DNA of 42,826 nucleotides from positions 1-42,826 of the forward strand of contig JACRCE010000094.1 of the NCBI GenBank assembly GCA_016213015.1, read 5' to 3'. A model generated the notes under the pieces. It had not been told where the DNA came from and searched no databases. It worked only from the letters and a program-made list of their open reading frames with translations. This document shows positions 1 through 42,826 of this stretch, one piece after another. The translations under genes and the position numbers were made by a program. The stretch comes from Deltaproteobacteria bacterium (GTDB lineage Bacteria; Desulfobacterota; GWC2-55-46). Positions within the stretch are counted from its first letter, which is position 1; the number at the start of each line of letters is the position of its first letter.

Positions 1-101
1 CGCTTTTGCGGCGAAGCAATCTCTAAGTTGTTGATTTCCTTGAAGACGAGATTGCTTCGCGTTGCTCGCAATGACGTGTTAGTGAATTAATCAGAGCTTC
101 C
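1..101. repeat. MITE/REP-like inverted repeat, partial copy at window edge
   Basis: This is the right-hand portion of the ~141-bp element seen complete at 28001-28141 and 42686-42826. It keeps the central CAATCTC...GAGATTG arms, the GCTCGCAATGAC arm and the terminal GAATTAATCAGAGCTTCC. The window begins inside the element. No transposase lies nearby, so it is a non-autonomous element. Confidence 0.85.
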
Positions 102-212
102 TAAGATATAGCCGTTGAAAAAACAGGCCCATTCCCCGCTTGATACCCGCATAACACTCAAGAGACATGCCATTACCGGAAAAAGGCCGTTTACGGCGCG
201 CCGCTCCCCTGA

Positions 213-241
213 TTGACAACGCCTGAACATTCTGTTAATTT
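213..241 (+). promoter_or_regulatory. Sigma-70-like promoter for the diguanylate cyclase gene
   Basis: TTGACA at 213-218 is followed after exactly 17 bases by TAATTT at 236-241, about 30 bases before the ATG at 274. The -35 box is perfect and the -10 box is acceptable. Start-site mapping has not been done, so this is a prediction. Confidence 0.55.
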
Positions 242-273
242 GCGGTTATAGGCTAAGAACGACGCGAGGTTAC

Positions 274-1659
274 ATGAACAAGGGCAAGATACTCGTAGTG
301 GACGACGACGCCTTCTTCAGGAAGGTATTTACCGACCATCTTTCAAGCGCGGGCTACAACGTTACCGGCGTGTCAAGCGGCGCGGTTGCGCTGAATATCG
401 TCGAAAACGAGCCGGTTGACCTCGTGATAACGGACATCGTGATGCCGGAGATGAGCGGAGTAGACCTCCTGCACAAGATAAAACAGCACAACAGCCTCAT
501 TGACGTAATAGTCGTTACCGGACACGGCACCATCGAATCCGCGATAGAGACATTGAAGTCCGGCGCCTTCGACTACCTGAGAAAGCCCGTCAACGAAATA
601 GAGCTTCTCCACACGGTCGAACGCTGCATGGAGATGAAGAAGATACTCGAAGAGAATCAGGGCATGAAGCAGTCCTTGAAGCTCCATGAGGCCAGCCGCG
701 TCATCACCGCCACGCTCGACGTAATGAAACTCTACGATGCCGCCATTGACGTCTTCATGCAGTCGGTTGCCTCCGGCGCCGGGCTTGTAATCGTATACGA
801 GCCTGGGATTAAAAGATTCGACATCAAAACCATGAGACATCTGAACATAGACGCCGCCGAGACGCTTGCCGGAGCGTTTATGGCGGTGCGGGAGAAGCTC
901 GTTCGAGAAGCGGGGCATGTGAACGCCATGCCTCTGGCCGAACTTGAAGGCATAGGGTTTGAAGCGCTCGAAGGCTATTCGCACCTGCTTATAGCGCCAT
1001 TTCTAAGGACTTATGAGGCGTGCGGATTCATGGCGCTGCTTAATCGTGCCGGATGGGACGCCGGGGATATGGCAAGCGCGACTTTTATAGCCGAACACGC
1101 GGCGCAGGCGTTTGAAAACGCGCGGCACTTCTCGGACGCGAAACAGACGGCCTTCATCGACAGCCTCACCGGCCTGTATAACGCCAAGTACCTCGAGACG
1201 GCCATCGACCGCGAGGTAAAACGCGCCGACAGGCTCCTTTCCCCGCTTACCGTGCTGTTTCTCGACATAGACGACTTCAAGAACGTAAACGACTCCAACG
1301 ATCACCTTGCGGGGAGCAGGGTGCTCATAGAAGTCGGGAAACTCATACTCAAATGCGTCAGGGAGGTCGATACCGTCATACGGTACGGAGGGGACGAGTA
1401 TGTCGTGATTCTCGTAGACGCTGATTTCAACGTTGCCGAGCGCATCGCTGAAAGGATACGCTCATCCACGGAGAAACAGAGATTCCTTGAGGATGAAGGG
1501 TCCGATATAAGGCTTACCGTCTCCATAGGGCTGGCCGCCTACCCGGTGCACACAAGGGACAAGCTGGAGATTATAAAGATCGCCGACCAAGCCATGTACC
1601 GCGCCAAAAACGCGTCGAAGAACGCGGTATTCCTTGCGCCGGTGCCGCCTGCGGCATGA
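274..1659 (+). CDS. Response regulator with GAF-like domain and GGDEF diguanylate cyclase
   Basis: This 461-residue cytosolic protein probably makes the second messenger c-di-GMP from two GTP in response to phosphorylation by an unknown histidine kinase. Residues 5-118 form a receiver domain with acidic pocket DDD (10-12), phospho-acceptor Asp54 in the VITDIVMPEM stretch and the switch Lys in LRKPV. A coiled linker and a GAF-like region of about 150 residues follow. The GGDEF domain occupies the last ~165 residues with active-site RYGGDEYVVIL. A product-inhibition I-site (REVD) lies five residues before GGDEY. Tyr instead of Phe in the signature is a common active variant. The start ATG follows GAGG. 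It is monocistronic and convergent with the next gene, 10 bases between stop codons. No kinase partner is adjacent. Confidence 0.92.
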   Translation: MNKGKILVVDDDAFFRKVFTDHLSSAGYNVTGVSSGAVALNIVENEPVDLVITDIVMPEMSGVDLLHKIKQHNSLIDVIVVTGHGTIESAIETLKSGAFDYLRKPVNEIELLHTVERCMEMKKILEENQGMKQSLKLHEASRVITATLDVMKLYDAAIDVFMQSVASGAGLVIVYEPGIKRFDIKTMRHLNIDAAETLAGAFMAVREKLVREAGHVNAMPLAELEGIGFEALEGYSHLLIAPFLRTYEACGFMALLNRAGWDAGDMASATFIAEHAAQAFENARHFSDAKQTAFIDSLTGLYNAKYLETAIDREVKRADRLLSPLTVLFLDIDDFKNVNDSNDHLAGSRVLIEVGKLILKCVREVDTVIRYGGDEYVVILVDADFNVAERIAERIRSSTEKQRFLEDEGSDIRLTVSIGLAAYPVHTRDKLEIIKIADQAMYRAKNASKNAVFLAPVPPAA

Positions 1660-1669
1660 TGAATCGGTC

Positions 1670-4600
1670 TCATTCAGCGGCCCGCGCCGAGACAAGCCTT
1701 TGCGATACCTTGATAAACCCGTCGTCGCCCACTGAGGCTATTACCCCTGTGTTGTACCAGCCCTCATGGAGCGCGCCGGCCGTTTTTTCAGGGTTCTTCC
1801 AGTAACCGTCCGAGACGGACGGCCCTTTTACAAGCAGAACGCCTTCCATGCCGCTTTGAAGCTCCTCGCCGCTATCCGGCGAGACGACCTTTACGGTAAT
1901 CCCCGGTATAGGGTGCCCCACCGTGCCTTCTATCCTGCCGGTTTGTCGTATACCCTTTTCTTCAACGTCAGGCACGTTAACGGACAGCACCGGGCCGATC
2001 TCGGTTGAGCCGTACCCCTCCAGAAGCGGCTTTCCGAATCTGTTCCTGAATATCCTTGCCGTTGTCTCGGCGAGTCTTTCGCCGCCGGTAACGGCGTACC
2101 TTATCGTCTGAAGCGCCTCAGGCGGCGCGTCCTTTGAAAGCGACAGATAAAATGAAGGCGTGCCGACCATCATTGCCGTTCCCGGCGCGCTTGCAAAACC
2201 GCCCATTGCCTTTACGTTCGCCTCCGAGGAACAATACCGGACGGTCAAACCGTTTATGAGCGGATACCATAGGCCGACCGTATAGCCGAAGGAATGATAA
2301 AACGGAAGCGCGGAGATAAGCGCGTCCTTGCCCTGCATGTTGAAAAGTTGCGAAAACCCTTCTATGTTGGACAGCACGTTATGATGCGTAAGCCTTACTC
2401 CGCACGGCTCGCCCTCGTGACAGCCGGTAAAGATGATTGTCGCAAGGGCAAACGGGTCGGCCTTGCCCTTGCAGTAGAGAGCGCAAATAGCCCTGTATGC
2501 AAACGCGGACGACGCAATGCGCGCTCCGAGGCGTCCAAACGCGCCGGCATCAAGCAGCATGTCTTCAATGCACACGAACCCCGGAGCGTCTTCTCGCTTT
2601 GCCTTGCCCATCCATGAGCGTGTCGTTATGATAAGGGTAATGCCGCACTGCTCCATGATAGAGGCTATGACCCGCTCGCTTGCCGACGTGCCGACGTTGA
2701 TCGGTATTTTACCCGCCATGAGGACTGCGATATTGGCTATCGCCGCATGCGCGCCCGGCTCGGCCGATATGCCGACCATGTCCTGCCCTTGAGCGCGGCG
2801 TCTTATCCGCCGCGATATTGCAAGGGACAGCGAGAGCGCCTTGCCCCACGTCACCACGACGCCCGTGTCGTCGGCCATGCAAGGCGCATTGAGGCGCGAC
2901 TTGGCGGCCTTGATGAATCTAAGATGCAGGCAGTCCTCGCCCTCCCGTCTGTACTTGACCGCTTCGCTCCCAAGTTCCATCACGGCCGTCCTTACACGCT
3001 GAATCTTTGCGCTTGAGGGAAGCGCCCTGCCGAACGACGCCGTAACGCGCCTTGGGAAGGCCGAAGGCAGCTTCCAAAAAAAACTCCCGCCCTTGAAGCT
3101 GAATATCGAACCCCACACCCTGTCGAGGTGAACCGGTATGACCGGCACGTCGAGTCCCTCGACTATCCGCTCAAGCCCCTTTTTGAAAGGCAGGAGATTG
3201 CCGGTGCGCGATATCGCGCCCTCGGCAAATACGCACACCACGTGGCCCGCCTCAAGCTCTTTTCGCGCGGCCTTGATGGACTCCAAAATATCTTTTTTAT
3301 CCCCGTCGGAGACCGGTATGGCGTGAAGATGCTTAAGCGCCCAATTAAGCGCCCTGTGCTCATAAAAATAACGGTATATCATGAAGCGGATGAAGCGGTG
3401 GACGCATGCCCCGACCAGCAGGCCGTCGATGAAGGACAGGTGGTTGCAGACCAGAAGCGCGGCCCCGCGCACGGGAACATTCTCCTTCCCGACTATGCGT
3501 ATCTTGTAGAAGGTGTGCGTGAGAAACCACAGTGAAAAACGCAACAAGAACTGTGGAAGCGCCTTTATCACGGCGATGGTGCACAGCATGGTTATTATGC
3601 CGAAGACGAAGACTATGCGGTCCGGCATTATCCCAAGCAGGTCTCTTAATGCCCAAAGCACGCCGGATGCGACGAGTATGCTCGCGGTGCCGATGAAGTT
3701 GGTCGTGGCTATGAGCCTGCCTTTTTCAGTGCCGCTGCTCCTGTGCTGCAGCATCGCGTTCATGGGCACTATGAACAGCCCGCCGAAAAAGCCGAGGAGC
3801 ACGAGGCAAACGGCCACGCGCATGTACGATCCCGAGGACAAGGCCAAAATGACGGCGACCAGCCCCATGCCTATGGAGCCGATCGGCACAAGACCCGGCT
3901 CTACCTTGTCGCCTGAGAGCCGTCCCGCGATTATGGAGCCGACGCCGATGCCGACAGCGAGGAACGTTATAAGGATGCCTATCCACGTATCGGTCAACTT
4001 CATCACTTCCTTGCCGAGGAGCAGTATATCCATCTGCAATATCGCGCCGAGAAACCAAAAGTATGTTATCGAGGCCACGGCAAGGAACAGAAAGCGGTCC
4101 TTTTTCAACGCCGCGATGCCGTGTCCTATCTCGGACCACGGATTGAGGACGAGCGGCATCGAAGCGCCGGACGCCTTGACGCGCGAGATGCCGAAGCTCA
4201 TTACGGTGCCGATGACGGCCACGACAATCATAATGCCGCCTATGATGACGAGAGAGTCCTTCCATGCCGCGAACATAAAGGTGCCCGTTGCTGTGCCGAG
4301 TATGATGGCAAGGAAGGTGCTCATCTCAAGCACGCCGTTGGCGCGGGAGAGTTCCTTCTCAGGGAGCATCTCAGGCAGTATCCCGTACTTCGCGGGGCTG
4401 AAAAACGTGGAGTGAGTGGCCATGAGAAAAAGCGTAACGAGCATGTACTCTATCCTGCCGGACAAGAGCGCGAACGCGCCGAACACGGCCGCTATTATCT
4501 CGAAGCTCTTGGTGACTATAAGAACGGATGTTTTGCTGTACCTGTCGGCAAAGTAGCCGGCATAGCCTGAAAAGAGGAAGAACGGCAGGATGAAGACCGC

Positions 4601-4768
4601 GCCCACGAGCGATACATACCCGCCGCCCGAGGAACCGGCCATGTTGACCGCGATCATGGATAAGACTATCTTGAATACGTTGTCGTTGAATGCCCCGAAG
4701 AACTGCGTCCAGAGGAAGGATTGGAAGCCTAAGGATTTGAGTATCCCTTTGTATTGACCCAGAGACAT
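1670..4768 (-). CDS. LplT-like MFS / PlsC acyltransferase / Aas-like acyl-ACP synthetase fusion, C-terminally truncated
   Basis: This 1032-residue fusion resembles the lysophospholipid-recycling proteins that join LplT (flippase) to Aas (2-acyl-GPE acyltransferase and acyl-ACP synthetase). Residues 1-~405 are a 12-helix MFS transporter. Residues ~420-610 are a PlsC acyltransferase with the HX4D motif (His443, Asp448) and FAEGAISRTG (514-523). Residues ~635-1032 are an adenylate-forming domain with the GYGSTEIGP motif at 918-926. Three things are wrong in that last domain. The phosphate-binding loop reads TGCHEGEPCG (781-790) instead of T-S-G-S-x-G-x-P-K-G, so its lysine is Cys. The TGD motif that binds ATP ribose reads TGV (1007-1009). 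The protein also stops 23 residues later, so the roughly 100-residue C-terminal subdomain with the catalytic lysine is absent. Transport and acyl transfer could still work; fatty-acid activation probably cannot. Confidence 0.88.
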   Translation of the reverse strand: MSLGQYKGILKSLGFQSFLWTQFFGAFNDNVFKIVLSMIAVNMAGSSGGGYVSLVGAVFILPFFLFSGYAGYFADRYSKTSVLIVTKSFEIIAAVFGAFALLSGRIEYMLVTLFLMATHSTFFSPAKYGILPEMLPEKELSRANGVLEMSTFLAIILGTATGTFMFAAWKDSLVIIGGIMIVVAVIGTVMSFGISRVKASGASMPLVLNPWSEIGHGIAALKKDRFLFLAVASITYFWFLGAILQMDILLLGKEVMKLTDTWIGILITFLAVGIGVGSIIAGRLSGDKVEPGLVPIGSIGMGLVAVILALSSGSYMRVAVCLVLLGFFGGLFIVPMNAMLQHRSSGTEKGRLIATTNFIGTASILVASGVLWALRDLLGIMPDRIVFVFGIITMLCTIAVIKALPQFLLRFSLWFLTHTFYKIRIVGKENVPVRGAALLVCNHLSFIDGLLVGACVHRFIRFMIYRYFYEHRALNWALKHLHAIPVSDGDKKDILESIKAARKELEAGHVVCVFAEGAISRTGNLLPFKKGLERIVEGLDVPVIPVHLDRVWGSIFSFKGGSFFWKLPSAFPRRVTASFGRALPSSAKIQRVRTAVMELGSEAVKYRREGEDCLHLRFIKAAKSRLNAPCMADDTGVVVTWGKALSLSLAISRRIRRRAQGQDMVGISAEPGAHAAIANIAVLMAGKIPINVGTSASERVIASIMEQCGITLIITTRSWMGKAKREDAPGFVCIEDMLLDAGAFGRLGARIASSAFAYRAICALYCKGKADPFALATIIFTGCHEGEPCGVRLTHHNVLSNIEGFSQLFNMQGKDALISALPFYHSFGYTVGLWYPLINGLTVRYCSSEANVKAMGGFASAPGTAMMVGTPSFYLSLSKDAPPEALQTIRYAVTGGERLAETTARIFRNRFGKPLLEGYGSTEIGPVLSVNVPDVEEKGIRQTGRIEGTVGHPIPGITVKVVSPDSGEELQSGMEGVLLVKGPSVSDGYWKNPEKTAGALHEGWYNTGVIASVGDDGFIKVSQRLVSARAAE

Positions 4769-4876
4769 GACGCCGCTCGCATGTAGATGTCAACCGTATT
4801 CCGTGAGGTTATAATTGTCTTTGTCGGAATACTATAATAGAAAACCGCCTTGAAGTATAGTAACATCTTACAGTCA

Positions 4877-5590
4877 ATGGAAACCAAACAAAAAGACGCC
4901 CCGTTCTTCTCGGACATCTGCCGGATTGCCTGCGGCGGGCTGTGTTGCGATCCATGGTGGGGCATCATCTCCTATTCCGTCATAAAGAAAGGCGGCTCGT
5001 CGAACCTTGCCTCGTTCAAACAGGAGCTACAAGACGGCATAATAAGCAGGGTGCGGCGGATACGCGAGGCTTACATTACCAACGAGACCTTGGCAAAGCC
5101 GCTCTTTGACGCGCCTGAAAGGTATAACGTCATTGTTAGGGGCATAAGCGGCCTTGGGCAGGCCATAAGGCTGGACCTCCTGGCCATGTTCGCATTCAGA
5201 TGCCGCTTTTTGTCTCCTGAAAAATCCTGCCTTATACACCCGTCCATCAATAACGGCAAAGAGATACGCCCGCCCCATTGCGCCTTTACAGGCTCGATAA
5301 CCGCAAAACAGGGAGAGCAGGGATACTGCCGCATAATACATGCGGCAGATGGCGCACAAGGCGCGGCCATTGACGAGGCGATAACGGCTGAAAAAGGCGC
5401 GGCCGGCCGGCATTACGACGAAGGGTTTGCGACCGTTGAGGAGGCGGCATCATCTGTAATCGAACGGCTCAAAAGACACTGCGCTTCAAACGCACCGGCA
5501 AAGAGCGGCCTCAATGCAACGGAGGCCGGCAGGAACGACCCGTGCCCTTGCGGAAGCGGGAAAAAATATAAGAAGTGCCACGGGGCGTGA
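4877..5590 (+). CDS. Cysteine-cluster protein with C-terminal SEC-C motif
   Basis: This is a protein of about 237 residues of unknown role. The N-terminal region carries a dense cysteine cluster ([15 protein letters not shown]) resembling the YkgJ type of putative metal or Fe-S binding proteins. The last 20 residues form a SEC-C zinc motif ([16 protein letters not shown]) like the one at the SecA C-terminus. The frame extends to a TTG at 4850, but the ATG at 4877 gives the conventional METKQ start; no strong ribosome site decides between them. It is divergent from the LplT-Aas fusion across about 100 bases that contain a TATAAT at 4833-4838 without a well-placed -35. The middle of the protein is not recognised. 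Confidence 0.75.
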
Positions 5591-5608
5591 GTCCCGTCAA
5601 AAGCAAAA

Positions 5609-5675
5609 AGGGGTCAGGTCTACTTTCTTGACATTACATAATCATGAAGATGTCAAGAAAGTAGACCTGACCCCT
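5609..5675. repeat. Perfect 26-bp inverted repeat (REP-like hairpin)
   Basis: The arm 5609-5634 (AGGGGTCAGGTCTACTTTCT followed by TGACAT) is a perfect reverse complement of 5650-5675, with a 15-base loop. It lies between the convergent SEC-C gene and htpX and could stop transcription from both sides. The GGGGTCAGGTCTAC motif resembles repeats mobilised by REP-associated tyrosine transposases (Y1_Tnp); no such transposase is in the window. Confidence 0.85.
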
Positions 5676-5708
5676 ATGCTACAGCCTGACCGCAACGGCC
5701 TTTAATCC

Positions 5709-6560
5709 TTACATCCCTCCCCGCATCGCCTCAAGCCGCTGGATGCGCTCTTCTATGGGCGGGTGCGTGCTGAAGATTTTCAAGAGGCCGCCGCCGGAGA
5801 GAGGGCTTACTATCAACAGGGCGCTTGCGGACTGGTTTACGCCCTCCATCGGGATGCGCTTGTTGTAGTAGTCGAGCTTTCTCAACGCATTCGCAAGGTA
5901 GATGGGGCTGCCAGCGATGCGCGCGCCTGCGTTGTCCGCGCCGTACTCCCTTGAGCGCGATATGGCCATCTGGATTATCATGGCCGCAAGGGGCGCGACT
6001 ATCATCATGACTATCGCGACGAGCGGGTTTGATCCCCTGTCGTCGTCGCGGCTCGAACCGCCGAACAAGGAGGCGTAATACGCCATATGGGAAAGATAGC
6101 TTATTGCCCCGGCTATCGTGGCCGCGATCGTCGCGATCAGTATGTCCCTGTTCCTTATATGGGCAAGCTCGTGTCCTATGACGCCTTCAAGCTCCTGTTG
6201 ATTAAGGAGCTCCATTATGCCGGTCGTTACGGCAACTGCCGCGTGTTTCGGATTACGTCCGGTTGCAAAGGCGTTAGGCGCCTCATTTTCCATTATATAG
6301 ACCCTTGGCATGGGCATCTGGGCGGCAAGGGCAAGCCTGTTGACGGTGCCGTACAGCCCCGGCGCGTCGCCCTCTTTGACCTCCTTGGCCCGATACATGG
6401 CAAGCACGATCTTATCGCTGAACCAATAGGTGACGAAGTTCATTAGACCGGCCATTACAAGCGCAATTGTCATGCCGGACTTCCCGCCGACCAGTCCGCC
6501 GAACACCATCAACATGCCCGTCAAAACCGCAAGCAAAACGGCTGTTTTCACATAGTTCAT
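5709..6560 (-). CDS. htpX: HtpX family zinc metalloprotease (M48)
   Basis: This 283-residue inner-membrane protease degrades misfolded membrane proteins in concert with FtsH. Two N-terminal membrane helices (about 5-22 and 28-46) precede the catalytic domain. The HEXXH motif is at His130-Glu131-His134 (GVIGHELAHIRNRD), with the third zinc ligand Glu205 in SREYGADNAGA. Further membrane segments lie at about 140-160 and 180-200. The C-terminus has the family ending STHPPIEERIQRLEAM. Length matches the family (~280-290). AGGGGTG precedes the ATG, and a near-consensus promoter lies upstream at 6604-6632. Confidence 0.96.
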   Translation of the reverse strand: MNYVKTAVLLAVLTGMLMVFGGLVGGKSGMTIALVMAGLMNFVTYWFSDKIVLAMYRAKEVKEGDAPGLYGTVNRLALAAQMPMPRVYIMENEAPNAFATGRNPKHAAVAVTTGIMELLNQQELEGVIGHELAHIRNRDILIATIAATIAGAISYLSHMAYYASLFGGSSRDDDRGSNPLVAIVMMIVAPLAAMIIQMAISRSREYGADNAGARIAGSPIYLANALRKLDYYNKRIPMEGVNQSASALLIVSPLSGGGLLKIFSTHPPIEERIQRLEAMRGGM

Positions 6561-6603
6561 CTCAACACCCCTCCGTTGTTAAACGACGATATCTTATCCA
6601 ATA

Positions 6604-6632
6604 ATTATAAGGCGGATGTTTTTTTTAGTCAA
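6604..6632 (-). promoter_or_regulatory. Sigma-70-like promoter for htpX
   Basis: On the minus strand TTGACT (6632-6627) is followed after 17 bases by a perfect TATAAT (6609-6604), about 44 bases before the htpX ATG. This is the best -10 box in the window, suggesting housekeeping rather than heat-shock sigma-32 control; that is an inference from sequence only. Confidence 0.65.
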
Positions 6633-6709
6633 GGCTTCGCACTTGACGCTACATGTTTCGGATATGTCCGTACTTGGTCATGGCACTGCCCGGCGAGCGC
6701 CAAACCAAC

Positions 6710-7150
6710 CTACTTCCTGTACGTCCTGTGGCACTTGACGCAGCCGTCAAGCAATTTTTTCGTGAATGAGAGCAGTCTGGGCTGGTCTTTTGCGGCCGCG
6801 GCCTTTGCGAGCAAGGCGAGGTTTGCGTGGAACTCCTTATCGAACCTTGTAAAGTCGGATAACTTATCGGAATTTTTAGGGGTTTTAATCGCGCCTGAAC
6901 TTACGCCTGCGACGGTCTTTTCCATTAGCCCGGATGATTCAAGCCTTTCAATCGCCTCAAGCGCCGCAACGGGATTATTCAGGGCAACCGCGTTGACGAT
7001 TTCAGCGTATACGCCGTCCAAAAGGCGCATCTCCTCTATAAGAGGATTTTCCGGCGCGCCTTTGTTCGTCTCCGCGTGAGCGGTTATGGCGGCACAAAAA
7101 AGCATAAGAAGGATGGTCGCGCATCGCTTGAGGCCATACCCTTTCATCAT
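6710..7150 (-). CDS. Cytochrome c'-like monoheme protein
   Basis: This 146-residue exported protein has a signal peptide (residues 1-~26, ending AITAHA). One heme-binding CxxCH lies very near the C-terminus (Cys137, Cys140, His141 in GCVKCHRTY). A C-terminal CxxCH after an all-helical region is the layout of cytochrome c' and related four-helix periplasmic cytochromes. The function (NO binding, electron shuttle or sensor) cannot be read from sequence. A second ATG follows the first directly; AAGGAG lies upstream. It sits on the same strand downstream of the envelope-transport operon, 101 bases after the beta-barrel gene start, but no functional link is evident. Confidence 0.8.
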   Translation of the reverse strand: MMKGYGLKRCATILLMLFCAAITAHAETNKGAPENPLIEEMRLLDGVYAEIVNAVALNNPVAALEAIERLESSGLMEKTVAGVSSGAIKTPKNSDKLSDFTRFDKEFHANLALLAKAAAAKDQPRLLSFTKKLLDGCVKCHRTYRK

Positions 7151-7251
7151 GGAAGATCATCTCCTTGTCGGGCAAGTCAAGTCGGTTTATCTACAAAAAT
7201 TTAACACATCGGCAGGGTGATGTTAAGGGGAATTTCGACATAAGGTGTCCC

Positions 7252-8502
7252 TCAGAACTCATACCTCGCCTGCGTGTAGATATTATCATTTTTGTCAAGA
7301 GAGCCGAAGCGCGTCGTATCGGTGTCTCCCCCATAGACAAGCGCCCCGATCGCGCCCCAGAGGTTGTCCGTGAAGCTGTATCTGATTTCAGGGTTCAGGA
7401 GATAGTCCTTGTCCGTCGGACTCCAGAAAGAAAACCAGCCGAGCCGCATGGTCTGGCTCATCATAAGGTACTGTAACCTCAGGCTCAAAAGCTGTCTGTA
7501 GAGAGGCTCCTTTGGAAAACCCTGTATCCGATGCGCCTCGTAAGCGTCATACGAGAGCATGTACTCTCCGAGATACTGCGTTGTCATGGTCATGTCCTCG
7601 ATTATCTGACGCTGGTAGGCGACTAAAACCTTTGCCTGAGAGTTCGGTATAAGGGGATTTGTCCCTGTCTTGTCGTCCTGAGACACAAGGTACCCGGCCT
7701 CAAGGCTTACCACACCGTCAAGCGCGCTTTTCTGAAGGCTTACCCCATAGAGCAGTAGTTCAGGGTAGTGAAGCGTTATCTTCGTGGGCGCGCTAAGGCT
7801 GTCCGGTTGCATGGAAGGCGTTCTATAGAAGCCCTTGTAAAAATAGAAGGACGACTCGAACCCGGCAAGGTCGCGGTACGCCCTCAATGCAATCTCCGTA
7901 TTTTTGAGATTGGCCGGCGGCTCCTTGGTCTCCCTGTTCGTAACCTGCGGCATCGGGTCGTACATCCGGAATCGCTCAGACCTCGGCATGTTGTCAGGCT
8001 CGAAAAACGGGGTTACAACAAGCTCGAATGAGGCAAACTCAGGATAGGCCGAGACCTTGAGCGCGTCAGAGCCTTTTTTAAGGTACTCCATTGGCCTGCC
8101 TGAAAAAAAGGCCTCGTGGTCTTTCGGGAATACGTCGTTGATGAACACGAGGTCCCCGACGCCCCATGTGATTATCTGCCGCCCGATGCGCGCGTCCCAA
8201 AGGCCGCCGGACGAGGCGACGTAAGCCTCGCGCATCTCAACGTCGGCCTTCTCGTCGATATTGTCGTAGAAGACGTCGGTCTTCAGGAAAAACCGCTCTT
8301 CATTCCGTGAGCCATCGAGCTTGAACTGCGCCCTCTCCTCAGCCCATTTGAAGCGATTGCCGTCGGGATTCTTATCGTCCGTGGCAACGCTGTAGTTGCC
8401 CTGTAAAAATCCGTGCGCGCTCATGCCCTCGGCTTCAGACGCGCCGCAACGCAACATGGTAAGCATGGTCGTCAGGGAGACAATCATCAAGACTCTTTTC
8501 AT
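7252..8502 (-). CDS. Outer-membrane beta-barrel protein (DUF1302-like)
   Basis: This 416-residue protein has a signal peptide (about 1-25) and then repeated amphipathic beta-strands with aromatic girdles. It ends in Tyr-Glu-Phe, the terminal aromatic signature recognised by the BAM machinery. It is the last gene of the run methyltransferase / RND / LolA-like / barrel, separated from the LolA-like gene by only 6 bases. Barrels of this group often accompany an MMPL-type RND exporter and a LolA-like protein, suggesting an inner-to-outer-membrane lipid or hydrophobic-compound route. The exact family assignment is moderate; membership in the operon is clear. Confidence 0.8.
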   Translation of the reverse strand: MKRVLMIVSLTTMLTMLRCGASEAEGMSAHGFLQGNYSVATDDKNPDGNRFKWAEERAQFKLDGSRNEERFFLKTDVFYDNIDEKADVEMREAYVASSGGLWDARIGRQIITWGVGDLVFINDVFPKDHEAFFSGRPMEYLKKGSDALKVSAYPEFASFELVVTPFFEPDNMPRSERFRMYDPMPQVTNRETKEPPANLKNTEIALRAYRDLAGFESSFYFYKGFYRTPSMQPDSLSAPTKITLHYPELLLYGVSLQKSALDGVVSLEAGYLVSQDDKTGTNPLIPNSQAKVLVAYQRQIIEDMTMTTQYLGEYMLSYDAYEAHRIQGFPKEPLYRQLLSLRLQYLMMSQTMRLGWFSFWSPTDKDYLLNPEIRYSFTDNLWGAIGALVYGGDTDTTRFGSLDKNDNIYTQARYEF

Positions 8503-8508
8503 CGCGCC

Positions 8509-9303
8509 TTACTCCACCAGCCTTTTAGGGGGCTGTTTCAAGTATCTTTCCGTAAACAAACTGTCCTCTATGCCCACGTTATACTCGGCCTTGACGTAAA
8601 CGACCTCGGTCTTCGTGCCGGTCTGAACGTTCTCCATCCTTCTTCTTGTAACGGTAAGCCGTCCTGAGACCTCCTTTACCTCTACCGCTGTAAAGACCTT
8701 GACCAGAGCGCCCTTCTTATCGTAATACTCCTCCTTGAACGGCAGGAAACTCCCCTTGTCTATCCATGAGAGTTTGTGCGCCGAGCCGCTCTCTTTAAAA
8801 GGCACGCTCTTTACGACGTAACAGTCGAGAGAGCCGATCTTTTCCTCCCTTACGACGGTGTGCGTATCGTCGTCTAAGTCCCTGCCCGACACGTCCTCAT
8901 AAGTAAAGTCCGAGCCGACAAAGCTCGAATGAGCGTCCTGAGCCGCGATCCTCCTTACCATGTTCAGCCCGGGCACAAAGAGCCACCTGTCGTCGTCCTT
9001 CTTGGGATACTTGTAGACCATGAAGGCCATGTCCTTTACGTCAAGCGGCTTAAAAAAATAGATGAAGTACTTCTGATCTCCTCCGGAGGGGCCGTAGTTC
9101 TTCCTCAGCATGGTAAGCTCTCTCCTGCGTTCGGCTCCGGTCTTGCCGACAAGGGTCATCTCGACCCTTGCCTTGAAGTCCGCGCCCTGATAGAAAAAAG
9201 CGGCCTGTGATTTTTTCATTATATCCCCGGCATCCGGTGGAGCGGCAAAGGCCGTAGCAGCGAGCATAAGCGAGATGATTATGGTGAAAAGGTATCCGAT
9301 CAT
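8509..9303 (-). CDS. LolA-like outer-membrane lipoprotein-sorting protein
   Basis: This 264-residue periplasmic protein has a signal peptide (about 1-20, ATAFAAP). The body matches the LolA-like family of outer-membrane lipoprotein-sorting proteins: a half-barrel with the stretches DDRWLFVPGLNMVRRI and SSFVGSDFTYEDV. Such proteins probably shield a hydrophobic ligand between the membranes. Its ATG overlaps the RND gene stop by four bases, indicating translational coupling. The operon context (RND pump before it, outer-membrane barrel after it) supports a periplasmic carrier role rather than general LolA function. Confidence 0.88.
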   Translation of the reverse strand: MIGYLFTIIISLMLAATAFAAPPDAGDIMKKSQAAFFYQGADFKARVEMTLVGKTGAERRRELTMLRKNYGPSGGDQKYFIYFFKPLDVKDMAFMVYKYPKKDDDRWLFVPGLNMVRRIAAQDAHSSFVGSDFTYEDVSGRDLDDDTHTVVREEKIGSLDCYVVKSVPFKESGSAHKLSWIDKGSFLPFKEEYYDKKGALVKVFTAVEVKEVSGRLTVTRRRMENVQTGTKTEVVYVKAEYNVGIEDSLFTERYLKQPPKRLVE

Positions 9304-11591
9304 ATTTGTCTCCTTTCAAAGAGCCAATCCTTGAGAAGCATGACAAGCGCTGGAAGCAGTATCAACGTGAGAGCGGCCGACAGGAACATCATGCTCACTA
9401 TGAACGCGCCGACCGTGATGTACGGGGTGAGCGGCGCAAAGATCATCACTGAAAAGGCCGCGGCAAACAAGACGGCATTTCTGACGATGCCCTTGCCCGG
9501 TCTCGATGCCGTCCATAGGAGCGCATCCTTGACGCCGGTATCCGGGTCTCCCTCGGAGAGCCTCTGCCTGAACCTGCCGATGAAGTGGATGGAAAAGTCC
9601 ACGGCCATGCCGAGTGACAGACAGCTCAAAACCGATATGGGCATGTCGAAGTCCTTGCCCGCAAAGCCGACCACGCCGTAGATGACGAGCACCGTCAAAA
9701 GGAGCGGGGCATACGCCACAAGCGCCCACTTAAAGGAACGGAAGGCAACGGCAAGTATAGCAAAGACCGCGACAAGGGCTATGACAAAGCCCTTCAACAT
9801 GTCCATAAGCACCTCGTCGTTCCAGACAAGGTTGAAGTACGCGGACCCGGCTGGTTTAAGGGTGATCCTGCCGGGGTTGGCCTTTTGATATGCCTCGACA
9901 ACCGTGATGATCTCGCGCATGGCCGATGCGTCCCACGTCTTGAGTTGCACCGTGATATTCGCCCTCTTGAAATCGTAGTCTATCACGGAGTCCATGTCCG
10001 ATGGCCTTGCGGACATGCCAAACAGAAACAGATACTGGCCGATAATCTCCTTGGAGTCCGGCACAACGTCGTAAGCCGGGTTGTCGTCATGGAGCACGAC
10101 GTTTATCCTCCTTACGTAGTCGACTACGGAGCTCGTCTTGCCTACTATGGGCAGCGCCTCAAGCTGTCTTTGCAGTCCATCGACGTAGCGCATGGCCTCC
10201 GGCGTTTTCATGTACTCGGCGTCTTGAGCCGCAGCAACGACGTAGCCGACGGACGTGCCGCCGAGCTTGGAGTTCATCACCGCGTCGGCGACGCGGATAT
10301 CGCTGGCCTTCTTGAACCACTCGACCATGTTGTTGTTGACGTTGAGGCGCGATACGCCTATGGCTGAAAGGACGATCAACGCGCCGCCAATTGCGGCAAT
10401 CGTTCGCGGCCGCCTCGCCCCTATGGCGCACATTGACCTTAAAAACCCGGAGGCGCCCGGCTCATGAGCAAAGCGCGCCTTGTCGTCTTTCATAAGCATG
10501 AGGATCGCCGGAATGACGCTGAAGCTTAAAAGTCTCAAGACAACCGTGCCAAAGGCTATCATCGCGCCGAAGACCCGCACCGGTATTATGGACATGAACA
10601 ACAGCACCGCAAAACCGACCGCGGTTGCAAGCGCGGTATAGCGCACCGGGGCGCTCACCGCGTGCATGGTCTCGATTATGGCGGTTCTTTTATCCTTGCT
10701 TTCGCGGAGCCTGAAGCGGAACTCGTTGAATATGTGGATGCTGTCCGTCGCTATGGCCATGAGAAAGACCGGGGCCATAGAACTCATTATGTGCACCGGA
10801 TACCCGAGCCCGATAAAAAGCCCCATGCTCCATAAGATGCTCACCATGGCCACGGCCATCATGCCCACGGCAAGGGACATGCTCCTGAACATGACGAGTA
10901 TGGCGCCGAACATTATGGCCCCGGCGATCGGCGCGAACTTGCCCATGAGAGTGAACATCTCGGCCCCGAAGGTGTCCCGCGCAACAGGGTCTCCGGCGAC
11001 GTAGTATCTCTCAGCGCCTTTTTCCCTGCCTGTAATCTCCCTTATCTCGTCGGCTATCTCTTTGGCGTTTGCGCCTTTTTCAAGGGGTATGTAGATGGCC
11101 GTGGCCTTCCCATCCCTTGATATGAGCCGCTCAAGAAAGAGCGGGTTGGCTTGAACGGCTTTTCTGAGAGAGGCTGCCCCGGCCTCGGTCTCCGGCGCCG
11201 TTTGCATGAGCGGGGCAACCTTCAAGGTTCCGGCCTCGGCTGAGACGTTCGTTATTGTCGTGAATCCGGTAACGTCCCTTGAGGCAACGCCCTTGAGCGC
11301 GGATACGGCGCTGGTTATGCGCTCGATGCGTTGGAGCGTTGCCGCGTTGAACACGCCCGCGTCGTTGACGACCCCTACCACGAGCATGTCCTCGTACAGG
11401 CCGAAGGCCTTTTCCACCTCGGCGTTAAGGACGCGCACAGGAGACTCCGGCGGGAGCATGTTCTTAGGATTGGTGTCAAACCGTATCCCGGCAAACCGCG
11501 TGCCAAACCCGATGGTAACGAGTAAGACGATCGCAAGAACGAGCCAAGGGCGATTAACGGAAAATTCGACGAGTGAGAAGCGATGTAACAT
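9300..11591 (-). CDS. MMPL/HpnN-type RND transporter
   Basis: This 763-residue inner-membrane exporter is driven by the proton gradient. It has the duplicated RND layout: one N-terminal helix (about 13-30), a periplasmic loop, five to six helices with an SSD-like segment (FLMAIATDSIHIFNEFRFRL), then a second loop and helix set with AVDFSIHFIGRFRQRL. The D-S-I-H motifs mark the MMPL/hopanoid-transporter branch rather than AcrB-type drug pumps, which are about 1000 residues. Likely cargo is a lipid or other hydrophobic envelope compound. It lies 14 bases downstream of the methyltransferase and overlaps the LolA-like gene. Confidence 0.92.
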   Translation of the reverse strand: MLHRFSLVEFSVNRPWLVLAIVLLVTIGFGTRFAGIRFDTNPKNMLPPESPVRVLNAEVEKAFGLYEDMLVVGVVNDAGVFNAATLQRIERITSAVSALKGVASRDVTGFTTITNVSAEAGTLKVAPLMQTAPETEAGAASLRKAVQANPLFLERLISRDGKATAIYIPLEKGANAKEIADEIREITGREKGAERYYVAGDPVARDTFGAEMFTLMGKFAPIAGAIMFGAILVMFRSMSLAVGMMAVAMVSILWSMGLFIGLGYPVHIMSSMAPVFLMAIATDSIHIFNEFRFRLRESKDKRTAIIETMHAVSAPVRYTALATAVGFAVLLFMSIIPVRVFGAMIAFGTVVLRLLSFSVIPAILMLMKDDKARFAHEPGASGFLRSMCAIGARRPRTIAAIGGALIVLSAIGVSRLNVNNNMVEWFKKASDIRVADAVMNSKLGGTSVGYVVAAAQDAEYMKTPEAMRYVDGLQRQLEALPIVGKTSSVVDYVRRINVVLHDDNPAYDVVPDSKEIIGQYLFLFGMSARPSDMDSVIDYDFKRANITVQLKTWDASAMREIITVVEAYQKANPGRITLKPAGSAYFNLVWNDEVLMDMLKGFVIALVAVFAILAVAFRSFKWALVAYAPLLLTVLVIYGVVGFAGKDFDMPISVLSCLSLGMAVDFSIHFIGRFRQRLSEGDPDTGVKDALLWTASRPGKGIVRNAVLFAAAFSVMIFAPLTPYITVGAFIVSMMFLSAALTLILLPALVMLLKDWLFERRQI

Positions 11592-11605
11592 GAAACCTCC
11601 GAATG

Positions 11606-12319
11606 TTATGTCTTTACGCCGGTTGCTGCGGAAAACGCCCCAAGGCGAGGGAACATGGCTGTGCCGATTCTTTCGGTCAGCGGCGCGGTCTTGAGATATA
11701 GAGCGCTGTTTATCGGCAGGAAGTAAAGGCAGGTCTTTACCTCCACGTCCTCGAATCCGGCGGCAAGGAACGAACCCTTCAACTCCGGCGGAGAGGTAAA
11801 CTCCGCCTGCGAATAGACGGTATCCTTAAATAAGCCTTTGAGCCTTCTCAGGAAGGCCCACGGAGACCATGAGTTAAGCGTCCCGACGACGAGCCTGTGG
11901 CCCGGCTTCAATACCCGGCGCATCTCCTTGAGCGCAATCGGACTTTCTGTCGCGTTGACGAAACACAGGACGCCTATCGAAATCACAAGATCAAACTCAT
12001 TGTCCCTGAAGGGCAGTCTTTGTGCCGACGCCTCTACAAACTCCACGTTGACGTGCTGCGCCGTTGCCTTTGAGGCCGCAAGGCCGAGCATCTCAGAGGA
12101 CGAATCAATTGCAGTAACGCTAAAACCCTTTTGGGCAAGCGCCAGCGCGTATATGCCCGTTCCGCACCCCGCGTCAAGCGCCCTTTGCCCTTGCCTCAAC
12201 CCCAAGGCCGCAAACGAAAAAACAAGCTCCCGTTCCCTTTCGTGCGCCGTCTTGCCGAGCATGGTTTCGTACCATGCGTCGTATCTTTGCGCGTCCCATT
12301 GTTTCATGGCTCTGTGCAA
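11606..12319 (-). CDS. Class I SAM-dependent methyltransferase
   Basis: This 237-residue Rossmann-fold methyltransferase (Methyltransf_11 type) has SAM motif I LDAGCGTGIYALALA (about 54-68), followed by the acidic residue in ITAIDSSSEML and the LVISIGVLCF strand. The substrate is unknown. A strong GGAGG lies 8 bases before a TTG at 12319, favouring TTG over the in-frame ATG at 12307. It heads a probable operon with the RND exporter, LolA-like protein and outer-membrane barrel, so it may modify the exported lipid or small molecule. The leader RNA could fold so as to hide the ribosome site (see 12328-12395). Confidence 0.87.
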   Translation of the reverse strand: MHRAMKQWDAQRYDAWYETMLGKTAHERERELVFSFAALGLRQGQRALDAGCGTGIYALALAQKGFSVTAIDSSSEMLGLAASKATAQHVNVEFVEASAQRLPFRDNEFDLVISIGVLCFVNATESPIALKEMRRVLKPGHRLVVGTLNSWSPWAFLRRLKGLFKDTVYSQAEFTSPPELKGSFLAAGFEDVEVKTCLYFLPINSALYLKTAPLTERIGTAMFPRLGAFSAATGVKT

Positions 12320-12327
12320 GGCTAACC

Positions 12328-12395
12328 CCTCCCGCTTCCCATTGCATTGTGCTTCGCACGCAATGGGAGCCCTGCCCTTTGAAAAAAAGGGGAGG
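12328..12395 (-). promoter_or_regulatory. Possible folded leader of the methyltransferase gene
   Basis: A hairpin with CCCATTGC/GCAATGGG arms (12338-12345, 12360-12367) and an inner GTGC/GCAC stem lies directly before the start. Outside it, GGGAGG (the ribosome site, 12333-12328 on the minus strand) can pair with an upstream CCTCCC (12395-12390). The fold could hide the ribosome site. Only sequence complementarity supports this. Confidence 0.3.
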
Positions 12396-12440
12396 AGAAA
12401 AGAAATTGTCCATTACAGCCATGCCCCACGGTCTTGTCTT

Positions 12441-12465
12441 TCACGGTCACGGCCACGGTTCACGG
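12441..12465. repeat. Short CACGG-type dispersed repeat
   Basis: TCACGGTCACGG and CACGGTTCACGG units occur here in tandem, next to the 3' end of the sulfide:quinone oxidoreductase gene. Near-identical units are found at 29062-29086 and 30139-30168. Confidence 0.6.
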
Positions 12466-12474
12466 CCTTATGCC

Positions 12475-13731
12475 CTATTCGATCTTCTTTATCTTCAACG
12501 CGCCAAGTATCATCTTTTCGTAGAACGGCTCCACGTTGCCGCGCTTCATCTTCCTTATGTAGTACTTCTCGAATACGATCTTGGCAAGCCTGACCCATGC
12601 GCCTTTTTTTGCCCATGTAAGGTTCCTTGGCGGGATCTGGGGCTTGGCTGCAAAGGCCACGCCCGTGTCCCCGAGGTCCGCGAGACATACGGCGTTGAGC
12701 GTCGGGGTCGCGCTTGGCTTGAGTCCGTTTATCTCATCTTTTATGTTGCGAACCGTTGCCGCGACCATTGACTCTATCATATAGCCGGTCTTGGGCACGC
12801 CGACCGGCACTGGCGTCGGCTCAACCGGCGGTATGGCCACGCATACGCCCACGGCGTAGACGTTCGGGTATTTTTTCGACCTTTGATGTTCGTCAACCAA
12901 AACAAAGCCCCGTGGATTGACGAGTCCGGGCACGGACGCGACCGCGTCAACGCCCTTGAAGGCCGGGATTATCATCGAATACTTGAACGGCATCTCTTCT
13001 TCCCCTGCCTCGTTCGTATGCACGATCATCTTCCCGCGCTCGACGCGCCGTATAGTCGCGCTTGTGCGCCAGCTTATGTGCCTCTGGCGCAGTTCGTGCT
13101 CCATGAGCGCCTTTGAATCGCCTATGCCGGCAAGCCCCATGTGCCCTATGTACGGCTCGTTCGTAACGAAGGTGATGGGGCATTTTTTCCTAAGTCTTCT
13201 TTTTCTGAGGTCAACGTCAAGGATACAGGCGAACTCATACGCGGGGCCTAAGCACGACGCCCCCTGAGCCGCGCCGATGATCACCGGACCAGGGTCTTTA
13301 CAAAACTCCTCGTACCTTGCATACGCGGCCTCGGCGTGCTCAACCGTGCAGATGGATGCCGTGTGGCCGTCAGGCCCAAGCCCGGGAACCTCGTCAAAGC
13401 TGAGCTTTGGCCCGGTCGCAATGACGAGATAGTCGTAAGTCAGCGCCTCGCCGCTGCCCGTTGTGACGGTATTCTTTTCCGCGTCAATCGCGGAAGCGCC
13501 GGTCGAAAAGAACCGCGCGCCCTTTTTCTCAAGGCGCTCTCTCAGTGAAAAGCTCGTTTCGCTTCTCTTCCTCCACCCGATCGCCACCCACGGATTGGAC
13601 GGCACGAAGTGAAACTCCGGCGCGAGCGATACCACGGTTATTTCGTGCGCCTTGCCGATCTCTCTTAAGAGTTCGTATGCCGCGCTCAACCCTCCGGTCG
13701 ACGCGCCGATTATGATTATCCTCGCCATCAA
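12475..13731 (-). CDS. sqr: Sulfide:quinone oxidoreductase family flavoprotein
   Basis: This 418-residue FAD protein most likely oxidises sulfide to sulfane sulfur or polysulfide and passes electrons to membrane quinone. The N-terminal dinucleotide fold reads RIIIIGASTGGLSAAYEL (4-21). A second FAD segment is YLVIATGPKL (101-110). Three cysteines, Cys128, Cys160 and Cys349, fall close to the three redox cysteines of characterised SQR (128, 160 and 356 in the Acidithiobacillus enzyme), which separates it from NADH dehydrogenase-2. The basic, aromatic C-terminal segment (about 373-400) is typical of monotopic membrane attachment. It lies 39 bases downstream of an ArsR-family gene on the same strand, suggesting sulfide-responsive control. 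Confidence 0.88.
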   Translation of the reverse strand: MMARIIIIGASTGGLSAAYELLREIGKAHEITVVSLAPEFHFVPSNPWVAIGWRKRSETSFSLRERLEKKGARFFSTGASAIDAEKNTVTTGSGEALTYDYLVIATGPKLSFDEVPGLGPDGHTASICTVEHAEAAYARYEEFCKDPGPVIIGAAQGASCLGPAYEFACILDVDLRKRRLRKKCPITFVTNEPYIGHMGLAGIGDSKALMEHELRQRHISWRTSATIRRVERGKMIVHTNEAGEEEMPFKYSMIIPAFKGVDAVASVPGLVNPRGFVLVDEHQRSKKYPNVYAVGVCVAIPPVEPTPVPVGVPKTGYMIESMVAATVRNIKDEINGLKPSATPTLNAVCLADLGDTGVAFAAKPQIPPRNLTWAKKGAWVRLAKIVFEKYYIRKMKRGNVEPFYEKMILGALKIKKIE

Positions 13732-13744
13732 ACCCCCCTCTTAT

Positions 13745-13762
13745 CCCCCCTTGTCAGGGGGG
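13745..13762 (-). terminator. GC hairpin between arsR-type gene and sqr
   Basis: Six C and six G residues flank TTGTCA, forming a perfect 6-bp GC stem in the gap between the two genes. There is no T-run after it in the minus direction, so it may attenuate or stabilise the transcript rather than fully terminate. Confidence 0.35.
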
Positions 13763-13770
13763 AAGTCCCA

Positions 13771-14106
13771 TTACTTCTTGCCGCGCCCTTTCATCTCCTT
13801 GGCCGTCCGGCCTTTGTCTTCAAATTGCTCCATGAGCACGGACTTCATCATGGCGCAAGCCTCGGTTATCCTCGGGCTGCTGATGCGATAGTAGACCTTA
13901 ACCCCGTCCCTCCGGGCAATGACTATGCCCCTTGCGCGGAGCACGGCAAGGTGCTGGGATAGGTTGGCCTTCGCTATGCCGAGTTTTTTCGCAAGCGCTC
14001 CGGCGGAAAGCTCATCCCCCCTGAGGCAAGCGATTATCTCAAGCCTCTTGGGGTTGGCCAGCGTCTTGCAAATCTCGGCCTGAAGCTCAAAGACGCTCTG
14101 TTTCAT
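13771..14106 (-). CDS. ArsR-family winged-helix repressor
   Basis: This 111-residue dimeric repressor has the ArsR core: LANPKRLEIIACL (residues 16-28), recognition helix region AKANLSQHLAVLRARGIV (46-63) and the beta wing RRDGVKVYYRI (65-75). Classical metal-site ELCVCDL is absent. Cys13, Cys27 and Cys84 remain, which would suit a thiol or persulfide sensor of the SqrR/BigR kind, although the spacing is not an exact match by eye. It is the first gene before sqr. A perfect palindrome overlaps its promoter, indicating autoregulation. No ribosome site precedes the ATG, and the promoter placement suggests a leaderless transcript. Confidence 0.9.
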   Translation of the reverse strand: MKQSVFELQAEICKTLANPKRLEIIACLRGDELSAGALAKKLGIAKANLSQHLAVLRARGIVIARRDGVKVYYRISSPRITEACAMMKSVLMEQFEDKGRTAKEMKGRGKK

Positions 14107-14111
14107 AGTTG

Positions 14112-14141
14112 CATTGTTGCTAAACTTTGCAACAATGTCAA
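14112..14141 (-). promoter_or_regulatory. Promoter and palindromic operator of the arsR-type/sqr operon
   Basis: On the minus strand TTGACA (14141-14136) precedes AACAAT (14118-14113) by 17 bases. The arms CATTGTTGC (14112-14120) and GCAACAATG (14129-14137) are perfect inverted repeats separated by 8 bases and cover the spacer and -10. A bound repressor would block RNA polymerase. The predicted transcription start falls on or next to the ATG at 14106. Confidence 0.7.
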
Positions 14142-14168
14142 CAAAAAAATAGGCGCGTCTTGTGCCCG

Positions 14169-15011
14169 TTAAACGGCGCGGCGGCGCGGAGCAAGTTGCC
14201 GCCTAACGAGCCTTTCGAGCGTTTGAACGTCCGGTTTGAACTCCGGTTTCGGCGGGACGCGGTGCGCTGCAAGCGGAAGAAGCGCATGAAAAGGGGTGGC
14301 TGCCAGCTTCAGGTTATATGCCTCGACCATCAGGCTCTCCAGATTCACGGCGTCAAGCGCGTTGTAGGCAAGCAGCGTATCCAGCGCCTTGTGATTTCCG
14401 TTTCTCTCATAGTCATGCCACAGGAGCACGGCGGTGTACCCGTCCGCGCCGCTCAACTCTCCCCTGTCCAGCCCCATCCGTCTTTCGCAACCCTTGAGTC
14501 CGCCCTTGAACCCGAGGCTTCCGAGGACGAACCGCAGGTCTATATGGGCATGGGGCAGTCGGATGCCGAGGCTTCGCCGGATAAACGGCACGTCAAAGCA
14601 TCTTCCGTTATAAGTAACGATGACCTTGAACCGATCGATATCGCTTTTGAATTCGTCGAGATTCCTGCCGCGCACGTAGGCCCGCGCCGTTTTACCGTCA
14701 TAAAGGGATATGGCCGTTATATAACCGTAAGGAGGAGCAAGCCCGTTCGTCTCTATGTCAAGGTACGCGGTCTGACCGCGAAACTCGGAAAACAGCCTCC
14801 ATGACTCGCCTGCGGGCAGGGACGCCGCGAAATAGTCCGGGTCTCCGGCTGAAAGCCGATCAATCGCCTCGAGGACGCCGTTCAACAACCCGCGCTCCAA
14901 CCTTTCAACCCGGCAGAGCGCGGATTGCCATGACGATATGCCGCCGGCCCAAAGAGAGCGCTCGATCTTCAGCCCGATACCGTGTATGTGGCAAAATGTA
15001 TGCGTAAGCAT
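14169..15011 (-). CDS. RNase H-like exonuclease domain protein (YprB type)
   Basis: This 280-residue protein has a DEDD-type 3'-5' exonuclease fold. AYLDIETNGL gives the first Asp-Glu pair. VTYNGRCFDVPFI provides the second Asp in an N-G-x-x-F-D-x-P context. The C-terminal LLAYNALDAVNLESL provides the last Asp. This order matches the YprB-like ribonuclease H-like superfamily. Target nucleic acid is unknown. The frame stays open to 15197, but the ATG at 15011 has TGAGG 9 bases upstream, and the longer version would run across the divergent promoter at 15146-15173. It lies 62 bases upstream of the arsR-type gene on the same strand, but that gene has its own promoter. Confidence 0.82.
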   Translation of the reverse strand: MLTHTFCHIHGIGLKIERSLWAGGISSWQSALCRVERLERGLLNGVLEAIDRLSAGDPDYFAASLPAGESWRLFSEFRGQTAYLDIETNGLAPPYGYITAISLYDGKTARAYVRGRNLDEFKSDIDRFKVIVTYNGRCFDVPFIRRSLGIRLPHAHIDLRFVLGSLGFKGGLKGCERRMGLDRGELSGADGYTAVLLWHDYERNGNHKALDTLLAYNALDAVNLESLMVEAYNLKLAATPFHALLPLAAHRVPPKPEFKPDVQTLERLVRRQLAPRRRAV

Positions 15012-15145
15012 AAGAAGTAACCTCAAGGGTGTATGTGCGCCATAGTAGCATGTCTGCGTCGAAAAACATACTCCAAAACTGCCTAAAACACCGCGACCAT
15101 CGCAACATGACGATTTTTCAGCTTTTTTTATGAAGGCTGTCGCAC

Positions 15146-15173
15146 TTGACAGAGGCGCATTACAGGCTATACT
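15146..15173 (+). promoter_or_regulatory. Sigma-70-like promoter of the DUF948-ytxH operon
   Basis: A perfect TTGACA (15146-15151), a 16-base spacer and TATACT (15168-15173) lie 17 bases before the ATG at 15191, with AGGAGGG in between. Confidence 0.65.
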
Positions 15174-15190
15174 CAAGTCAGGAGGGTCCA

Positions 15191-15580
15191 ATGACAATCA
15201 CCATGAGCATATATGAGCTTTCCATGCTGCTTATCGCCATTGGATTCATAGTGATTATCATTGTCTTGATACCAACGGTACTACAGGCAAAAAAAACTTT
15301 GAAGTCGGTTGAGGAGTTGTCCGTCGAAAGCAGAAAAGCAATGGAGCGCTTGAACGTCATCCTCGAAAAAGCAGGTGCAAATACGGCCGACGTGGAGGAG
15401 TTGGTCAAGAGGTTCAAGGACGTTGCGCTTGGCTTCATGGGGCTTGCGGAGATGGTTTTGGAGCATGTAAGAAGCCCGATATTGACCATATTAAGCCTGA
15501 TACTCGGCGCTGAATTCGGTTTGAAGCGTTTATTCGGAAACAAAGACAAAACTGGGGGTGAGGGTCATGACAAACAATAA
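15191..15580 (+). CDS. DUF948 family membrane-anchored protein
   Basis: This 129-residue protein has one N-terminal membrane helix (about 6-30, LLIAIGFIVIIIVLIPTVL) followed by a helical, probably coiled-coil segment (KTLKSVEELSVESRKAMERL) and a weakly hydrophobic C-terminal helix. This is the usual DUF948 layout; the family has no established biochemical role but commonly sits next to YtxH proteins in Gram-positives and deep Gram-negatives, as here. The start at 15191 is set by AGGAGGG seven bases upstream. The last 14 bases overlap the start of the YtxH gene, so the two are translationally coupled. Confidence 0.82.
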   Translation: MTITMSIYELSMLLIAIGFIVIIIVLIPTVLQAKKTLKSVEELSVESRKAMERLNVILEKAGANTADVEELVKRFKDVALGFMGLAEMVLEHVRSPILTILSLILGAEFGLKRLFGNKDKTGGEGHDKQ

Positions 15581-15872
15581 AGGCAACGTACTTCTCGCTT
15601 TTCTGGCAGGCGGCGTAGTAGGGGCCGGGATCGCCCTTCTGTATGCGCCCGCGTCAGGCGCAGATACGCGAAAGAGGATAAAAGAGGGCGCAGACGGAGC
15701 TAAGGACTGGGCAAAGGAGAGGCTTGACGCGGTGTCCGGCGGCCTCGAAGAGCGTACCGGCATGGTTAAACAGATGATAGGGAACAAGACGGAAGACCTC
15801 AAGGCCGCCTATACGGCGGGCAAGGAGGCTTTTTACAAGGGCAGGGAGCGGCTTGAGAAGGAGTCGTCCTAA
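15567..15872 (+). CDS. YtxH domain protein
   Basis: This is a 101-residue small membrane-associated protein. An N-terminal glycine-rich helix (LLAFLAGGVVGAGIALLYAPASG) is followed by the family's charged amphipathic helix with KRIKEGADGAKDWAKE. YtxH proteins are linked to general stress responses in Bacillus; no activity is known. The ATG at 15567 is preceded by GTGAGGG and overlaps the DUF948 gene. A terminator follows at 15892, so DUF948-ytxH is probably a two-gene unit. Confidence 0.85.
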   Translation: MTNNKGNVLLAFLAGGVVGAGIALLYAPASGADTRKRIKEGADGAKDWAKERLDAVSGGLEERTGMVKQMIGNKTEDLKAAYTAGKEAFYKGRERLEKESS

Positions 15873-15891
15873 CGGCCGGTAAACCCTTGCG

Positions 15892-15920
15892 CGGCGCTCA
15901 AAGGCGCCGTTTCTTTTTTC
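15892..15920 (+). terminator. Rho-independent terminator after the ytxH-type gene
   Basis: CGGCGC (15892-15897) and GCGCCG (15904-15909) form a perfect stem with loop TCAAAG, followed by TTTCTTTTTT. It separates DUF948-ytxH from the fructose-bisphosphatase-like gene, which starts 23 bases later. Confidence 0.75.
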
Positions 15921-15942
15921 GGTACGGCTGAAAGGGGCGATA

Positions 15943-17040
15943 ATGGCGGGAAAAAACAAACTCTGCCTCAGCGTCATAACCGCCGATGTCGGGGGCTTCA
16001 TAGGCAACGTCAGTTCTCACCCTGAAGTTCTCGACACGGCAAAGGAGACGCTTGATACGGCGAAAGGAAAGGCCGGGCTCCGCGACTTTCACGTGCTCCG
16101 TTGCGGGGACGACCTTGCCCTTGTGATAACGCACGAGGCCGGGTGCGAGAGCCGTGCATTGCATGAGATTGCATGGAAGACCTTTATATCATGCAGGGAC
16201 GTGGCAATCGGCTTGAAGCTCTACGGCACCGGGCACGGACTTTCAAAGGATGGCTTTACAGGCACTTTATTGGGCATGGGCCCAGGCGTAGCCGAGATGG
16301 AGTTTGTTGAACGGGAGAGCGAATCCATAGTCATCTTTCTCATCAACAAAGCGGCAACCGGGCCGTTCAACCTGCCGTTTTACAAGATTTTCGCGGACCC
16401 GTTCAACACCGCCGGGCTTATACTCGACAAGGAGATGTCGGACGGCTTTTCCTTCAGGATACGCGACTTAGAGAGCGGCAAGGAGATAAGGCTGTCGGCG
16501 CCGGGCAAACTCCATGAAATACTTGCCCTTGCCGGGTCAGGGGCAAGGTACGTCATAACCGGCGTTGCGAAGAACTCGAACGGAGAGAATGCCGCATCGG
16601 TCTCGGCTCAGAAGATTGCCACTGGGGGAGGCGAGGCCAGCCATTCCGAGCCAACGGCGATAGTGAGATGTCAGGCCGGTTTCCCGACCGTCGGCGAGGT
16701 CATGGAGGCATTCGCCTTTCCGCATCTGGTAAGCGGGTGGTTGAGGGGCGCTCATAACGGCCCGCTCCTTCCTGTGCCGTTTTATGAGGCCAACCCGACG
16801 AGGTTCGACGGCCCGCCGAGGATCATAAGCGCCGGGTTTCAGATTGCGGACGGCAGGCTTTTGGGGCCGCACGACATGTTCGACGATCCGAGCTTTGACG
16901 AAACGAGACGGCTTTCAAACCAGATAACCGAATATATACGCAGGCACGGCCCGTTCGAGCCTCACAGACTGCCGGAAGACGCTCTGACAACGAGCAATCT
17001 TCCAGCGACGATTGAGGCCCTAAAGAATCAGTTCCAATAG
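15943..17040 (+). CDS. FBP aldolase/phosphatase (class V FBPase) homologue lacking catalytic residues
   Basis: The 365-residue protein matches the bifunctional fructose-1,6-bisphosphate aldolase/phosphatase of Archaea and deep-branching Bacteria along its whole length: N-terminal SVITADVGGFIG, the GDDLALVITH strand, ADPFNTAGLILD, AFAFPHLVSGWLRG, RFDGPPR and RRHGPFEPHRLP. Compared from memory with the Sulfolobus/Thermoproteus enzymes, most active-site residues are replaced. Schiff-base Lys232 is His234, Tyr229 is Glu231, metal ligands His18, Gln95, Asp132 and Asp233/234 are Asn22, His98, Asn135 and Ser235/Glu236, and the C-terminal Tyr is Thr350. Asp15 and Asp56/57 remain. It is therefore unlikely to be a normal gluconeogenic enzyme; a binding or regulatory role is possible. 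No strong ribosome site precedes the ATG beyond AAGGGG. Confidence 0.88.
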   Translation: MAGKNKLCLSVITADVGGFIGNVSSHPEVLDTAKETLDTAKGKAGLRDFHVLRCGDDLALVITHEAGCESRALHEIAWKTFISCRDVAIGLKLYGTGHGLSKDGFTGTLLGMGPGVAEMEFVERESESIVIFLINKAATGPFNLPFYKIFADPFNTAGLILDKEMSDGFSFRIRDLESGKEIRLSAPGKLHEILALAGSGARYVITGVAKNSNGENAASVSAQKIATGGGEASHSEPTAIVRCQAGFPTVGEVMEAFAFPHLVSGWLRGAHNGPLLPVPFYEANPTRFDGPPRIISAGFQIADGRLLGPHDMFDDPSFDETRRLSNQITEYIRRHGPFEPHRLPEDALTTSNLPATIEALKNQFQ

Positions 17041-17057
17041 GATTGGGGGTGAGCGTC

Positions 17058-17582
17058 ATGAAAGGCATGCATCTGGGCACGAAGAAAGCCATTGACACCG
17101 AGGTTGATCCTTACATGTCGGATGTAAAGCCGGGCGAGGCCGCGGCATGTATAAAATGCGGGGCTATATATCACAAGAAAAGATGGACTATGCCCGAGGA
17201 CGCGCCTCAAGCGGTGCTGGCCAAGGTAAGCGCAAGCGTTACCTGTCCGGGGTGTATTAAGGTGCGCGACAAGTTCGCCGAGGGGTTCGTTACCATACAA
17301 GGGAGCTTTCTCAAGGCGCATAAGGATGAGATAATAAGGCTCCTCAGGAACAAGGAAGCGATCTCCAGACATACAAACCCGCTTGAGAGGATCATAGAGA
17401 TAAAAAGAAGCGGCGCGGGAGTAGAGGTAACTACCACGACGGAAAAGCTGGCGCAGAGGCTTGGGGCCATGCTCCATAAGACCTTTGCGGGCGAATGCGT
17501 CTACAAATGGAGCGACGACGTTAAACTCGCCCGCGTGGTATGGACGCGGCAGGAGGCGGCCTCCGCAAAAAGGGCAAGATAG
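17058..17582 (+). CDS. BCAM0308/NMD3-like zinc-ribbon protein
   Basis: This is a 174-residue soluble protein with two CxxC pairs: CIKCGAIYHKKRW near residue 31 and CPGC about 40 residues later, forming a zinc ribbon. The second half has alternating charged strands (RIIEIKRSGAGVEVTTTTEKLAQRL) ending in KWSDDVKLARVVWTR, a layout like NMD3-type or BCAM0308 proteins. No function is established. The ATG at 17058 sits after GGGGGTGA; an in-frame TTG at 17043 is less likely. It starts 17 bases after the fructose-bisphosphatase-like stop and ends 10 bases before amrS, so the three are probably one transcript. Confidence 0.75.
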   Translation: MKGMHLGTKKAIDTEVDPYMSDVKPGEAAACIKCGAIYHKKRWTMPEDAPQAVLAKVSASVTCPGCIKVRDKFAEGFVTIQGSFLKAHKDEIIRLLRNKEAISRHTNPLERIIEIKRSGAGVEVTTTTEKLAQRLGAMLHKTFAGECVYKWSDDVKLARVVWTRQEAASAKRAR

Positions 17583-17592
17583 AGACTCAACC

Positions 17593-18648
17593 ATGATGGA
17601 GGCAAGACTCTACGAAAAAACCGACAAGCACGCCGTGCTCTGCCGGTTGTGCGCGCACGGATGCCGAATAGCCGTGGGCAGGCGCGGCATCTGCGGCGTG
17701 CGAGAGAACAGAGACGGTACGCTGTACACGCTCGTGTACGGCAAGCTCATCGCCGAGCACGTAGACCCTGTTGAAAAAAAACCGATGTTTCACTTTCAGC
17801 CCGGTACGCGCTCATACTCCATAGCAACCGTTGGCTGCAACTTCAGGTGCGCCAACTGCCAGAACGCCGAAATATCCCAAGCGCCCAAGGACATCCCCTC
17901 GATGCTTGTCCCCGAAGGCTTCAATCGTGGAGAGACATTCGAGGGCAAGCTCGGCAGCGACGCGACCCCTTACGAGGCGGCGCACGAGGCCGCGGAAACG
18001 GGCTGCTCCAGCATTGCATACACCTACACGGAACCCACCATATTCTTCGAGTTCGCGCAGGATACGGCGCGGGTCGCAAAGAGCCTTGGCCTCAAAAACA
18101 TATTCGTTACGAACGGCTACATGACGAGGCAGTGCCTTGACGAGATGAAGGGCCTTCTGGACGGCGCGAACGTGGACTTGAAGTCCGCCTCGGATGATTT
18201 TTACAAGAAGGTCTGCGGCGCAACCCTTGCCCCGGTGCGTGAATCCATCGAATACATGCGCGCCCTTGGCGTGTGGGTCGAGATAACCACGCTCATCATC
18301 CCGACGCTCAACGACTCGGAGGAGGAACTTAAAGAGACCGCCCGATGGATAGCCTCGGTTGATAACGCTATCCCTTGGCACGTAAGCGCATTCCATCCCG
18401 CCTACAAACTCATGGACTTGCCACCGACGAGCGAGTCAACCGTAATCCGCGCAAGGGAGATAGGGCTTACAGCGGGGCTTAAATACGTCTATACCGGCAA
18501 TATCCAGGCCGGCGACGGCGAGAACACATACTGTCCGGCCTGCAAGACGCGCCTGATAACAAGACGCGGTTTTATCGTAACGTCGAATCTTGTGGATGAC
18601 GGCAAGTGTCCGCAGTGCAAGGCAACGATAGAGGGGGTTGATCTGTAG
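17593..18648 (+). CDS. amrS: AmmeMemoRadiSam system radical SAM enzyme
   Basis: This 351-residue radical SAM enzyme has the Fe-S motif C-x3-C-x2-C in VGCNFRCANCQN. Two further cysteine clusters frame it: CRLCAHGCRIAVGRRGICGVREN at the N-terminus, and CPACKTRLITRRGF with CPQCKATI at the C-terminus. This is the AmrS (PflA-like) family that co-occurs genome-wide with AMMECR1 and MEMO proteins; the substrate is unknown. Neither partner is in this window. The ATG at 17593 (a second ATG follows directly) gives the family start MMEARLYEKT; the longer open frame overlaps the zinc-ribbon gene and is not used. Confidence 0.92.
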   Translation: MMEARLYEKTDKHAVLCRLCAHGCRIAVGRRGICGVRENRDGTLYTLVYGKLIAEHVDPVEKKPMFHFQPGTRSYSIATVGCNFRCANCQNAEISQAPKDIPSMLVPEGFNRGETFEGKLGSDATPYEAAHEAAETGCSSIAYTYTEPTIFFEFAQDTARVAKSLGLKNIFVTNGYMTRQCLDEMKGLLDGANVDLKSASDDFYKKVCGATLAPVRESIEYMRALGVWVEITTLIIPTLNDSEEELKETARWIASVDNAIPWHVSAFHPAYKLMDLPPTSESTVIRAREIGLTAGLKYVYTGNIQAGDGENTYCPACKTRLITRRGFIVTSNLVDDGKCPQCKATIEGVDL

Positions 18649-18746
18649 GGGGCGGGAACCCCATGAAAGCCGTGATGCGTGAAAGCGTATTTCCAAAGAG
18701 ATTGCCTGCCGCCTGTGTGGCTGACAAAACTTGGCTACGTGACTTA

Positions 18747-19115
18747 TTAGACGAAGTACTTCGCGGTGAAAACAAGGACTACATTGATGATGGCAAGCAG
18801 CAAGGGCAGAGCAATTGCTATATGACGACCTAAAATTCCGAAAAGTGGAGGTCTGAGCCTTGTTGGCATTATATCCGCAATAGCTATAGAGCAGGCGTCA
18901 AGGTACTGGGAATCACGTCGTATGAGAAGGCTGACGATGACGAGAAGCCCATATCCTAATAGAAGTATAGCTGCGCCGAGAGCAGGATGTCCATCTCCAC
19001 AGACTTTGTACCACCCAGTCAAAGTACCAGCCTCAATAAACGCGGTAGTCTGCATTCGGCTCCACATAAGTTTGTTCTGCTCAGTCCAATAGCTCACAAG
19101 GTCATCTGGGTTCAT
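18747..19115 (-). CDS. Small two-helix membrane protein of unknown function
   Basis: This protein of about 122 residues has two strong membrane helices: one in ALGAAILLLGYGLLVIVSLL and one in HIAIALPLLLAIINVVLVFT. Its soluble start, with YWTEQNKLMWSRMQTTAFIEAG, resembles small uncharacterised membrane proteins found next to mobile or accessory genes. The frame opens at 19190, but GGAG lies just before the tandem ATGs at 19118/19115 and the first 24 residues look unrelated, so the shorter start is chosen. Base composition is visibly more AT-rich than the flanking genes, which suggests acquisition. Confidence 0.6.
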   Translation of the reverse strand: MNPDDLVSYWTEQNKLMWSRMQTTAFIEAGTLTGWYKVCGDGHPALGAAILLLGYGLLVIVSLLIRRDSQYLDACSIAIADIMPTRLRPPLFGILGRHIAIALPLLLAIINVVLVFTAKYFV

Positions 19116-19247
19116 CATTACTCCGTGCGGGTTCAAGCTTGCAACCTGAATGAACTCTTTTGATTCGTAATTAAAAATAAACGATTGCACCTGTCAACTA
19201 TTTTTCTGTGCCGGCAGGATTTTGCCTGCCGCATGCGAGGCAAAAAT

Positions 19248-19506
19248 TTACGGATTCCTTAACGCCTCATCATGGTTTCCTATAACTCGAAGGGTTATCG
19301 CATCATTATGGATGGTGAAGGTGAATCGGTATTGATAATCCACCCGCGCTTCCCATATATTTTTTTGTCCGCCTATCTTTTTGGTATGCAATGACGGATG
19401 GAAGAGTTCGGTGAATAAGAGCAACGGCCTTTTTTATCTTTGTCTTGATATGGTCGGGAAGTTTCAGAAATGCTTTGTCAAAGGTTTTTGTCCGGCAGAC
19501 TTTCAC
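19248..19506 (-). pseudogene. Frameshifted RelE/ParE-type toxin
   Basis: Starting at the GTG at 19506 the frame encodes KVCRTKTFDKAFLKLPDHIK, a RelE-like N-terminus, through KKAVAL. After about position 19418 the family sequence continues in another frame (FHPSLHTKKIGGQKNIWEAR, then YQYRFTFTIHNDAITLRVIG) to a TAA at 19248. Joining the two gives a full-length toxin of about 85 residues; the continuous frame instead ends at 19306 with unrelated residues. The shift is equivalent to one extra base (or two missing) near GCTCTTATTC. It is preceded by its antitoxin with 25 bases between. Sequencing error is possible. Confidence 0.75.
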
Positions 19507-19531
19507 TTAACGCGCCTTCGCTTACCCTTGT

Positions 19532-19789
19532 CTATGTCTGTAAAGAGTTTTTTATCTCTCCCGCTTTGTATGCTTTTGAAACCCTGCCTGCCTTTATATC
19601 TTCTTGAGCCTCTTTTTCCAACCGCTGCCATGCAGGGGTATAAAAATATGCCTGTGTCGGATCTATCTTGGATAACGCCTCTTTATGTTTTACGAAGCAG
19701 ATAAAATCAAGCGCCTCTTTGGTCTTGGAAACAGTCAACCCCTTTATCTCTCTGATAATCTCATCTTTATAATCCGTTGCATGTTGCAT
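19532..19789 (-). CDS. Antitoxin of a RelE-type type II toxin-antitoxin pair
   Basis: This 85-residue protein lies directly upstream of the RelE-like toxin gene on the same strand, the usual antitoxin-first order. The N-terminus (DEIIREIKGLTVSKTKEALDF) is a helical DNA-binding/dimerisation type. The C-terminus (AWQRLEKEAQEDIKAGRVSK) is the toxin-wrapping tail seen in many RelB-like antitoxins. It is intact although the toxin is not. Its composition is more AT-rich than neighbouring housekeeping genes. Confidence 0.75.
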   Translation of the reverse strand: MQHATDYKDEIIREIKGLTVSKTKEALDFICFVKHKEALSKIDPTQAYFYTPAWQRLEKEAQEDIKAGRVSKAYKAGEIKNSLQT

Positions 19790-19861
19790 ACTATAATAAC
19801 CTCCGGCAAGGGTTTCTTCAGCTTATAACGCGCCTATCATAAAAAGCAAGCGGGTTTACAT

Positions 19862-19935
19862 GGAAATTCCGATTAATTCGCTTTTTGTCATTGCGCGGAG
19901 CGAGAATGACGGACATAAAAATTAATCAGACCTTC
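19862..19935. repeat. Internally deleted copy of the MITE family
   Basis: This ~74-bp unit keeps both ends (GATTAATTC ... ATTAATCAGACCTTC) and one stem (GTCATTGCG / CGAGAATGAC) of the 141-bp element but lacks the centre. It fills most of the otherwise empty gap between the antitoxin and the transglycosylase gene. Confidence 0.7.
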
Positions 19936-19967
19936 GCATAGTTATTTTTAGTGGCGGCCATGCAACT

Positions 19968-21344
19968 CTACGACCGCGTGGCCCCCCCGGCGGGGACGTT
20001 GGAGCGCACCGGAACGGCTATTGTGGAGCCGACCCTTAGACTACGTACGCCCTTCATGTTGTTGAGGTAGAGTATAGCCTTCGTGTCGGTCTTATACAGC
20101 TTGGCGATCTTTGATATGGTGTCTGCGCGTTTTACCTTGTGCATGTGAAAGGAGATGCGCTCCGGCAGGGGTACCTTGCTGAAGTTTTCAAGGAACGCCT
20201 CCCTTGTGCCGGACGGTATCTTTATCTCGTAGCCCGGGTAGTCGGGCGGGGTAAACCAGCGCAAAAGCTCCGGGTTTATCCTTTGTATCTCCTCAACCGT
20301 GGTTCCGGCGGCCAGCGCGATGACGCGCAGGTCCGTGGCGGCCGGAACCGGCGCCTTGTCATAGACCCTGCCCGAGGACAAGTCCATCTCGTCAAAGCCG
20401 AAGCTCGCCGGGTCTTTTGCTATGAGCATTGCGGCGATGTACTTTGGGACGTATTCGCGGGTCTCGCGTTTCAATGGCCTTTTGTAGCTCGCAAGCTCCC
20501 AGAAGTCGTCTGTGCGGTGTTTCCTTACCGCGCCGCGTATCCTGCCCTCGCCCGCGTTGTACCCGGCCGCCGCAAGATACCACGAGCCGAACTCGCCATA
20601 GAGCGTCTTGAAGTATCTGGCCGCCGCATAAGTCGCCTTTTCCGGGTCCATGCGCTCGTCGATCCACCAGTCCACACGGAGGCCGAACTTCTTTGCCGTG
20701 CCCTTTATGAACTGCCACATGCCCACGGCCTTTGCGCGTGATTTGGCCTTTGGGTTCAAGCCGCTCTCTATGAGCGCGATGTACGACAGGTCAACGGGCA
20801 CGGCCTGTTCCCTGAGTATGTCCTGAAGCATCACCATGTAGTCAGGGCTTCTTTCAAGCCATTTGGTGAAATACTTCCTGCCCCTCGTCTGAAAGTAGTT
20901 GAGGAATGAGACGACGTTTCTGTTTACGACTATCGGGACGGTGTAAGCGTCGCCTGAGTCGGGTGAATTGAAACAGGCGGTCGGCGCGCCGGTTGAATGG
21001 CCGTTGTATGCAATGGTTTGCAGGTATGCAGCGTCAATCATGCCGGAGGCGTACAACTCCCCGCCGTCAACGTCGTAGGCGCATTCGGCGCGAGCGTGGG
21101 CGGCATAATAGGCGGGCGCGGCGGAGGCGTCCATCACATCCACGTCATCCGCAGCCTCATAGTCGTCGTCAGCGACGTCTCCGGCCTCTTCGTCAGCGGC
21201 AAGCTCAGGCAGGCCGAAAGACGTTGCCGGGATAAGTTGGGCCACAATAGCCTCATCGTGCCCAAGGCCCGCAATTCCCGCGACCGGCCGACTCATGACA
21301 ATGAACGATAATATGACTACCGCGCCTCTGATTAAGCCTTTCAT
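19968..21344 (-). CDS. MltD-like membrane-bound lytic transglycosylase with LysM
   Basis: This protein of about 458 residues cleaves peptidoglycan glycan strands in the periplasm. The signal sequence KGLIRGAVVILSFIVMSRPVAG follows the chosen ATG at 21344. An acidic, low-complexity segment (EEAGDVADDDYEAADD) comes next. The SLT (goose-type transglycosylase) domain has catalytic Glu in ALIESGLNPKAKS and the family motifs VGMWQFIKGTAKKFGL and YNAGEGRI. A LysM peptidoglycan-binding repeat (KVKRADTISKIAKLYKT...) ends the protein. The frame extends to 21410, but that would add 22 polar residues before the signal peptide. It lies downstream of two radical SAM genes on the same strand, after a gap of ~160 bases. 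Confidence 0.9.
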   Translation of the reverse strand: MKGLIRGAVVILSFIVMSRPVAGIAGLGHDEAIVAQLIPATSFGLPELAADEEAGDVADDDYEAADDVDVMDASAAPAYYAAHARAECAYDVDGGELYASGMIDAAYLQTIAYNGHSTGAPTACFNSPDSGDAYTVPIVVNRNVVSFLNYFQTRGRKYFTKWLERSPDYMVMLQDILREQAVPVDLSYIALIESGLNPKAKSRAKAVGMWQFIKGTAKKFGLRVDWWIDERMDPEKATYAAARYFKTLYGEFGSWYLAAAGYNAGEGRIRGAVRKHRTDDFWELASYKRPLKRETREYVPKYIAAMLIAKDPASFGFDEMDLSSGRVYDKAPVPAATDLRVIALAAGTTVEEIQRINPELLRWFTPPDYPGYEIKIPSGTREAFLENFSKVPLPERISFHMHKVKRADTISKIAKLYKTDTKAILYLNNMKGVRSLRVGSTIAVPVRSNVPAGGATRS

Positions 21345-21501
21345 CTTGCCTCTTATCTTTTGTATGCACTCAAACAAACCGCGACGCTTGTCCTCCCCCT
21401 CTATAGACATGAGGAGGCAGGCGCACGCTTCAATCGGGGAGCTGATTCCAGCGCCGTCGCTTAGAAGTGATAAACGCGCTGTTCGGATAGCCCGCCGACG
21501 G

Positions 21502-22995
21502 TCAGCGTATGTTGGGATGAACTATGTTGCCGGTTACGCCGAGTTTGCCGAACTTTTCCTTCATGTCCTCGGCAGTCTTCTTGGCGGCAAGCTCTATGGA
21601 CCTGCCGGCCTCGGTAATCGTCTTCGTGTAGTCTATGAAGTACTGGTTTTTCTTTTCCCACTTACGGGCAAGGTTCCTGCCGTAGGTCTTGATCCCGACG
21701 TTGAAGGCGTCAAGCCTCGCGACGCGCTTCAATATCTGCGGTATGGAATAGAACTCCTTGTTGGCCCTCACTATCTCCGACTGCAACTCGTAATAACTCA
21801 TGAGTTTCGGCTCAAAGACCACGTGGTGCGCGTCGTACAGGCTCCAGTCCTTTGAGATGATGCGCCCTTGGGATTCGAGGTCTGAAAAGCACTTGGTGCC
21901 CGGAAGCGGGGTGAGTATGAGAAACTGGACGGACTCAAGGTCGTTCTTCTTGGCGAACCTCACCGTCTCATGTATCGTGTCCACGGTGTCGTCGTCGCCG
22001 CCGAGGACGAACATGCCGTGTATGCGGATGCGGTTCTTATGGAGTATCTTGATGCAGTTGGTTATGTCCTCAACGGTCTGCTTCTTGTTGTACGCCTTCA
22101 GGGTAAGCGGGTTTACGGACTCAAGCCCGATGTACACGGTGTGGCAACCCGACCTGTGCATCAGCTCAAGCAGTTCCTGATCCTTTGCGATCTCCACGCG
22201 CACCTGCGCGGTCCATGCAGGGGTAAGCCGCTTTTCTATCATGGCGCGCAAGAGTTCCTTCGTGCGCTTTATGTTGGCGCAGAAGTTGTCGTCGTAGAAG
22301 AACACCCAGCTGCCGCCGGCGTCTTTGTTGTTCTTGATCTCCTGAAGCACGTTCTCCTTGCTCCTGAAACGGTACTTCTGTCCGAACATGCCGGTTACGG
22401 AACAGAAGCTGCAATCATACGGACAACCGCGAGAGGTCATGATTGGCGTGATGCTCAGGTGCGAAGAGCCTTTTTTCTCAAGACCGCCTATCAATTTGAA
22501 GTCCGGGCACGGCAGGACGTCGAGGTTTTTGCAGAAGGGCGCTGTGCCGTTGTGGTGAATCTCGCCATTGGCGTCCCTGTATGAAAGTCCGGGTATCGTG
22601 TCGAACCCCTCGCCTCTTTCGATGGCCTTGACCACCGCGACGATGTGATCGTCGGTCTCGCCCCTCATCACATAGTCGCAAACCTTGAGGGCTTCGTCCG
22701 GCAGGAATGTAACGTGCGGGCCGCCCATGAACACCTTTTTACCGGCCTGCCTGAGGAGCTTGGCTATCTCATAAGAGCGTATGGAGGTGGAGGTTATAGT
22801 TGATATGCCGACAAGGTCCGCGCTGAGCACGTCCTTTAAGTCTATCTCGCCCACGGTCTCGACGTAGCTCTTTACCTCATACCCGTGTTGTTTGAGTATC
22901 GTTCCAAGAAGCACCGTGCCGAGCCGCGGCAGGGCCATCCTTGAATATATATGAAAATCCGGCGGATTCGGCTCGATGAATACGATCTTTTTCAT
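21502..22995 (-). CDS. B12-binding-domain radical SAM protein (first paralogue)
   Basis: This 497-residue enzyme has an N-terminal cobalamin-binding fold (about 1-150, with VGISTITSTS and FMGGPHVTFLPDEAL). The radical SAM core carries the Fe-S motif Cys191-x3-Cys195-x2-Cys198 (GCPYDCSFC), followed by FFYDDNFCANIKRTKEL and YIGLESVNPLTLKAYNKK. This BchE/HpnJ-like superfamily includes methyltransferases and ring-forming enzymes in lipid, pigment and natural-product pathways; the substrate here cannot be named. The C-terminal ~70 residues (after DAFNVGIKTYG) are basic, with KTITEAGRSIELAAKKTAED predicted helical. It is a distant paralogue of the next gene. Confidence 0.9.
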   Translation of the reverse strand: MKKIVFIEPNPPDFHIYSRMALPRLGTVLLGTILKQHGYEVKSYVETVGEIDLKDVLSADLVGISTITSTSIRSYEIAKLLRQAGKKVFMGGPHVTFLPDEALKVCDYVMRGETDDHIVAVVKAIERGEGFDTIPGLSYRDANGEIHHNGTAPFCKNLDVLPCPDFKLIGGLEKKGSSHLSITPIMTSRGCPYDCSFCSVTGMFGQKYRFRSKENVLQEIKNNKDAGGSWVFFYDDNFCANIKRTKELLRAMIEKRLTPAWTAQVRVEIAKDQELLELMHRSGCHTVYIGLESVNPLTLKAYNKKQTVEDITNCIKILHKNRIRIHGMFVLGGDDDTVDTIHETVRFAKKNDLESVQFLILTPLPGTKCFSDLESQGRIISKDWSLYDAHHVVFEPKLMSYYELQSEIVRANKEFYSIPQILKRVARLDAFNVGIKTYGRNLARKWEKKNQYFIDYTKTITEAGRSIELAAKKTAEDMKEKFGKLGVTGNIVHPNIR

Positions 22996-23087
22996 ATGGC
23001 GTAAGTTCTCCTTGTAGACAAATATGGCATGGGACGGGCGGTAAAGTCAAGGCAATTAGGTTGACTGACTGGTCTTCAGGCTGCCTC

Positions 23088-23211
23088 AAAAAATTAGAAA
23101 TTTTTTCCGAGGTCAAGGAAGGGCGAAAATAAAAAGCGGAGCATATAATTAATATGTGAGCATTTTTATTTTCGCCCTGACGCAGAGATCGGGAAAAATA
23201 GCAATTTTTTT
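23088..23211. repeat. Long imperfect hairpin between the two radical SAM genes
   Basis: A perfect 16-bp inverted repeat, AGGGCGAAAATAAAAA (23120-23135) with TTTTTATTTTCGCCCT (23163-23178), encloses a 27-base loop that is itself partly palindromic (CATATAATTAATATG). Outer A/T-rich arms (23088-23109 and 23192-23211) also pair imperfectly. The element overlaps the stop codon of the gene ending at 23210. It looks like a small non-autonomous mobile element that may also act as a terminator. Confidence 0.7.
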
Positions 23212-24688
23212 ACCCCTGTTCGCAGGCATAGTCGTTGTAGGCCATGAGCGTCAGGATGGTAGACACCCTGACCCTTCTGCTGAAGACCTTGGGCAGGACC
23301 TTCATTATGAAACGCGCCCTCGCGCCGCTCCCTGAAAAGGCAAGCGTTGCAAGGCGCGCCGCGAAGAGAAGCCGGTACTTGAACTTTATGGGGTCAACCT
23401 CGTTGGATTGCCTCCAGAAGTCACAGCCCCAGTAGTTGCCCAACTTGCCGTATATCGCGTCAAAGGAGTAGACCTCCCGTATGACGCGCCTGTAGCCCTC
23501 AAGGAGCTCTTCCGGCGTGAGGAGGGCCGGTTTATAGACCACGTGCCTTGCGTCGTATTTGCTCCAGTCCGTGTGCAGTATGCGTCCCTCGGCCTCAAGC
23601 CTTGCAAACAGCTTTGTCCCTGGAAAAGGCGTAAGGATGTTTATGAGCGGCATCAATAGATTCGCCTCTTTTATGAAGCCGATAAGCTCGTCAAAGGACT
23701 CCTTTGTGTCGAAGTCGTAGCCGAGTATGAAGGAGCTGTGCACGAGGATGCCGTGAGATTGTATCTTTTTTATGGACTCCACGTAGTCGTATCTGAGGTT
23801 TACGCCCTTGTCCATCTGGGCGAGGTTTTTTTCCGACACGGACTCGAGCCCTATGAGTATGGCCCCGCAACCGGCCTCCTTCATCATCTTGAGCATGTCG
23901 GGGTCCTGCGCGACATTGATGGAGGCCTGACACGACCAGTTGAGTTTATAAGGTTTAAGCGCCTCGAAAAGCCTTAGAGCGAACCTCCTGTTGGCGATGA
24001 TGTTGTCGTCCGCGAAGAATATGGACTTTTTCTTGTAGTGTCCCGCGTCCTTGTTTATCTCCGCTATCTCGGCAACTACCTGCTCGATGGTCTTGTTCCT
24101 TATCTTTGTGCCGTCGTAGGCAAAGACCGAGCAGAACTCGCAGTGGAAGGGACAGCCCTTTGTGGTCTGCACGATGTCGGAAAAATATTTTCCTCTTGAT
24201 AGAAGAGCGCGTACCGGCAACGGGTTGGCCGTAATGTCGGCGTAGCCCTCGGCCTTGTAGATCCTCTTGAGCCGTCCATCTTGAGCGTCCTTGACGACCG
24301 TTGCCCAGAGCGTCTCCGCCTCCCCGGAAACAACTGCGTCGCAATGGGCAAGCGCCTCGTCCGGCCGCATGGAAGGGTGAATGCCGCCGAGCACCACCTT
24401 TACGCCGCGCCTTCTGTACTCGTCGGCAATTTCATAAGCCCTGTGCGAGAACATGGTGCGCACGCTTATGCCCACGAGGTCAACCGGCAGATTAAAGTCG
24501 ATTCGCTCTATGTTCTCGTCAAAGACCTTTATCTCGTGTCCCGGAGGGGTAAGGGATATGAGCTGCGGGATGGCAAGGAGATAGGAAAAATATTTCTTGG
24601 AAAAGAGGAATTTTTCGTAGAATTTGTAGTCGTAAAAGCTTTTCTCGGTGTCCGAGCCGTTTTTAGGGATTATAAGCGTTATTCGCAT
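23210..24688 (-). CDS. B12-binding-domain radical SAM protein (second paralogue)
   Basis: This 492-residue protein has the same architecture as its downstream neighbour: cobalamin-binding fold (about 40-150, LVGISVRTMFS, LGGIHPSMRPDEAL, SGEAE) then the radical SAM core with Cys179-x3-Cys183-x2-Cys186 (GCPFHCEFC) and FFADDNIIANRRFAL, ILIGLESVSEKNLAQMDKG. Both paralogues share the tail motif DWSKYDARHVVYKP/DWSLYDAHHVVFEP. The motif D-x-H-x-x-G for lower-axial His ligation is not seen, as in many of the family. The last residue codon sits inside the long hairpin element. The substrate is unknown. Confidence 0.9.
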   Translation of the reverse strand: MRITLIIPKNGSDTEKSFYDYKFYEKFLFSKKYFSYLLAIPQLISLTPPGHEIKVFDENIERIDFNLPVDLVGISVRTMFSHRAYEIADEYRRRGVKVVLGGIHPSMRPDEALAHCDAVVSGEAETLWATVVKDAQDGRLKRIYKAEGYADITANPLPVRALLSRGKYFSDIVQTTKGCPFHCEFCSVFAYDGTKIRNKTIEQVVAEIAEINKDAGHYKKKSIFFADDNIIANRRFALRLFEALKPYKLNWSCQASINVAQDPDMLKMMKEAGCGAILIGLESVSEKNLAQMDKGVNLRYDYVESIKKIQSHGILVHSSFILGYDFDTKESFDELIGFIKEANLLMPLINILTPFPGTKLFARLEAEGRILHTDWSKYDARHVVYKPALLTPEELLEGYRRVIREVYSFDAIYGKLGNYWGCDFWRQSNEVDPIKFKYRLLFAARLATLAFSGSGARARFIMKVLPKVFSRRVRVSTILTLMAYNDYACEQG

Positions 24689-24715
24689 GTCGTCCTTACT
24701 TAGGTTGTAGGTGTT

Positions 24716-24768
24716 TAGGCTGTAGGCTGAAGGTAAAGGCCGCCTTCAGTCTAACAGCCTACAGCCTA
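24716..24768. repeat. 14-bp perfect inverted repeat upstream of the second radical SAM gene
   Basis: TAGGCTGTAGGCTG (24716-24729) pairs perfectly with CAGCCTACAGCCTA (24755-24768). A competing inner hairpin CTGAAGG/CCTTCAG lies at 24727-24749. It sits between the divergent radical SAM and kinase genes. Confidence 0.7.
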
Positions 24769-24859
24769 TTTCTTAGCCAGTCAAATGTTTTCCATTGCCT
24801 TTGCGGTTCAAGGTTGTTATCATGCCTATTATTTAGGCAGACAAGGATGCCCTCAATAA

Positions 24860-25921
24860 ATGCTCCAGTCCCATGAAGACATAGTTGAAAACCTTTCCGA
24901 AGGGGTTGTGGCCGTCAACCCCCTTTCGGTAATTACGGTTTTCAACCAGTCCGCCGAAAAGATGACCGAGATGAGCAGGTCTTCCGTGCTCAACAGGGCG
25001 CTGAAAGAGGTCTTTCCCCATGATGCGCGGCTCGTCGAGATGCTTGAAAAGACGCTCAATGAAGGCCGCCTCTTTGCCGAGTACGAGGAGCGGTTGCACA
25101 GGAGGTTTTCAGGGACATTGCCCATAGGGATAACCACAAGCCAGATATTCGACGCCAATGGCGCGTTGACCGGTGCAACCGCGCTGATAAAAGACCTCTC
25201 AGGCATCAAATCCCTTGAAGCGGCCTCGCTTAGGAAGGAACGGCTTGCCTGCATCGGGCAGTTCGCGGCGAATCTGGCGCACGAGATAAAAAATCCTCTG
25301 AGCGGCCTCAGAGGGGCGGCCCAGCTCCTCAAACGGAGGATACGGGACGAAACCCTCGGCGAGTATACGGACGTCCTCATAAAGGAAGCCGATCGTTTGA
25401 ACGGCATAGTCAACGACATGCTCGATTTTTCGCGTCCGGCCAGGCTCAGGATAAAAGAGTTTAACATACACAAGGCGCTCGATTCCGTCATCTTGCTCCT
25501 CAAGGACGGCGCCCCCGTGTCGTTCGTCAAGGGCTATGACCCAAGCCTTCCGCCTGTATCGGGCGACGAAGGCCAGCTTACGCAGGTCTTCTTGAATCTT
25601 ATGAAAAACGCCAAGGAGGCGCTTGAGACCGACGGTCAAATAAAGATTGCCACGCGGATACTGACCGATTTTCACATAGTAGAGGAGGGCTTCCCGGCCG
25701 GGAAGACCGTGTCCATTGAGATACAAGACAATGGGTGCGGCATAAAGAAGGACGACCTTGAGCGCATATTCACGCCTTTTTACACGACCAAGCCAAAGGG
25801 CAGCGGCCTCGGCATGGCCATATCGCTCAAGATCATAAAAGAGCACGGCGGACACCTGAAGATAGACTCGTCCGTCGGCAAAGGCACGGCAATAACCGTG
25901 TACCTGCCGCTGAAAGGATAA
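24860..25921 (+). CDS. NtrB-like cytosolic PAS histidine kinase
   Basis: This 353-residue sensor kinase has no membrane segment. A PAS domain (about 5-110, ENLSEGVVAVNPLSVITVFN) precedes the dimerisation helix with phospho-acceptor His141 in NLAHEIKNPLSGLRGAAQLL. The ATPase domain shows the N box (FLNLMKNAKEAL), G1 (IQDNGCGIKKDDLERIF), F box (TPFYTTKPKG) and G2 (GSGLGMAI). H-box and layout match the NtrB/AtoS group that pairs with sigma-54 activators. The stop is 3 bases before the NtrC-like start, so the pair is coupled and surely cognate. The signal is unknown. Confidence 0.93.
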   Translation: MLQSHEDIVENLSEGVVAVNPLSVITVFNQSAEKMTEMSRSSVLNRALKEVFPHDARLVEMLEKTLNEGRLFAEYEERLHRRFSGTLPIGITTSQIFDANGALTGATALIKDLSGIKSLEAASLRKERLACIGQFAANLAHEIKNPLSGLRGAAQLLKRRIRDETLGEYTDVLIKEADRLNGIVNDMLDFSRPARLRIKEFNIHKALDSVILLLKDGAPVSFVKGYDPSLPPVSGDEGQLTQVFLNLMKNAKEALETDGQIKIATRILTDFHIVEEGFPAGKTVSIEIQDNGCGIKKDDLERIFTPFYTTKPKGSGLGMAISLKIIKEHGGHLKIDSSVGKGTAITVYLPLKG

Positions 25922-25924
25922 ACC

Positions 25925-27364
25925 ATGACTGACGCCACGGCGCTGATCGCCGATGACGACGCAAGCATAGTCTGGGTGCTTGAAAAGCTCCTTACGGAAA
26001 AAGGCATCGCGGTTATAAAGGCCGTGGACGGGGACACAGCCTGCGCGGAGTTGAAACGCGGCGAGGCCCAACTTGCGTTCCTTGACATAAACATGCCGGG
26101 CAGGGACGGCCTTTCAGTGCTCAAGGAGGCCGGAAAAACCTCCGGCAATACCGCGATAATCATCATGACCGCGGAGTCCACGATGAAAAACGCGCTTGAG
26201 GCCATGAAGCTCGGCGCATTCGACTACATAACCAAACCTTTCGACATCGCGGAGGTCGAGATAGCGATAGACAAGGCGCTTGAAAACGCGGCCTTGAAAC
26301 GCGCCGTCGGCACCCTGACAAAACGGCTCAGGGAAACCTTGACCGGGGACGCGGAGTTCATCGGCAAGAGCAGGGCCGTCCAGTCCGTGTACAAGACCAT
26401 CGGCAAGGTCAGCGCAACGGACGTCAGCGCGCTTATACTCGGAGAGACCGGCACAGGAAAAGAGCTTGTCGCAAGGCTCATTCACGCCAACAGTTTAAGG
26501 AGTCCGGGGCCTTTCATCGCCGTAAACTCGGCCGCCGTGCCGAAGGACCTGATGGAGAGCGAGCTGTTCGGCTTTGAGAAAGGCGCCTTCACCGGCGCGG
26601 TCGAGGAAAAGAAAGGCAAGATCGAGCTTGCCCACGAGGGCACCCTCTTTCTTGATGAGATCGGGGACATGCCGTTTGAGCTTCAATCAAAGCTCCTTCG
26701 CGCCATTCAGGAAAAGGAGTTCTACCGCATAGGCGGCAAGACCCCGGTGCGCGTTGATATAAGGATTATCGCGGCCACCAACGCTGACATTGAAAAGGCC
26801 GTGGCCGAAAAACAGTTCAGGCAGGATCTGTACTTCCGACTCAACGGCATAACGCTCACCCTCCCCCCGCTACGCGAGAGAAAGAGCGACATACCGCTGT
26901 TGACCGAACATTATCTCGATAAATTCCACTCTGAGTTCGGAGGCGCGCCGCGCTCGTTGTCCGACAAGGCGCTTGAGGCCATGACCTCCTACGCATGGCC
27001 GGGCAACGTAAGAGAGCTTGAGAACGTATTAAGACGCGCAATGCTCCTTTCCCCGTCTCTTGTCCTTTCAATGGAGGACATAAACCTGCCGGTAACGCGA
27101 AGCAGTACCGAGTCCATAGAGGACGTGATAGCCGCAAGGCTCAAGCCCTTTATCGGTCGCACCGAGCACGGCACAAAGCAGGAGTTGTACGGCTTCATCA
27201 TGCAGTTCATGGAGCGGCCGCTCATAAAACTCGTGCTTGAAAAAACAAAAGGCAATCAGGTGCAGGCCGCCGAGACGCTCGGCATTAACCGGAATACGCT
27301 CAGAAAAAAGATTAAAGAGTTGAAGATAAAGGTCGACGGCATAAAGGACAAAGATGTCCGTTAA
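25925..27364 (+). CDS. NtrC-family sigma-54-dependent response regulator
   Basis: This 479-residue activator has a receiver domain (phospho-acceptor Asp54 in LAFLDINMPGR) and an AAA+ domain with Walker A GETGTGKE, the sigma-54 contact loop GAFTGA, Walker B TLFLDEIGDM and the second-half RIIAATNADIEKA. A Fis-type helix-turn-helix (GNQVQAAETLGINRNTLRKK) ends the protein. All motifs needed for sigma-54 activation are intact. It is phosphorylated by the upstream kinase. The stop codon overlaps the thiE start by 11 bases. No obvious -24/-12 promoter was picked out in the window by eye, so its targets are open. Confidence 0.95.
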   Translation: MTDATALIADDDASIVWVLEKLLTEKGIAVIKAVDGDTACAELKRGEAQLAFLDINMPGRDGLSVLKEAGKTSGNTAIIIMTAESTMKNALEAMKLGAFDYITKPFDIAEVEIAIDKALENAALKRAVGTLTKRLRETLTGDAEFIGKSRAVQSVYKTIGKVSATDVSALILGETGTGKELVARLIHANSLRSPGPFIAVNSAAVPKDLMESELFGFEKGAFTGAVEEKKGKIELAHEGTLFLDEIGDMPFELQSKLLRAIQEKEFYRIGGKTPVRVDIRIIAATNADIEKAVAEKQFRQDLYFRLNGITLTLPPLRERKSDIPLLTEHYLDKFHSEFGGAPRSLSDKALEAMTSYAWPGNVRELENVLRRAMLLSPSLVLSMEDINLPVTRSSTESIEDVIAARLKPFIGRTEHGTKQELYGFIMQFMERPLIKLVLEKTKGNQVQAAETLGINRNTLRKKIKELKIKVDGIKDKDVR

Positions 27365-27983
27365 CGTCCACGGGTTGTACGCCATTATTGACGCCGATCG
27401 GTTGGCTCCCGCGTTGATGCCGGCGACGGCGCTGGAACTATCCGGCGCGGGCGCAACCATCATCCAACTCAGGGCAAAGTCGCTTGGTTCCGGCGAATTT
27501 TTGAAGGCCGCGCGAGACCTGCGCGCCGCCCTGAAGGACGCTGCGTTCATCGTAAACGACCGCGTTGATATAGCGATGATGAGCCGGGCGGACGGGGTTC
27601 ACCTTGGTCAAAATGACATCCCGCTCATTGAGGCAAAACGCTTGCTTGGCAATGGAAAGATAATCGGCGTGTCCACACACAACCTTAAAGAAGCCTTGCA
27701 GGCCGCCTCCGAAGGCGCGGACTATATCGCCTTCGGGCCGGTATTCAAGACGCGCTCCAAACGCGACGCCCAAGAGATGAAAGGGATTGCTTGTCTCAAG
27801 GAGGTCTGCGACGCGGTACAACTGCCGGTCGTCGCCATAGGCGGCATTACCGGAGAGAATGCCCGTCAGGTAATCGTCGCCGGGGCGAGGGCCGTTGCCA
27901 TGATATCGGAGTTGATTGATGCCGATGATATGAAGGCCAAGGCCGCGTCAATCGTCGGAATGTTCGGGAATCAACGGTCTTAA
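27354..27983 (+). CDS. thiE: Thiamine phosphate synthase
   Basis: This 209-residue TIM-barrel enzyme joins HMP pyrophosphate and thiazole phosphate to make thiamine phosphate. Family motifs are present in order: IIQLRAKSLGS (pyrophosphate contact), AFIVNDRVDIAM, ADGVHLGQNDIP, IIGVSTHN, YIAFGPVFKTRSKRDA and PVVAIGGITGENA. The start overlaps the ntrC-like gene by 11 bases, an unusual operon partner for a thiamine gene. No TPP riboswitch (CTGAGA/ACC-GG signature) was noticed before it, and thiC, thiG or thiD are not in the window. A MITE starts 17 bases after the stop. Confidence 0.93.
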   Translation: MSVNVHGLYAIIDADRLAPALMPATALELSGAGATIIQLRAKSLGSGEFLKAARDLRAALKDAAFIVNDRVDIAMMSRADGVHLGQNDIPLIEAKRLLGNGKIIGVSTHNLKEALQAASEGADYIAFGPVFKTRSKRDAQEMKGIACLKEVCDAVQLPVVAIGGITGENARQVIVAGARAVAMISELIDADDMKAKAASIVGMFGNQRS

Positions 27984-28000
27984 CCCGCAAATCTTCTTGA

Positions 28001-28141
28001 GGAAGGTCTGATTAATTCCCTTTTCTGTCATTGCGAGCCGCGCTTTCGCGGCGCGGCAATCTCTAAGTTGTTGATTTCCTTGAAGACGAGATTGCTTCGC
28101 TTTGCTCGCAATGACGGGTCGGCGAATTAATCAGAGCTTCC
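28001..28141. repeat. Complete MITE/REP-like inverted-repeat element
   Basis: This 141-bp element is bounded by GGAAGGTCTGATTAATTC and GAATTAATCAGAGCTTCC (inverted). Inner arms GTCATTGCGAGC/GCTCGCAATGAC and GCAATCTC/GAGATTGC can fold the whole element. It has no coding capacity. It lies between thiE and the tumE-type locus. Confidence 0.9.
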
Positions 28142-28168
28142 TTGACTATAACCGTTAGGTGGTATATT

Positions 28169-28642
28169 ATGCCATTAGTGAGAAGCAAACTCATAAGGCA
28201 CGACAAATTAAGAAGAGATAACGGCAATGTCATAGAGGTTAAGATATGGCGGATAAAGCCGTCCCAAGACAAACCGCATGGTTATAAATACTCTCTGGTT
28301 TATATTGCAAAGGACAAAAGGGTTGTCGGCTATGACAATGGCGAAGGCAAAGGAGACCACAGGCATTATGGGAGTCAGGCTGCTGAAAAACGCCCATCTG
28401 CTTTGTTGTCGCGTCGCTTGGAACTGCGCCCAGCACCACTTTGGATTACGAAAGCAAGTTGCTTGACAAATTTCATCGTACGCAAAGTGGTGCTGGGCTC
28501 ATTCGTCGCTCCTCGCCGCCTCGCATCTGGGCGTTTTTGAGCAGCCTGTCCTAATAAAGAGCAAACCTATGAGTTCAAGGACATAGATAAACTTTTTGAA
28601 GATTTCTATAACGATGTGAAGGAGGCCGGAGATGAAGAGTAA
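28169..28642 (+). pseudogene. TumE-family (DUF6516) toxin gene interrupted by a hairpin element
   Basis: The first ~67 residues (PHGYKYSLVYIAKDKRVVGY then KGDHRHYG) match TumE-type proteins. The frame then runs into a repeat element and stops at 28540 with unrelated residues. After the element, from 28553, the expected C-terminus resumes in the same phase (NKEQTYEFKDIDKLFEDFYN, then DVKEAGDEE) to a TAA at 28640-28642. Removing the insert restores a gene of about 95 residues whose end overlaps the downstream antitoxin start by 11 bases. GGTGG lies before the ATG at 28169. The chimeric product lacks the family C-terminus and is probably inactive. Confidence 0.8.
28371..28552. mobile_element. 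~180-bp nested-hairpin insertion (MITE-like) inside the tumE-type gene
   Basis: Terminal arms CAGGCTGCTGAAAAACGCCC (from 28376) and GGGCGTTTTTGAGCAGCCTG (to 28548) are inverted with one mismatch. Inside, GCCCAGCACCACTTTG (28428-28443) and CAAAGTGGTGCTGGGC (28483-28498) form a perfect 16-bp stem. It has no transposase. The host gene's two parts keep the same phase across it; the exact ends and any target duplication cannot be fixed by eye. Confidence 0.78.
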
Positions 28643-29006
28643 AAGCGTAAAGATAGGCATAAGAAACCTCCATGACTTTCTTGAGGACGCGAAAGGCGTC
28701 ATGAAAAAAATTGAAAAAGGAGAGAAGGTCAGGAGTGAAAAGGCGCTCTACTTCGAGAGTATTGAAGGATTCAGAAAGGCGCTCACGCCAAAGAGGCTTG
28801 AGCTATTGCACGTCGTCAGAGAGAGTCGGCCTAAGAGCCTTCAGGAACTTTCAAGGCTTGTTAAAAGGGATATGAAAAGCATCGTTACCGACATTAATAT
28901 CCTTGAGAGCCTTGATCTTATCGACATGAAAAGAAAGAAAAACGGCAAGAGGGAGACTACTCCAAAGGTTGACTATGACAGGATTGATTTGCAGATAGCG
29001 GTTTGA
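28632..29006 (+). CDS. TumA-like helix-turn-helix antitoxin (HVO_A0114 family)
   Basis: This 124-residue protein has a winged-helix region (LTPKRLELLHVVRESRPKSL to LARLVKRDMKSIVTDINILE-like) matching the HVO_A0114 / TumA DNA-binding proteins paired with TumE. GGAGGCCGGAG lies immediately before the ATG, and the start overlaps the ancestral tumE end by 11 bases. It is intact and probably still able to bind its operator, while its partner is disrupted. Confidence 0.8.
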   Translation: MKSKSVKIGIRNLHDFLEDAKGVMKKIEKGEKVRSEKALYFESIEGFRKALTPKRLELLHVVRESRPKSLQELSRLVKRDMKSIVTDINILESLDLIDMKRKKNGKRETTPKVDYDRIDLQIAV

Positions 29007-29037
29007 GAGTCGAGAGGCGTTGTTGATTAAAGACCGT

Positions 29038-29089
29038 AAACCGCGAACGGATTTTTCTTTTACACGGTCACGGACACGGTTCACGGTTT
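29038..29089. repeat. CACGG-type dispersed repeat at the methyltransferase 3' end
   Basis: AAACCGCGAAC (29038-29048) and GTTCACGGTTT (29079-29089) are inverted with one mismatch and enclose CACGGTCACGGACACGG. The stop codon and the last residues of the DNA methyltransferase (RNREPCP) are encoded by this repeat. Confidence 0.65.
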
Positions 29090-30036
29090 CTCTCAAGCCT
29101 TTTCCTCGCCGTCTCGACGGCGAGCCGCCCCTTGTCAATCCCTATCCAGCGTCTTTTAAGACGGTCGGCAACGACAAGCGTCGTGCCGGAGCCGCAAAAG
29201 GCGTCGAGCACCACGTCCCCCTCGTTGCTTGACGCGCCTATGATCCGCTCAAGAAGCGCCTCCGGCTTTTGCGTCGGGTAGCCGGTCTTCTCGCTTGCGG
29301 CAAGGTGCATGGCGTCAGGGATGTCGTCCCACACGTCCCCCACGAGCCGCTCATCGAGAAGACAGCCTCCCTGTTCCTCGAAAAAATACTTTATGCGTAT
29401 GCGTCCGTTCCTTGTCCTGTATACCCTCCCCTCGGCATCAAGGCGCTCAATGCTTTTGTCCGTGTAGTCGCCGCGCGGCGCGGTCTTGAACCACGCGCCG
29501 GACGGATCCCGCTTCAGACCCATTGAACGCGCCTCTTTAACCGGTATCCTTTTTTTAACGAACTGCCTGTTGAACAGATGCGCTTCCATGCGGTACAGAA
29601 GTATCACGTCGTGATTCCTTGAAAACTGACGGCTCATCGCCTTTGCGCCCCTGCCGCCGTAGCTCCATATTATCTCGTTCAAAAAGTTTTCCCTGCCGAA
29701 GACCTCGTCCATTACTATCTTTATGTAATGCGCCATCTTCCAGTCCAGATGAACGTATATCGAGCCGTTCGCGCTCAACAACTCCTTGAGCAGTAAGAGC
29801 CTCTCCCTCATAAACTCTATGAACTCGCCGCCTGAGCGGGTGTCGTCGTAGGCGCTTATACCAGCGGCGCCGCGAAAGACCCGCCCAGTTGAAAACGGCG
29901 GGTCGATGTAGATAAGCCTCACCCCTGGCGCGCCATCCGCGTTCATTATCGCCCCTCCCCGCCTCATTAGGGCAAGGCGCTTTAAGACCACAAGGTTTTC
30001 GCCCTTTATGAGCATGTTAGACGACCCTATTTTCAT
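29068..30036 (-). CDS. Orphan DNA methyltransferase (N6-adenine or N4-cytosine, beta-class order)
   Basis: This protein of about 322 residues has the catalytic motif IV LIYIDPPFSTG (about residue 45) before the SAM-binding motif I VVLDAFCGSGTTLV (about 277), the order of the beta class of amino-methyltransferases. GYPTQKPEALLERII is the typical pre-motif-I segment. No restriction endonuclease is nearby, so it may regulate, protect against foreign restriction, or be a remnant. The ATG at 30036 is chosen because GGAGAGGG lies six bases before it; the longer frame to 30057 has no such site. The last seven residues are encoded by a dispersed repeat, suggesting the natural C-terminus was altered. 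CACGG repeats flank it on both sides. Confidence 0.88.
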   Translation of the reverse strand: MKIGSSNMLIKGENLVVLKRLALMRRGGAIMNADGAPGVRLIYIDPPFSTGRVFRGAAGISAYDDTRSGGEFIEFMRERLLLLKELLSANGSIYVHLDWKMAHYIKIVMDEVFGRENFLNEIIWSYGGRGAKAMSRQFSRNHDVILLYRMEAHLFNRQFVKKRIPVKEARSMGLKRDPSGAWFKTAPRGDYTDKSIERLDAEGRVYRTRNGRIRIKYFFEEQGGCLLDERLVGDVWDDIPDAMHLAASEKTGYPTQKPEALLERIIGASSNEGDVVLDAFCGSGTTLVVADRLKRRWIGIDKGRLAVETARKRLERNREPCP

Positions 30037-30095
30037 GAAAACCCTCTCCGGCAACATTTACTCCGCCGCTGAAAACAGCCTCATTATAACAGAAC

Positions 30096-30178
30096 CCGAA
30101 GGCCGTGTCCGTAACCGTGAAAAAGAAAAATCCTTTTACGGTCACGGTTCACGGTCACGGACACGGCCTTCGGTTTTT
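30096..30178. repeat. CACGG-type hairpin with T-run (repeat, possible terminator)
   Basis: A 25-bp inverted repeat (30096-30120 with 30149-30173, one mismatch) contains the same GTCACGG/GTTCACGG units as 12441 and 29038. It is followed by TTTTT on the plus strand. It separates the divergent methyltransferase and ferredoxin genes. Confidence 0.75.
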
Positions 30179-30192
30179 CCTTGATTTAACGA

Positions 30193-30216
30193 GTTCAATA
30201 TCGCAATATATTGAAC
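30193..30216 (+). promoter_or_regulatory. Palindromic operator-like site before the [2Fe-2S] protein gene
   Basis: GTTCAATAT and ATATTGAAC are perfect 9-bp arms around CGCAAT, ending 18 bases before the ATG and just ahead of AGGAGG. TTGATT at 30181 with a weak CAATAT 17 bases later suggests the palindrome covers the -10. A dimeric regulator probably binds here; which one is unknown. Confidence 0.5.
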
Positions 30217-30234
30217 GATGATAGGAGGTAGAAA

Positions 30235-30546
30235 ATGAAACCGTACAAACAACATATCTTCGTATGCCTCGGCAAACGGTGCGAGGCAAAAGGCTCTGAG
30301 GCCGTAATCGAAAGGCTCAAGGAGCGCGTAAAGGGCGAAGGCATCAAGGGCGTCAAGTTATCGAGAAGCGGTTGTCTGAGCGTATGCAAGGAAACTGAGC
30401 AAGAAGCAGAGTTTTGCCCGGCCGTTGTGGTCTACCCACAGGGCGTGTGGTACCGGAACGTCGGCGTTAAGGAGATTGACGAGATACTGGACGCGCACGT
30501 GAAGGGCGGTTTAACGGACAGGCTTGTCCATTACAAACTTCAATGA
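30235..30546 (+). CDS. Thioredoxin-like [2Fe-2S] ferredoxin
   Basis: This 103-residue protein belongs to the thioredoxin-fold [2Fe-2S] ferredoxins (NuoE-C-terminal-like). Cluster ligands are Cys11 and Cys16 (FVCLGKRCEAKG) and Cys47 and Cys51 (SGCLSVCKETE), with a further Cys61. The strand PAVVVYPQGVWY is typical. It probably carries electrons in the cytoplasm; a partner is not indicated. AGGAGG precedes the ATG at ideal spacing. The stop overlaps the following gene by four bases. Confidence 0.9.
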   Translation: MKPYKQHIFVCLGKRCEAKGSEAVIERLKERVKGEGIKGVKLSRSGCLSVCKETEQEAEFCPAVVVYPQGVWYRNVGVKEIDEILDAHVKGGLTDRLVHYKLQ

Positions 30547-32117
30547 TCACCAAAGACTTTACCATGAACATTACGCTTATAAAAAGGCGCGCTCACGTCG
30601 TTCTATTCTGTTTATTCATCCTCCTGACGGCTGCGTCAACAGGCCATGCAAGGACGGCAAAGGTGGCGCTCCTGCCGCTAAAGATAAACGCCGCTGACAA
30701 CGCGGCCTTTATCGGCAGCGTAATAGCCGACCTCATCGCCGCCAAGCTCAGTCTTGCCGGCGAGGTCATAAGGCTAAAAGACAAAGCCGTCCCTGACGCC
30801 GGTTTTACGGATGAAGCAGCGCTTGAGGCCGCAAAGACGCATGGCGCGGATTGGGGCCTGTTGCTCTCCCTTACCGTTACGGGGCAGGACTACAAGGCCG
30901 AGGCGCGGCTTGTCAACGCGCTTGACGGGTCAATCGCCGCGTTCTCCATGAAGGCGAGCGGAAACGACGCGCTGACGACGCTCACGGATAGGATCGCCTC
31001 CGACGTTTCAGCGATTGTCGCCAAGACGTCCACAAAATCCGACGATAAAAAAGAGGCAAAAAAGGACGACGATTTTCTGATAAGAACGGCTCAGCAAAAG
31101 GCGCAACTATGGAAAAGCGAACGCAAGAAGGGCGCATACATCGCAATGGCGCAGGCCGACGTCAATAAGGACGGGACAAAGGAGTTGTTGCTGTTGAGCG
31201 GCTCCGGTCTATACATAGCGATAATGAAGCCGGACGGCCTTGAAACGATTAAGGAGATACAAACGCCGGCAGGGGTCAAGAACTTTTCGCTCACCGTCAT
31301 TGACGCGGATAAGGACGGCAAGGACGAGATCTACGTCTCAGGCATATCCGGCGACAAGCCAAGCGCCAGCGTCATAGAGTTCATTGACAACGACTACAAG
31401 ATTACCGCCTCCGGGATACAATGGGCCGTGCGCGCAATGCAGGCGAGCGCGGGCGAGGCCGTCCTTGTAGGACAGTCGTATCGTCCAAGCGACGGGTTTT
31501 ACGGCACGCTCTACAGGCTTGAGAAAAAAGGCTCTTCCATTGCCAAGGCCGGGGAGTTTGAAGTGCAGTTGAGCAGGGGCGACCTCTTCCGGGTGCAGCC
31601 GGCCGACATGACCGGCTCAGGTCAAACAGAGCTTGTGCTGCTCGACGACAGGGGGTTCCTGAAGCTATACAAAAAAGACAAGTCGGGCAAGTGGGAGCAG
31701 GCATGGAAGGGCAGGGACTTTTACGGCGGCACCTTAAATCTTATCGAGCAGGAGGATTCCACGCTCGGCGCGTCGTCAAAAGAAGCTCATCCGGTCGAAG
31801 GCCGCTTTTTTATCGCGGACTACAACAAAGACGGCAGAAAAGAGGTCATCCTCAAGAGGAACTACCCCGGCGGCCTTGGCAGATCATCCAAGCAACCCCG
31901 CTCCTTCATCGAGGCCGAGGTCATAAGCCTTTCATGGCATGACGGCGCGTTTGAAGAGGACTGGAAGACGAAGAAGATCGAAGGCTATATCGCCGACTTC
32001 GTCATAGAAGAAGCGGTTGACGGGACAAAGAAGATAATAATGCTCGTGGTCGAAGGCACTGAAGGTTTTAGCGAAGAGATAAAAAGTTATGTACTTTCGC
32101 ACAGGCTCGTTATATAA
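30543..32117 (+). CDS. Exported FG-GAP/VCBS-repeat protein with TolB-like N-terminus
   Basis: This 524-residue exported protein has a signal peptide in the first ~37 residues (VVLFCLFILLTAASTGHA). The N-terminal domain (KVALLPLKINAADNAAFIGS...) resembles the CsgG/TolB-like fold. A Lys/Asp-rich linker (KSDDKKEAKKDDD) follows. The second half holds FG-GAP-type beta-propeller blades with calcium-like DxNxDG loops: ADVNKDGTKELLLL, DADKDGKDEIYV, ADMTGSGQTELVLL and ADYNKDGRKEVIL. It likely binds a periplasmic or surface partner; no enzyme motif is seen. Start at 30543 overlaps the ferredoxin stop; an internal ATG at 30564 gives a more typical signal peptide. Confidence 0.78.
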   Translation: MITKDFTMNITLIKRRAHVVLFCLFILLTAASTGHARTAKVALLPLKINAADNAAFIGSVIADLIAAKLSLAGEVIRLKDKAVPDAGFTDEAALEAAKTHGADWGLLLSLTVTGQDYKAEARLVNALDGSIAAFSMKASGNDALTTLTDRIASDVSAIVAKTSTKSDDKKEAKKDDDFLIRTAQQKAQLWKSERKKGAYIAMAQADVNKDGTKELLLLSGSGLYIAIMKPDGLETIKEIQTPAGVKNFSLTVIDADKDGKDEIYVSGISGDKPSASVIEFIDNDYKITASGIQWAVRAMQASAGEAVLVGQSYRPSDGFYGTLYRLEKKGSSIAKAGEFEVQLSRGDLFRVQPADMTGSGQTELVLLDDRGFLKLYKKDKSGKWEQAWKGRDFYGGTLNLIEQEDSTLGASSKEAHPVEGRFFIADYNKDGRKEVILKRNYPGGLGRSSKQPRSFIEAEVISLSWHDGAFEEDWKTKKIEGYIADFVIEEAVDGTKKIIMLVVEGTEGFSEEIKSYVLSHRLVI

Positions 32118-32179
32118 TACGCGTCCTGTAAAGCATAACCCGCAAACAAAGGCGCATCCATTCCAAAAACGTTGTCAAC

Positions 32180-32255
32180 GGCGGTGTAGCTCAGTTGGCA
32201 GAGCAGGGGTCTCATAAGCCCCATGTCCGTGGTTCGAATCCACGCACCGTCACCA
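32180..32255 (+). tRNA. tRNA-Met (anticodon CAT)
   Basis: A full 76-nt cloverleaf is seen: acceptor GGCGGTG with CACCGTC, D-arm GCTCAGTTGGCAGAGC, anticodon arm GGGGT-CTCATAA-GCCCC with CAT in the loop, T-arm with GGTTCGAATCC and encoded CCA. G1-C72 pairing excludes the bacterial initiator, which has an unpaired 1-72. It could in principle be the CAT-anticodon isoleucine tRNA; Met is more likely. Confidence 0.92.
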
Positions 32256-32323
32256 GTTAATTCAAGGGGTTTGAGCGATGAGGCACAAGCCCTTATTCTC
32301 CGGCGTAACCAAATCTGACCGCC

Positions 32324-35026
32324 TCATCTTTTCCCTGAACGCTTGGACCTGAGCGCGGACTGCGCCGCGGCAAGCCGCGCAATCGGCACCCTGAACGGCG
32401 AACAGGAGACGTAGTCGAAGTTGTTTACGTGGCAAAAGGCGACTGAAGCCGGGTCCCCGCCGTGCTCCCCGCAGATGCCTATCTTAAGGCCGGGCTTGGC
32501 CCTTCTCCCCTTTTCAATGGCCATCTTTATAAGAAGCCCGACCCCGTCCTGATCGAGCGACTGAAATGGGTCGGCCTTTAGTATGCCGGTCTTTTTCTCG
32601 TCAACGTAGTCGGGCAGGAACCTGCCGGCGTCGTCCCGCGACATGCCGAGCGTCATCTGCGTCAGGTCATTGGTTCCGAAAGAGAAAAAGTCCGCAACCG
32701 TCGCGATCCGGTCGGCGAGGAGCGCGGCCCTCGGGACCTCTATCATGGTGCCGAGCAGATATTTTATCTTTTCCCCGCATTCGTCCATGACGCCGGAGGC
32801 GATTGCCCTTGCCCTGTCCTCAAGTATGGAAAGCTCCTTTGCGTCGATGATGAGCGGAAGCATTATCTCAGGGGATACCTTTACGCCCTTTTTCCTGCAC
32901 TCGCAGGCCGCCTCGATGATAGCCCGTACCTGCATATCCAATATCTCAGGGTAGGTTATGCAAAGACGGCTCCCCCTGTGTCCAAGCATGGGGTTGGCTT
33001 CCGAGAGCCTCTCTATCCTTCTCTTCACCTGATGAAACGGCAGGCCAAGCCTCTGGGCAAGGCGCTTTTGCCCGTTTTCGTCGTGAGGAACGAACTCATG
33101 CAGAGGAGGGTCTATGAGCCTTATGGTTACGGGTTTTCCGTCCATTGCCCTGAATATGCCGACGAAGTCCTGACGCTGAAAGGGCAGTATCTCGTTAAGG
33201 GCGTTTTTCCTCGTCTCTTCGTCCTCGGAGACGATCATCCTCTGTATGGCGACCCTGCGCTCGTCCGTGTCGAAGAACATGTGCTCTGTCCTGCAAAGCC
33301 CTATGCCCTCCGCGCCCAGCCTCACCGCGTTCTCCGCGTCGTAAGGCGTGTCAACGTTGGTTCTCACCTTGAGCGCGCGCTCCGAGTCGGCCCACTTCAT
33401 CAGGGTCGTGTATGCGTCCGGGAGTTCCGGCTTTATGAGTTTAAGGCACGTCCTGAATACCTCGCCGGTTGAGCCGTTGAGCGTTATCTCGTCGCCTTCC
33501 TTCAGTATCGACTCGCCTACGGCCACGGTCTTTGCCTCGTAGTCTATAACAAGGTCTTCACAGCCCACCACACAGCACTTGCCCCAGCCCCTTGCCACGA
33601 CCGCGGCATGGGAGGTCTTGCCCCCGGTTGCCGTGAGTATGCCCCTTGCCGCGTGCATCCCGCCCACGTCCTCCGGGCTGGTCTCCTTACGGACGAGTAT
33701 CACCGATTTTCCCTGCTCAGTCTGTGCCTCCGCATCCTTTGCGTTGAATACTATCGCCCCGCATGCGGCGCCGGGAACCGCGTCTATGCCGGTCGCAAAG
33801 AGGTTTCTCTTCAGTTCGTCGGCCGGTATGTCCTTGTCTATTACCGGATAGAAAAGCCCCTCTATGTCCTTGTCCGTAATCCTTAGTATGGCCTCTTGTC
33901 TGGTTATGAGCCTCTCCTTGACCATGTCAACCGCGATACTAAAGGCCGCCATGGGGGAGCGCTTGCCTGTCCTGCACTGTAGGATGTAGAGCTTGCCGGT
34001 CTCAATGGTAAACTCTATGTCCTGCATCTCCTTGTAATGCTTTTCAAGCCTTGTCCGCACCTTGCAAAGCTGTTTATATATATCCGGCAGGATGCCTTCA
34101 AGGTCGTTTAAGTGGAGGGGCGTGCGGATACCGGCGACGACGTCCTCGCCCTGCGCGTTCATTAGGAGGTCTCCGTAGAACACGTTCTCTCCGGTATTCG
34201 GGTCCCGCGTGAAGCACACGCCCGTGCCTGATGAGTCCCCCATATTGCCGAAGACCATCTGCACGACGCTGACCGCTGTGCCCAAAAGTCCCTTTATCTT
34301 CTCAACGCGCCTGTACGTTACGGCCTTTTCGGCCATCCATGAGCCGATGACCGCGTCTATCGCGCCCCAGAGCTGGCCCCTCGAGTCCTGAGGAAAATCG
34401 CCTCCCGTATGCTCCCTGTACACCGCCTTGAGCCTTGGGATGAGCGCGAAAAGCTCCTCTTCGTTAACCTCGGTGTCAAGGACAAGCCCGCCGCGCTTGC
34501 CGAGCCTCGGGCGCGTACGCCTCTCCTTTATCTCGTCGAACTCGTCGTCGAACTTCCTCCTCGGCACGCCCATAGCCGTTGAGCCGTACATGAAGATGAA
34601 TCTCCTGTAGGCGTCGAGGGCGAATCTCCTGTTTGCCGTCTTCTTGGCAAGCCCCTCCACGGAACTGTCGTTAAGCCCGAGGTTTAAGATGGTCTCCATC
34701 ATGCCCGGCATACTGCGAGACGCGCCGGAACGCACGGACACGAGGAGCGGGTCATCGGAATCGCCAAGCCTCTTGCCCACCAGTTTTTCAAGCCTTACAA
34801 GGTTCTTTTCAACCTCAGCCTTGAAGCCGGGCGGGTATTTTCTGTTGTTTTTGTAGAAGTGATCGCATACCTCGGTAGTGCAGGTGAAGCCCGCCGGAAC
34901 CGGCAGGCCGATGTTGGTCATCTCGGCAAGGCCCGCGCCCTTGCCGCCCAAAAGCTCTTTCATGCTGCCTTTGCCCTCGGCCTTACCGTTGCCGAAAAAA
35001 TAGACGCTTCTTTTCGCCTTGGCCAT
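32324..35026 (-). CDS. ppdK: Pyruvate, phosphate dikinase
   Basis: This 900-residue enzyme interconverts pyruvate + ATP + Pi with PEP + AMP + PPi. The N-terminal ATP-grasp domain starts FFGNGKAEGKGSMKELLGGKGAGLAEM and has VSVRSGASRSMPGMMETILN. The swivelling domain carries the phospho-His in GGKTSHAAVVARGWGK. The C-terminal PEP/pyruvate TIM barrel includes GLCRTEHMFF, GTMIEVPRAAL and the catalytic Cys in YVSCSPFRVPIARLAAAQ. All key motifs are intact and the length is normal. The ATG at 35026 has GGAGGAG upstream; the frame open to 35146 is not used. In an organism with an FBPase-like protein it may serve gluconeogenesis or PPi-dependent glycolysis. Confidence 0.96.
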   Translation of the reverse strand: MAKAKRSVYFFGNGKAEGKGSMKELLGGKGAGLAEMTNIGLPVPAGFTCTTEVCDHFYKNNRKYPPGFKAEVEKNLVRLEKLVGKRLGDSDDPLLVSVRSGASRSMPGMMETILNLGLNDSSVEGLAKKTANRRFALDAYRRFIFMYGSTAMGVPRRKFDDEFDEIKERRTRPRLGKRGGLVLDTEVNEEELFALIPRLKAVYREHTGGDFPQDSRGQLWGAIDAVIGSWMAEKAVTYRRVEKIKGLLGTAVSVVQMVFGNMGDSSGTGVCFTRDPNTGENVFYGDLLMNAQGEDVVAGIRTPLHLNDLEGILPDIYKQLCKVRTRLEKHYKEMQDIEFTIETGKLYILQCRTGKRSPMAAFSIAVDMVKERLITRQEAILRITDKDIEGLFYPVIDKDIPADELKRNLFATGIDAVPGAACGAIVFNAKDAEAQTEQGKSVILVRKETSPEDVGGMHAARGILTATGGKTSHAAVVARGWGKCCVVGCEDLVIDYEAKTVAVGESILKEGDEITLNGSTGEVFRTCLKLIKPELPDAYTTLMKWADSERALKVRTNVDTPYDAENAVRLGAEGIGLCRTEHMFFDTDERRVAIQRMIVSEDEETRKNALNEILPFQRQDFVGIFRAMDGKPVTIRLIDPPLHEFVPHDENGQKRLAQRLGLPFHQVKRRIERLSEANPMLGHRGSRLCITYPEILDMQVRAIIEAACECRKKGVKVSPEIMLPLIIDAKELSILEDRARAIASGVMDECGEKIKYLLGTMIEVPRAALLADRIATVADFFSFGTNDLTQMTLGMSRDDAGRFLPDYVDEKKTGILKADPFQSLDQDGVGLLIKMAIEKGRRAKPGLKIGICGEHGGDPASVAFCHVNNFDYVSCSPFRVPIARLAAAQSALRSKRSGKR

Positions 35027-35050
35027 GCGAACTCCTCCACTGGGAAGTAT

Positions 35051-35078
35051 ATTGTAACCGTACAGCCGTAACCGGCAA
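35051..35078 (-). promoter_or_regulatory. Candidate ppdK promoter
   Basis: On the minus strand TTGCCG (35078-35073), a 16-base spacer and TACAAT (35056-35051) lie about 25 bases before the ppdK ATG. Confidence 0.45.
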
Positions 35079-35139
35079 CTCAGGAGACTAACAAAAAACG
35101 GACAAAAAGGCAAAGGGTAAATCAGCTTGACAACACGCC

Positions 35140-35169
35140 TTGACAACGACCATAGAAACCGCTTAAAAT
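35140..35169 (+). promoter_or_regulatory. Promoter of the hydrogenase-4-related operon
   Basis: TTGACA (35140-35145) is followed by TTAAAA after 17 bases (or TAAAAT after 18), ending about 60 bases before the first gene. A second TTGACA lies at 35127-35132. This would drive the six-gene complex. Confidence 0.5.
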
Positions 35170-35228
35170 CACGCAGACGCTTCTTTCGCTAATCTTCTTC
35201 AATAATCCTGTTTCAGGAAAAGGTCTCC

Positions 35229-37268
35229 ATGCCGTTCTTTTCGCCGTTGCCCCTGGCGTTCTCATCCATCGTCATCTTTCTTATGATGGCGGGTTTGGCG
35301 CTCCTCCTTCAAAACCGCCAGACCTTCCTCGTCAATATGGCGTTTTTCCTGTCAACGGTCTCATGCGGCATCGGCCTATATGCAGGGTTCGAGGCCGTGG
35401 CCTCCGGCTCCATGCAGACGATGATAATGCCTATCGGACTGCCTGACCTGCCTTTTTACATCAGGGTTGACGCGCTATCCGGTTTTTTTCTGTCGCTCGC
35501 GTCCCTGACCGGCCTCATGGTTTCCATATACTCGTTCGATTACGTGAAGGGCATCCTCAGCGCGCGCAAAGCTACGAAGCTCGTCGTGTTCTACTGCCTG
35601 TTCATGGCCGGGATGCTCCTCGTGCTCATATCAGACGACGCCTACTTTTTCATGTCCTCATGGGAGCTGATGGCGCTGTCCTCGTTCTTTCTCGTCTCGT
35701 TCGAGGACGAGTCCGCTGAAAACCGCAGGGCCGCCTTCCTATATATCCTCATAGCGCATATAGGCGCGGTGATGATACTGCTCTCTTTCGGCATATTGGC
35801 CGGTTTTGCCGCGGGGTTTGAAAACTTCATGGGATACAGGTTCTCGGCCATGCGCTCGGCTGAACCGGGCATGCTATGGGCGTCCATCGCCTTTTTTCTG
35901 GCCTTTTTCGGCTTTGCGTCAAAGGCGGGCGTGGTTCCGCTCCACGTGTGGCTCCCTGAGGCCCACCCTGCCGCGCCAAGCAACATATCCGCGCTCATGA
36001 GCGCGGTGATGCTCAAGATCGCAATATACGGCATCCTCAGAGTCTGCATGGACATAATCGGCGTACAGGTCTGGTGGTGGGGCGGGGTCGTGCTCGTTAT
36101 CGGCCTAATCACGGCCGTCATGGGCATACTCTACGCCCTCATGCAGGTGGACATCAAACGGGTGCTCGCCTATTCATCGGTCGAGCACGTCGGGATAATA
36201 ACCGTGGGCATCGGCCTTTCGATGATATTCACCTCCTTCGAACTGCGCATGCTCGCGGCGCTCGCCCTGACCGCCGCGCTCTATCATTGTCTGAGCCACT
36301 CGGTCTTCAAAAGCCTGCTGTTCATGGCCGCCGGAAGCGTCCTGCACTCAACCGGCGAGCGCAACATGGAAAGACTCGGCGGCCTGATACACAAACTGCC
36401 GTGGACGAGCGCCCTGTTCCTCGTGGGCGCGCTCTCCATCGCGGCCATGCCGTTGTTCGGCGGTTTTGTCTCGGAGTGGCTGACCTTTCAAGCCTTCCTG
36501 CTCTCCCCGGTACTGCCGAACGCGCTCTTAAAGATACTCTTTCCGCTTGGCGCGGCGCTCTTGGCCCTTACGGCGGCGCTCTCGGCCAGATGCTTTGTAA
36601 AGGTCTTTGCCGTTACGTTTTTAGGCCAGAGGAGAGCGGTTCCGACAACCGAAACTCACGAGGCGGGCATGTCCATGCGCCTCGCCATGTCCATTGCCGC
36701 AATATCAAGCCTTGCGCTCGGTCTATTCCCGTCTTTTGTCATTGATTGGATCGACACGGTCCCGCAAAGCCTCGTCAAAGGCCGGATAGCCTCGTCAGCC
36801 GGGGCGTTCGGGTGGATGTGGCTTACGCCGATCTCGGCGGAGAGGGCCTCATATTCCGCGCCTATCGTATTCATCGGCATCTTTGCCGCGGTTGCCGTTG
36901 CGTGGCTCGCCTTTCACGGCAAAAAAGCGGCTACAAGGAGAAGCGCGACATGGGACTGCGGCTTTGAAAAGATGACCCCGAGGATGCAGTACAACTCGAC
37001 CTCCTTCGCAATGCCCTTGAGACGGATATTCGGCTTCCTGTTCGTCGTCAGTGAGTCCGTAAGAACGTCCCATGCCCAACCGGGATCAGCTCCGCGCATC
37101 CGGTATTCGCTGAGGATAGAGGACAGGCTCTGGTACGTCTTCTATAAACCGTTTTCCGACGCGGCCTATTATCTTGCAAAGCAGGCCAACAGGCTCCAGC
37201 ACGGCAGGATGCAGATATACCTTTTATACTCCTTCATAACGCTCATAACACTGCTGGTGTTCGCATGA
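35229..37268 (+). CDS. Hydrogenase-4 subunit B-like antiporter subunit (HyfB/NuoL family)
   Basis: This 679-residue polytopic protein is a Mrp-antiporter/NuoL-type proton channel of a membrane respiratory complex. About 14-16 membrane helices are visible. The core carries FYIRVDALSGFF, SSWELMALSSFFLVSFEDES (with the conserved channel glutamate), the KAGVVPLHVWLPEAHPAAPS motif with key Lys, and DIKRVLAYSSVEHVGII. A long C-terminal part includes a soluble stretch (KKAATRRSATWDCGFEK) and a final helix, as in HyfB. It opens an operon of six genes; the stop overlaps the next ATG by four bases. Confidence 0.92.
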   Translation: MPFFSPLPLAFSSIVIFLMMAGLALLLQNRQTFLVNMAFFLSTVSCGIGLYAGFEAVASGSMQTMIMPIGLPDLPFYIRVDALSGFFLSLASLTGLMVSIYSFDYVKGILSARKATKLVVFYCLFMAGMLLVLISDDAYFFMSSWELMALSSFFLVSFEDESAENRRAAFLYILIAHIGAVMILLSFGILAGFAAGFENFMGYRFSAMRSAEPGMLWASIAFFLAFFGFASKAGVVPLHVWLPEAHPAAPSNISALMSAVMLKIAIYGILRVCMDIIGVQVWWWGGVVLVIGLITAVMGILYALMQVDIKRVLAYSSVEHVGIITVGIGLSMIFTSFELRMLAALALTAALYHCLSHSVFKSLLFMAAGSVLHSTGERNMERLGGLIHKLPWTSALFLVGALSIAAMPLFGGFVSEWLTFQAFLLSPVLPNALLKILFPLGAALLALTAALSARCFVKVFAVTFLGQRRAVPTTETHEAGMSMRLAMSIAAISSLALGLFPSFVIDWIDTVPQSLVKGRIASSAGAFGWMWLTPISAERASYSAPIVFIGIFAAVAVAWLAFHGKKAATRRSATWDCGFEKMTPRMQYNSTSFAMPLRRIFGFLFVVSESVRTSHAQPGSAPRIRYSLRIEDRLWYVFYKPFSDAAYYLAKQANRLQHGRMQIYLLYSFITLITLLVFA

Positions 37269-38215
37269 CGAATTCATCAAGTTCCATAATCGTCGAATGT
37301 CTTCAAGTGGCCACGGTGGTTTTTCTCGCGCCGCTCTTTACCGGCTGGGTGCGCCTCCTTAAATGCCGGGCGCAGGCAAGGACGAGCGCCGGTCTCCTGC
37401 AACCGTACAGGGACATATACAAACTCTTCTTCAAGGAAGTAGCGCTCGCTGAAAACGCCTCATGGATATTCAGGTTCACGCCGTACATGGTCTTCGGCGC
37501 AACCGTTATGGCCGGGGCAATAATACCGGTAATCTCGACACGGGCGCCGCTTTCGGCGACGGCGGACATCATCGCCCTTGTCGCCATATTCGCGCTTGCG
37601 CGTTTTTTCTCGGCCCTTGCCGGAATGGACGCGGGCACGGCCTTCGGAGGGATGGGCTCAAGCAGGGAGATGATGGTGGCCTCGCTGGCCGAACCGGCCA
37701 TGCTCATGAGCGTGTTCACCATATCGCTCGTCAACCGCTCGACCTCGCTCTCGCAGATGACGCACGTGATCGTAAACAGCCCGATCATGCTCAGACCGTC
37801 CCTTGCCTTCGCGCTTCTCGCCTTCGCGCTCATCGCCATCGCCGAGACCGGCAGGATACCGGTTGACAACCCTGCCACACACCTTGAGCTGACCATGATA
37901 CACGAGGCCATGTGCCTTGAATTCTCCGGGCGGCACCTTGCGCTCATCGAGTGGGCCAAGGGAATAAAACTGCTTCTTTTCGCGTCCCTCGGCATCGCGC
38001 TGTTCGCGCCATGGGGCATGGCAACCGGAGGTACGCTTCAATCGCTCGTTATTTCTTACGTTACCCTTACGGCCAAACTTGCCGTAATCGGCGTTGCCAT
38101 CGTGCTCATAGAAACAAGGCTTGCGAAGATGCGCATATTCCGGGTGCCGGAGTTCCTCGGCGCCGCGTTCTTACTGGCGACGCTCGGAATGTTGTCGTAC
38201 TTCATGCTGGAGTAG
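37265..38215 (+). CDS. Hydrogenase-4 subunit C-like membrane subunit (HyfC/NuoH family)
   Basis: This 316-residue protein with about eight membrane helices is related to NuoH/HycD, which anchors the catalytic arm and shapes the quinone or proton entry. Family features are LLKCRAQARTSAGLLQPYRD-like loop (GRxGP region variant), DAGTAFGGMGSSREMM, ALIAIAETGRIPVDNPATHLELTMIHEAM and EFSGRHLALIEWA. The glutamates of the quinone-side loop (AETGRIPVDNP, HLELTMIHE) are present. Confidence 0.92.
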   Translation: MTNSSSSIIVECLQVATVVFLAPLFTGWVRLLKCRAQARTSAGLLQPYRDIYKLFFKEVALAENASWIFRFTPYMVFGATVMAGAIIPVISTRAPLSATADIIALVAIFALARFFSALAGMDAGTAFGGMGSSREMMVASLAEPAMLMSVFTISLVNRSTSLSQMTHVIVNSPIMLRPSLAFALLAFALIAIAETGRIPVDNPATHLELTMIHEAMCLEFSGRHLALIEWAKGIKLLLFASLGIALFAPWGMATGGTLQSLVISYVTLTAKLAVIGVAIVLIETRLAKMRIFRVPEFLGAAFLLATLGMLSYFMLE

Positions 38216-38218
38216 AAT

Positions 38219-38884
38219 ATGTCCCATGAATTGGCGATAGAGATAAACAGCCTGCTTGCGGCGCTCATCCTGCTTACGTCCTTCGGCCTCCTTGTGCAAA
38301 GGAGGGTATACGGGCTTCTGCATATCTTCGCGTGGCAGGGGGTCTTTCTTTCCGTAAGCACGGCCATCGTCGGCTACAGCGCCGGACTTAATCATCTGTA
38401 CATATCGGCGGCCATGACGCTCGTCATCAAGGTCTTCGCGCTTCCGTACATCCTCTACGTCCTCATACATAAGCTCAGGATCAAAAAAGAGGTGGAGGAC
38501 ATGGTGAACATCCCGACGACCATGCTCATAGGCATCGCCGTCGTCATATTCTCGTATCATCTCACGGCCCCGATACGCGAGCTTTCGACCCTGATGACCC
38601 GCTCGACCCTTGCCGTGGCGCTCTCCACCGTGCTCCTCGGACTCCTGATGATGATAACCCGCAAGAAGGCCGTAACGCAGATCATCGGCTTCCTTGCCCT
38701 TGAAAACGGCCTTTTCTTCGCGGCCACAAGCGCAACTTACGGGATGCCGCTCGTGGTGGAGCTTGGCGTTGCCCTCGACATACTCATTGCCGCGTTCATA
38801 TTCGGCATGTTCTTCTTTCAGATACGCACGTCCTTCGACAGCCTGGACCTGAAGGAAATGGAAAAACTAAAGGATCTCGATTGA
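38219..38884 (+). CDS. Hydrogenase-4 subunit E-like membrane subunit (HyfE/NuoK-like)
   Basis: This 221-residue protein has about six membrane helices and a NuoK-like core (IIGFLALENGLFFAATSATYG) that holds the conserved membrane glutamate of this family. HyfE subunits are longer than NuoK (about 100 residues), as here. It starts 3 bases after the HyfC-like stop and ends 4 bases before the HyfF-like gene, so all are one transcript. Confidence 0.9.
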   Translation: MSHELAIEINSLLAALILLTSFGLLVQRRVYGLLHIFAWQGVFLSVSTAIVGYSAGLNHLYISAAMTLVIKVFALPYILYVLIHKLRIKKEVEDMVNIPTTMLIGIAVVIFSYHLTAPIRELSTLMTRSTLAVALSTVLLGLLMMITRKKAVTQIIGFLALENGLFFAATSATYGMPLVVELGVALDILIAAFIFGMFFFQIRTSFDSLDLKEMEKLKDLD

Positions 38885-38888
38885 CGCA

Positions 38889-40349
38889 ATGACCCTAATC
38901 GCGCTTCTCTCGATAAGCCTCGTATCAGCCGTTGTCCTCGCCTTCATCGGCGACAAGCGTTATGCGGCCGAGGTTAACATCCTCGGCGGGGCGGCCACGT
39001 TCGCCGTAAGTCTTCTCCTCGGCGCCGAGGTCTACATCTCCGGGCCTTTTGTCATTGCCAACGGATTTTTCTTCGTGGACGCGCTCAATGTATACCTTGC
39101 GGTTCTTACCGCATTCGTCTCCATGACCACCGCCATATTTTCAAGGCCATACATGCGCCACGAGCGCGAGATCGGCAGGGTCGGCAAGACGGCCATGCGC
39201 TTTTATCACGCGATGTATCAGCTCTTCATCTTCGCCATGCTCCTCGCCCTTCTTACCAACAACGTGGGCGTCCTGTGGATCTCGATGGAGTTGGCCACCC
39301 TTTCAACGGTCTTACTCGTCTCGCTCTACCGCACCCCTTCTTCCATAGAGGCCGCGTGGAAGTACTTCATCCTGTGCGGCGTCGGCATCGCTCAGGCGCT
39401 CTTCGGCACGGTTCTCCTCTACTTCGCCGCCGAGAAGGTCCTGGGCGAAGGCTCGGCCGCGCTTCAGTGGACCAACTTAAGTCGAGTTAGCGGACAACTC
39501 GAACCGACCGTGCTTTCCCTTGCCTTCATCTTTTTCATGATAGGCTATGGCACAAAGGTCGGCCTTGTTCCGCTCCATAACTGGCTCCCGGACGCCCACG
39601 CCGAGGGGCCTACGCCGATTTCGGCCGTGCTATCCGGCCTGCTTCTCAACATTGCGCTGTACGCGCTTGTTCGCTGTAAGGCGCTGGTTGACGGCGCAAC
39701 TCACGGCAACAAGGCGGGATATATAATGATGGCCTTCGGCATGGTCTCGCTCCTTGTCTCGGCCTTTTCACTCCTCAGGCAAAAGGACATCAAACGGATG
39801 TTCTCGTATTCTTCAATCGAGCACATGGGCATCGCCGCATTTGCGTTCGGACTCGGCGGAAGCGTGGCCACGTTCGGCGCGCTCCTTCACATGCTCGTGC
39901 ACTCGCTCACCAAGTCGGCCATATTCTTTACGGTCGGACACGCCTCTCAAATTTACGCAACCCAGCAGATGACGCGCATACGCGGGCTTATACGCGCCAA
40001 TGGGCCGGTGGGCTGGGGCCTTATGCTCGGCGTGGCCGCGATAACCGGGATGCCGCCGTTCGGCGTGTTCACGAGCGAATTTCTGATACTCACGGCAACT
40101 ATAAAAGACGCGCCCATCATGTCCCCTTTCTTTCTCCTCGGGCTTGCCGTGGCCTTTGCGGCGCTGTTCAAAAAGACCATGCCGATGGTCTTCGGCGAGG
40201 CCGGCGAATCGGCGCGTCTGTCCGCTCATTCAATCAAGGTCTCTGACAGTCCCGTCGTAATCCACATGCTGATAGTCCTGTCCCTCGGCCTGTATCTGCC
40301 GGTTTTTCTGAGCGACTGGTTTCATGCGGCAGTTCGCCTATTGAGATAA
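38889..40349 (+). CDS. Hydrogenase-4 subunit F-like antiporter subunit (HyfF/NuoN-M family)
   Basis: This 486-residue second Mrp/NuoM-type subunit has about 14 membrane helices. Conserved points are LWISMELATLSTVLLVSLYR (channel glutamate), GTKVGLVPLHNWLPDAHAEGPTPIS with key lysine and DIKRMFSYSSIEHMGIAAFAFG. It provides a second proton- or sodium-translocating half-channel. Two antiporter-like subunits (with the first gene) imply at least two ion routes. Confidence 0.93.
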   Translation: MTLIALLSISLVSAVVLAFIGDKRYAAEVNILGGAATFAVSLLLGAEVYISGPFVIANGFFFVDALNVYLAVLTAFVSMTTAIFSRPYMRHEREIGRVGKTAMRFYHAMYQLFIFAMLLALLTNNVGVLWISMELATLSTVLLVSLYRTPSSIEAAWKYFILCGVGIAQALFGTVLLYFAAEKVLGEGSAALQWTNLSRVSGQLEPTVLSLAFIFFMIGYGTKVGLVPLHNWLPDAHAEGPTPISAVLSGLLLNIALYALVRCKALVDGATHGNKAGYIMMAFGMVSLLVSAFSLLRQKDIKRMFSYSSIEHMGIAAFAFGLGGSVATFGALLHMLVHSLTKSAIFFTVGHASQIYATQQMTRIRGLIRANGPVGWGLMLGVAAITGMPPFGVFTSEFLILTATIKDAPIMSPFFLLGLAVAFAALFKKTMPMVFGEAGESARLSAHSIKVSDSPVVIHMLIVLSLGLYLPVFLSDWFHAAVRLLR

Positions 40350-40362
40350 GGAGTGATAGGAA

Positions 40363-41934
40363 ATGCCCTCTCTTTGCGATCTGTTGAACGATAGATTTTC
40401 CGCCATTGCGAAAAAGGTTTCCGGCGTGCTTCCCGCGTCAATTGCGCTTTACTCAACGCCGCCTGAACGCCTGCCTGAACTGGCCTCGGCGCTGAAGGCT
40501 GGAGGCGCAAGGCTCATGGCCGAGTGGGCCGTTGATGAAACGGCCTTTGGACGGGAGTTTGCCGTGTACCTTGCCTTCAACTCAGGCAAGGAGTTTGTGT
40601 TGTTAAAGGCGGACATCGCGGCGCAAAACCCGTCCTTTCCAAGCATCGCCGGAATCTATCCGGCGGCAAACAGGTTCGAGCGTCAAATAATGAGCCTGTT
40701 CGGCATTATCGCCCTTGGACACCCTGACCCAAGGCAATGGATCAAGCACGAGGACTGGCCAGAGGACGCCTTCCCTCTGCGAAAATCCTTTGACGCATCA
40801 AGGTATCTTGAACGCAGGGAAGCGACGTATGATTGGGTTCAGGCAACGGGCGACGGCGTGTACGAGATACCGGTGGGACCGGTACATGCCGGCATAATCG
40901 AGCCCGGGCACTTCAGGTTCCAGTCCGTCGGCGAGGACATCATAAACCTTGAGGAGCGCCTCGGGTACGTGCACAAGGGCATAGAAAAAAGGTTTGAGTC
41001 TTTACCCATCCTTTCGGCCTATAAACTTGCAGGCAGGGTTTCAGGCGATACAACGGTCGCCCACGCAATAGCATACTGTCAGGCGCTTGAGGCCGTTGGT
41101 CAGACTCAAATACCGCCCCGCGCCGCGTGGATACGCGCCGTGCTCCTTGAGCTTGAGCGCGTCGCGAACCATGTATCCGACATCGGCGCGATATGCAATG
41201 ACGCGGCCTTTACCTTCATGCTCTACCAGATGAGCCTGCTTAGGGAACGGATATTGAAGATAAGCGTGTCGATGTTCGGCCACAGGCTTATGATGGATTG
41301 CGTGATACCCGGCGGGGTAAACGCGGATATTATACCTTCCGCCGCTCAAACGATAATATCGGGGCTTGATTTCGTGTCCAACGAGTTTGAGCGGCTCATC
41401 GCGATCTATGAAGGCAACCCTTCGCTTGAAGACAGACTATACGGGGCGGGAATCCTCTCTCCGGCCATTGCAACCGAACTCGGCGTGGTCGGCTTCGTTG
41501 CGCGCGCAAGCGGGACGCCCCTTGACGCAAGGATTCAGATGCCTTTCGCGCCGTATGATACGATCGTGCCTGAAACCCCGCTGTTGCGCTCCGGCGACGT
41601 TCATGCCCGCGCATGGGTAAGAATACTGGAAGTGCGCGAGTCAATACGGTTGATCAGAGAGTTTTTACACGGCGTGCCGCAGGGTGCGTTGTCCGCCGTA
41701 TGCCGGATGCCGTTGCCGGGCGCATCCGGTTTTTCAACGGTCGAGGGCTGGCGCGGGGAGATAGTCTACTGGCTTCAGGCCGGAGATGACGGAACCATAA
41801 ACCGCTGCATGGTCAGGGACCCTTCAAGCGTGAACTGGGTTGCCCTTGAACATGCCATCAAAGGCAATATCGTTCCCGATTTTCCGCTGTGCAATAAGAG
41901 CTTCAATCAGTCGTACTCAGGCAACGATTTATAA
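40363..41934 (+). CDS. NiFe hydrogenase large-subunit-like protein without nickel ligands (HyfG/NuoCD-like, Ehr type)
   Basis: This 523-residue soluble subunit joins a NuoC-like domain (about 1-150, IYPAANRFERQIMSLFGI) to a NuoD/hydrogenase-large-subunit domain. In true [NiFe] enzymes nickel is held by an N-terminal R-x-C-x-x-C and a C-terminal DPCxxC. Here the first reads RVSGDTT (225-231) and the second DPSSVNW (486-492), so all four cysteines are absent. The rest of the family pattern is preserved: YVHKGIEKRFESL, PPRAAWIRAVLLELERVANHVSDIGA and the C-terminal GNIVPDFPLCNKSFNQSYSG. It therefore cannot be a hydrogenase and fits the energy-converting-hydrogenase-related (Ehr) complexes, whose electron donor and acceptor are unknown. 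GGAGTGATAGG lies before the start. Confidence 0.9.
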   Translation: MPSLCDLLNDRFSAIAKKVSGVLPASIALYSTPPERLPELASALKAGGARLMAEWAVDETAFGREFAVYLAFNSGKEFVLLKADIAAQNPSFPSIAGIYPAANRFERQIMSLFGIIALGHPDPRQWIKHEDWPEDAFPLRKSFDASRYLERREATYDWVQATGDGVYEIPVGPVHAGIIEPGHFRFQSVGEDIINLEERLGYVHKGIEKRFESLPILSAYKLAGRVSGDTTVAHAIAYCQALEAVGQTQIPPRAAWIRAVLLELERVANHVSDIGAICNDAAFTFMLYQMSLLRERILKISVSMFGHRLMMDCVIPGGVNADIIPSAAQTIISGLDFVSNEFERLIAIYEGNPSLEDRLYGAGILSPAIATELGVVGFVARASGTPLDARIQMPFAPYDTIVPETPLLRSGDVHARAWVRILEVRESIRLIREFLHGVPQGALSAVCRMPLPGASGFSTVEGWRGEIVYWLQAGDDGTINRCMVRDPSSVNWVALEHAIKGNIVPDFPLCNKSFNQSYSGNDL

Positions 41935-41945
41935 AGGTAAAAACA

Positions 41946-42473
41946 TTGTTCAGGATACTTCACCAGATATTCCGCACAGGCGTCGTAACCGAGCCGCTCG
42001 CCCCTGAGGAGGAAGGCAGGGTTACGCTCACGGGCAGGGCCGTTGAAGAGGCCGTGCTCAAACGCTTCAGCCGGAGCCTTACCATCCGTCTCGTTGACGC
42101 GGGTTCGTGCAACGGTTGCGAGCTTGAGATACAGGCGGTGAATAACCCCGTCTACGACTGCGAACGGTTCGGCATTCACTTCACGGCCTCGCCGCGCTTT
42201 GCGGACATGCTCCTCGTTACAGGGCCGGTTTCAAGAAACATGGAAAACGCATTAAAGCGTACCTTTGAAGCCATGCCCGCGCCGAAACTGGTCGTAGCGG
42301 TCGGGGATTGCGCTTATAACGGCGGCGTCTTCGGGCCGGGCTACGCGACCCGTGAATCGGTTGCCGACGTCTTACCGGTAGACGCATTCATCCACGGCTG
42401 TCCGCCGACCCCGAACGCGATACTTACCGGCATACTAAAGGCGGTGCGGCGCGCGCCCCTATCTATTCGATAA
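41946..42473 (+). CDS. NiFe hydrogenase small-subunit-like/NuoB-like Fe-S subunit (HyfI family)
   Basis: This 175-residue subunit holds the [4Fe-4S] cluster nearest the catalytic site. Its ligands are Cys55, Cys58 (AGSCNGCELEI), Cys122 (GDCAYNGGVF) and Cys152 (HGCPPTPNA), all present. The start is TTG at 41946, 11 bases after the large-subunit stop. The protein ends soon after the family's last helix (ILTGILKAVRRA). No ferredoxin-type subunit (HyfA/HyfH) follows in the window, so electron entry is not encoded here or lies elsewhere. Confidence 0.88.
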   Translation: MFRILHQIFRTGVVTEPLAPEEEGRVTLTGRAVEEAVLKRFSRSLTIRLVDAGSCNGCELEIQAVNNPVYDCERFGIHFTASPRFADMLLVTGPVSRNMENALKRTFEAMPAPKLVVAVGDCAYNGGVFGPGYATRESVADVLPVDAFIHGCPPTPNAILTGILKAVRRAPLSIR

Positions 42474-42685
42474 GCGGTGTCATTGGCTTGAGCCAACAGA
42501 TCGTCAATACGCTTGAGAACGGCGATGGTCAGAAGGATTTTTTGGATGCGGAAATATTGATGAAATGTCGGGTTGGGCATGGGAGATAGTCGCTGTCGTT
42601 ATGGAAGAATAATAGTCGGGTTACGCTTCGCTAACCATACCTGCAAGCTACACGGCGTTCTGCATGAACTGTTCAATTGGAGTAG
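42474..42685. other. Non-coding stretch with repeat-like debris
   Basis: No convincing gene is seen. A GGTTACGC...TAACC hairpin-like unit lies at about 42619-42636, of a type found in other dispersed bacterial repeats. A minus-strand frame of 79 codons (42341-42580) overlaps the small-subunit gene and is not supported. This is the gap between the operon end and the terminal MITE. Confidence 0.5.
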
Positions 42686-42826
42686 GGAATCTCTGATTAA
42701 TTCGCCGACCCGTCATTGCGAGCAACGCGAAGCAATCTCGTCTTCAAGGAAATCAACAACTTAAAGATTGCTTCGCCGCAAAAGCGCGGCTCGCAATGAC
42801 AGAAAAGAGAATTAATCAGACCTTCC
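42686..42826. repeat. Complete MITE/REP-like element, inverted, at window end
   Basis: This is the reverse-complement orientation of the element at 28001-28141, nearly identical along 141 bp, with ends GGAATCTCTGATTAATTCG and GAATTAATCAGACCTTCC. The window stops at its last base. Confidence 0.9.

Follow-up and report, generated by a model that had tools for sequence, protein, structure and literature searches.

The locus analysed here raises the question of why a gene for a fused lysophospholipid transporter, acyltransferase and acyl-ACP synthetase (LplT-PlsC-Aas) should carry a synthetase domain whose active site looks broken. A first-pass annotation of the DNA had described three independent defects in this last domain, namely an altered phosphate loop, a change of TGD to TGV and an early end that removes the C-terminal subdomain, and had offered two explanations: relaxed selection on adenylation, with transport and acyl transfer kept, or a new non-adenylating role. 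We analysed the gene within the window, meaning the whole stretch of 42,826 nucleotides, which is one entire contig (JACRCE010000094.1 of assembly GCA_016213015.1, Deltaproteobacteria bacterium) from a genome of 2.27 Mb that is 98.7% complete, and compared it with related genomes.

Layout of the fusion gene

The features of the gene and its immediate neighbor are as follows.

274..1659, plus strand: response regulator-GGDEF gene, convergent with the fusion gene and 10 bp from its stop codon
1670..4768, minus strand: LplT-PlsC-Aas fusion gene, C-terminally truncated, 1032 aa; PRK08633 (acyl-[ACP]--phospholipid O-acyltransferase family)
3668..4708, minus strand: MFS (LplT-like lysophospholipid transporter) domain, residues 21-367; Pfam MFS_1, 3.3e-24; NDN motif at residues 28-30
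3128..3505, minus strand: PlsC acyltransferase domain, residues 422-547; Pfam PF01553, 5.3e-25; HX4D (NHLSFID), EGAISRTG and VIPVHL motifs
1799..2908, minus strand: AMP-binding (ANL) N-terminal subdomain, residues 621-990; Pfam PF00501, 1.3e-54, 186 bits; catalytically degenerate, yet conserved
2399..2428, minus strand: broken phosphate loop TGCHEGEPCG, residues 781-790; mostly TSGSTGxPKG in the intact family
2285..2314, minus strand: A4 segment SALPFYHSFG; His retained in the window's protein and replaced by Tyr in its three truncated relatives
2000..2020, minus strand: A5 segment EGYGSTE; 1 of 24 cells changed over the four truncated genomes (one Tyr to Trp), which speaks against a pocket that has eroded completely
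1742..1750, minus strand: TGV in place of TGD, residues 1007-1009, ribose-binding Asp gone; TGV in three of four truncated rows, TGD in all 26 rows that keep the C-terminus
1673..1726, minus strand: hinge followed by a short tail of novel sequence, DDGFIKVSQRLVSARAAE; beyond this the protein lacks the C-terminal subdomain, with its A8 Lys and catalytic Lys

The protein matched the NCBIfam model PRK08633 with 1013.1 bits, below the full-length family cut-off of 1221, over profile positions 5-1041 of 1147; positions 1042-1147 are missing, and translation stops 11 residues past GFIKV. The broken loop, the TGV and the missing subdomain thus all lie where the first-pass annotation had placed them. 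The synthetase domain as a whole had been assigned to 1670-2700, and this range is too short, since the Pfam match begins at residue 621 (window 2908), upstream of 2700. The same annotation had read the transporter and acyltransferase parts as intact, and their motifs are kept. All four truncated proteins described below have NDN in the MFS part and, in the PlsC part, HX4D and EG[AS]I[ST]RTG, which mark a PlsC-type acyltransferase. The LplT model PRK11195 has a cut-off of 297 bits, and the MFS domain scored 162 against it; a shortfall of this kind may be expected when the homologue is fused.

The rest of the window holds several features of its own. An inverted repeat lies directly after a SEC-C gene at 5616-5668; its 19-base arm occurs in 7 copies on six contigs of the genome (0 for a reversed-sequence control), and the repeat looks like a dispersed hairpin element. 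By reading only, two adjoining ORFs of 497 and 492 aa at 21502-24688 (minus strand) resemble B12-binding/radical-SAM proteins, and an ORF run at 35229-41934 (plus strand), which ends close to the contig end, resembles genes for a group 4 (Hyf/Hyc-like) hydrogenase, or for a complex related to it, in its membrane and large subunits. A tRNA gene at 32180-32252 (plus strand) was the sole Rfam match at the gathering threshold in the window.

The truncation is shared by four genomes

The fusion protein was found in 28 of the 30 genomes of the family, the window's own included (E 1e-60). Twenty-one of these holders encode the full-length protein with its C-terminal domain, three are cut at contig ends with the C-terminus kept, and four end at the hinge: the window's genome (G000, genus g1), G003 (g4), and G010 and G018 (both g11). 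Three other genomes, from two further genera, therefore have the same hinge truncation and a broken phosphate loop. In a sample of 395 genomes from the phylum, 20 matched an intact query at 1e-150; among those 20 the window's genome alone ended at the hinge, which is query residue 1026, the rest extended to 1071-1130, and the three truncated sisters were absent among the matches listed.

A tree of the MFS-PlsC part (residues 1-600) was built from 26 rows, comprising 21 intact family proteins, the outgroup G053 and the four truncated proteins. The latter were split off by a single branch with support of 100/99, found in 100% of 200 bootstrap trees. The same four grouped when the AMP-binding part was analysed alone (99/97) and in an RpoB tree of 22 genomes, a gene that lies on another contig (99/95). 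The simplest reading of these trees is that one vertically inherited event lies behind the truncation. With only four genomes and one event, co-occurrences of the truncation with other traits carry no statistical weight.

The draft assembly consists of 117 contigs, of which the window is one, and we considered an assembly or frameshift error, or a recent pseudogene confined to this genome, as an explanation. We regard it as extremely improbable. The first-pass annotation had allowed for a frameshift near 1700 followed by a continuing C-terminal domain, and this fails because four separately assembled genomes, in three genera, share the truncation. The stop codon occupies 1670-1672 and is followed by only 10 bp before the convergent response regulator-GGDEF gene, so a continuing C-terminal domain cannot hide there. 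A tblastn search with four intact C-termini against the 1.5 kb downstream gave a best E value of 1.6 in the window's genome, and no C-terminal remnant was detected downstream of any of the four truncated genes (best match E 0.19). A convergent neighbor with a like C-terminal end adjoins six of eight other orthologues inspected (L003, L004, L010, L013, L014 and L020), two of which are truncated; the neighbor of L016 looked different, and the flank of L019 was too short to judge. The four truncated rows contained no internal stop codons. A frameshift concealing the C-terminus was thus ruled out by the 10-bp gap, the lack of a downstream remnant and the identical end in the sister genomes. Gene fission with the C-terminal subdomain encoded elsewhere was likewise rejected, as each of the four genomes has a single PF13193 match, in an Acs-like gene.

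Catalytic residues are lost in all four truncated proteins

Active acyl-ACP synthetases of the ANL superfamily (Aas/AasS) have a phosphate loop of the form [ST]SG[ST]xGxPKG. The loop of the window's protein departs from it not only at the lysine named by the first-pass annotation but also at SGS, which is replaced as well, and the loops of the three sisters (TGAADGEPRG, TRAQTGPPLG and TGVETGL-KG) are broken too. The defects cannot be counted as three independent ones, as had been proposed: the truncation and the broken loop are common to the four-genome clade, and the change of TGD to TGV is found in three of the four, with TGD retained in G003.

In the account of Vibrio harveyi AasS given in PMC11271967, ribose is bound by D411 and R426 and the acyl carbonyl is held by H226; K432 touches the adenylate analogue, and the C-terminal domain contributes K522. 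The single mutants D411A, R426A and K432A are each reported there to be inactive, both in vitro and in vivo. We assigned the equivalents of D411, R426 and K432 by spacing and on the ground that AasS is homologous to an intact orthologue (that of G009, which matches AasS over residues 769-1124). All 26 rows whose C-terminus is intact carry an Asp/Arg/Lys triad at +0/+15/+21 from the TGD Asp. The triad is broken in each of the four truncated rows, which read V/R/A (window), V/G/G, D/K/E and V/S/K, the Lys of the last sitting in an unrelated tail. Counted over the aligned rows, this split between intact and truncated proteins is well beyond chance. The C-terminal Lys (GKx[DE]) was found in 25 of 25 other orthologue rows and is missing from the four truncated ones; the C-terminal subdomain with its catalytic Lys is not encoded in the window's gene, and elsewhere in the genome it was found only in Acs. 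Three rows cut at contig ends (L028, L029 and L030) were excluded from the trees and invariant-column counts and included for the C-terminal Lys and the triad, a more distant row from another family (L031) entered the triad count only, and the Acs-like and FlxY-like rows (L032 and L034) were aligned and excluded from all counts. As judged from these residues, adenylation has almost certainly been lost in the truncated clade while the motifs for transport and acyl transfer have been kept.

The remnant domain remains under constraint

The remnant AMP-binding part, of about 425 residues, has kept its length, 421-428 residues in the truncated proteins versus 422-431 in the intact ones. Of the columns invariant in 22 intact rows, all four truncated proteins keep 164 of 188 in the MFS-PlsC part and 50 of 85 in the AMP-binding part. 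As a control, we scored an intact clade of four rows against columns invariant in 15 other intact rows; it keeps 86 of 96 AMP-binding columns versus 54 of 96 for the truncated four, and 189 of 195 MFS-PlsC columns versus 169 of 195. Since retention is lower than in the control clade, constraint on the remnant is clearly weaker than on an active domain, yet the remnant is far from free.

We calculated dN/dS (Nei-Gojobori) for the AMP-binding part and obtained 0.24-0.35 over four truncated pairs and 0.09-0.23 over eight intact pairs; the ratios are rough, since several of the pairs approach saturation at synonymous sites. Within genus g11, the pair of truncated genes gave 0.28 for the AMP-binding part and 0.20 for the MFS-PlsC part. 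Neutral simulation of the coding stretch to 0.5 substitutions per site introduced a stop into every one of 1000 copies. Neither these values nor the open reading frames resemble those of a pseudogene. The ratio of AMP-binding to MFS-PlsC distances was 2.27-2.75 in the truncated proteins versus a median of 1.60 in the intact ones (5-95% range 1.24-2.10). Two members of the truncated clade have long RpoB branches, so part of the speed is genome-wide.

Losses were not significantly concentrated in the phosphate loop and A4, where 7 of 11 invariant columns had changed versus 28 of 74 elsewhere (p = 0.19). The case for a dead synthetase depends on the identity of the lost residues and not on their enrichment. 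Residues fixed specifically in the truncated clade numbered one in the AMP-binding domain, four in the MFS domain and one in the PlsC domain.

These data bear directly on the two explanations of the first-pass annotation. Its relaxed selection, taken simply, is too weak an account: evolution of the domain is faster than that of its intact counterparts, yet it stays under purifying selection at full length. The combination of purifying selection and unchanged length favors the second explanation, a non-adenylating role.

We also predicted the structure of residues 600-1032 with AlphaFold2, from 27 aligned rows of which one was a close relative and the rest distant ANL proteins. The model had a mean pLDDT of 79.8 and a pTM of 0.86. 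A Foldseek search of the PDB with this model matched MatB (malonyl-CoA synthetase; E 1.1e-30, TM 0.76), and fold matches among the 50 listed comprised MatB, 4-coumarate-CoA ligase (4CL), VinN and NRPS adenylation cores, with TM of 0.71-0.80 by query length. The remnant is thus predicted to fold as an ANL N-terminal subdomain, a prediction that says nothing of its stability in the cell.

Other ligases and lipid genes

A search of each truncated genome with PF00501 returned three matches: the fusion itself, an Acs-like gene and a 430-446-aa PaaK/FlxY-like gene. The search for a stand-alone acyl-ACP synthetase, proposed as a check by the first-pass annotation, thus yielded these last two and no FadD-type ligase; a FadD-like ligase (about 450-580 aa), held by most relatives, was detected by PF00501 in none of the four. 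At least four of the other 26 family genomes (G004, G020, G022 and G024) likewise had nothing beyond the fusion and, in three of them, Acs. No free AMP-binding_C domain (PF13193) was found in any of the four truncated genomes, where the sole match lay in the Acs-like gene. Lnt, which releases lyso-PE, scored above cut-off in 29 of 30 genomes, including all four truncated ones, and PlsX was present in all four, which fits a role of acyl-ACP as acyl currency.

The PaaK-type ligase has a strong homologue (E < 1e-160) in the four truncated genomes alone of the 30, the next best match being 1.3e-19; its nearest NCBIfam model is FlxY, at 450 bits, under the cut-off of 520. In the window's genome this ligase lies in a cluster (G000:C76, about 10000-24000; L096) with ketoacyl synthases, B12-binding radical SAM proteins and a methyltransferase by Pfam, and all four genomes of the clade hold the cluster (look-alike ORFs L097, L098 and L099). 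We considered the ligase as an acquired replacement for the synthetase and set this aside, as the cluster looks like a flexirubin/aryl-polyene-type pathway and not one of lipid recycling, which does not prove the ligase irrelevant. Given the shared single origin of the four genomes, its co-occurrence with the truncation cannot be weighed.

A probable conserved pseudo-synthetase and the alternatives

At the level of the sequences, the truncated proteins have lost catalytic residues and a whole subdomain, with a single vertical origin; the remnant is under purifying selection, and the PlsC and LplT motifs are conserved without a substitute FadD-type ligase. Loss of adenylation in the clade is strongly supported by the same comparisons, and we infer that no adenylation takes place in vivo. 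We lean towards the reading that the fusion is a flippase-acyltransferase with a conserved pseudo-acyl-ACP-synthetase, which uses de novo acyl-ACP and in which the dead domain serves as a scaffold or an acyl-ACP dock. A lysophospholipid, such as lyso-PE from Lnt, would be flipped to the inner leaflet by the MFS domain and then re-acylated by the PlsC domain fused to it. The third domain of the intact ancestor would have converted free fatty acid and ATP to acyl-ACP. One ancestral event would have removed the C-terminal subdomain in the truncated clade; the phosphate loop and the ribose and acyl contacts would then have eroded, presumably in that order, ending fatty acid activation. The truncated fusion most likely takes acyl-ACP from fatty acid synthesis, and the dead N-terminal subdomain may have been kept as a folded scaffold, most plausibly docking ACP or acyl-ACP beside the PlsC active site. 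E. coli Aas, as described in PMC13170283, binds ACP at a site of high affinity, joins free fatty acid to the carrier and transfers the acyl group to the lysolipid; de novo acyl-ACP is reported to serve it in vitro, less well, and as the poorer donor for this enzyme it counts against our reading. Carrier proteins contact the C-terminal subdomain of ANL enzymes too, and with that subdomain gone ACP docking may be weakened.

Since no new conserved patch was found, a remnant that is purely structural, binding no ligand and needed only for the folding or stability of the PlsC domain or of the whole membrane protein, comes close as a rival; we hold it to be possible, if on balance unlikely. It would account for the full domain length and the many glycine and aromatic core columns kept while catalytic contacts were lost, for the predicted intact fold and for the single clade-specific fixed residue in the domain, which gives no sign of a new binding site. 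It sits less well with the retained A5 pocket motif, and in E. coli LplT is reported to contact only the transferase domain of Aas, which still binds LplT on its own (PMC11416262), so that the synthetase domain appears unnecessary for that contact. All four proteins retain the A5 YGxTE motif almost entirely, and one retains TGD, so some nucleotide binding may survive. More doubtful is a variant in which the dead domain, with fold and A5 pocket kept but catalysis lost, is a regulatory sensor of acyl-ACP, free fatty acid or nucleotide that gates the fused flippase-acyltransferase; were it true, lysolipid repair would follow the supply of newly made acyl chains.

The same A5 conservation, broken by one conservative change, could be taken with the TGD of G003 and the A4 His of the window as signs of residual or split adenylation, in which the degenerate N-terminal subdomain would still produce or use acyl-AMP, either unaided or together with a C-terminal subdomain in trans. 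We find this improbable, because the phosphate loop and the hinge/A8 triad are each broken in four of four proteins, single substitutions at the equivalent AasS positions are reported to suffice for inactivity (PMC11271967), and no free AMP-binding_C domain is available in any of the genomes. Ongoing decay, with the domain on its way out and no selection for it, we rate no higher. The raised distance ratio and the poor column retention relative to the control clade are what decay would produce, but the dN/dS values, the absence of stop-free copies in the neutral simulation and the unchanged domain length across four lineages in three genera speak against it.

The preferred reading, a pseudo-synthetase kept within a working flippase-acyltransferase, can be set beside known systems. 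The truncated fusion is orthologous to the fused LplT-Aas proteins of PRK08633, with the same MFS-PlsC-AMP-binding order and 53-60% identity to full-length intact members, and differs from them in its broken synthetase active site; fused LplT-Aas proteins are described as uncharacterized in PMC11416262. Its ANL domain is homologous to that of V. harveyi AasS (PDB 8HSY series), but the D411/R426/K432 equivalents, assigned by spacing, are broken as a set in the four truncated proteins and the C-terminal subdomain is missing. It also resembles cases of domain atrophy and ANL pseudoenzymes, in which a partial domain is described as functional after losing part of its fold. The PF00501 domain of phenylacetate-CoA ligase is one such case (PMC4432964), described there as a ligase minus N-terminal elements; the window's fusion, unlike that ligase as so described, has lost the catalytic subdomain and active-site residues, and has done so inside a membrane fusion protein. 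Our search of open-licence literature, judged by titles and the openings of abstracts, found no degenerate synthetase in an LplT-Aas fusion and nothing on LplT together with a pseudoenzyme.

A natural synthetase that is dead but retained would separate two jobs that the domain may have, synthesis of acyl-ACP and its presentation to the acyltransferase, and the truncated fusion could allow presentation to be tested alone. If our reading is true, automatic annotation mislabels this gene as a synthetase in the truncated clade, and lysophospholipid repair can run in this small group of uncultured bacteria without re-activating free fatty acids.

Follow-up and report, generated by a model that had tools for sequence, protein, structure and literature searches.

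We found that positions 35229-42473 of the window (the whole stretch of DNA analysed here, 42,826 nucleotides) hold an intact new member of the already known family of energy-converting-hydrogenase-related (Ehr) complexes. Its large subunit has lost every nickel ligand and, as judged from alignments, carries a different and strictly conserved pocket in place of the NiFe site. We consider it probable (about 0.6) that the complex is an Ehr-type ion pump driven by redox chemistry, with group-4 hydrogenases as its origin and this new pocket in place of the NiFe site. Ehr complexes have been reported in nitrifiers, mycobacteria and Geobacter with no known substrate. Those of comammox Nitrospira (PMC10284858), Nitrospirales (PMC12342949) and ammonia-oxidising archaea (PMC10432482) are described as lacking NiFe ligands and having no assigned function, in line with the sequence-only reading of this DNA, which had listed such complexes as having no established substrate. 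The mycobacterial operon has been linked to Rv0081, a regulator associated with hypoxia (PMC6901956).

An intact six-gene operon

Six head-to-tail open reading frames on the forward strand, of 679, 316, 221, 486, 523 and 175 aa, are all intact and are homologues of HyfB, C, E, F, G and I in that order; reading frames and family matches thus agree with the gene assignment made from the sequence alone. The features are as follows.

35229..37268, + strand: HyfB-like antiporter subunit, 679 aa (NCBIfam NF005086, 773.8 bits, cut-off 667)
37265..38215, + strand: HyfC/NuoH-like membrane anchor, 316 aa (PF00146, 127.7 bits)
38219..38884, + strand: HyfE-like membrane subunit, 221 aa (NF008556, 90 bits, under the equivalog cut-off of 136)
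38889..40349, + strand: HyfF-like antiporter subunit, 486 aa (NF005045, 732 bits, cut-off 543)
40363..41934, + strand: HyfG/HycE-like large subunit, a NuoC-NuoD type fusion with no nickel ligands, 523 aa
41035..41055, + strand: RVSGDTT, residues 225-231, first nickel CxxC position, aligned to HycE RVCGICG
41818..41838, + strand: DPSSVNW, residues 486-492, not a nickel position, aligned to HycE AATYANW
41866..41931, + strand: C-terminal tail NIVPDFPLCNKSFNQSYSGNDL, residues 502-523, second nickel-motif position, aligned to HycE SLDPCYSCTD
41946..42473, + strand: HyfI/NuoB-like small subunit, 175 aa, one [4Fe-4S] site, nearest solved relatives MbhJ and HycG

The HyfE-like subunit is 76-88% identical among relatives. 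The window is the entire contig and leaves 353 bases 3' of the operon; no consistent gene occupies this side in relatives (20 fetched operons and 80 other loci). An orthologue was present in 27/58 related genomes, once as a fragment, and the complete ones are 58-66% identical. The B-C-E-F-G-I order is kept in all 20 fetched relatives (in two of them a contig end truncates or removes B) and also in most of the 80 other loci. These are the best 80 of at least 578 coding loci in a scan that took a single genome for each species, and belong to Nitrospirota, Pseudomonadota, Acidobacteriota, Rokuibacteriota and others. Rhizobia, iron oxidisers and methanotrophs are among the many carriers found here, and plasmid-borne copies occur in rhizobia, Azospirillum, Cupriavidus, Burkholderia and Rhodococcus.

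A conserved pocket where nickel was bound

All four nickel cysteines are absent from the large subunit, their positions being taken by Ser227, Thr230, Ser517 and Gly520. The sequence-only reading had located the replaced motifs at RVSGDTT and DPSSVNW. The former is indeed the first motif without its cysteines, but the latter is not the second, which lies 29 residues further on, at NQSYSG within the last ten residues (SFNQSYSGND, residues 513-522, opposite the HycE motif).

Three trivial explanations, each named beforehand as able to overturn the claim, were looked for and rejected. Sequencing error is ruled out by the same residues in 20 related orthologous operons, and ligands hidden elsewhere in the protein by the fact that no other cysteine is conserved in more than 70% of 113 orthologues. 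The source genome (2.27 Mb, 98.7% complete) has no second group-4 large subunit; apart from this protein, homologues are limited to one HydA/ShyA-like hydrogenase and the NuoD that belongs to a full complex I.

The replacement residues are themselves conserved. Across the 113 orthologues, which span several phyla, the first nickel position is Ser in 105, Ala in 6 and Cys in 2, the second Ser or Thr in 111, the third Ser in 105 and Asn in 6, and the fourth Gly in 112; cysteine is found at just one of the four positions, in two sequences. The motif R-x-[SA]-G-D-[ST] and the tail NKSxNxSYSGxDL are almost invariant in this set, and H175, E180, G228, D229, N511, K512, Y518 and G520 are invariant or absent from one sequence. 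The former NiFe pocket ranks among the most conserved regions of the large subunit, the final 23 residues of the protein are near-identical in the 20 related operons, and the protein ends without a cleavable C-terminal extension. By sequence, then, the NiFe site is replaced by a different, strictly conserved pocket, and the motifs form a signature by which one Ehr clade can be diagnosed, with pocket and cluster under strong constraint.

Cluster and channel residues are retained

The four Fe-S cysteines that had been read in the small subunit are all present (C55 and C58 in a CNGC motif, C122 and C152) and are kept in 107-108 of 108 orthologous small subunits. The antiporter motifs, described earlier as full, do contain their Glu, Lys and His residues, which are conserved across orthologues: E146, K232, K310, H357, K361 and E416 are invariant in the HyfB-like subunit (110 orthologues), as are E134, K223, H230, K302, H334, H338, K342 and E397 in the HyfF-like one. 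Eight Glu are invariant in the HyfC/NuoH-like subunit (100 orthologues). Because Fe-S cysteines and channel residues are invariant, the complex looks redox-active and ion-pumping; selection seems to act on electron transfer and on ion movement even though H2 chemistry is gone.

Fold, phylogeny and known relatives

The nearest solved chain to the large subunit is HycE (7z0s_E, 235 bits). A model built from 69 sequences (pLDDT 89.5; a single chain without small subunit or cofactors, the last four residues at low confidence) had 7z0s_E as best match (Z 47.0, rmsd 2.1 over 515 residues) and NuoD chains as next best (Z about 43). In an earlier model from 21 close sequences the pocket was not resolved, and the deeper alignment resolved most of it.

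Alignment and tree, the check proposed for the Ehr assignment, place the nickel-free large subunit in the Ehr clade, as had been supposed. A quick tree joins the window first to its relatives and then to Ehr of Proteobacteria, Rhodococcus/Rokuibacteriota and Nitrospira (SH-aLRT 95), apart from HycE/HyfG, NuoD and a second nickel-free clade; long branches were flagged, so that the deep order of this tree is unsure. The N. moscoviensis Ehr falls outside the sub-clade containing the window. Nitrospira Ehr (N. moscoviensis, comammox) have gene set, clade and CxxC absence in common with the window, at about 45% identity between large subunits. The same six subunits, again with no ferredoxin subunit, make up M. 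tuberculosis Rv0082-Rv0087 and the Rhodococcus plasmid Ehr; sequences were compared for Rhodococcus, whose large subunit is 40% identical. The Rhodococcus operon runs I-B-C-E-F-G instead of B-C-E-F-G-I, as does Rv0082-0087.

The second nickel-free clade, which is plasmid-borne in Burkholderia cenocepacia, Caballeronia and Mycobacterium branderi, is more distant: its large subunits are 32-33% identical, its order is C-E-F-G-I-B and its pocket motifs read ERVSGVDT and EASFGLTISG. In B. cenocepacia and Caballeronia (loci L160 and L161) a longer small subunit contains a HyfH-like domain. With E. coli formate hydrogenlyase (HycE/HycG) and hydrogenase-4 the window shares large-subunit fold, one small-subunit cluster and a related membrane arm, yet it lacks nickel cysteines, HycB/HycF-type subunits, HycH/HycI and the C-terminal extension. 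With complex I (NuoB, NuoCD, NuoH, NuoL/M/N) it shares ancestry and arrangement, but it lacks NuoEFG, and its cluster site is of the CxxC type whereas that of complex I has tandem cysteines.

Electron entry

The operon comes without a ferredoxin subunit, a maturation peptidase or any Hyp gene, and contains neither an NADH module nor NuoI. A search of 113 Ehr loci with proteins of true hydrogenase operons found no HycH, HycI or HypD. As a positive control, true plasmid hydrogenase operons bear HycF/HyfH, HycH, HycI, a HycB-type protein and Hyp genes. The electron entry point had been described as missing from the operon. There is indeed no HyfA/HyfH-type subunit, but since a HyfH-type protein lies in the flank of just 1/113 loci (a distant one, L135), its absence is a constant trait of the clade, better worded as never encoded than as missing. 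A conserved operon partner acting as electron donor was sought and rejected, as none occurs in the 20 relatives or the 80 other loci.

A model for the complex

The earlier suggestion of an ion-pumping complex with a non-hydrogen electron couple fits the conserved cluster and channel residues, and we keep it as a proposal. A soluble one-electron carrier, ferredoxin or flavodoxin-like, would most likely dock straight onto the small subunit and exchange electrons, in a direction that we can only presume, with the single [4Fe-4S] cluster. The cluster would in turn exchange electrons with a putative non-hydrogen substrate in a pocket made up of E180, R225-G228-D229-S/T230 and, from the tail, N511-K512-S513-N515-Y518-G520, and the resulting charge change would drive H+ or Na+ through subunits C, E, F and B. 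Counting against such a pump, electron delivery is unexplained with one cluster and no ferredoxin subunit, and the pocket could still accept quinone in another pose. No biochemistry for this Ehr clade was found in the literature searched.

Ehr and SulP transporters

Neighbours of Ehr are mostly not conserved; in a sample of flanking proteins, the most frequent family was that of SulP anion transporters. A SulP gene adjoins Ehr at 11/40 loci (Proteobacteria, Nitrospira and others) against about 0.26 genes expected, and when related methanotrophs are counted once six lineages remain with an adjacent SulP (Poisson p about 3e-7). The Thiobacillus Ehr is flanked by two SulP genes and a LysR regulator, and in Accumulibacter DabA and three antiporter genes follow Ehr.

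Among the window's relatives the tendency is towards exclusion. Any SulP was found in 3/28 Ehr-positive and 16/31 Ehr-negative genomes (window and relatives, p 0.0009). Restricting the comparison to the window's family and to full-length SulP (E<=1e-70) gives 0/21 and 6/9 respectively (p 0.00014), or by lineage 0/11 and 3/3 (Fisher p 0.003). All these p values are indicative only, since the cut-off was set after the data were seen, the genomes share descent and five families had been tried. Three Ehr-positive relatives carry SulP of other types. The clearest case is a reciprocal swap between two genomes of one genus, G005 and G027, with about 90% DNA identity at both loci. G005, G014 and G024 carry SulP at one site, from which it is cleanly absent in G027. 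At a second, unlinked site it is G027 that has the complete Ehr operon, and G005 and G014 that cleanly lack it.

If both systems served one need, for instance bicarbonate or some other anion, the adjacency seen in one group and the exclusion seen in another would both be expected. One could propose that Ehr supplies or energises inorganic-carbon uptake (or that of another SulP anion) along the lines of cyanobacterial NDH-1MS or of DAB, coupling redox or ion-motive force to CO2 hydration or to bicarbonate/anion import, with SulP as an alternative solution. Complex-I-like proteins coupled to CO2 hydration in NDH-1MS and DAB are precedents (PMC13144422). We regard this reading as unlikely, although testable. 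Most Ehr loci have no SulP or DabA neighbour, and at those of Burkholderiales that place is taken by spermidine-synthase, HPr and stress genes. The SulP concerned are of several kinds: the methanotroph protein is the sole Ehr-adjacent one with BicA (6ki1) as its best solved match, others resemble SULTR/sulfate carriers, and that of Gallionella sits next to a molybdo-oxidoreductase cluster. Ehr-bearing mycobacteria and rhizobia have no evident need to concentrate CO2, and neither a zinc nor a carbonic-anhydrase motif was apparent in the pocket. The broader version, in which BCEFGI Ehr is a complex-I-type inorganic-carbon/SulP-anion uptake machine of autotrophs and soil bacteria, with SulP as the alternative and the former NiFe pocket as anion/CO2 site, seems to us decidedly unlikely.

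DabA was absent from 58/59 genomes (window and relatives), the window's own included, which rules it out as a general partner of Ehr. The near-total absence of dsrA in the 59 relatives removes DsrAB-type sulfate reduction as a reason for SulP, and in the same set no correlation of Ehr with cytochrome oxidase, NiFe hydrogenase or dsrA was evident by eye. Genes adjoining SulP in SulP-positive relatives were uninformative. The Ehr-SulP relation is a lead, not a finding, and hints at a role in anion or inorganic-carbon supply; it is nonetheless concrete and falsifiable, and the literature searched held no such lead and no paper linking Ehr to carbon uptake.

Other readings of the pocket

Given a large subunit nearly as near NuoD as HycE in fold, and a NuoH-type subunit that would form a quinone tunnel, the complex might be a stripped complex I, that is, a ferredoxin- or flavodoxin:quinone oxidoreductase that retains quinone binding in its pocket. 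In NuoD the quinone head is held by a His and a Tyr (Thermus H38 and Y87). Both ligands are absent here: the positions are Ile179 and Gly228, and the Tyr position is Gly in 113/113 orthologues. As the genome also has a complete complex I already, we think this rather unlikely.

A formate-linked complex (FDH-Ehr) or cryptic hydrogenlyase is very improbable. A formate link has been proposed (PMC6349859, PMC7894505), for Riflemargulisbacteria among others, and Geobacter Ehr is more abundant on formate. Against this, molybdopterin oxidoreductase clusters flank just 2/113 Ehr loci (L058 and L103), nickel ligands are missing and expression of the N. moscoviensis Ehr does not rise under H2 (PMC12342949). 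Finally, a redox-dead, Mrp-like antiporter keeping its hydrogenase subunits as mere scaffold would suit the loss of the catalytic metal site and of any electron-entry subunit, but is hardly credible because the cluster cysteines and the pocket are near-absolutely retained across several phyla and the channel residues are invariant in B, C and F.

Genomic surroundings of the Ehr operon

In the window, a pyruvate phosphate dikinase gene (32324-35146) adjoins the Ehr operon in divergent orientation, and a fructose-bisphosphate aldolase/phosphatase gene (15943-17040) is located 18 kb away from the operon. Beyond the operon, at the contig end, we found a palindromic repeat (TCATTGCGAGCAACGCGAAGCAATCTC...GATTGCTTCGCCGC...CGCAATGAC; 42714-42801), and this repeat may be the reason why the contig terminates at this point. 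Dozens of copies of a roughly 135-base dispersed repeat, possibly the same element as the palindrome, are present in a related genus.

Elsewhere in the same genome, contig C93 (L045) encodes complex I genes at 9688-16407, with two consecutive NuoM genes plus NuoL and NuoN, the tandem NuoM pair making this a '2M' complex I. NuoA-G-like ORFs were located on a separate contig (L043).

Ehr-like loci and hydrogenases in other genomes

Geobacter sp. UBA698 (L073) bears two adjacent Ehr-like gene clusters and an additional HyfB-like gene, together with a relative of the HTH/PTS-EIIA-like gene found upstream of some Nitrospirota Ehr operons. In Accumulibacter (L105, 12456-21304), an Ehr operon is followed by antiporter genes and DabA, a component of the DAB inorganic-carbon uptake system, all on the same strand.

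The plasmid loci L160, L161, and L166 represent the second nickel-free clade, with the gene order C-E-F-G-I-B, and a conjugative plasmid of Burkholderia cenocepacia carries one copy of this clade. DUF190 and universal stress genes are close to some members, and in two of these three loci a HyfH-like ferredoxin domain was detected within a longer small subunit.

Lastly, NiFeSe-type hydrogenase large subunits of related genomes (G056, G057, and others) contain in-frame TGA codons, possibly encoding selenocysteine.
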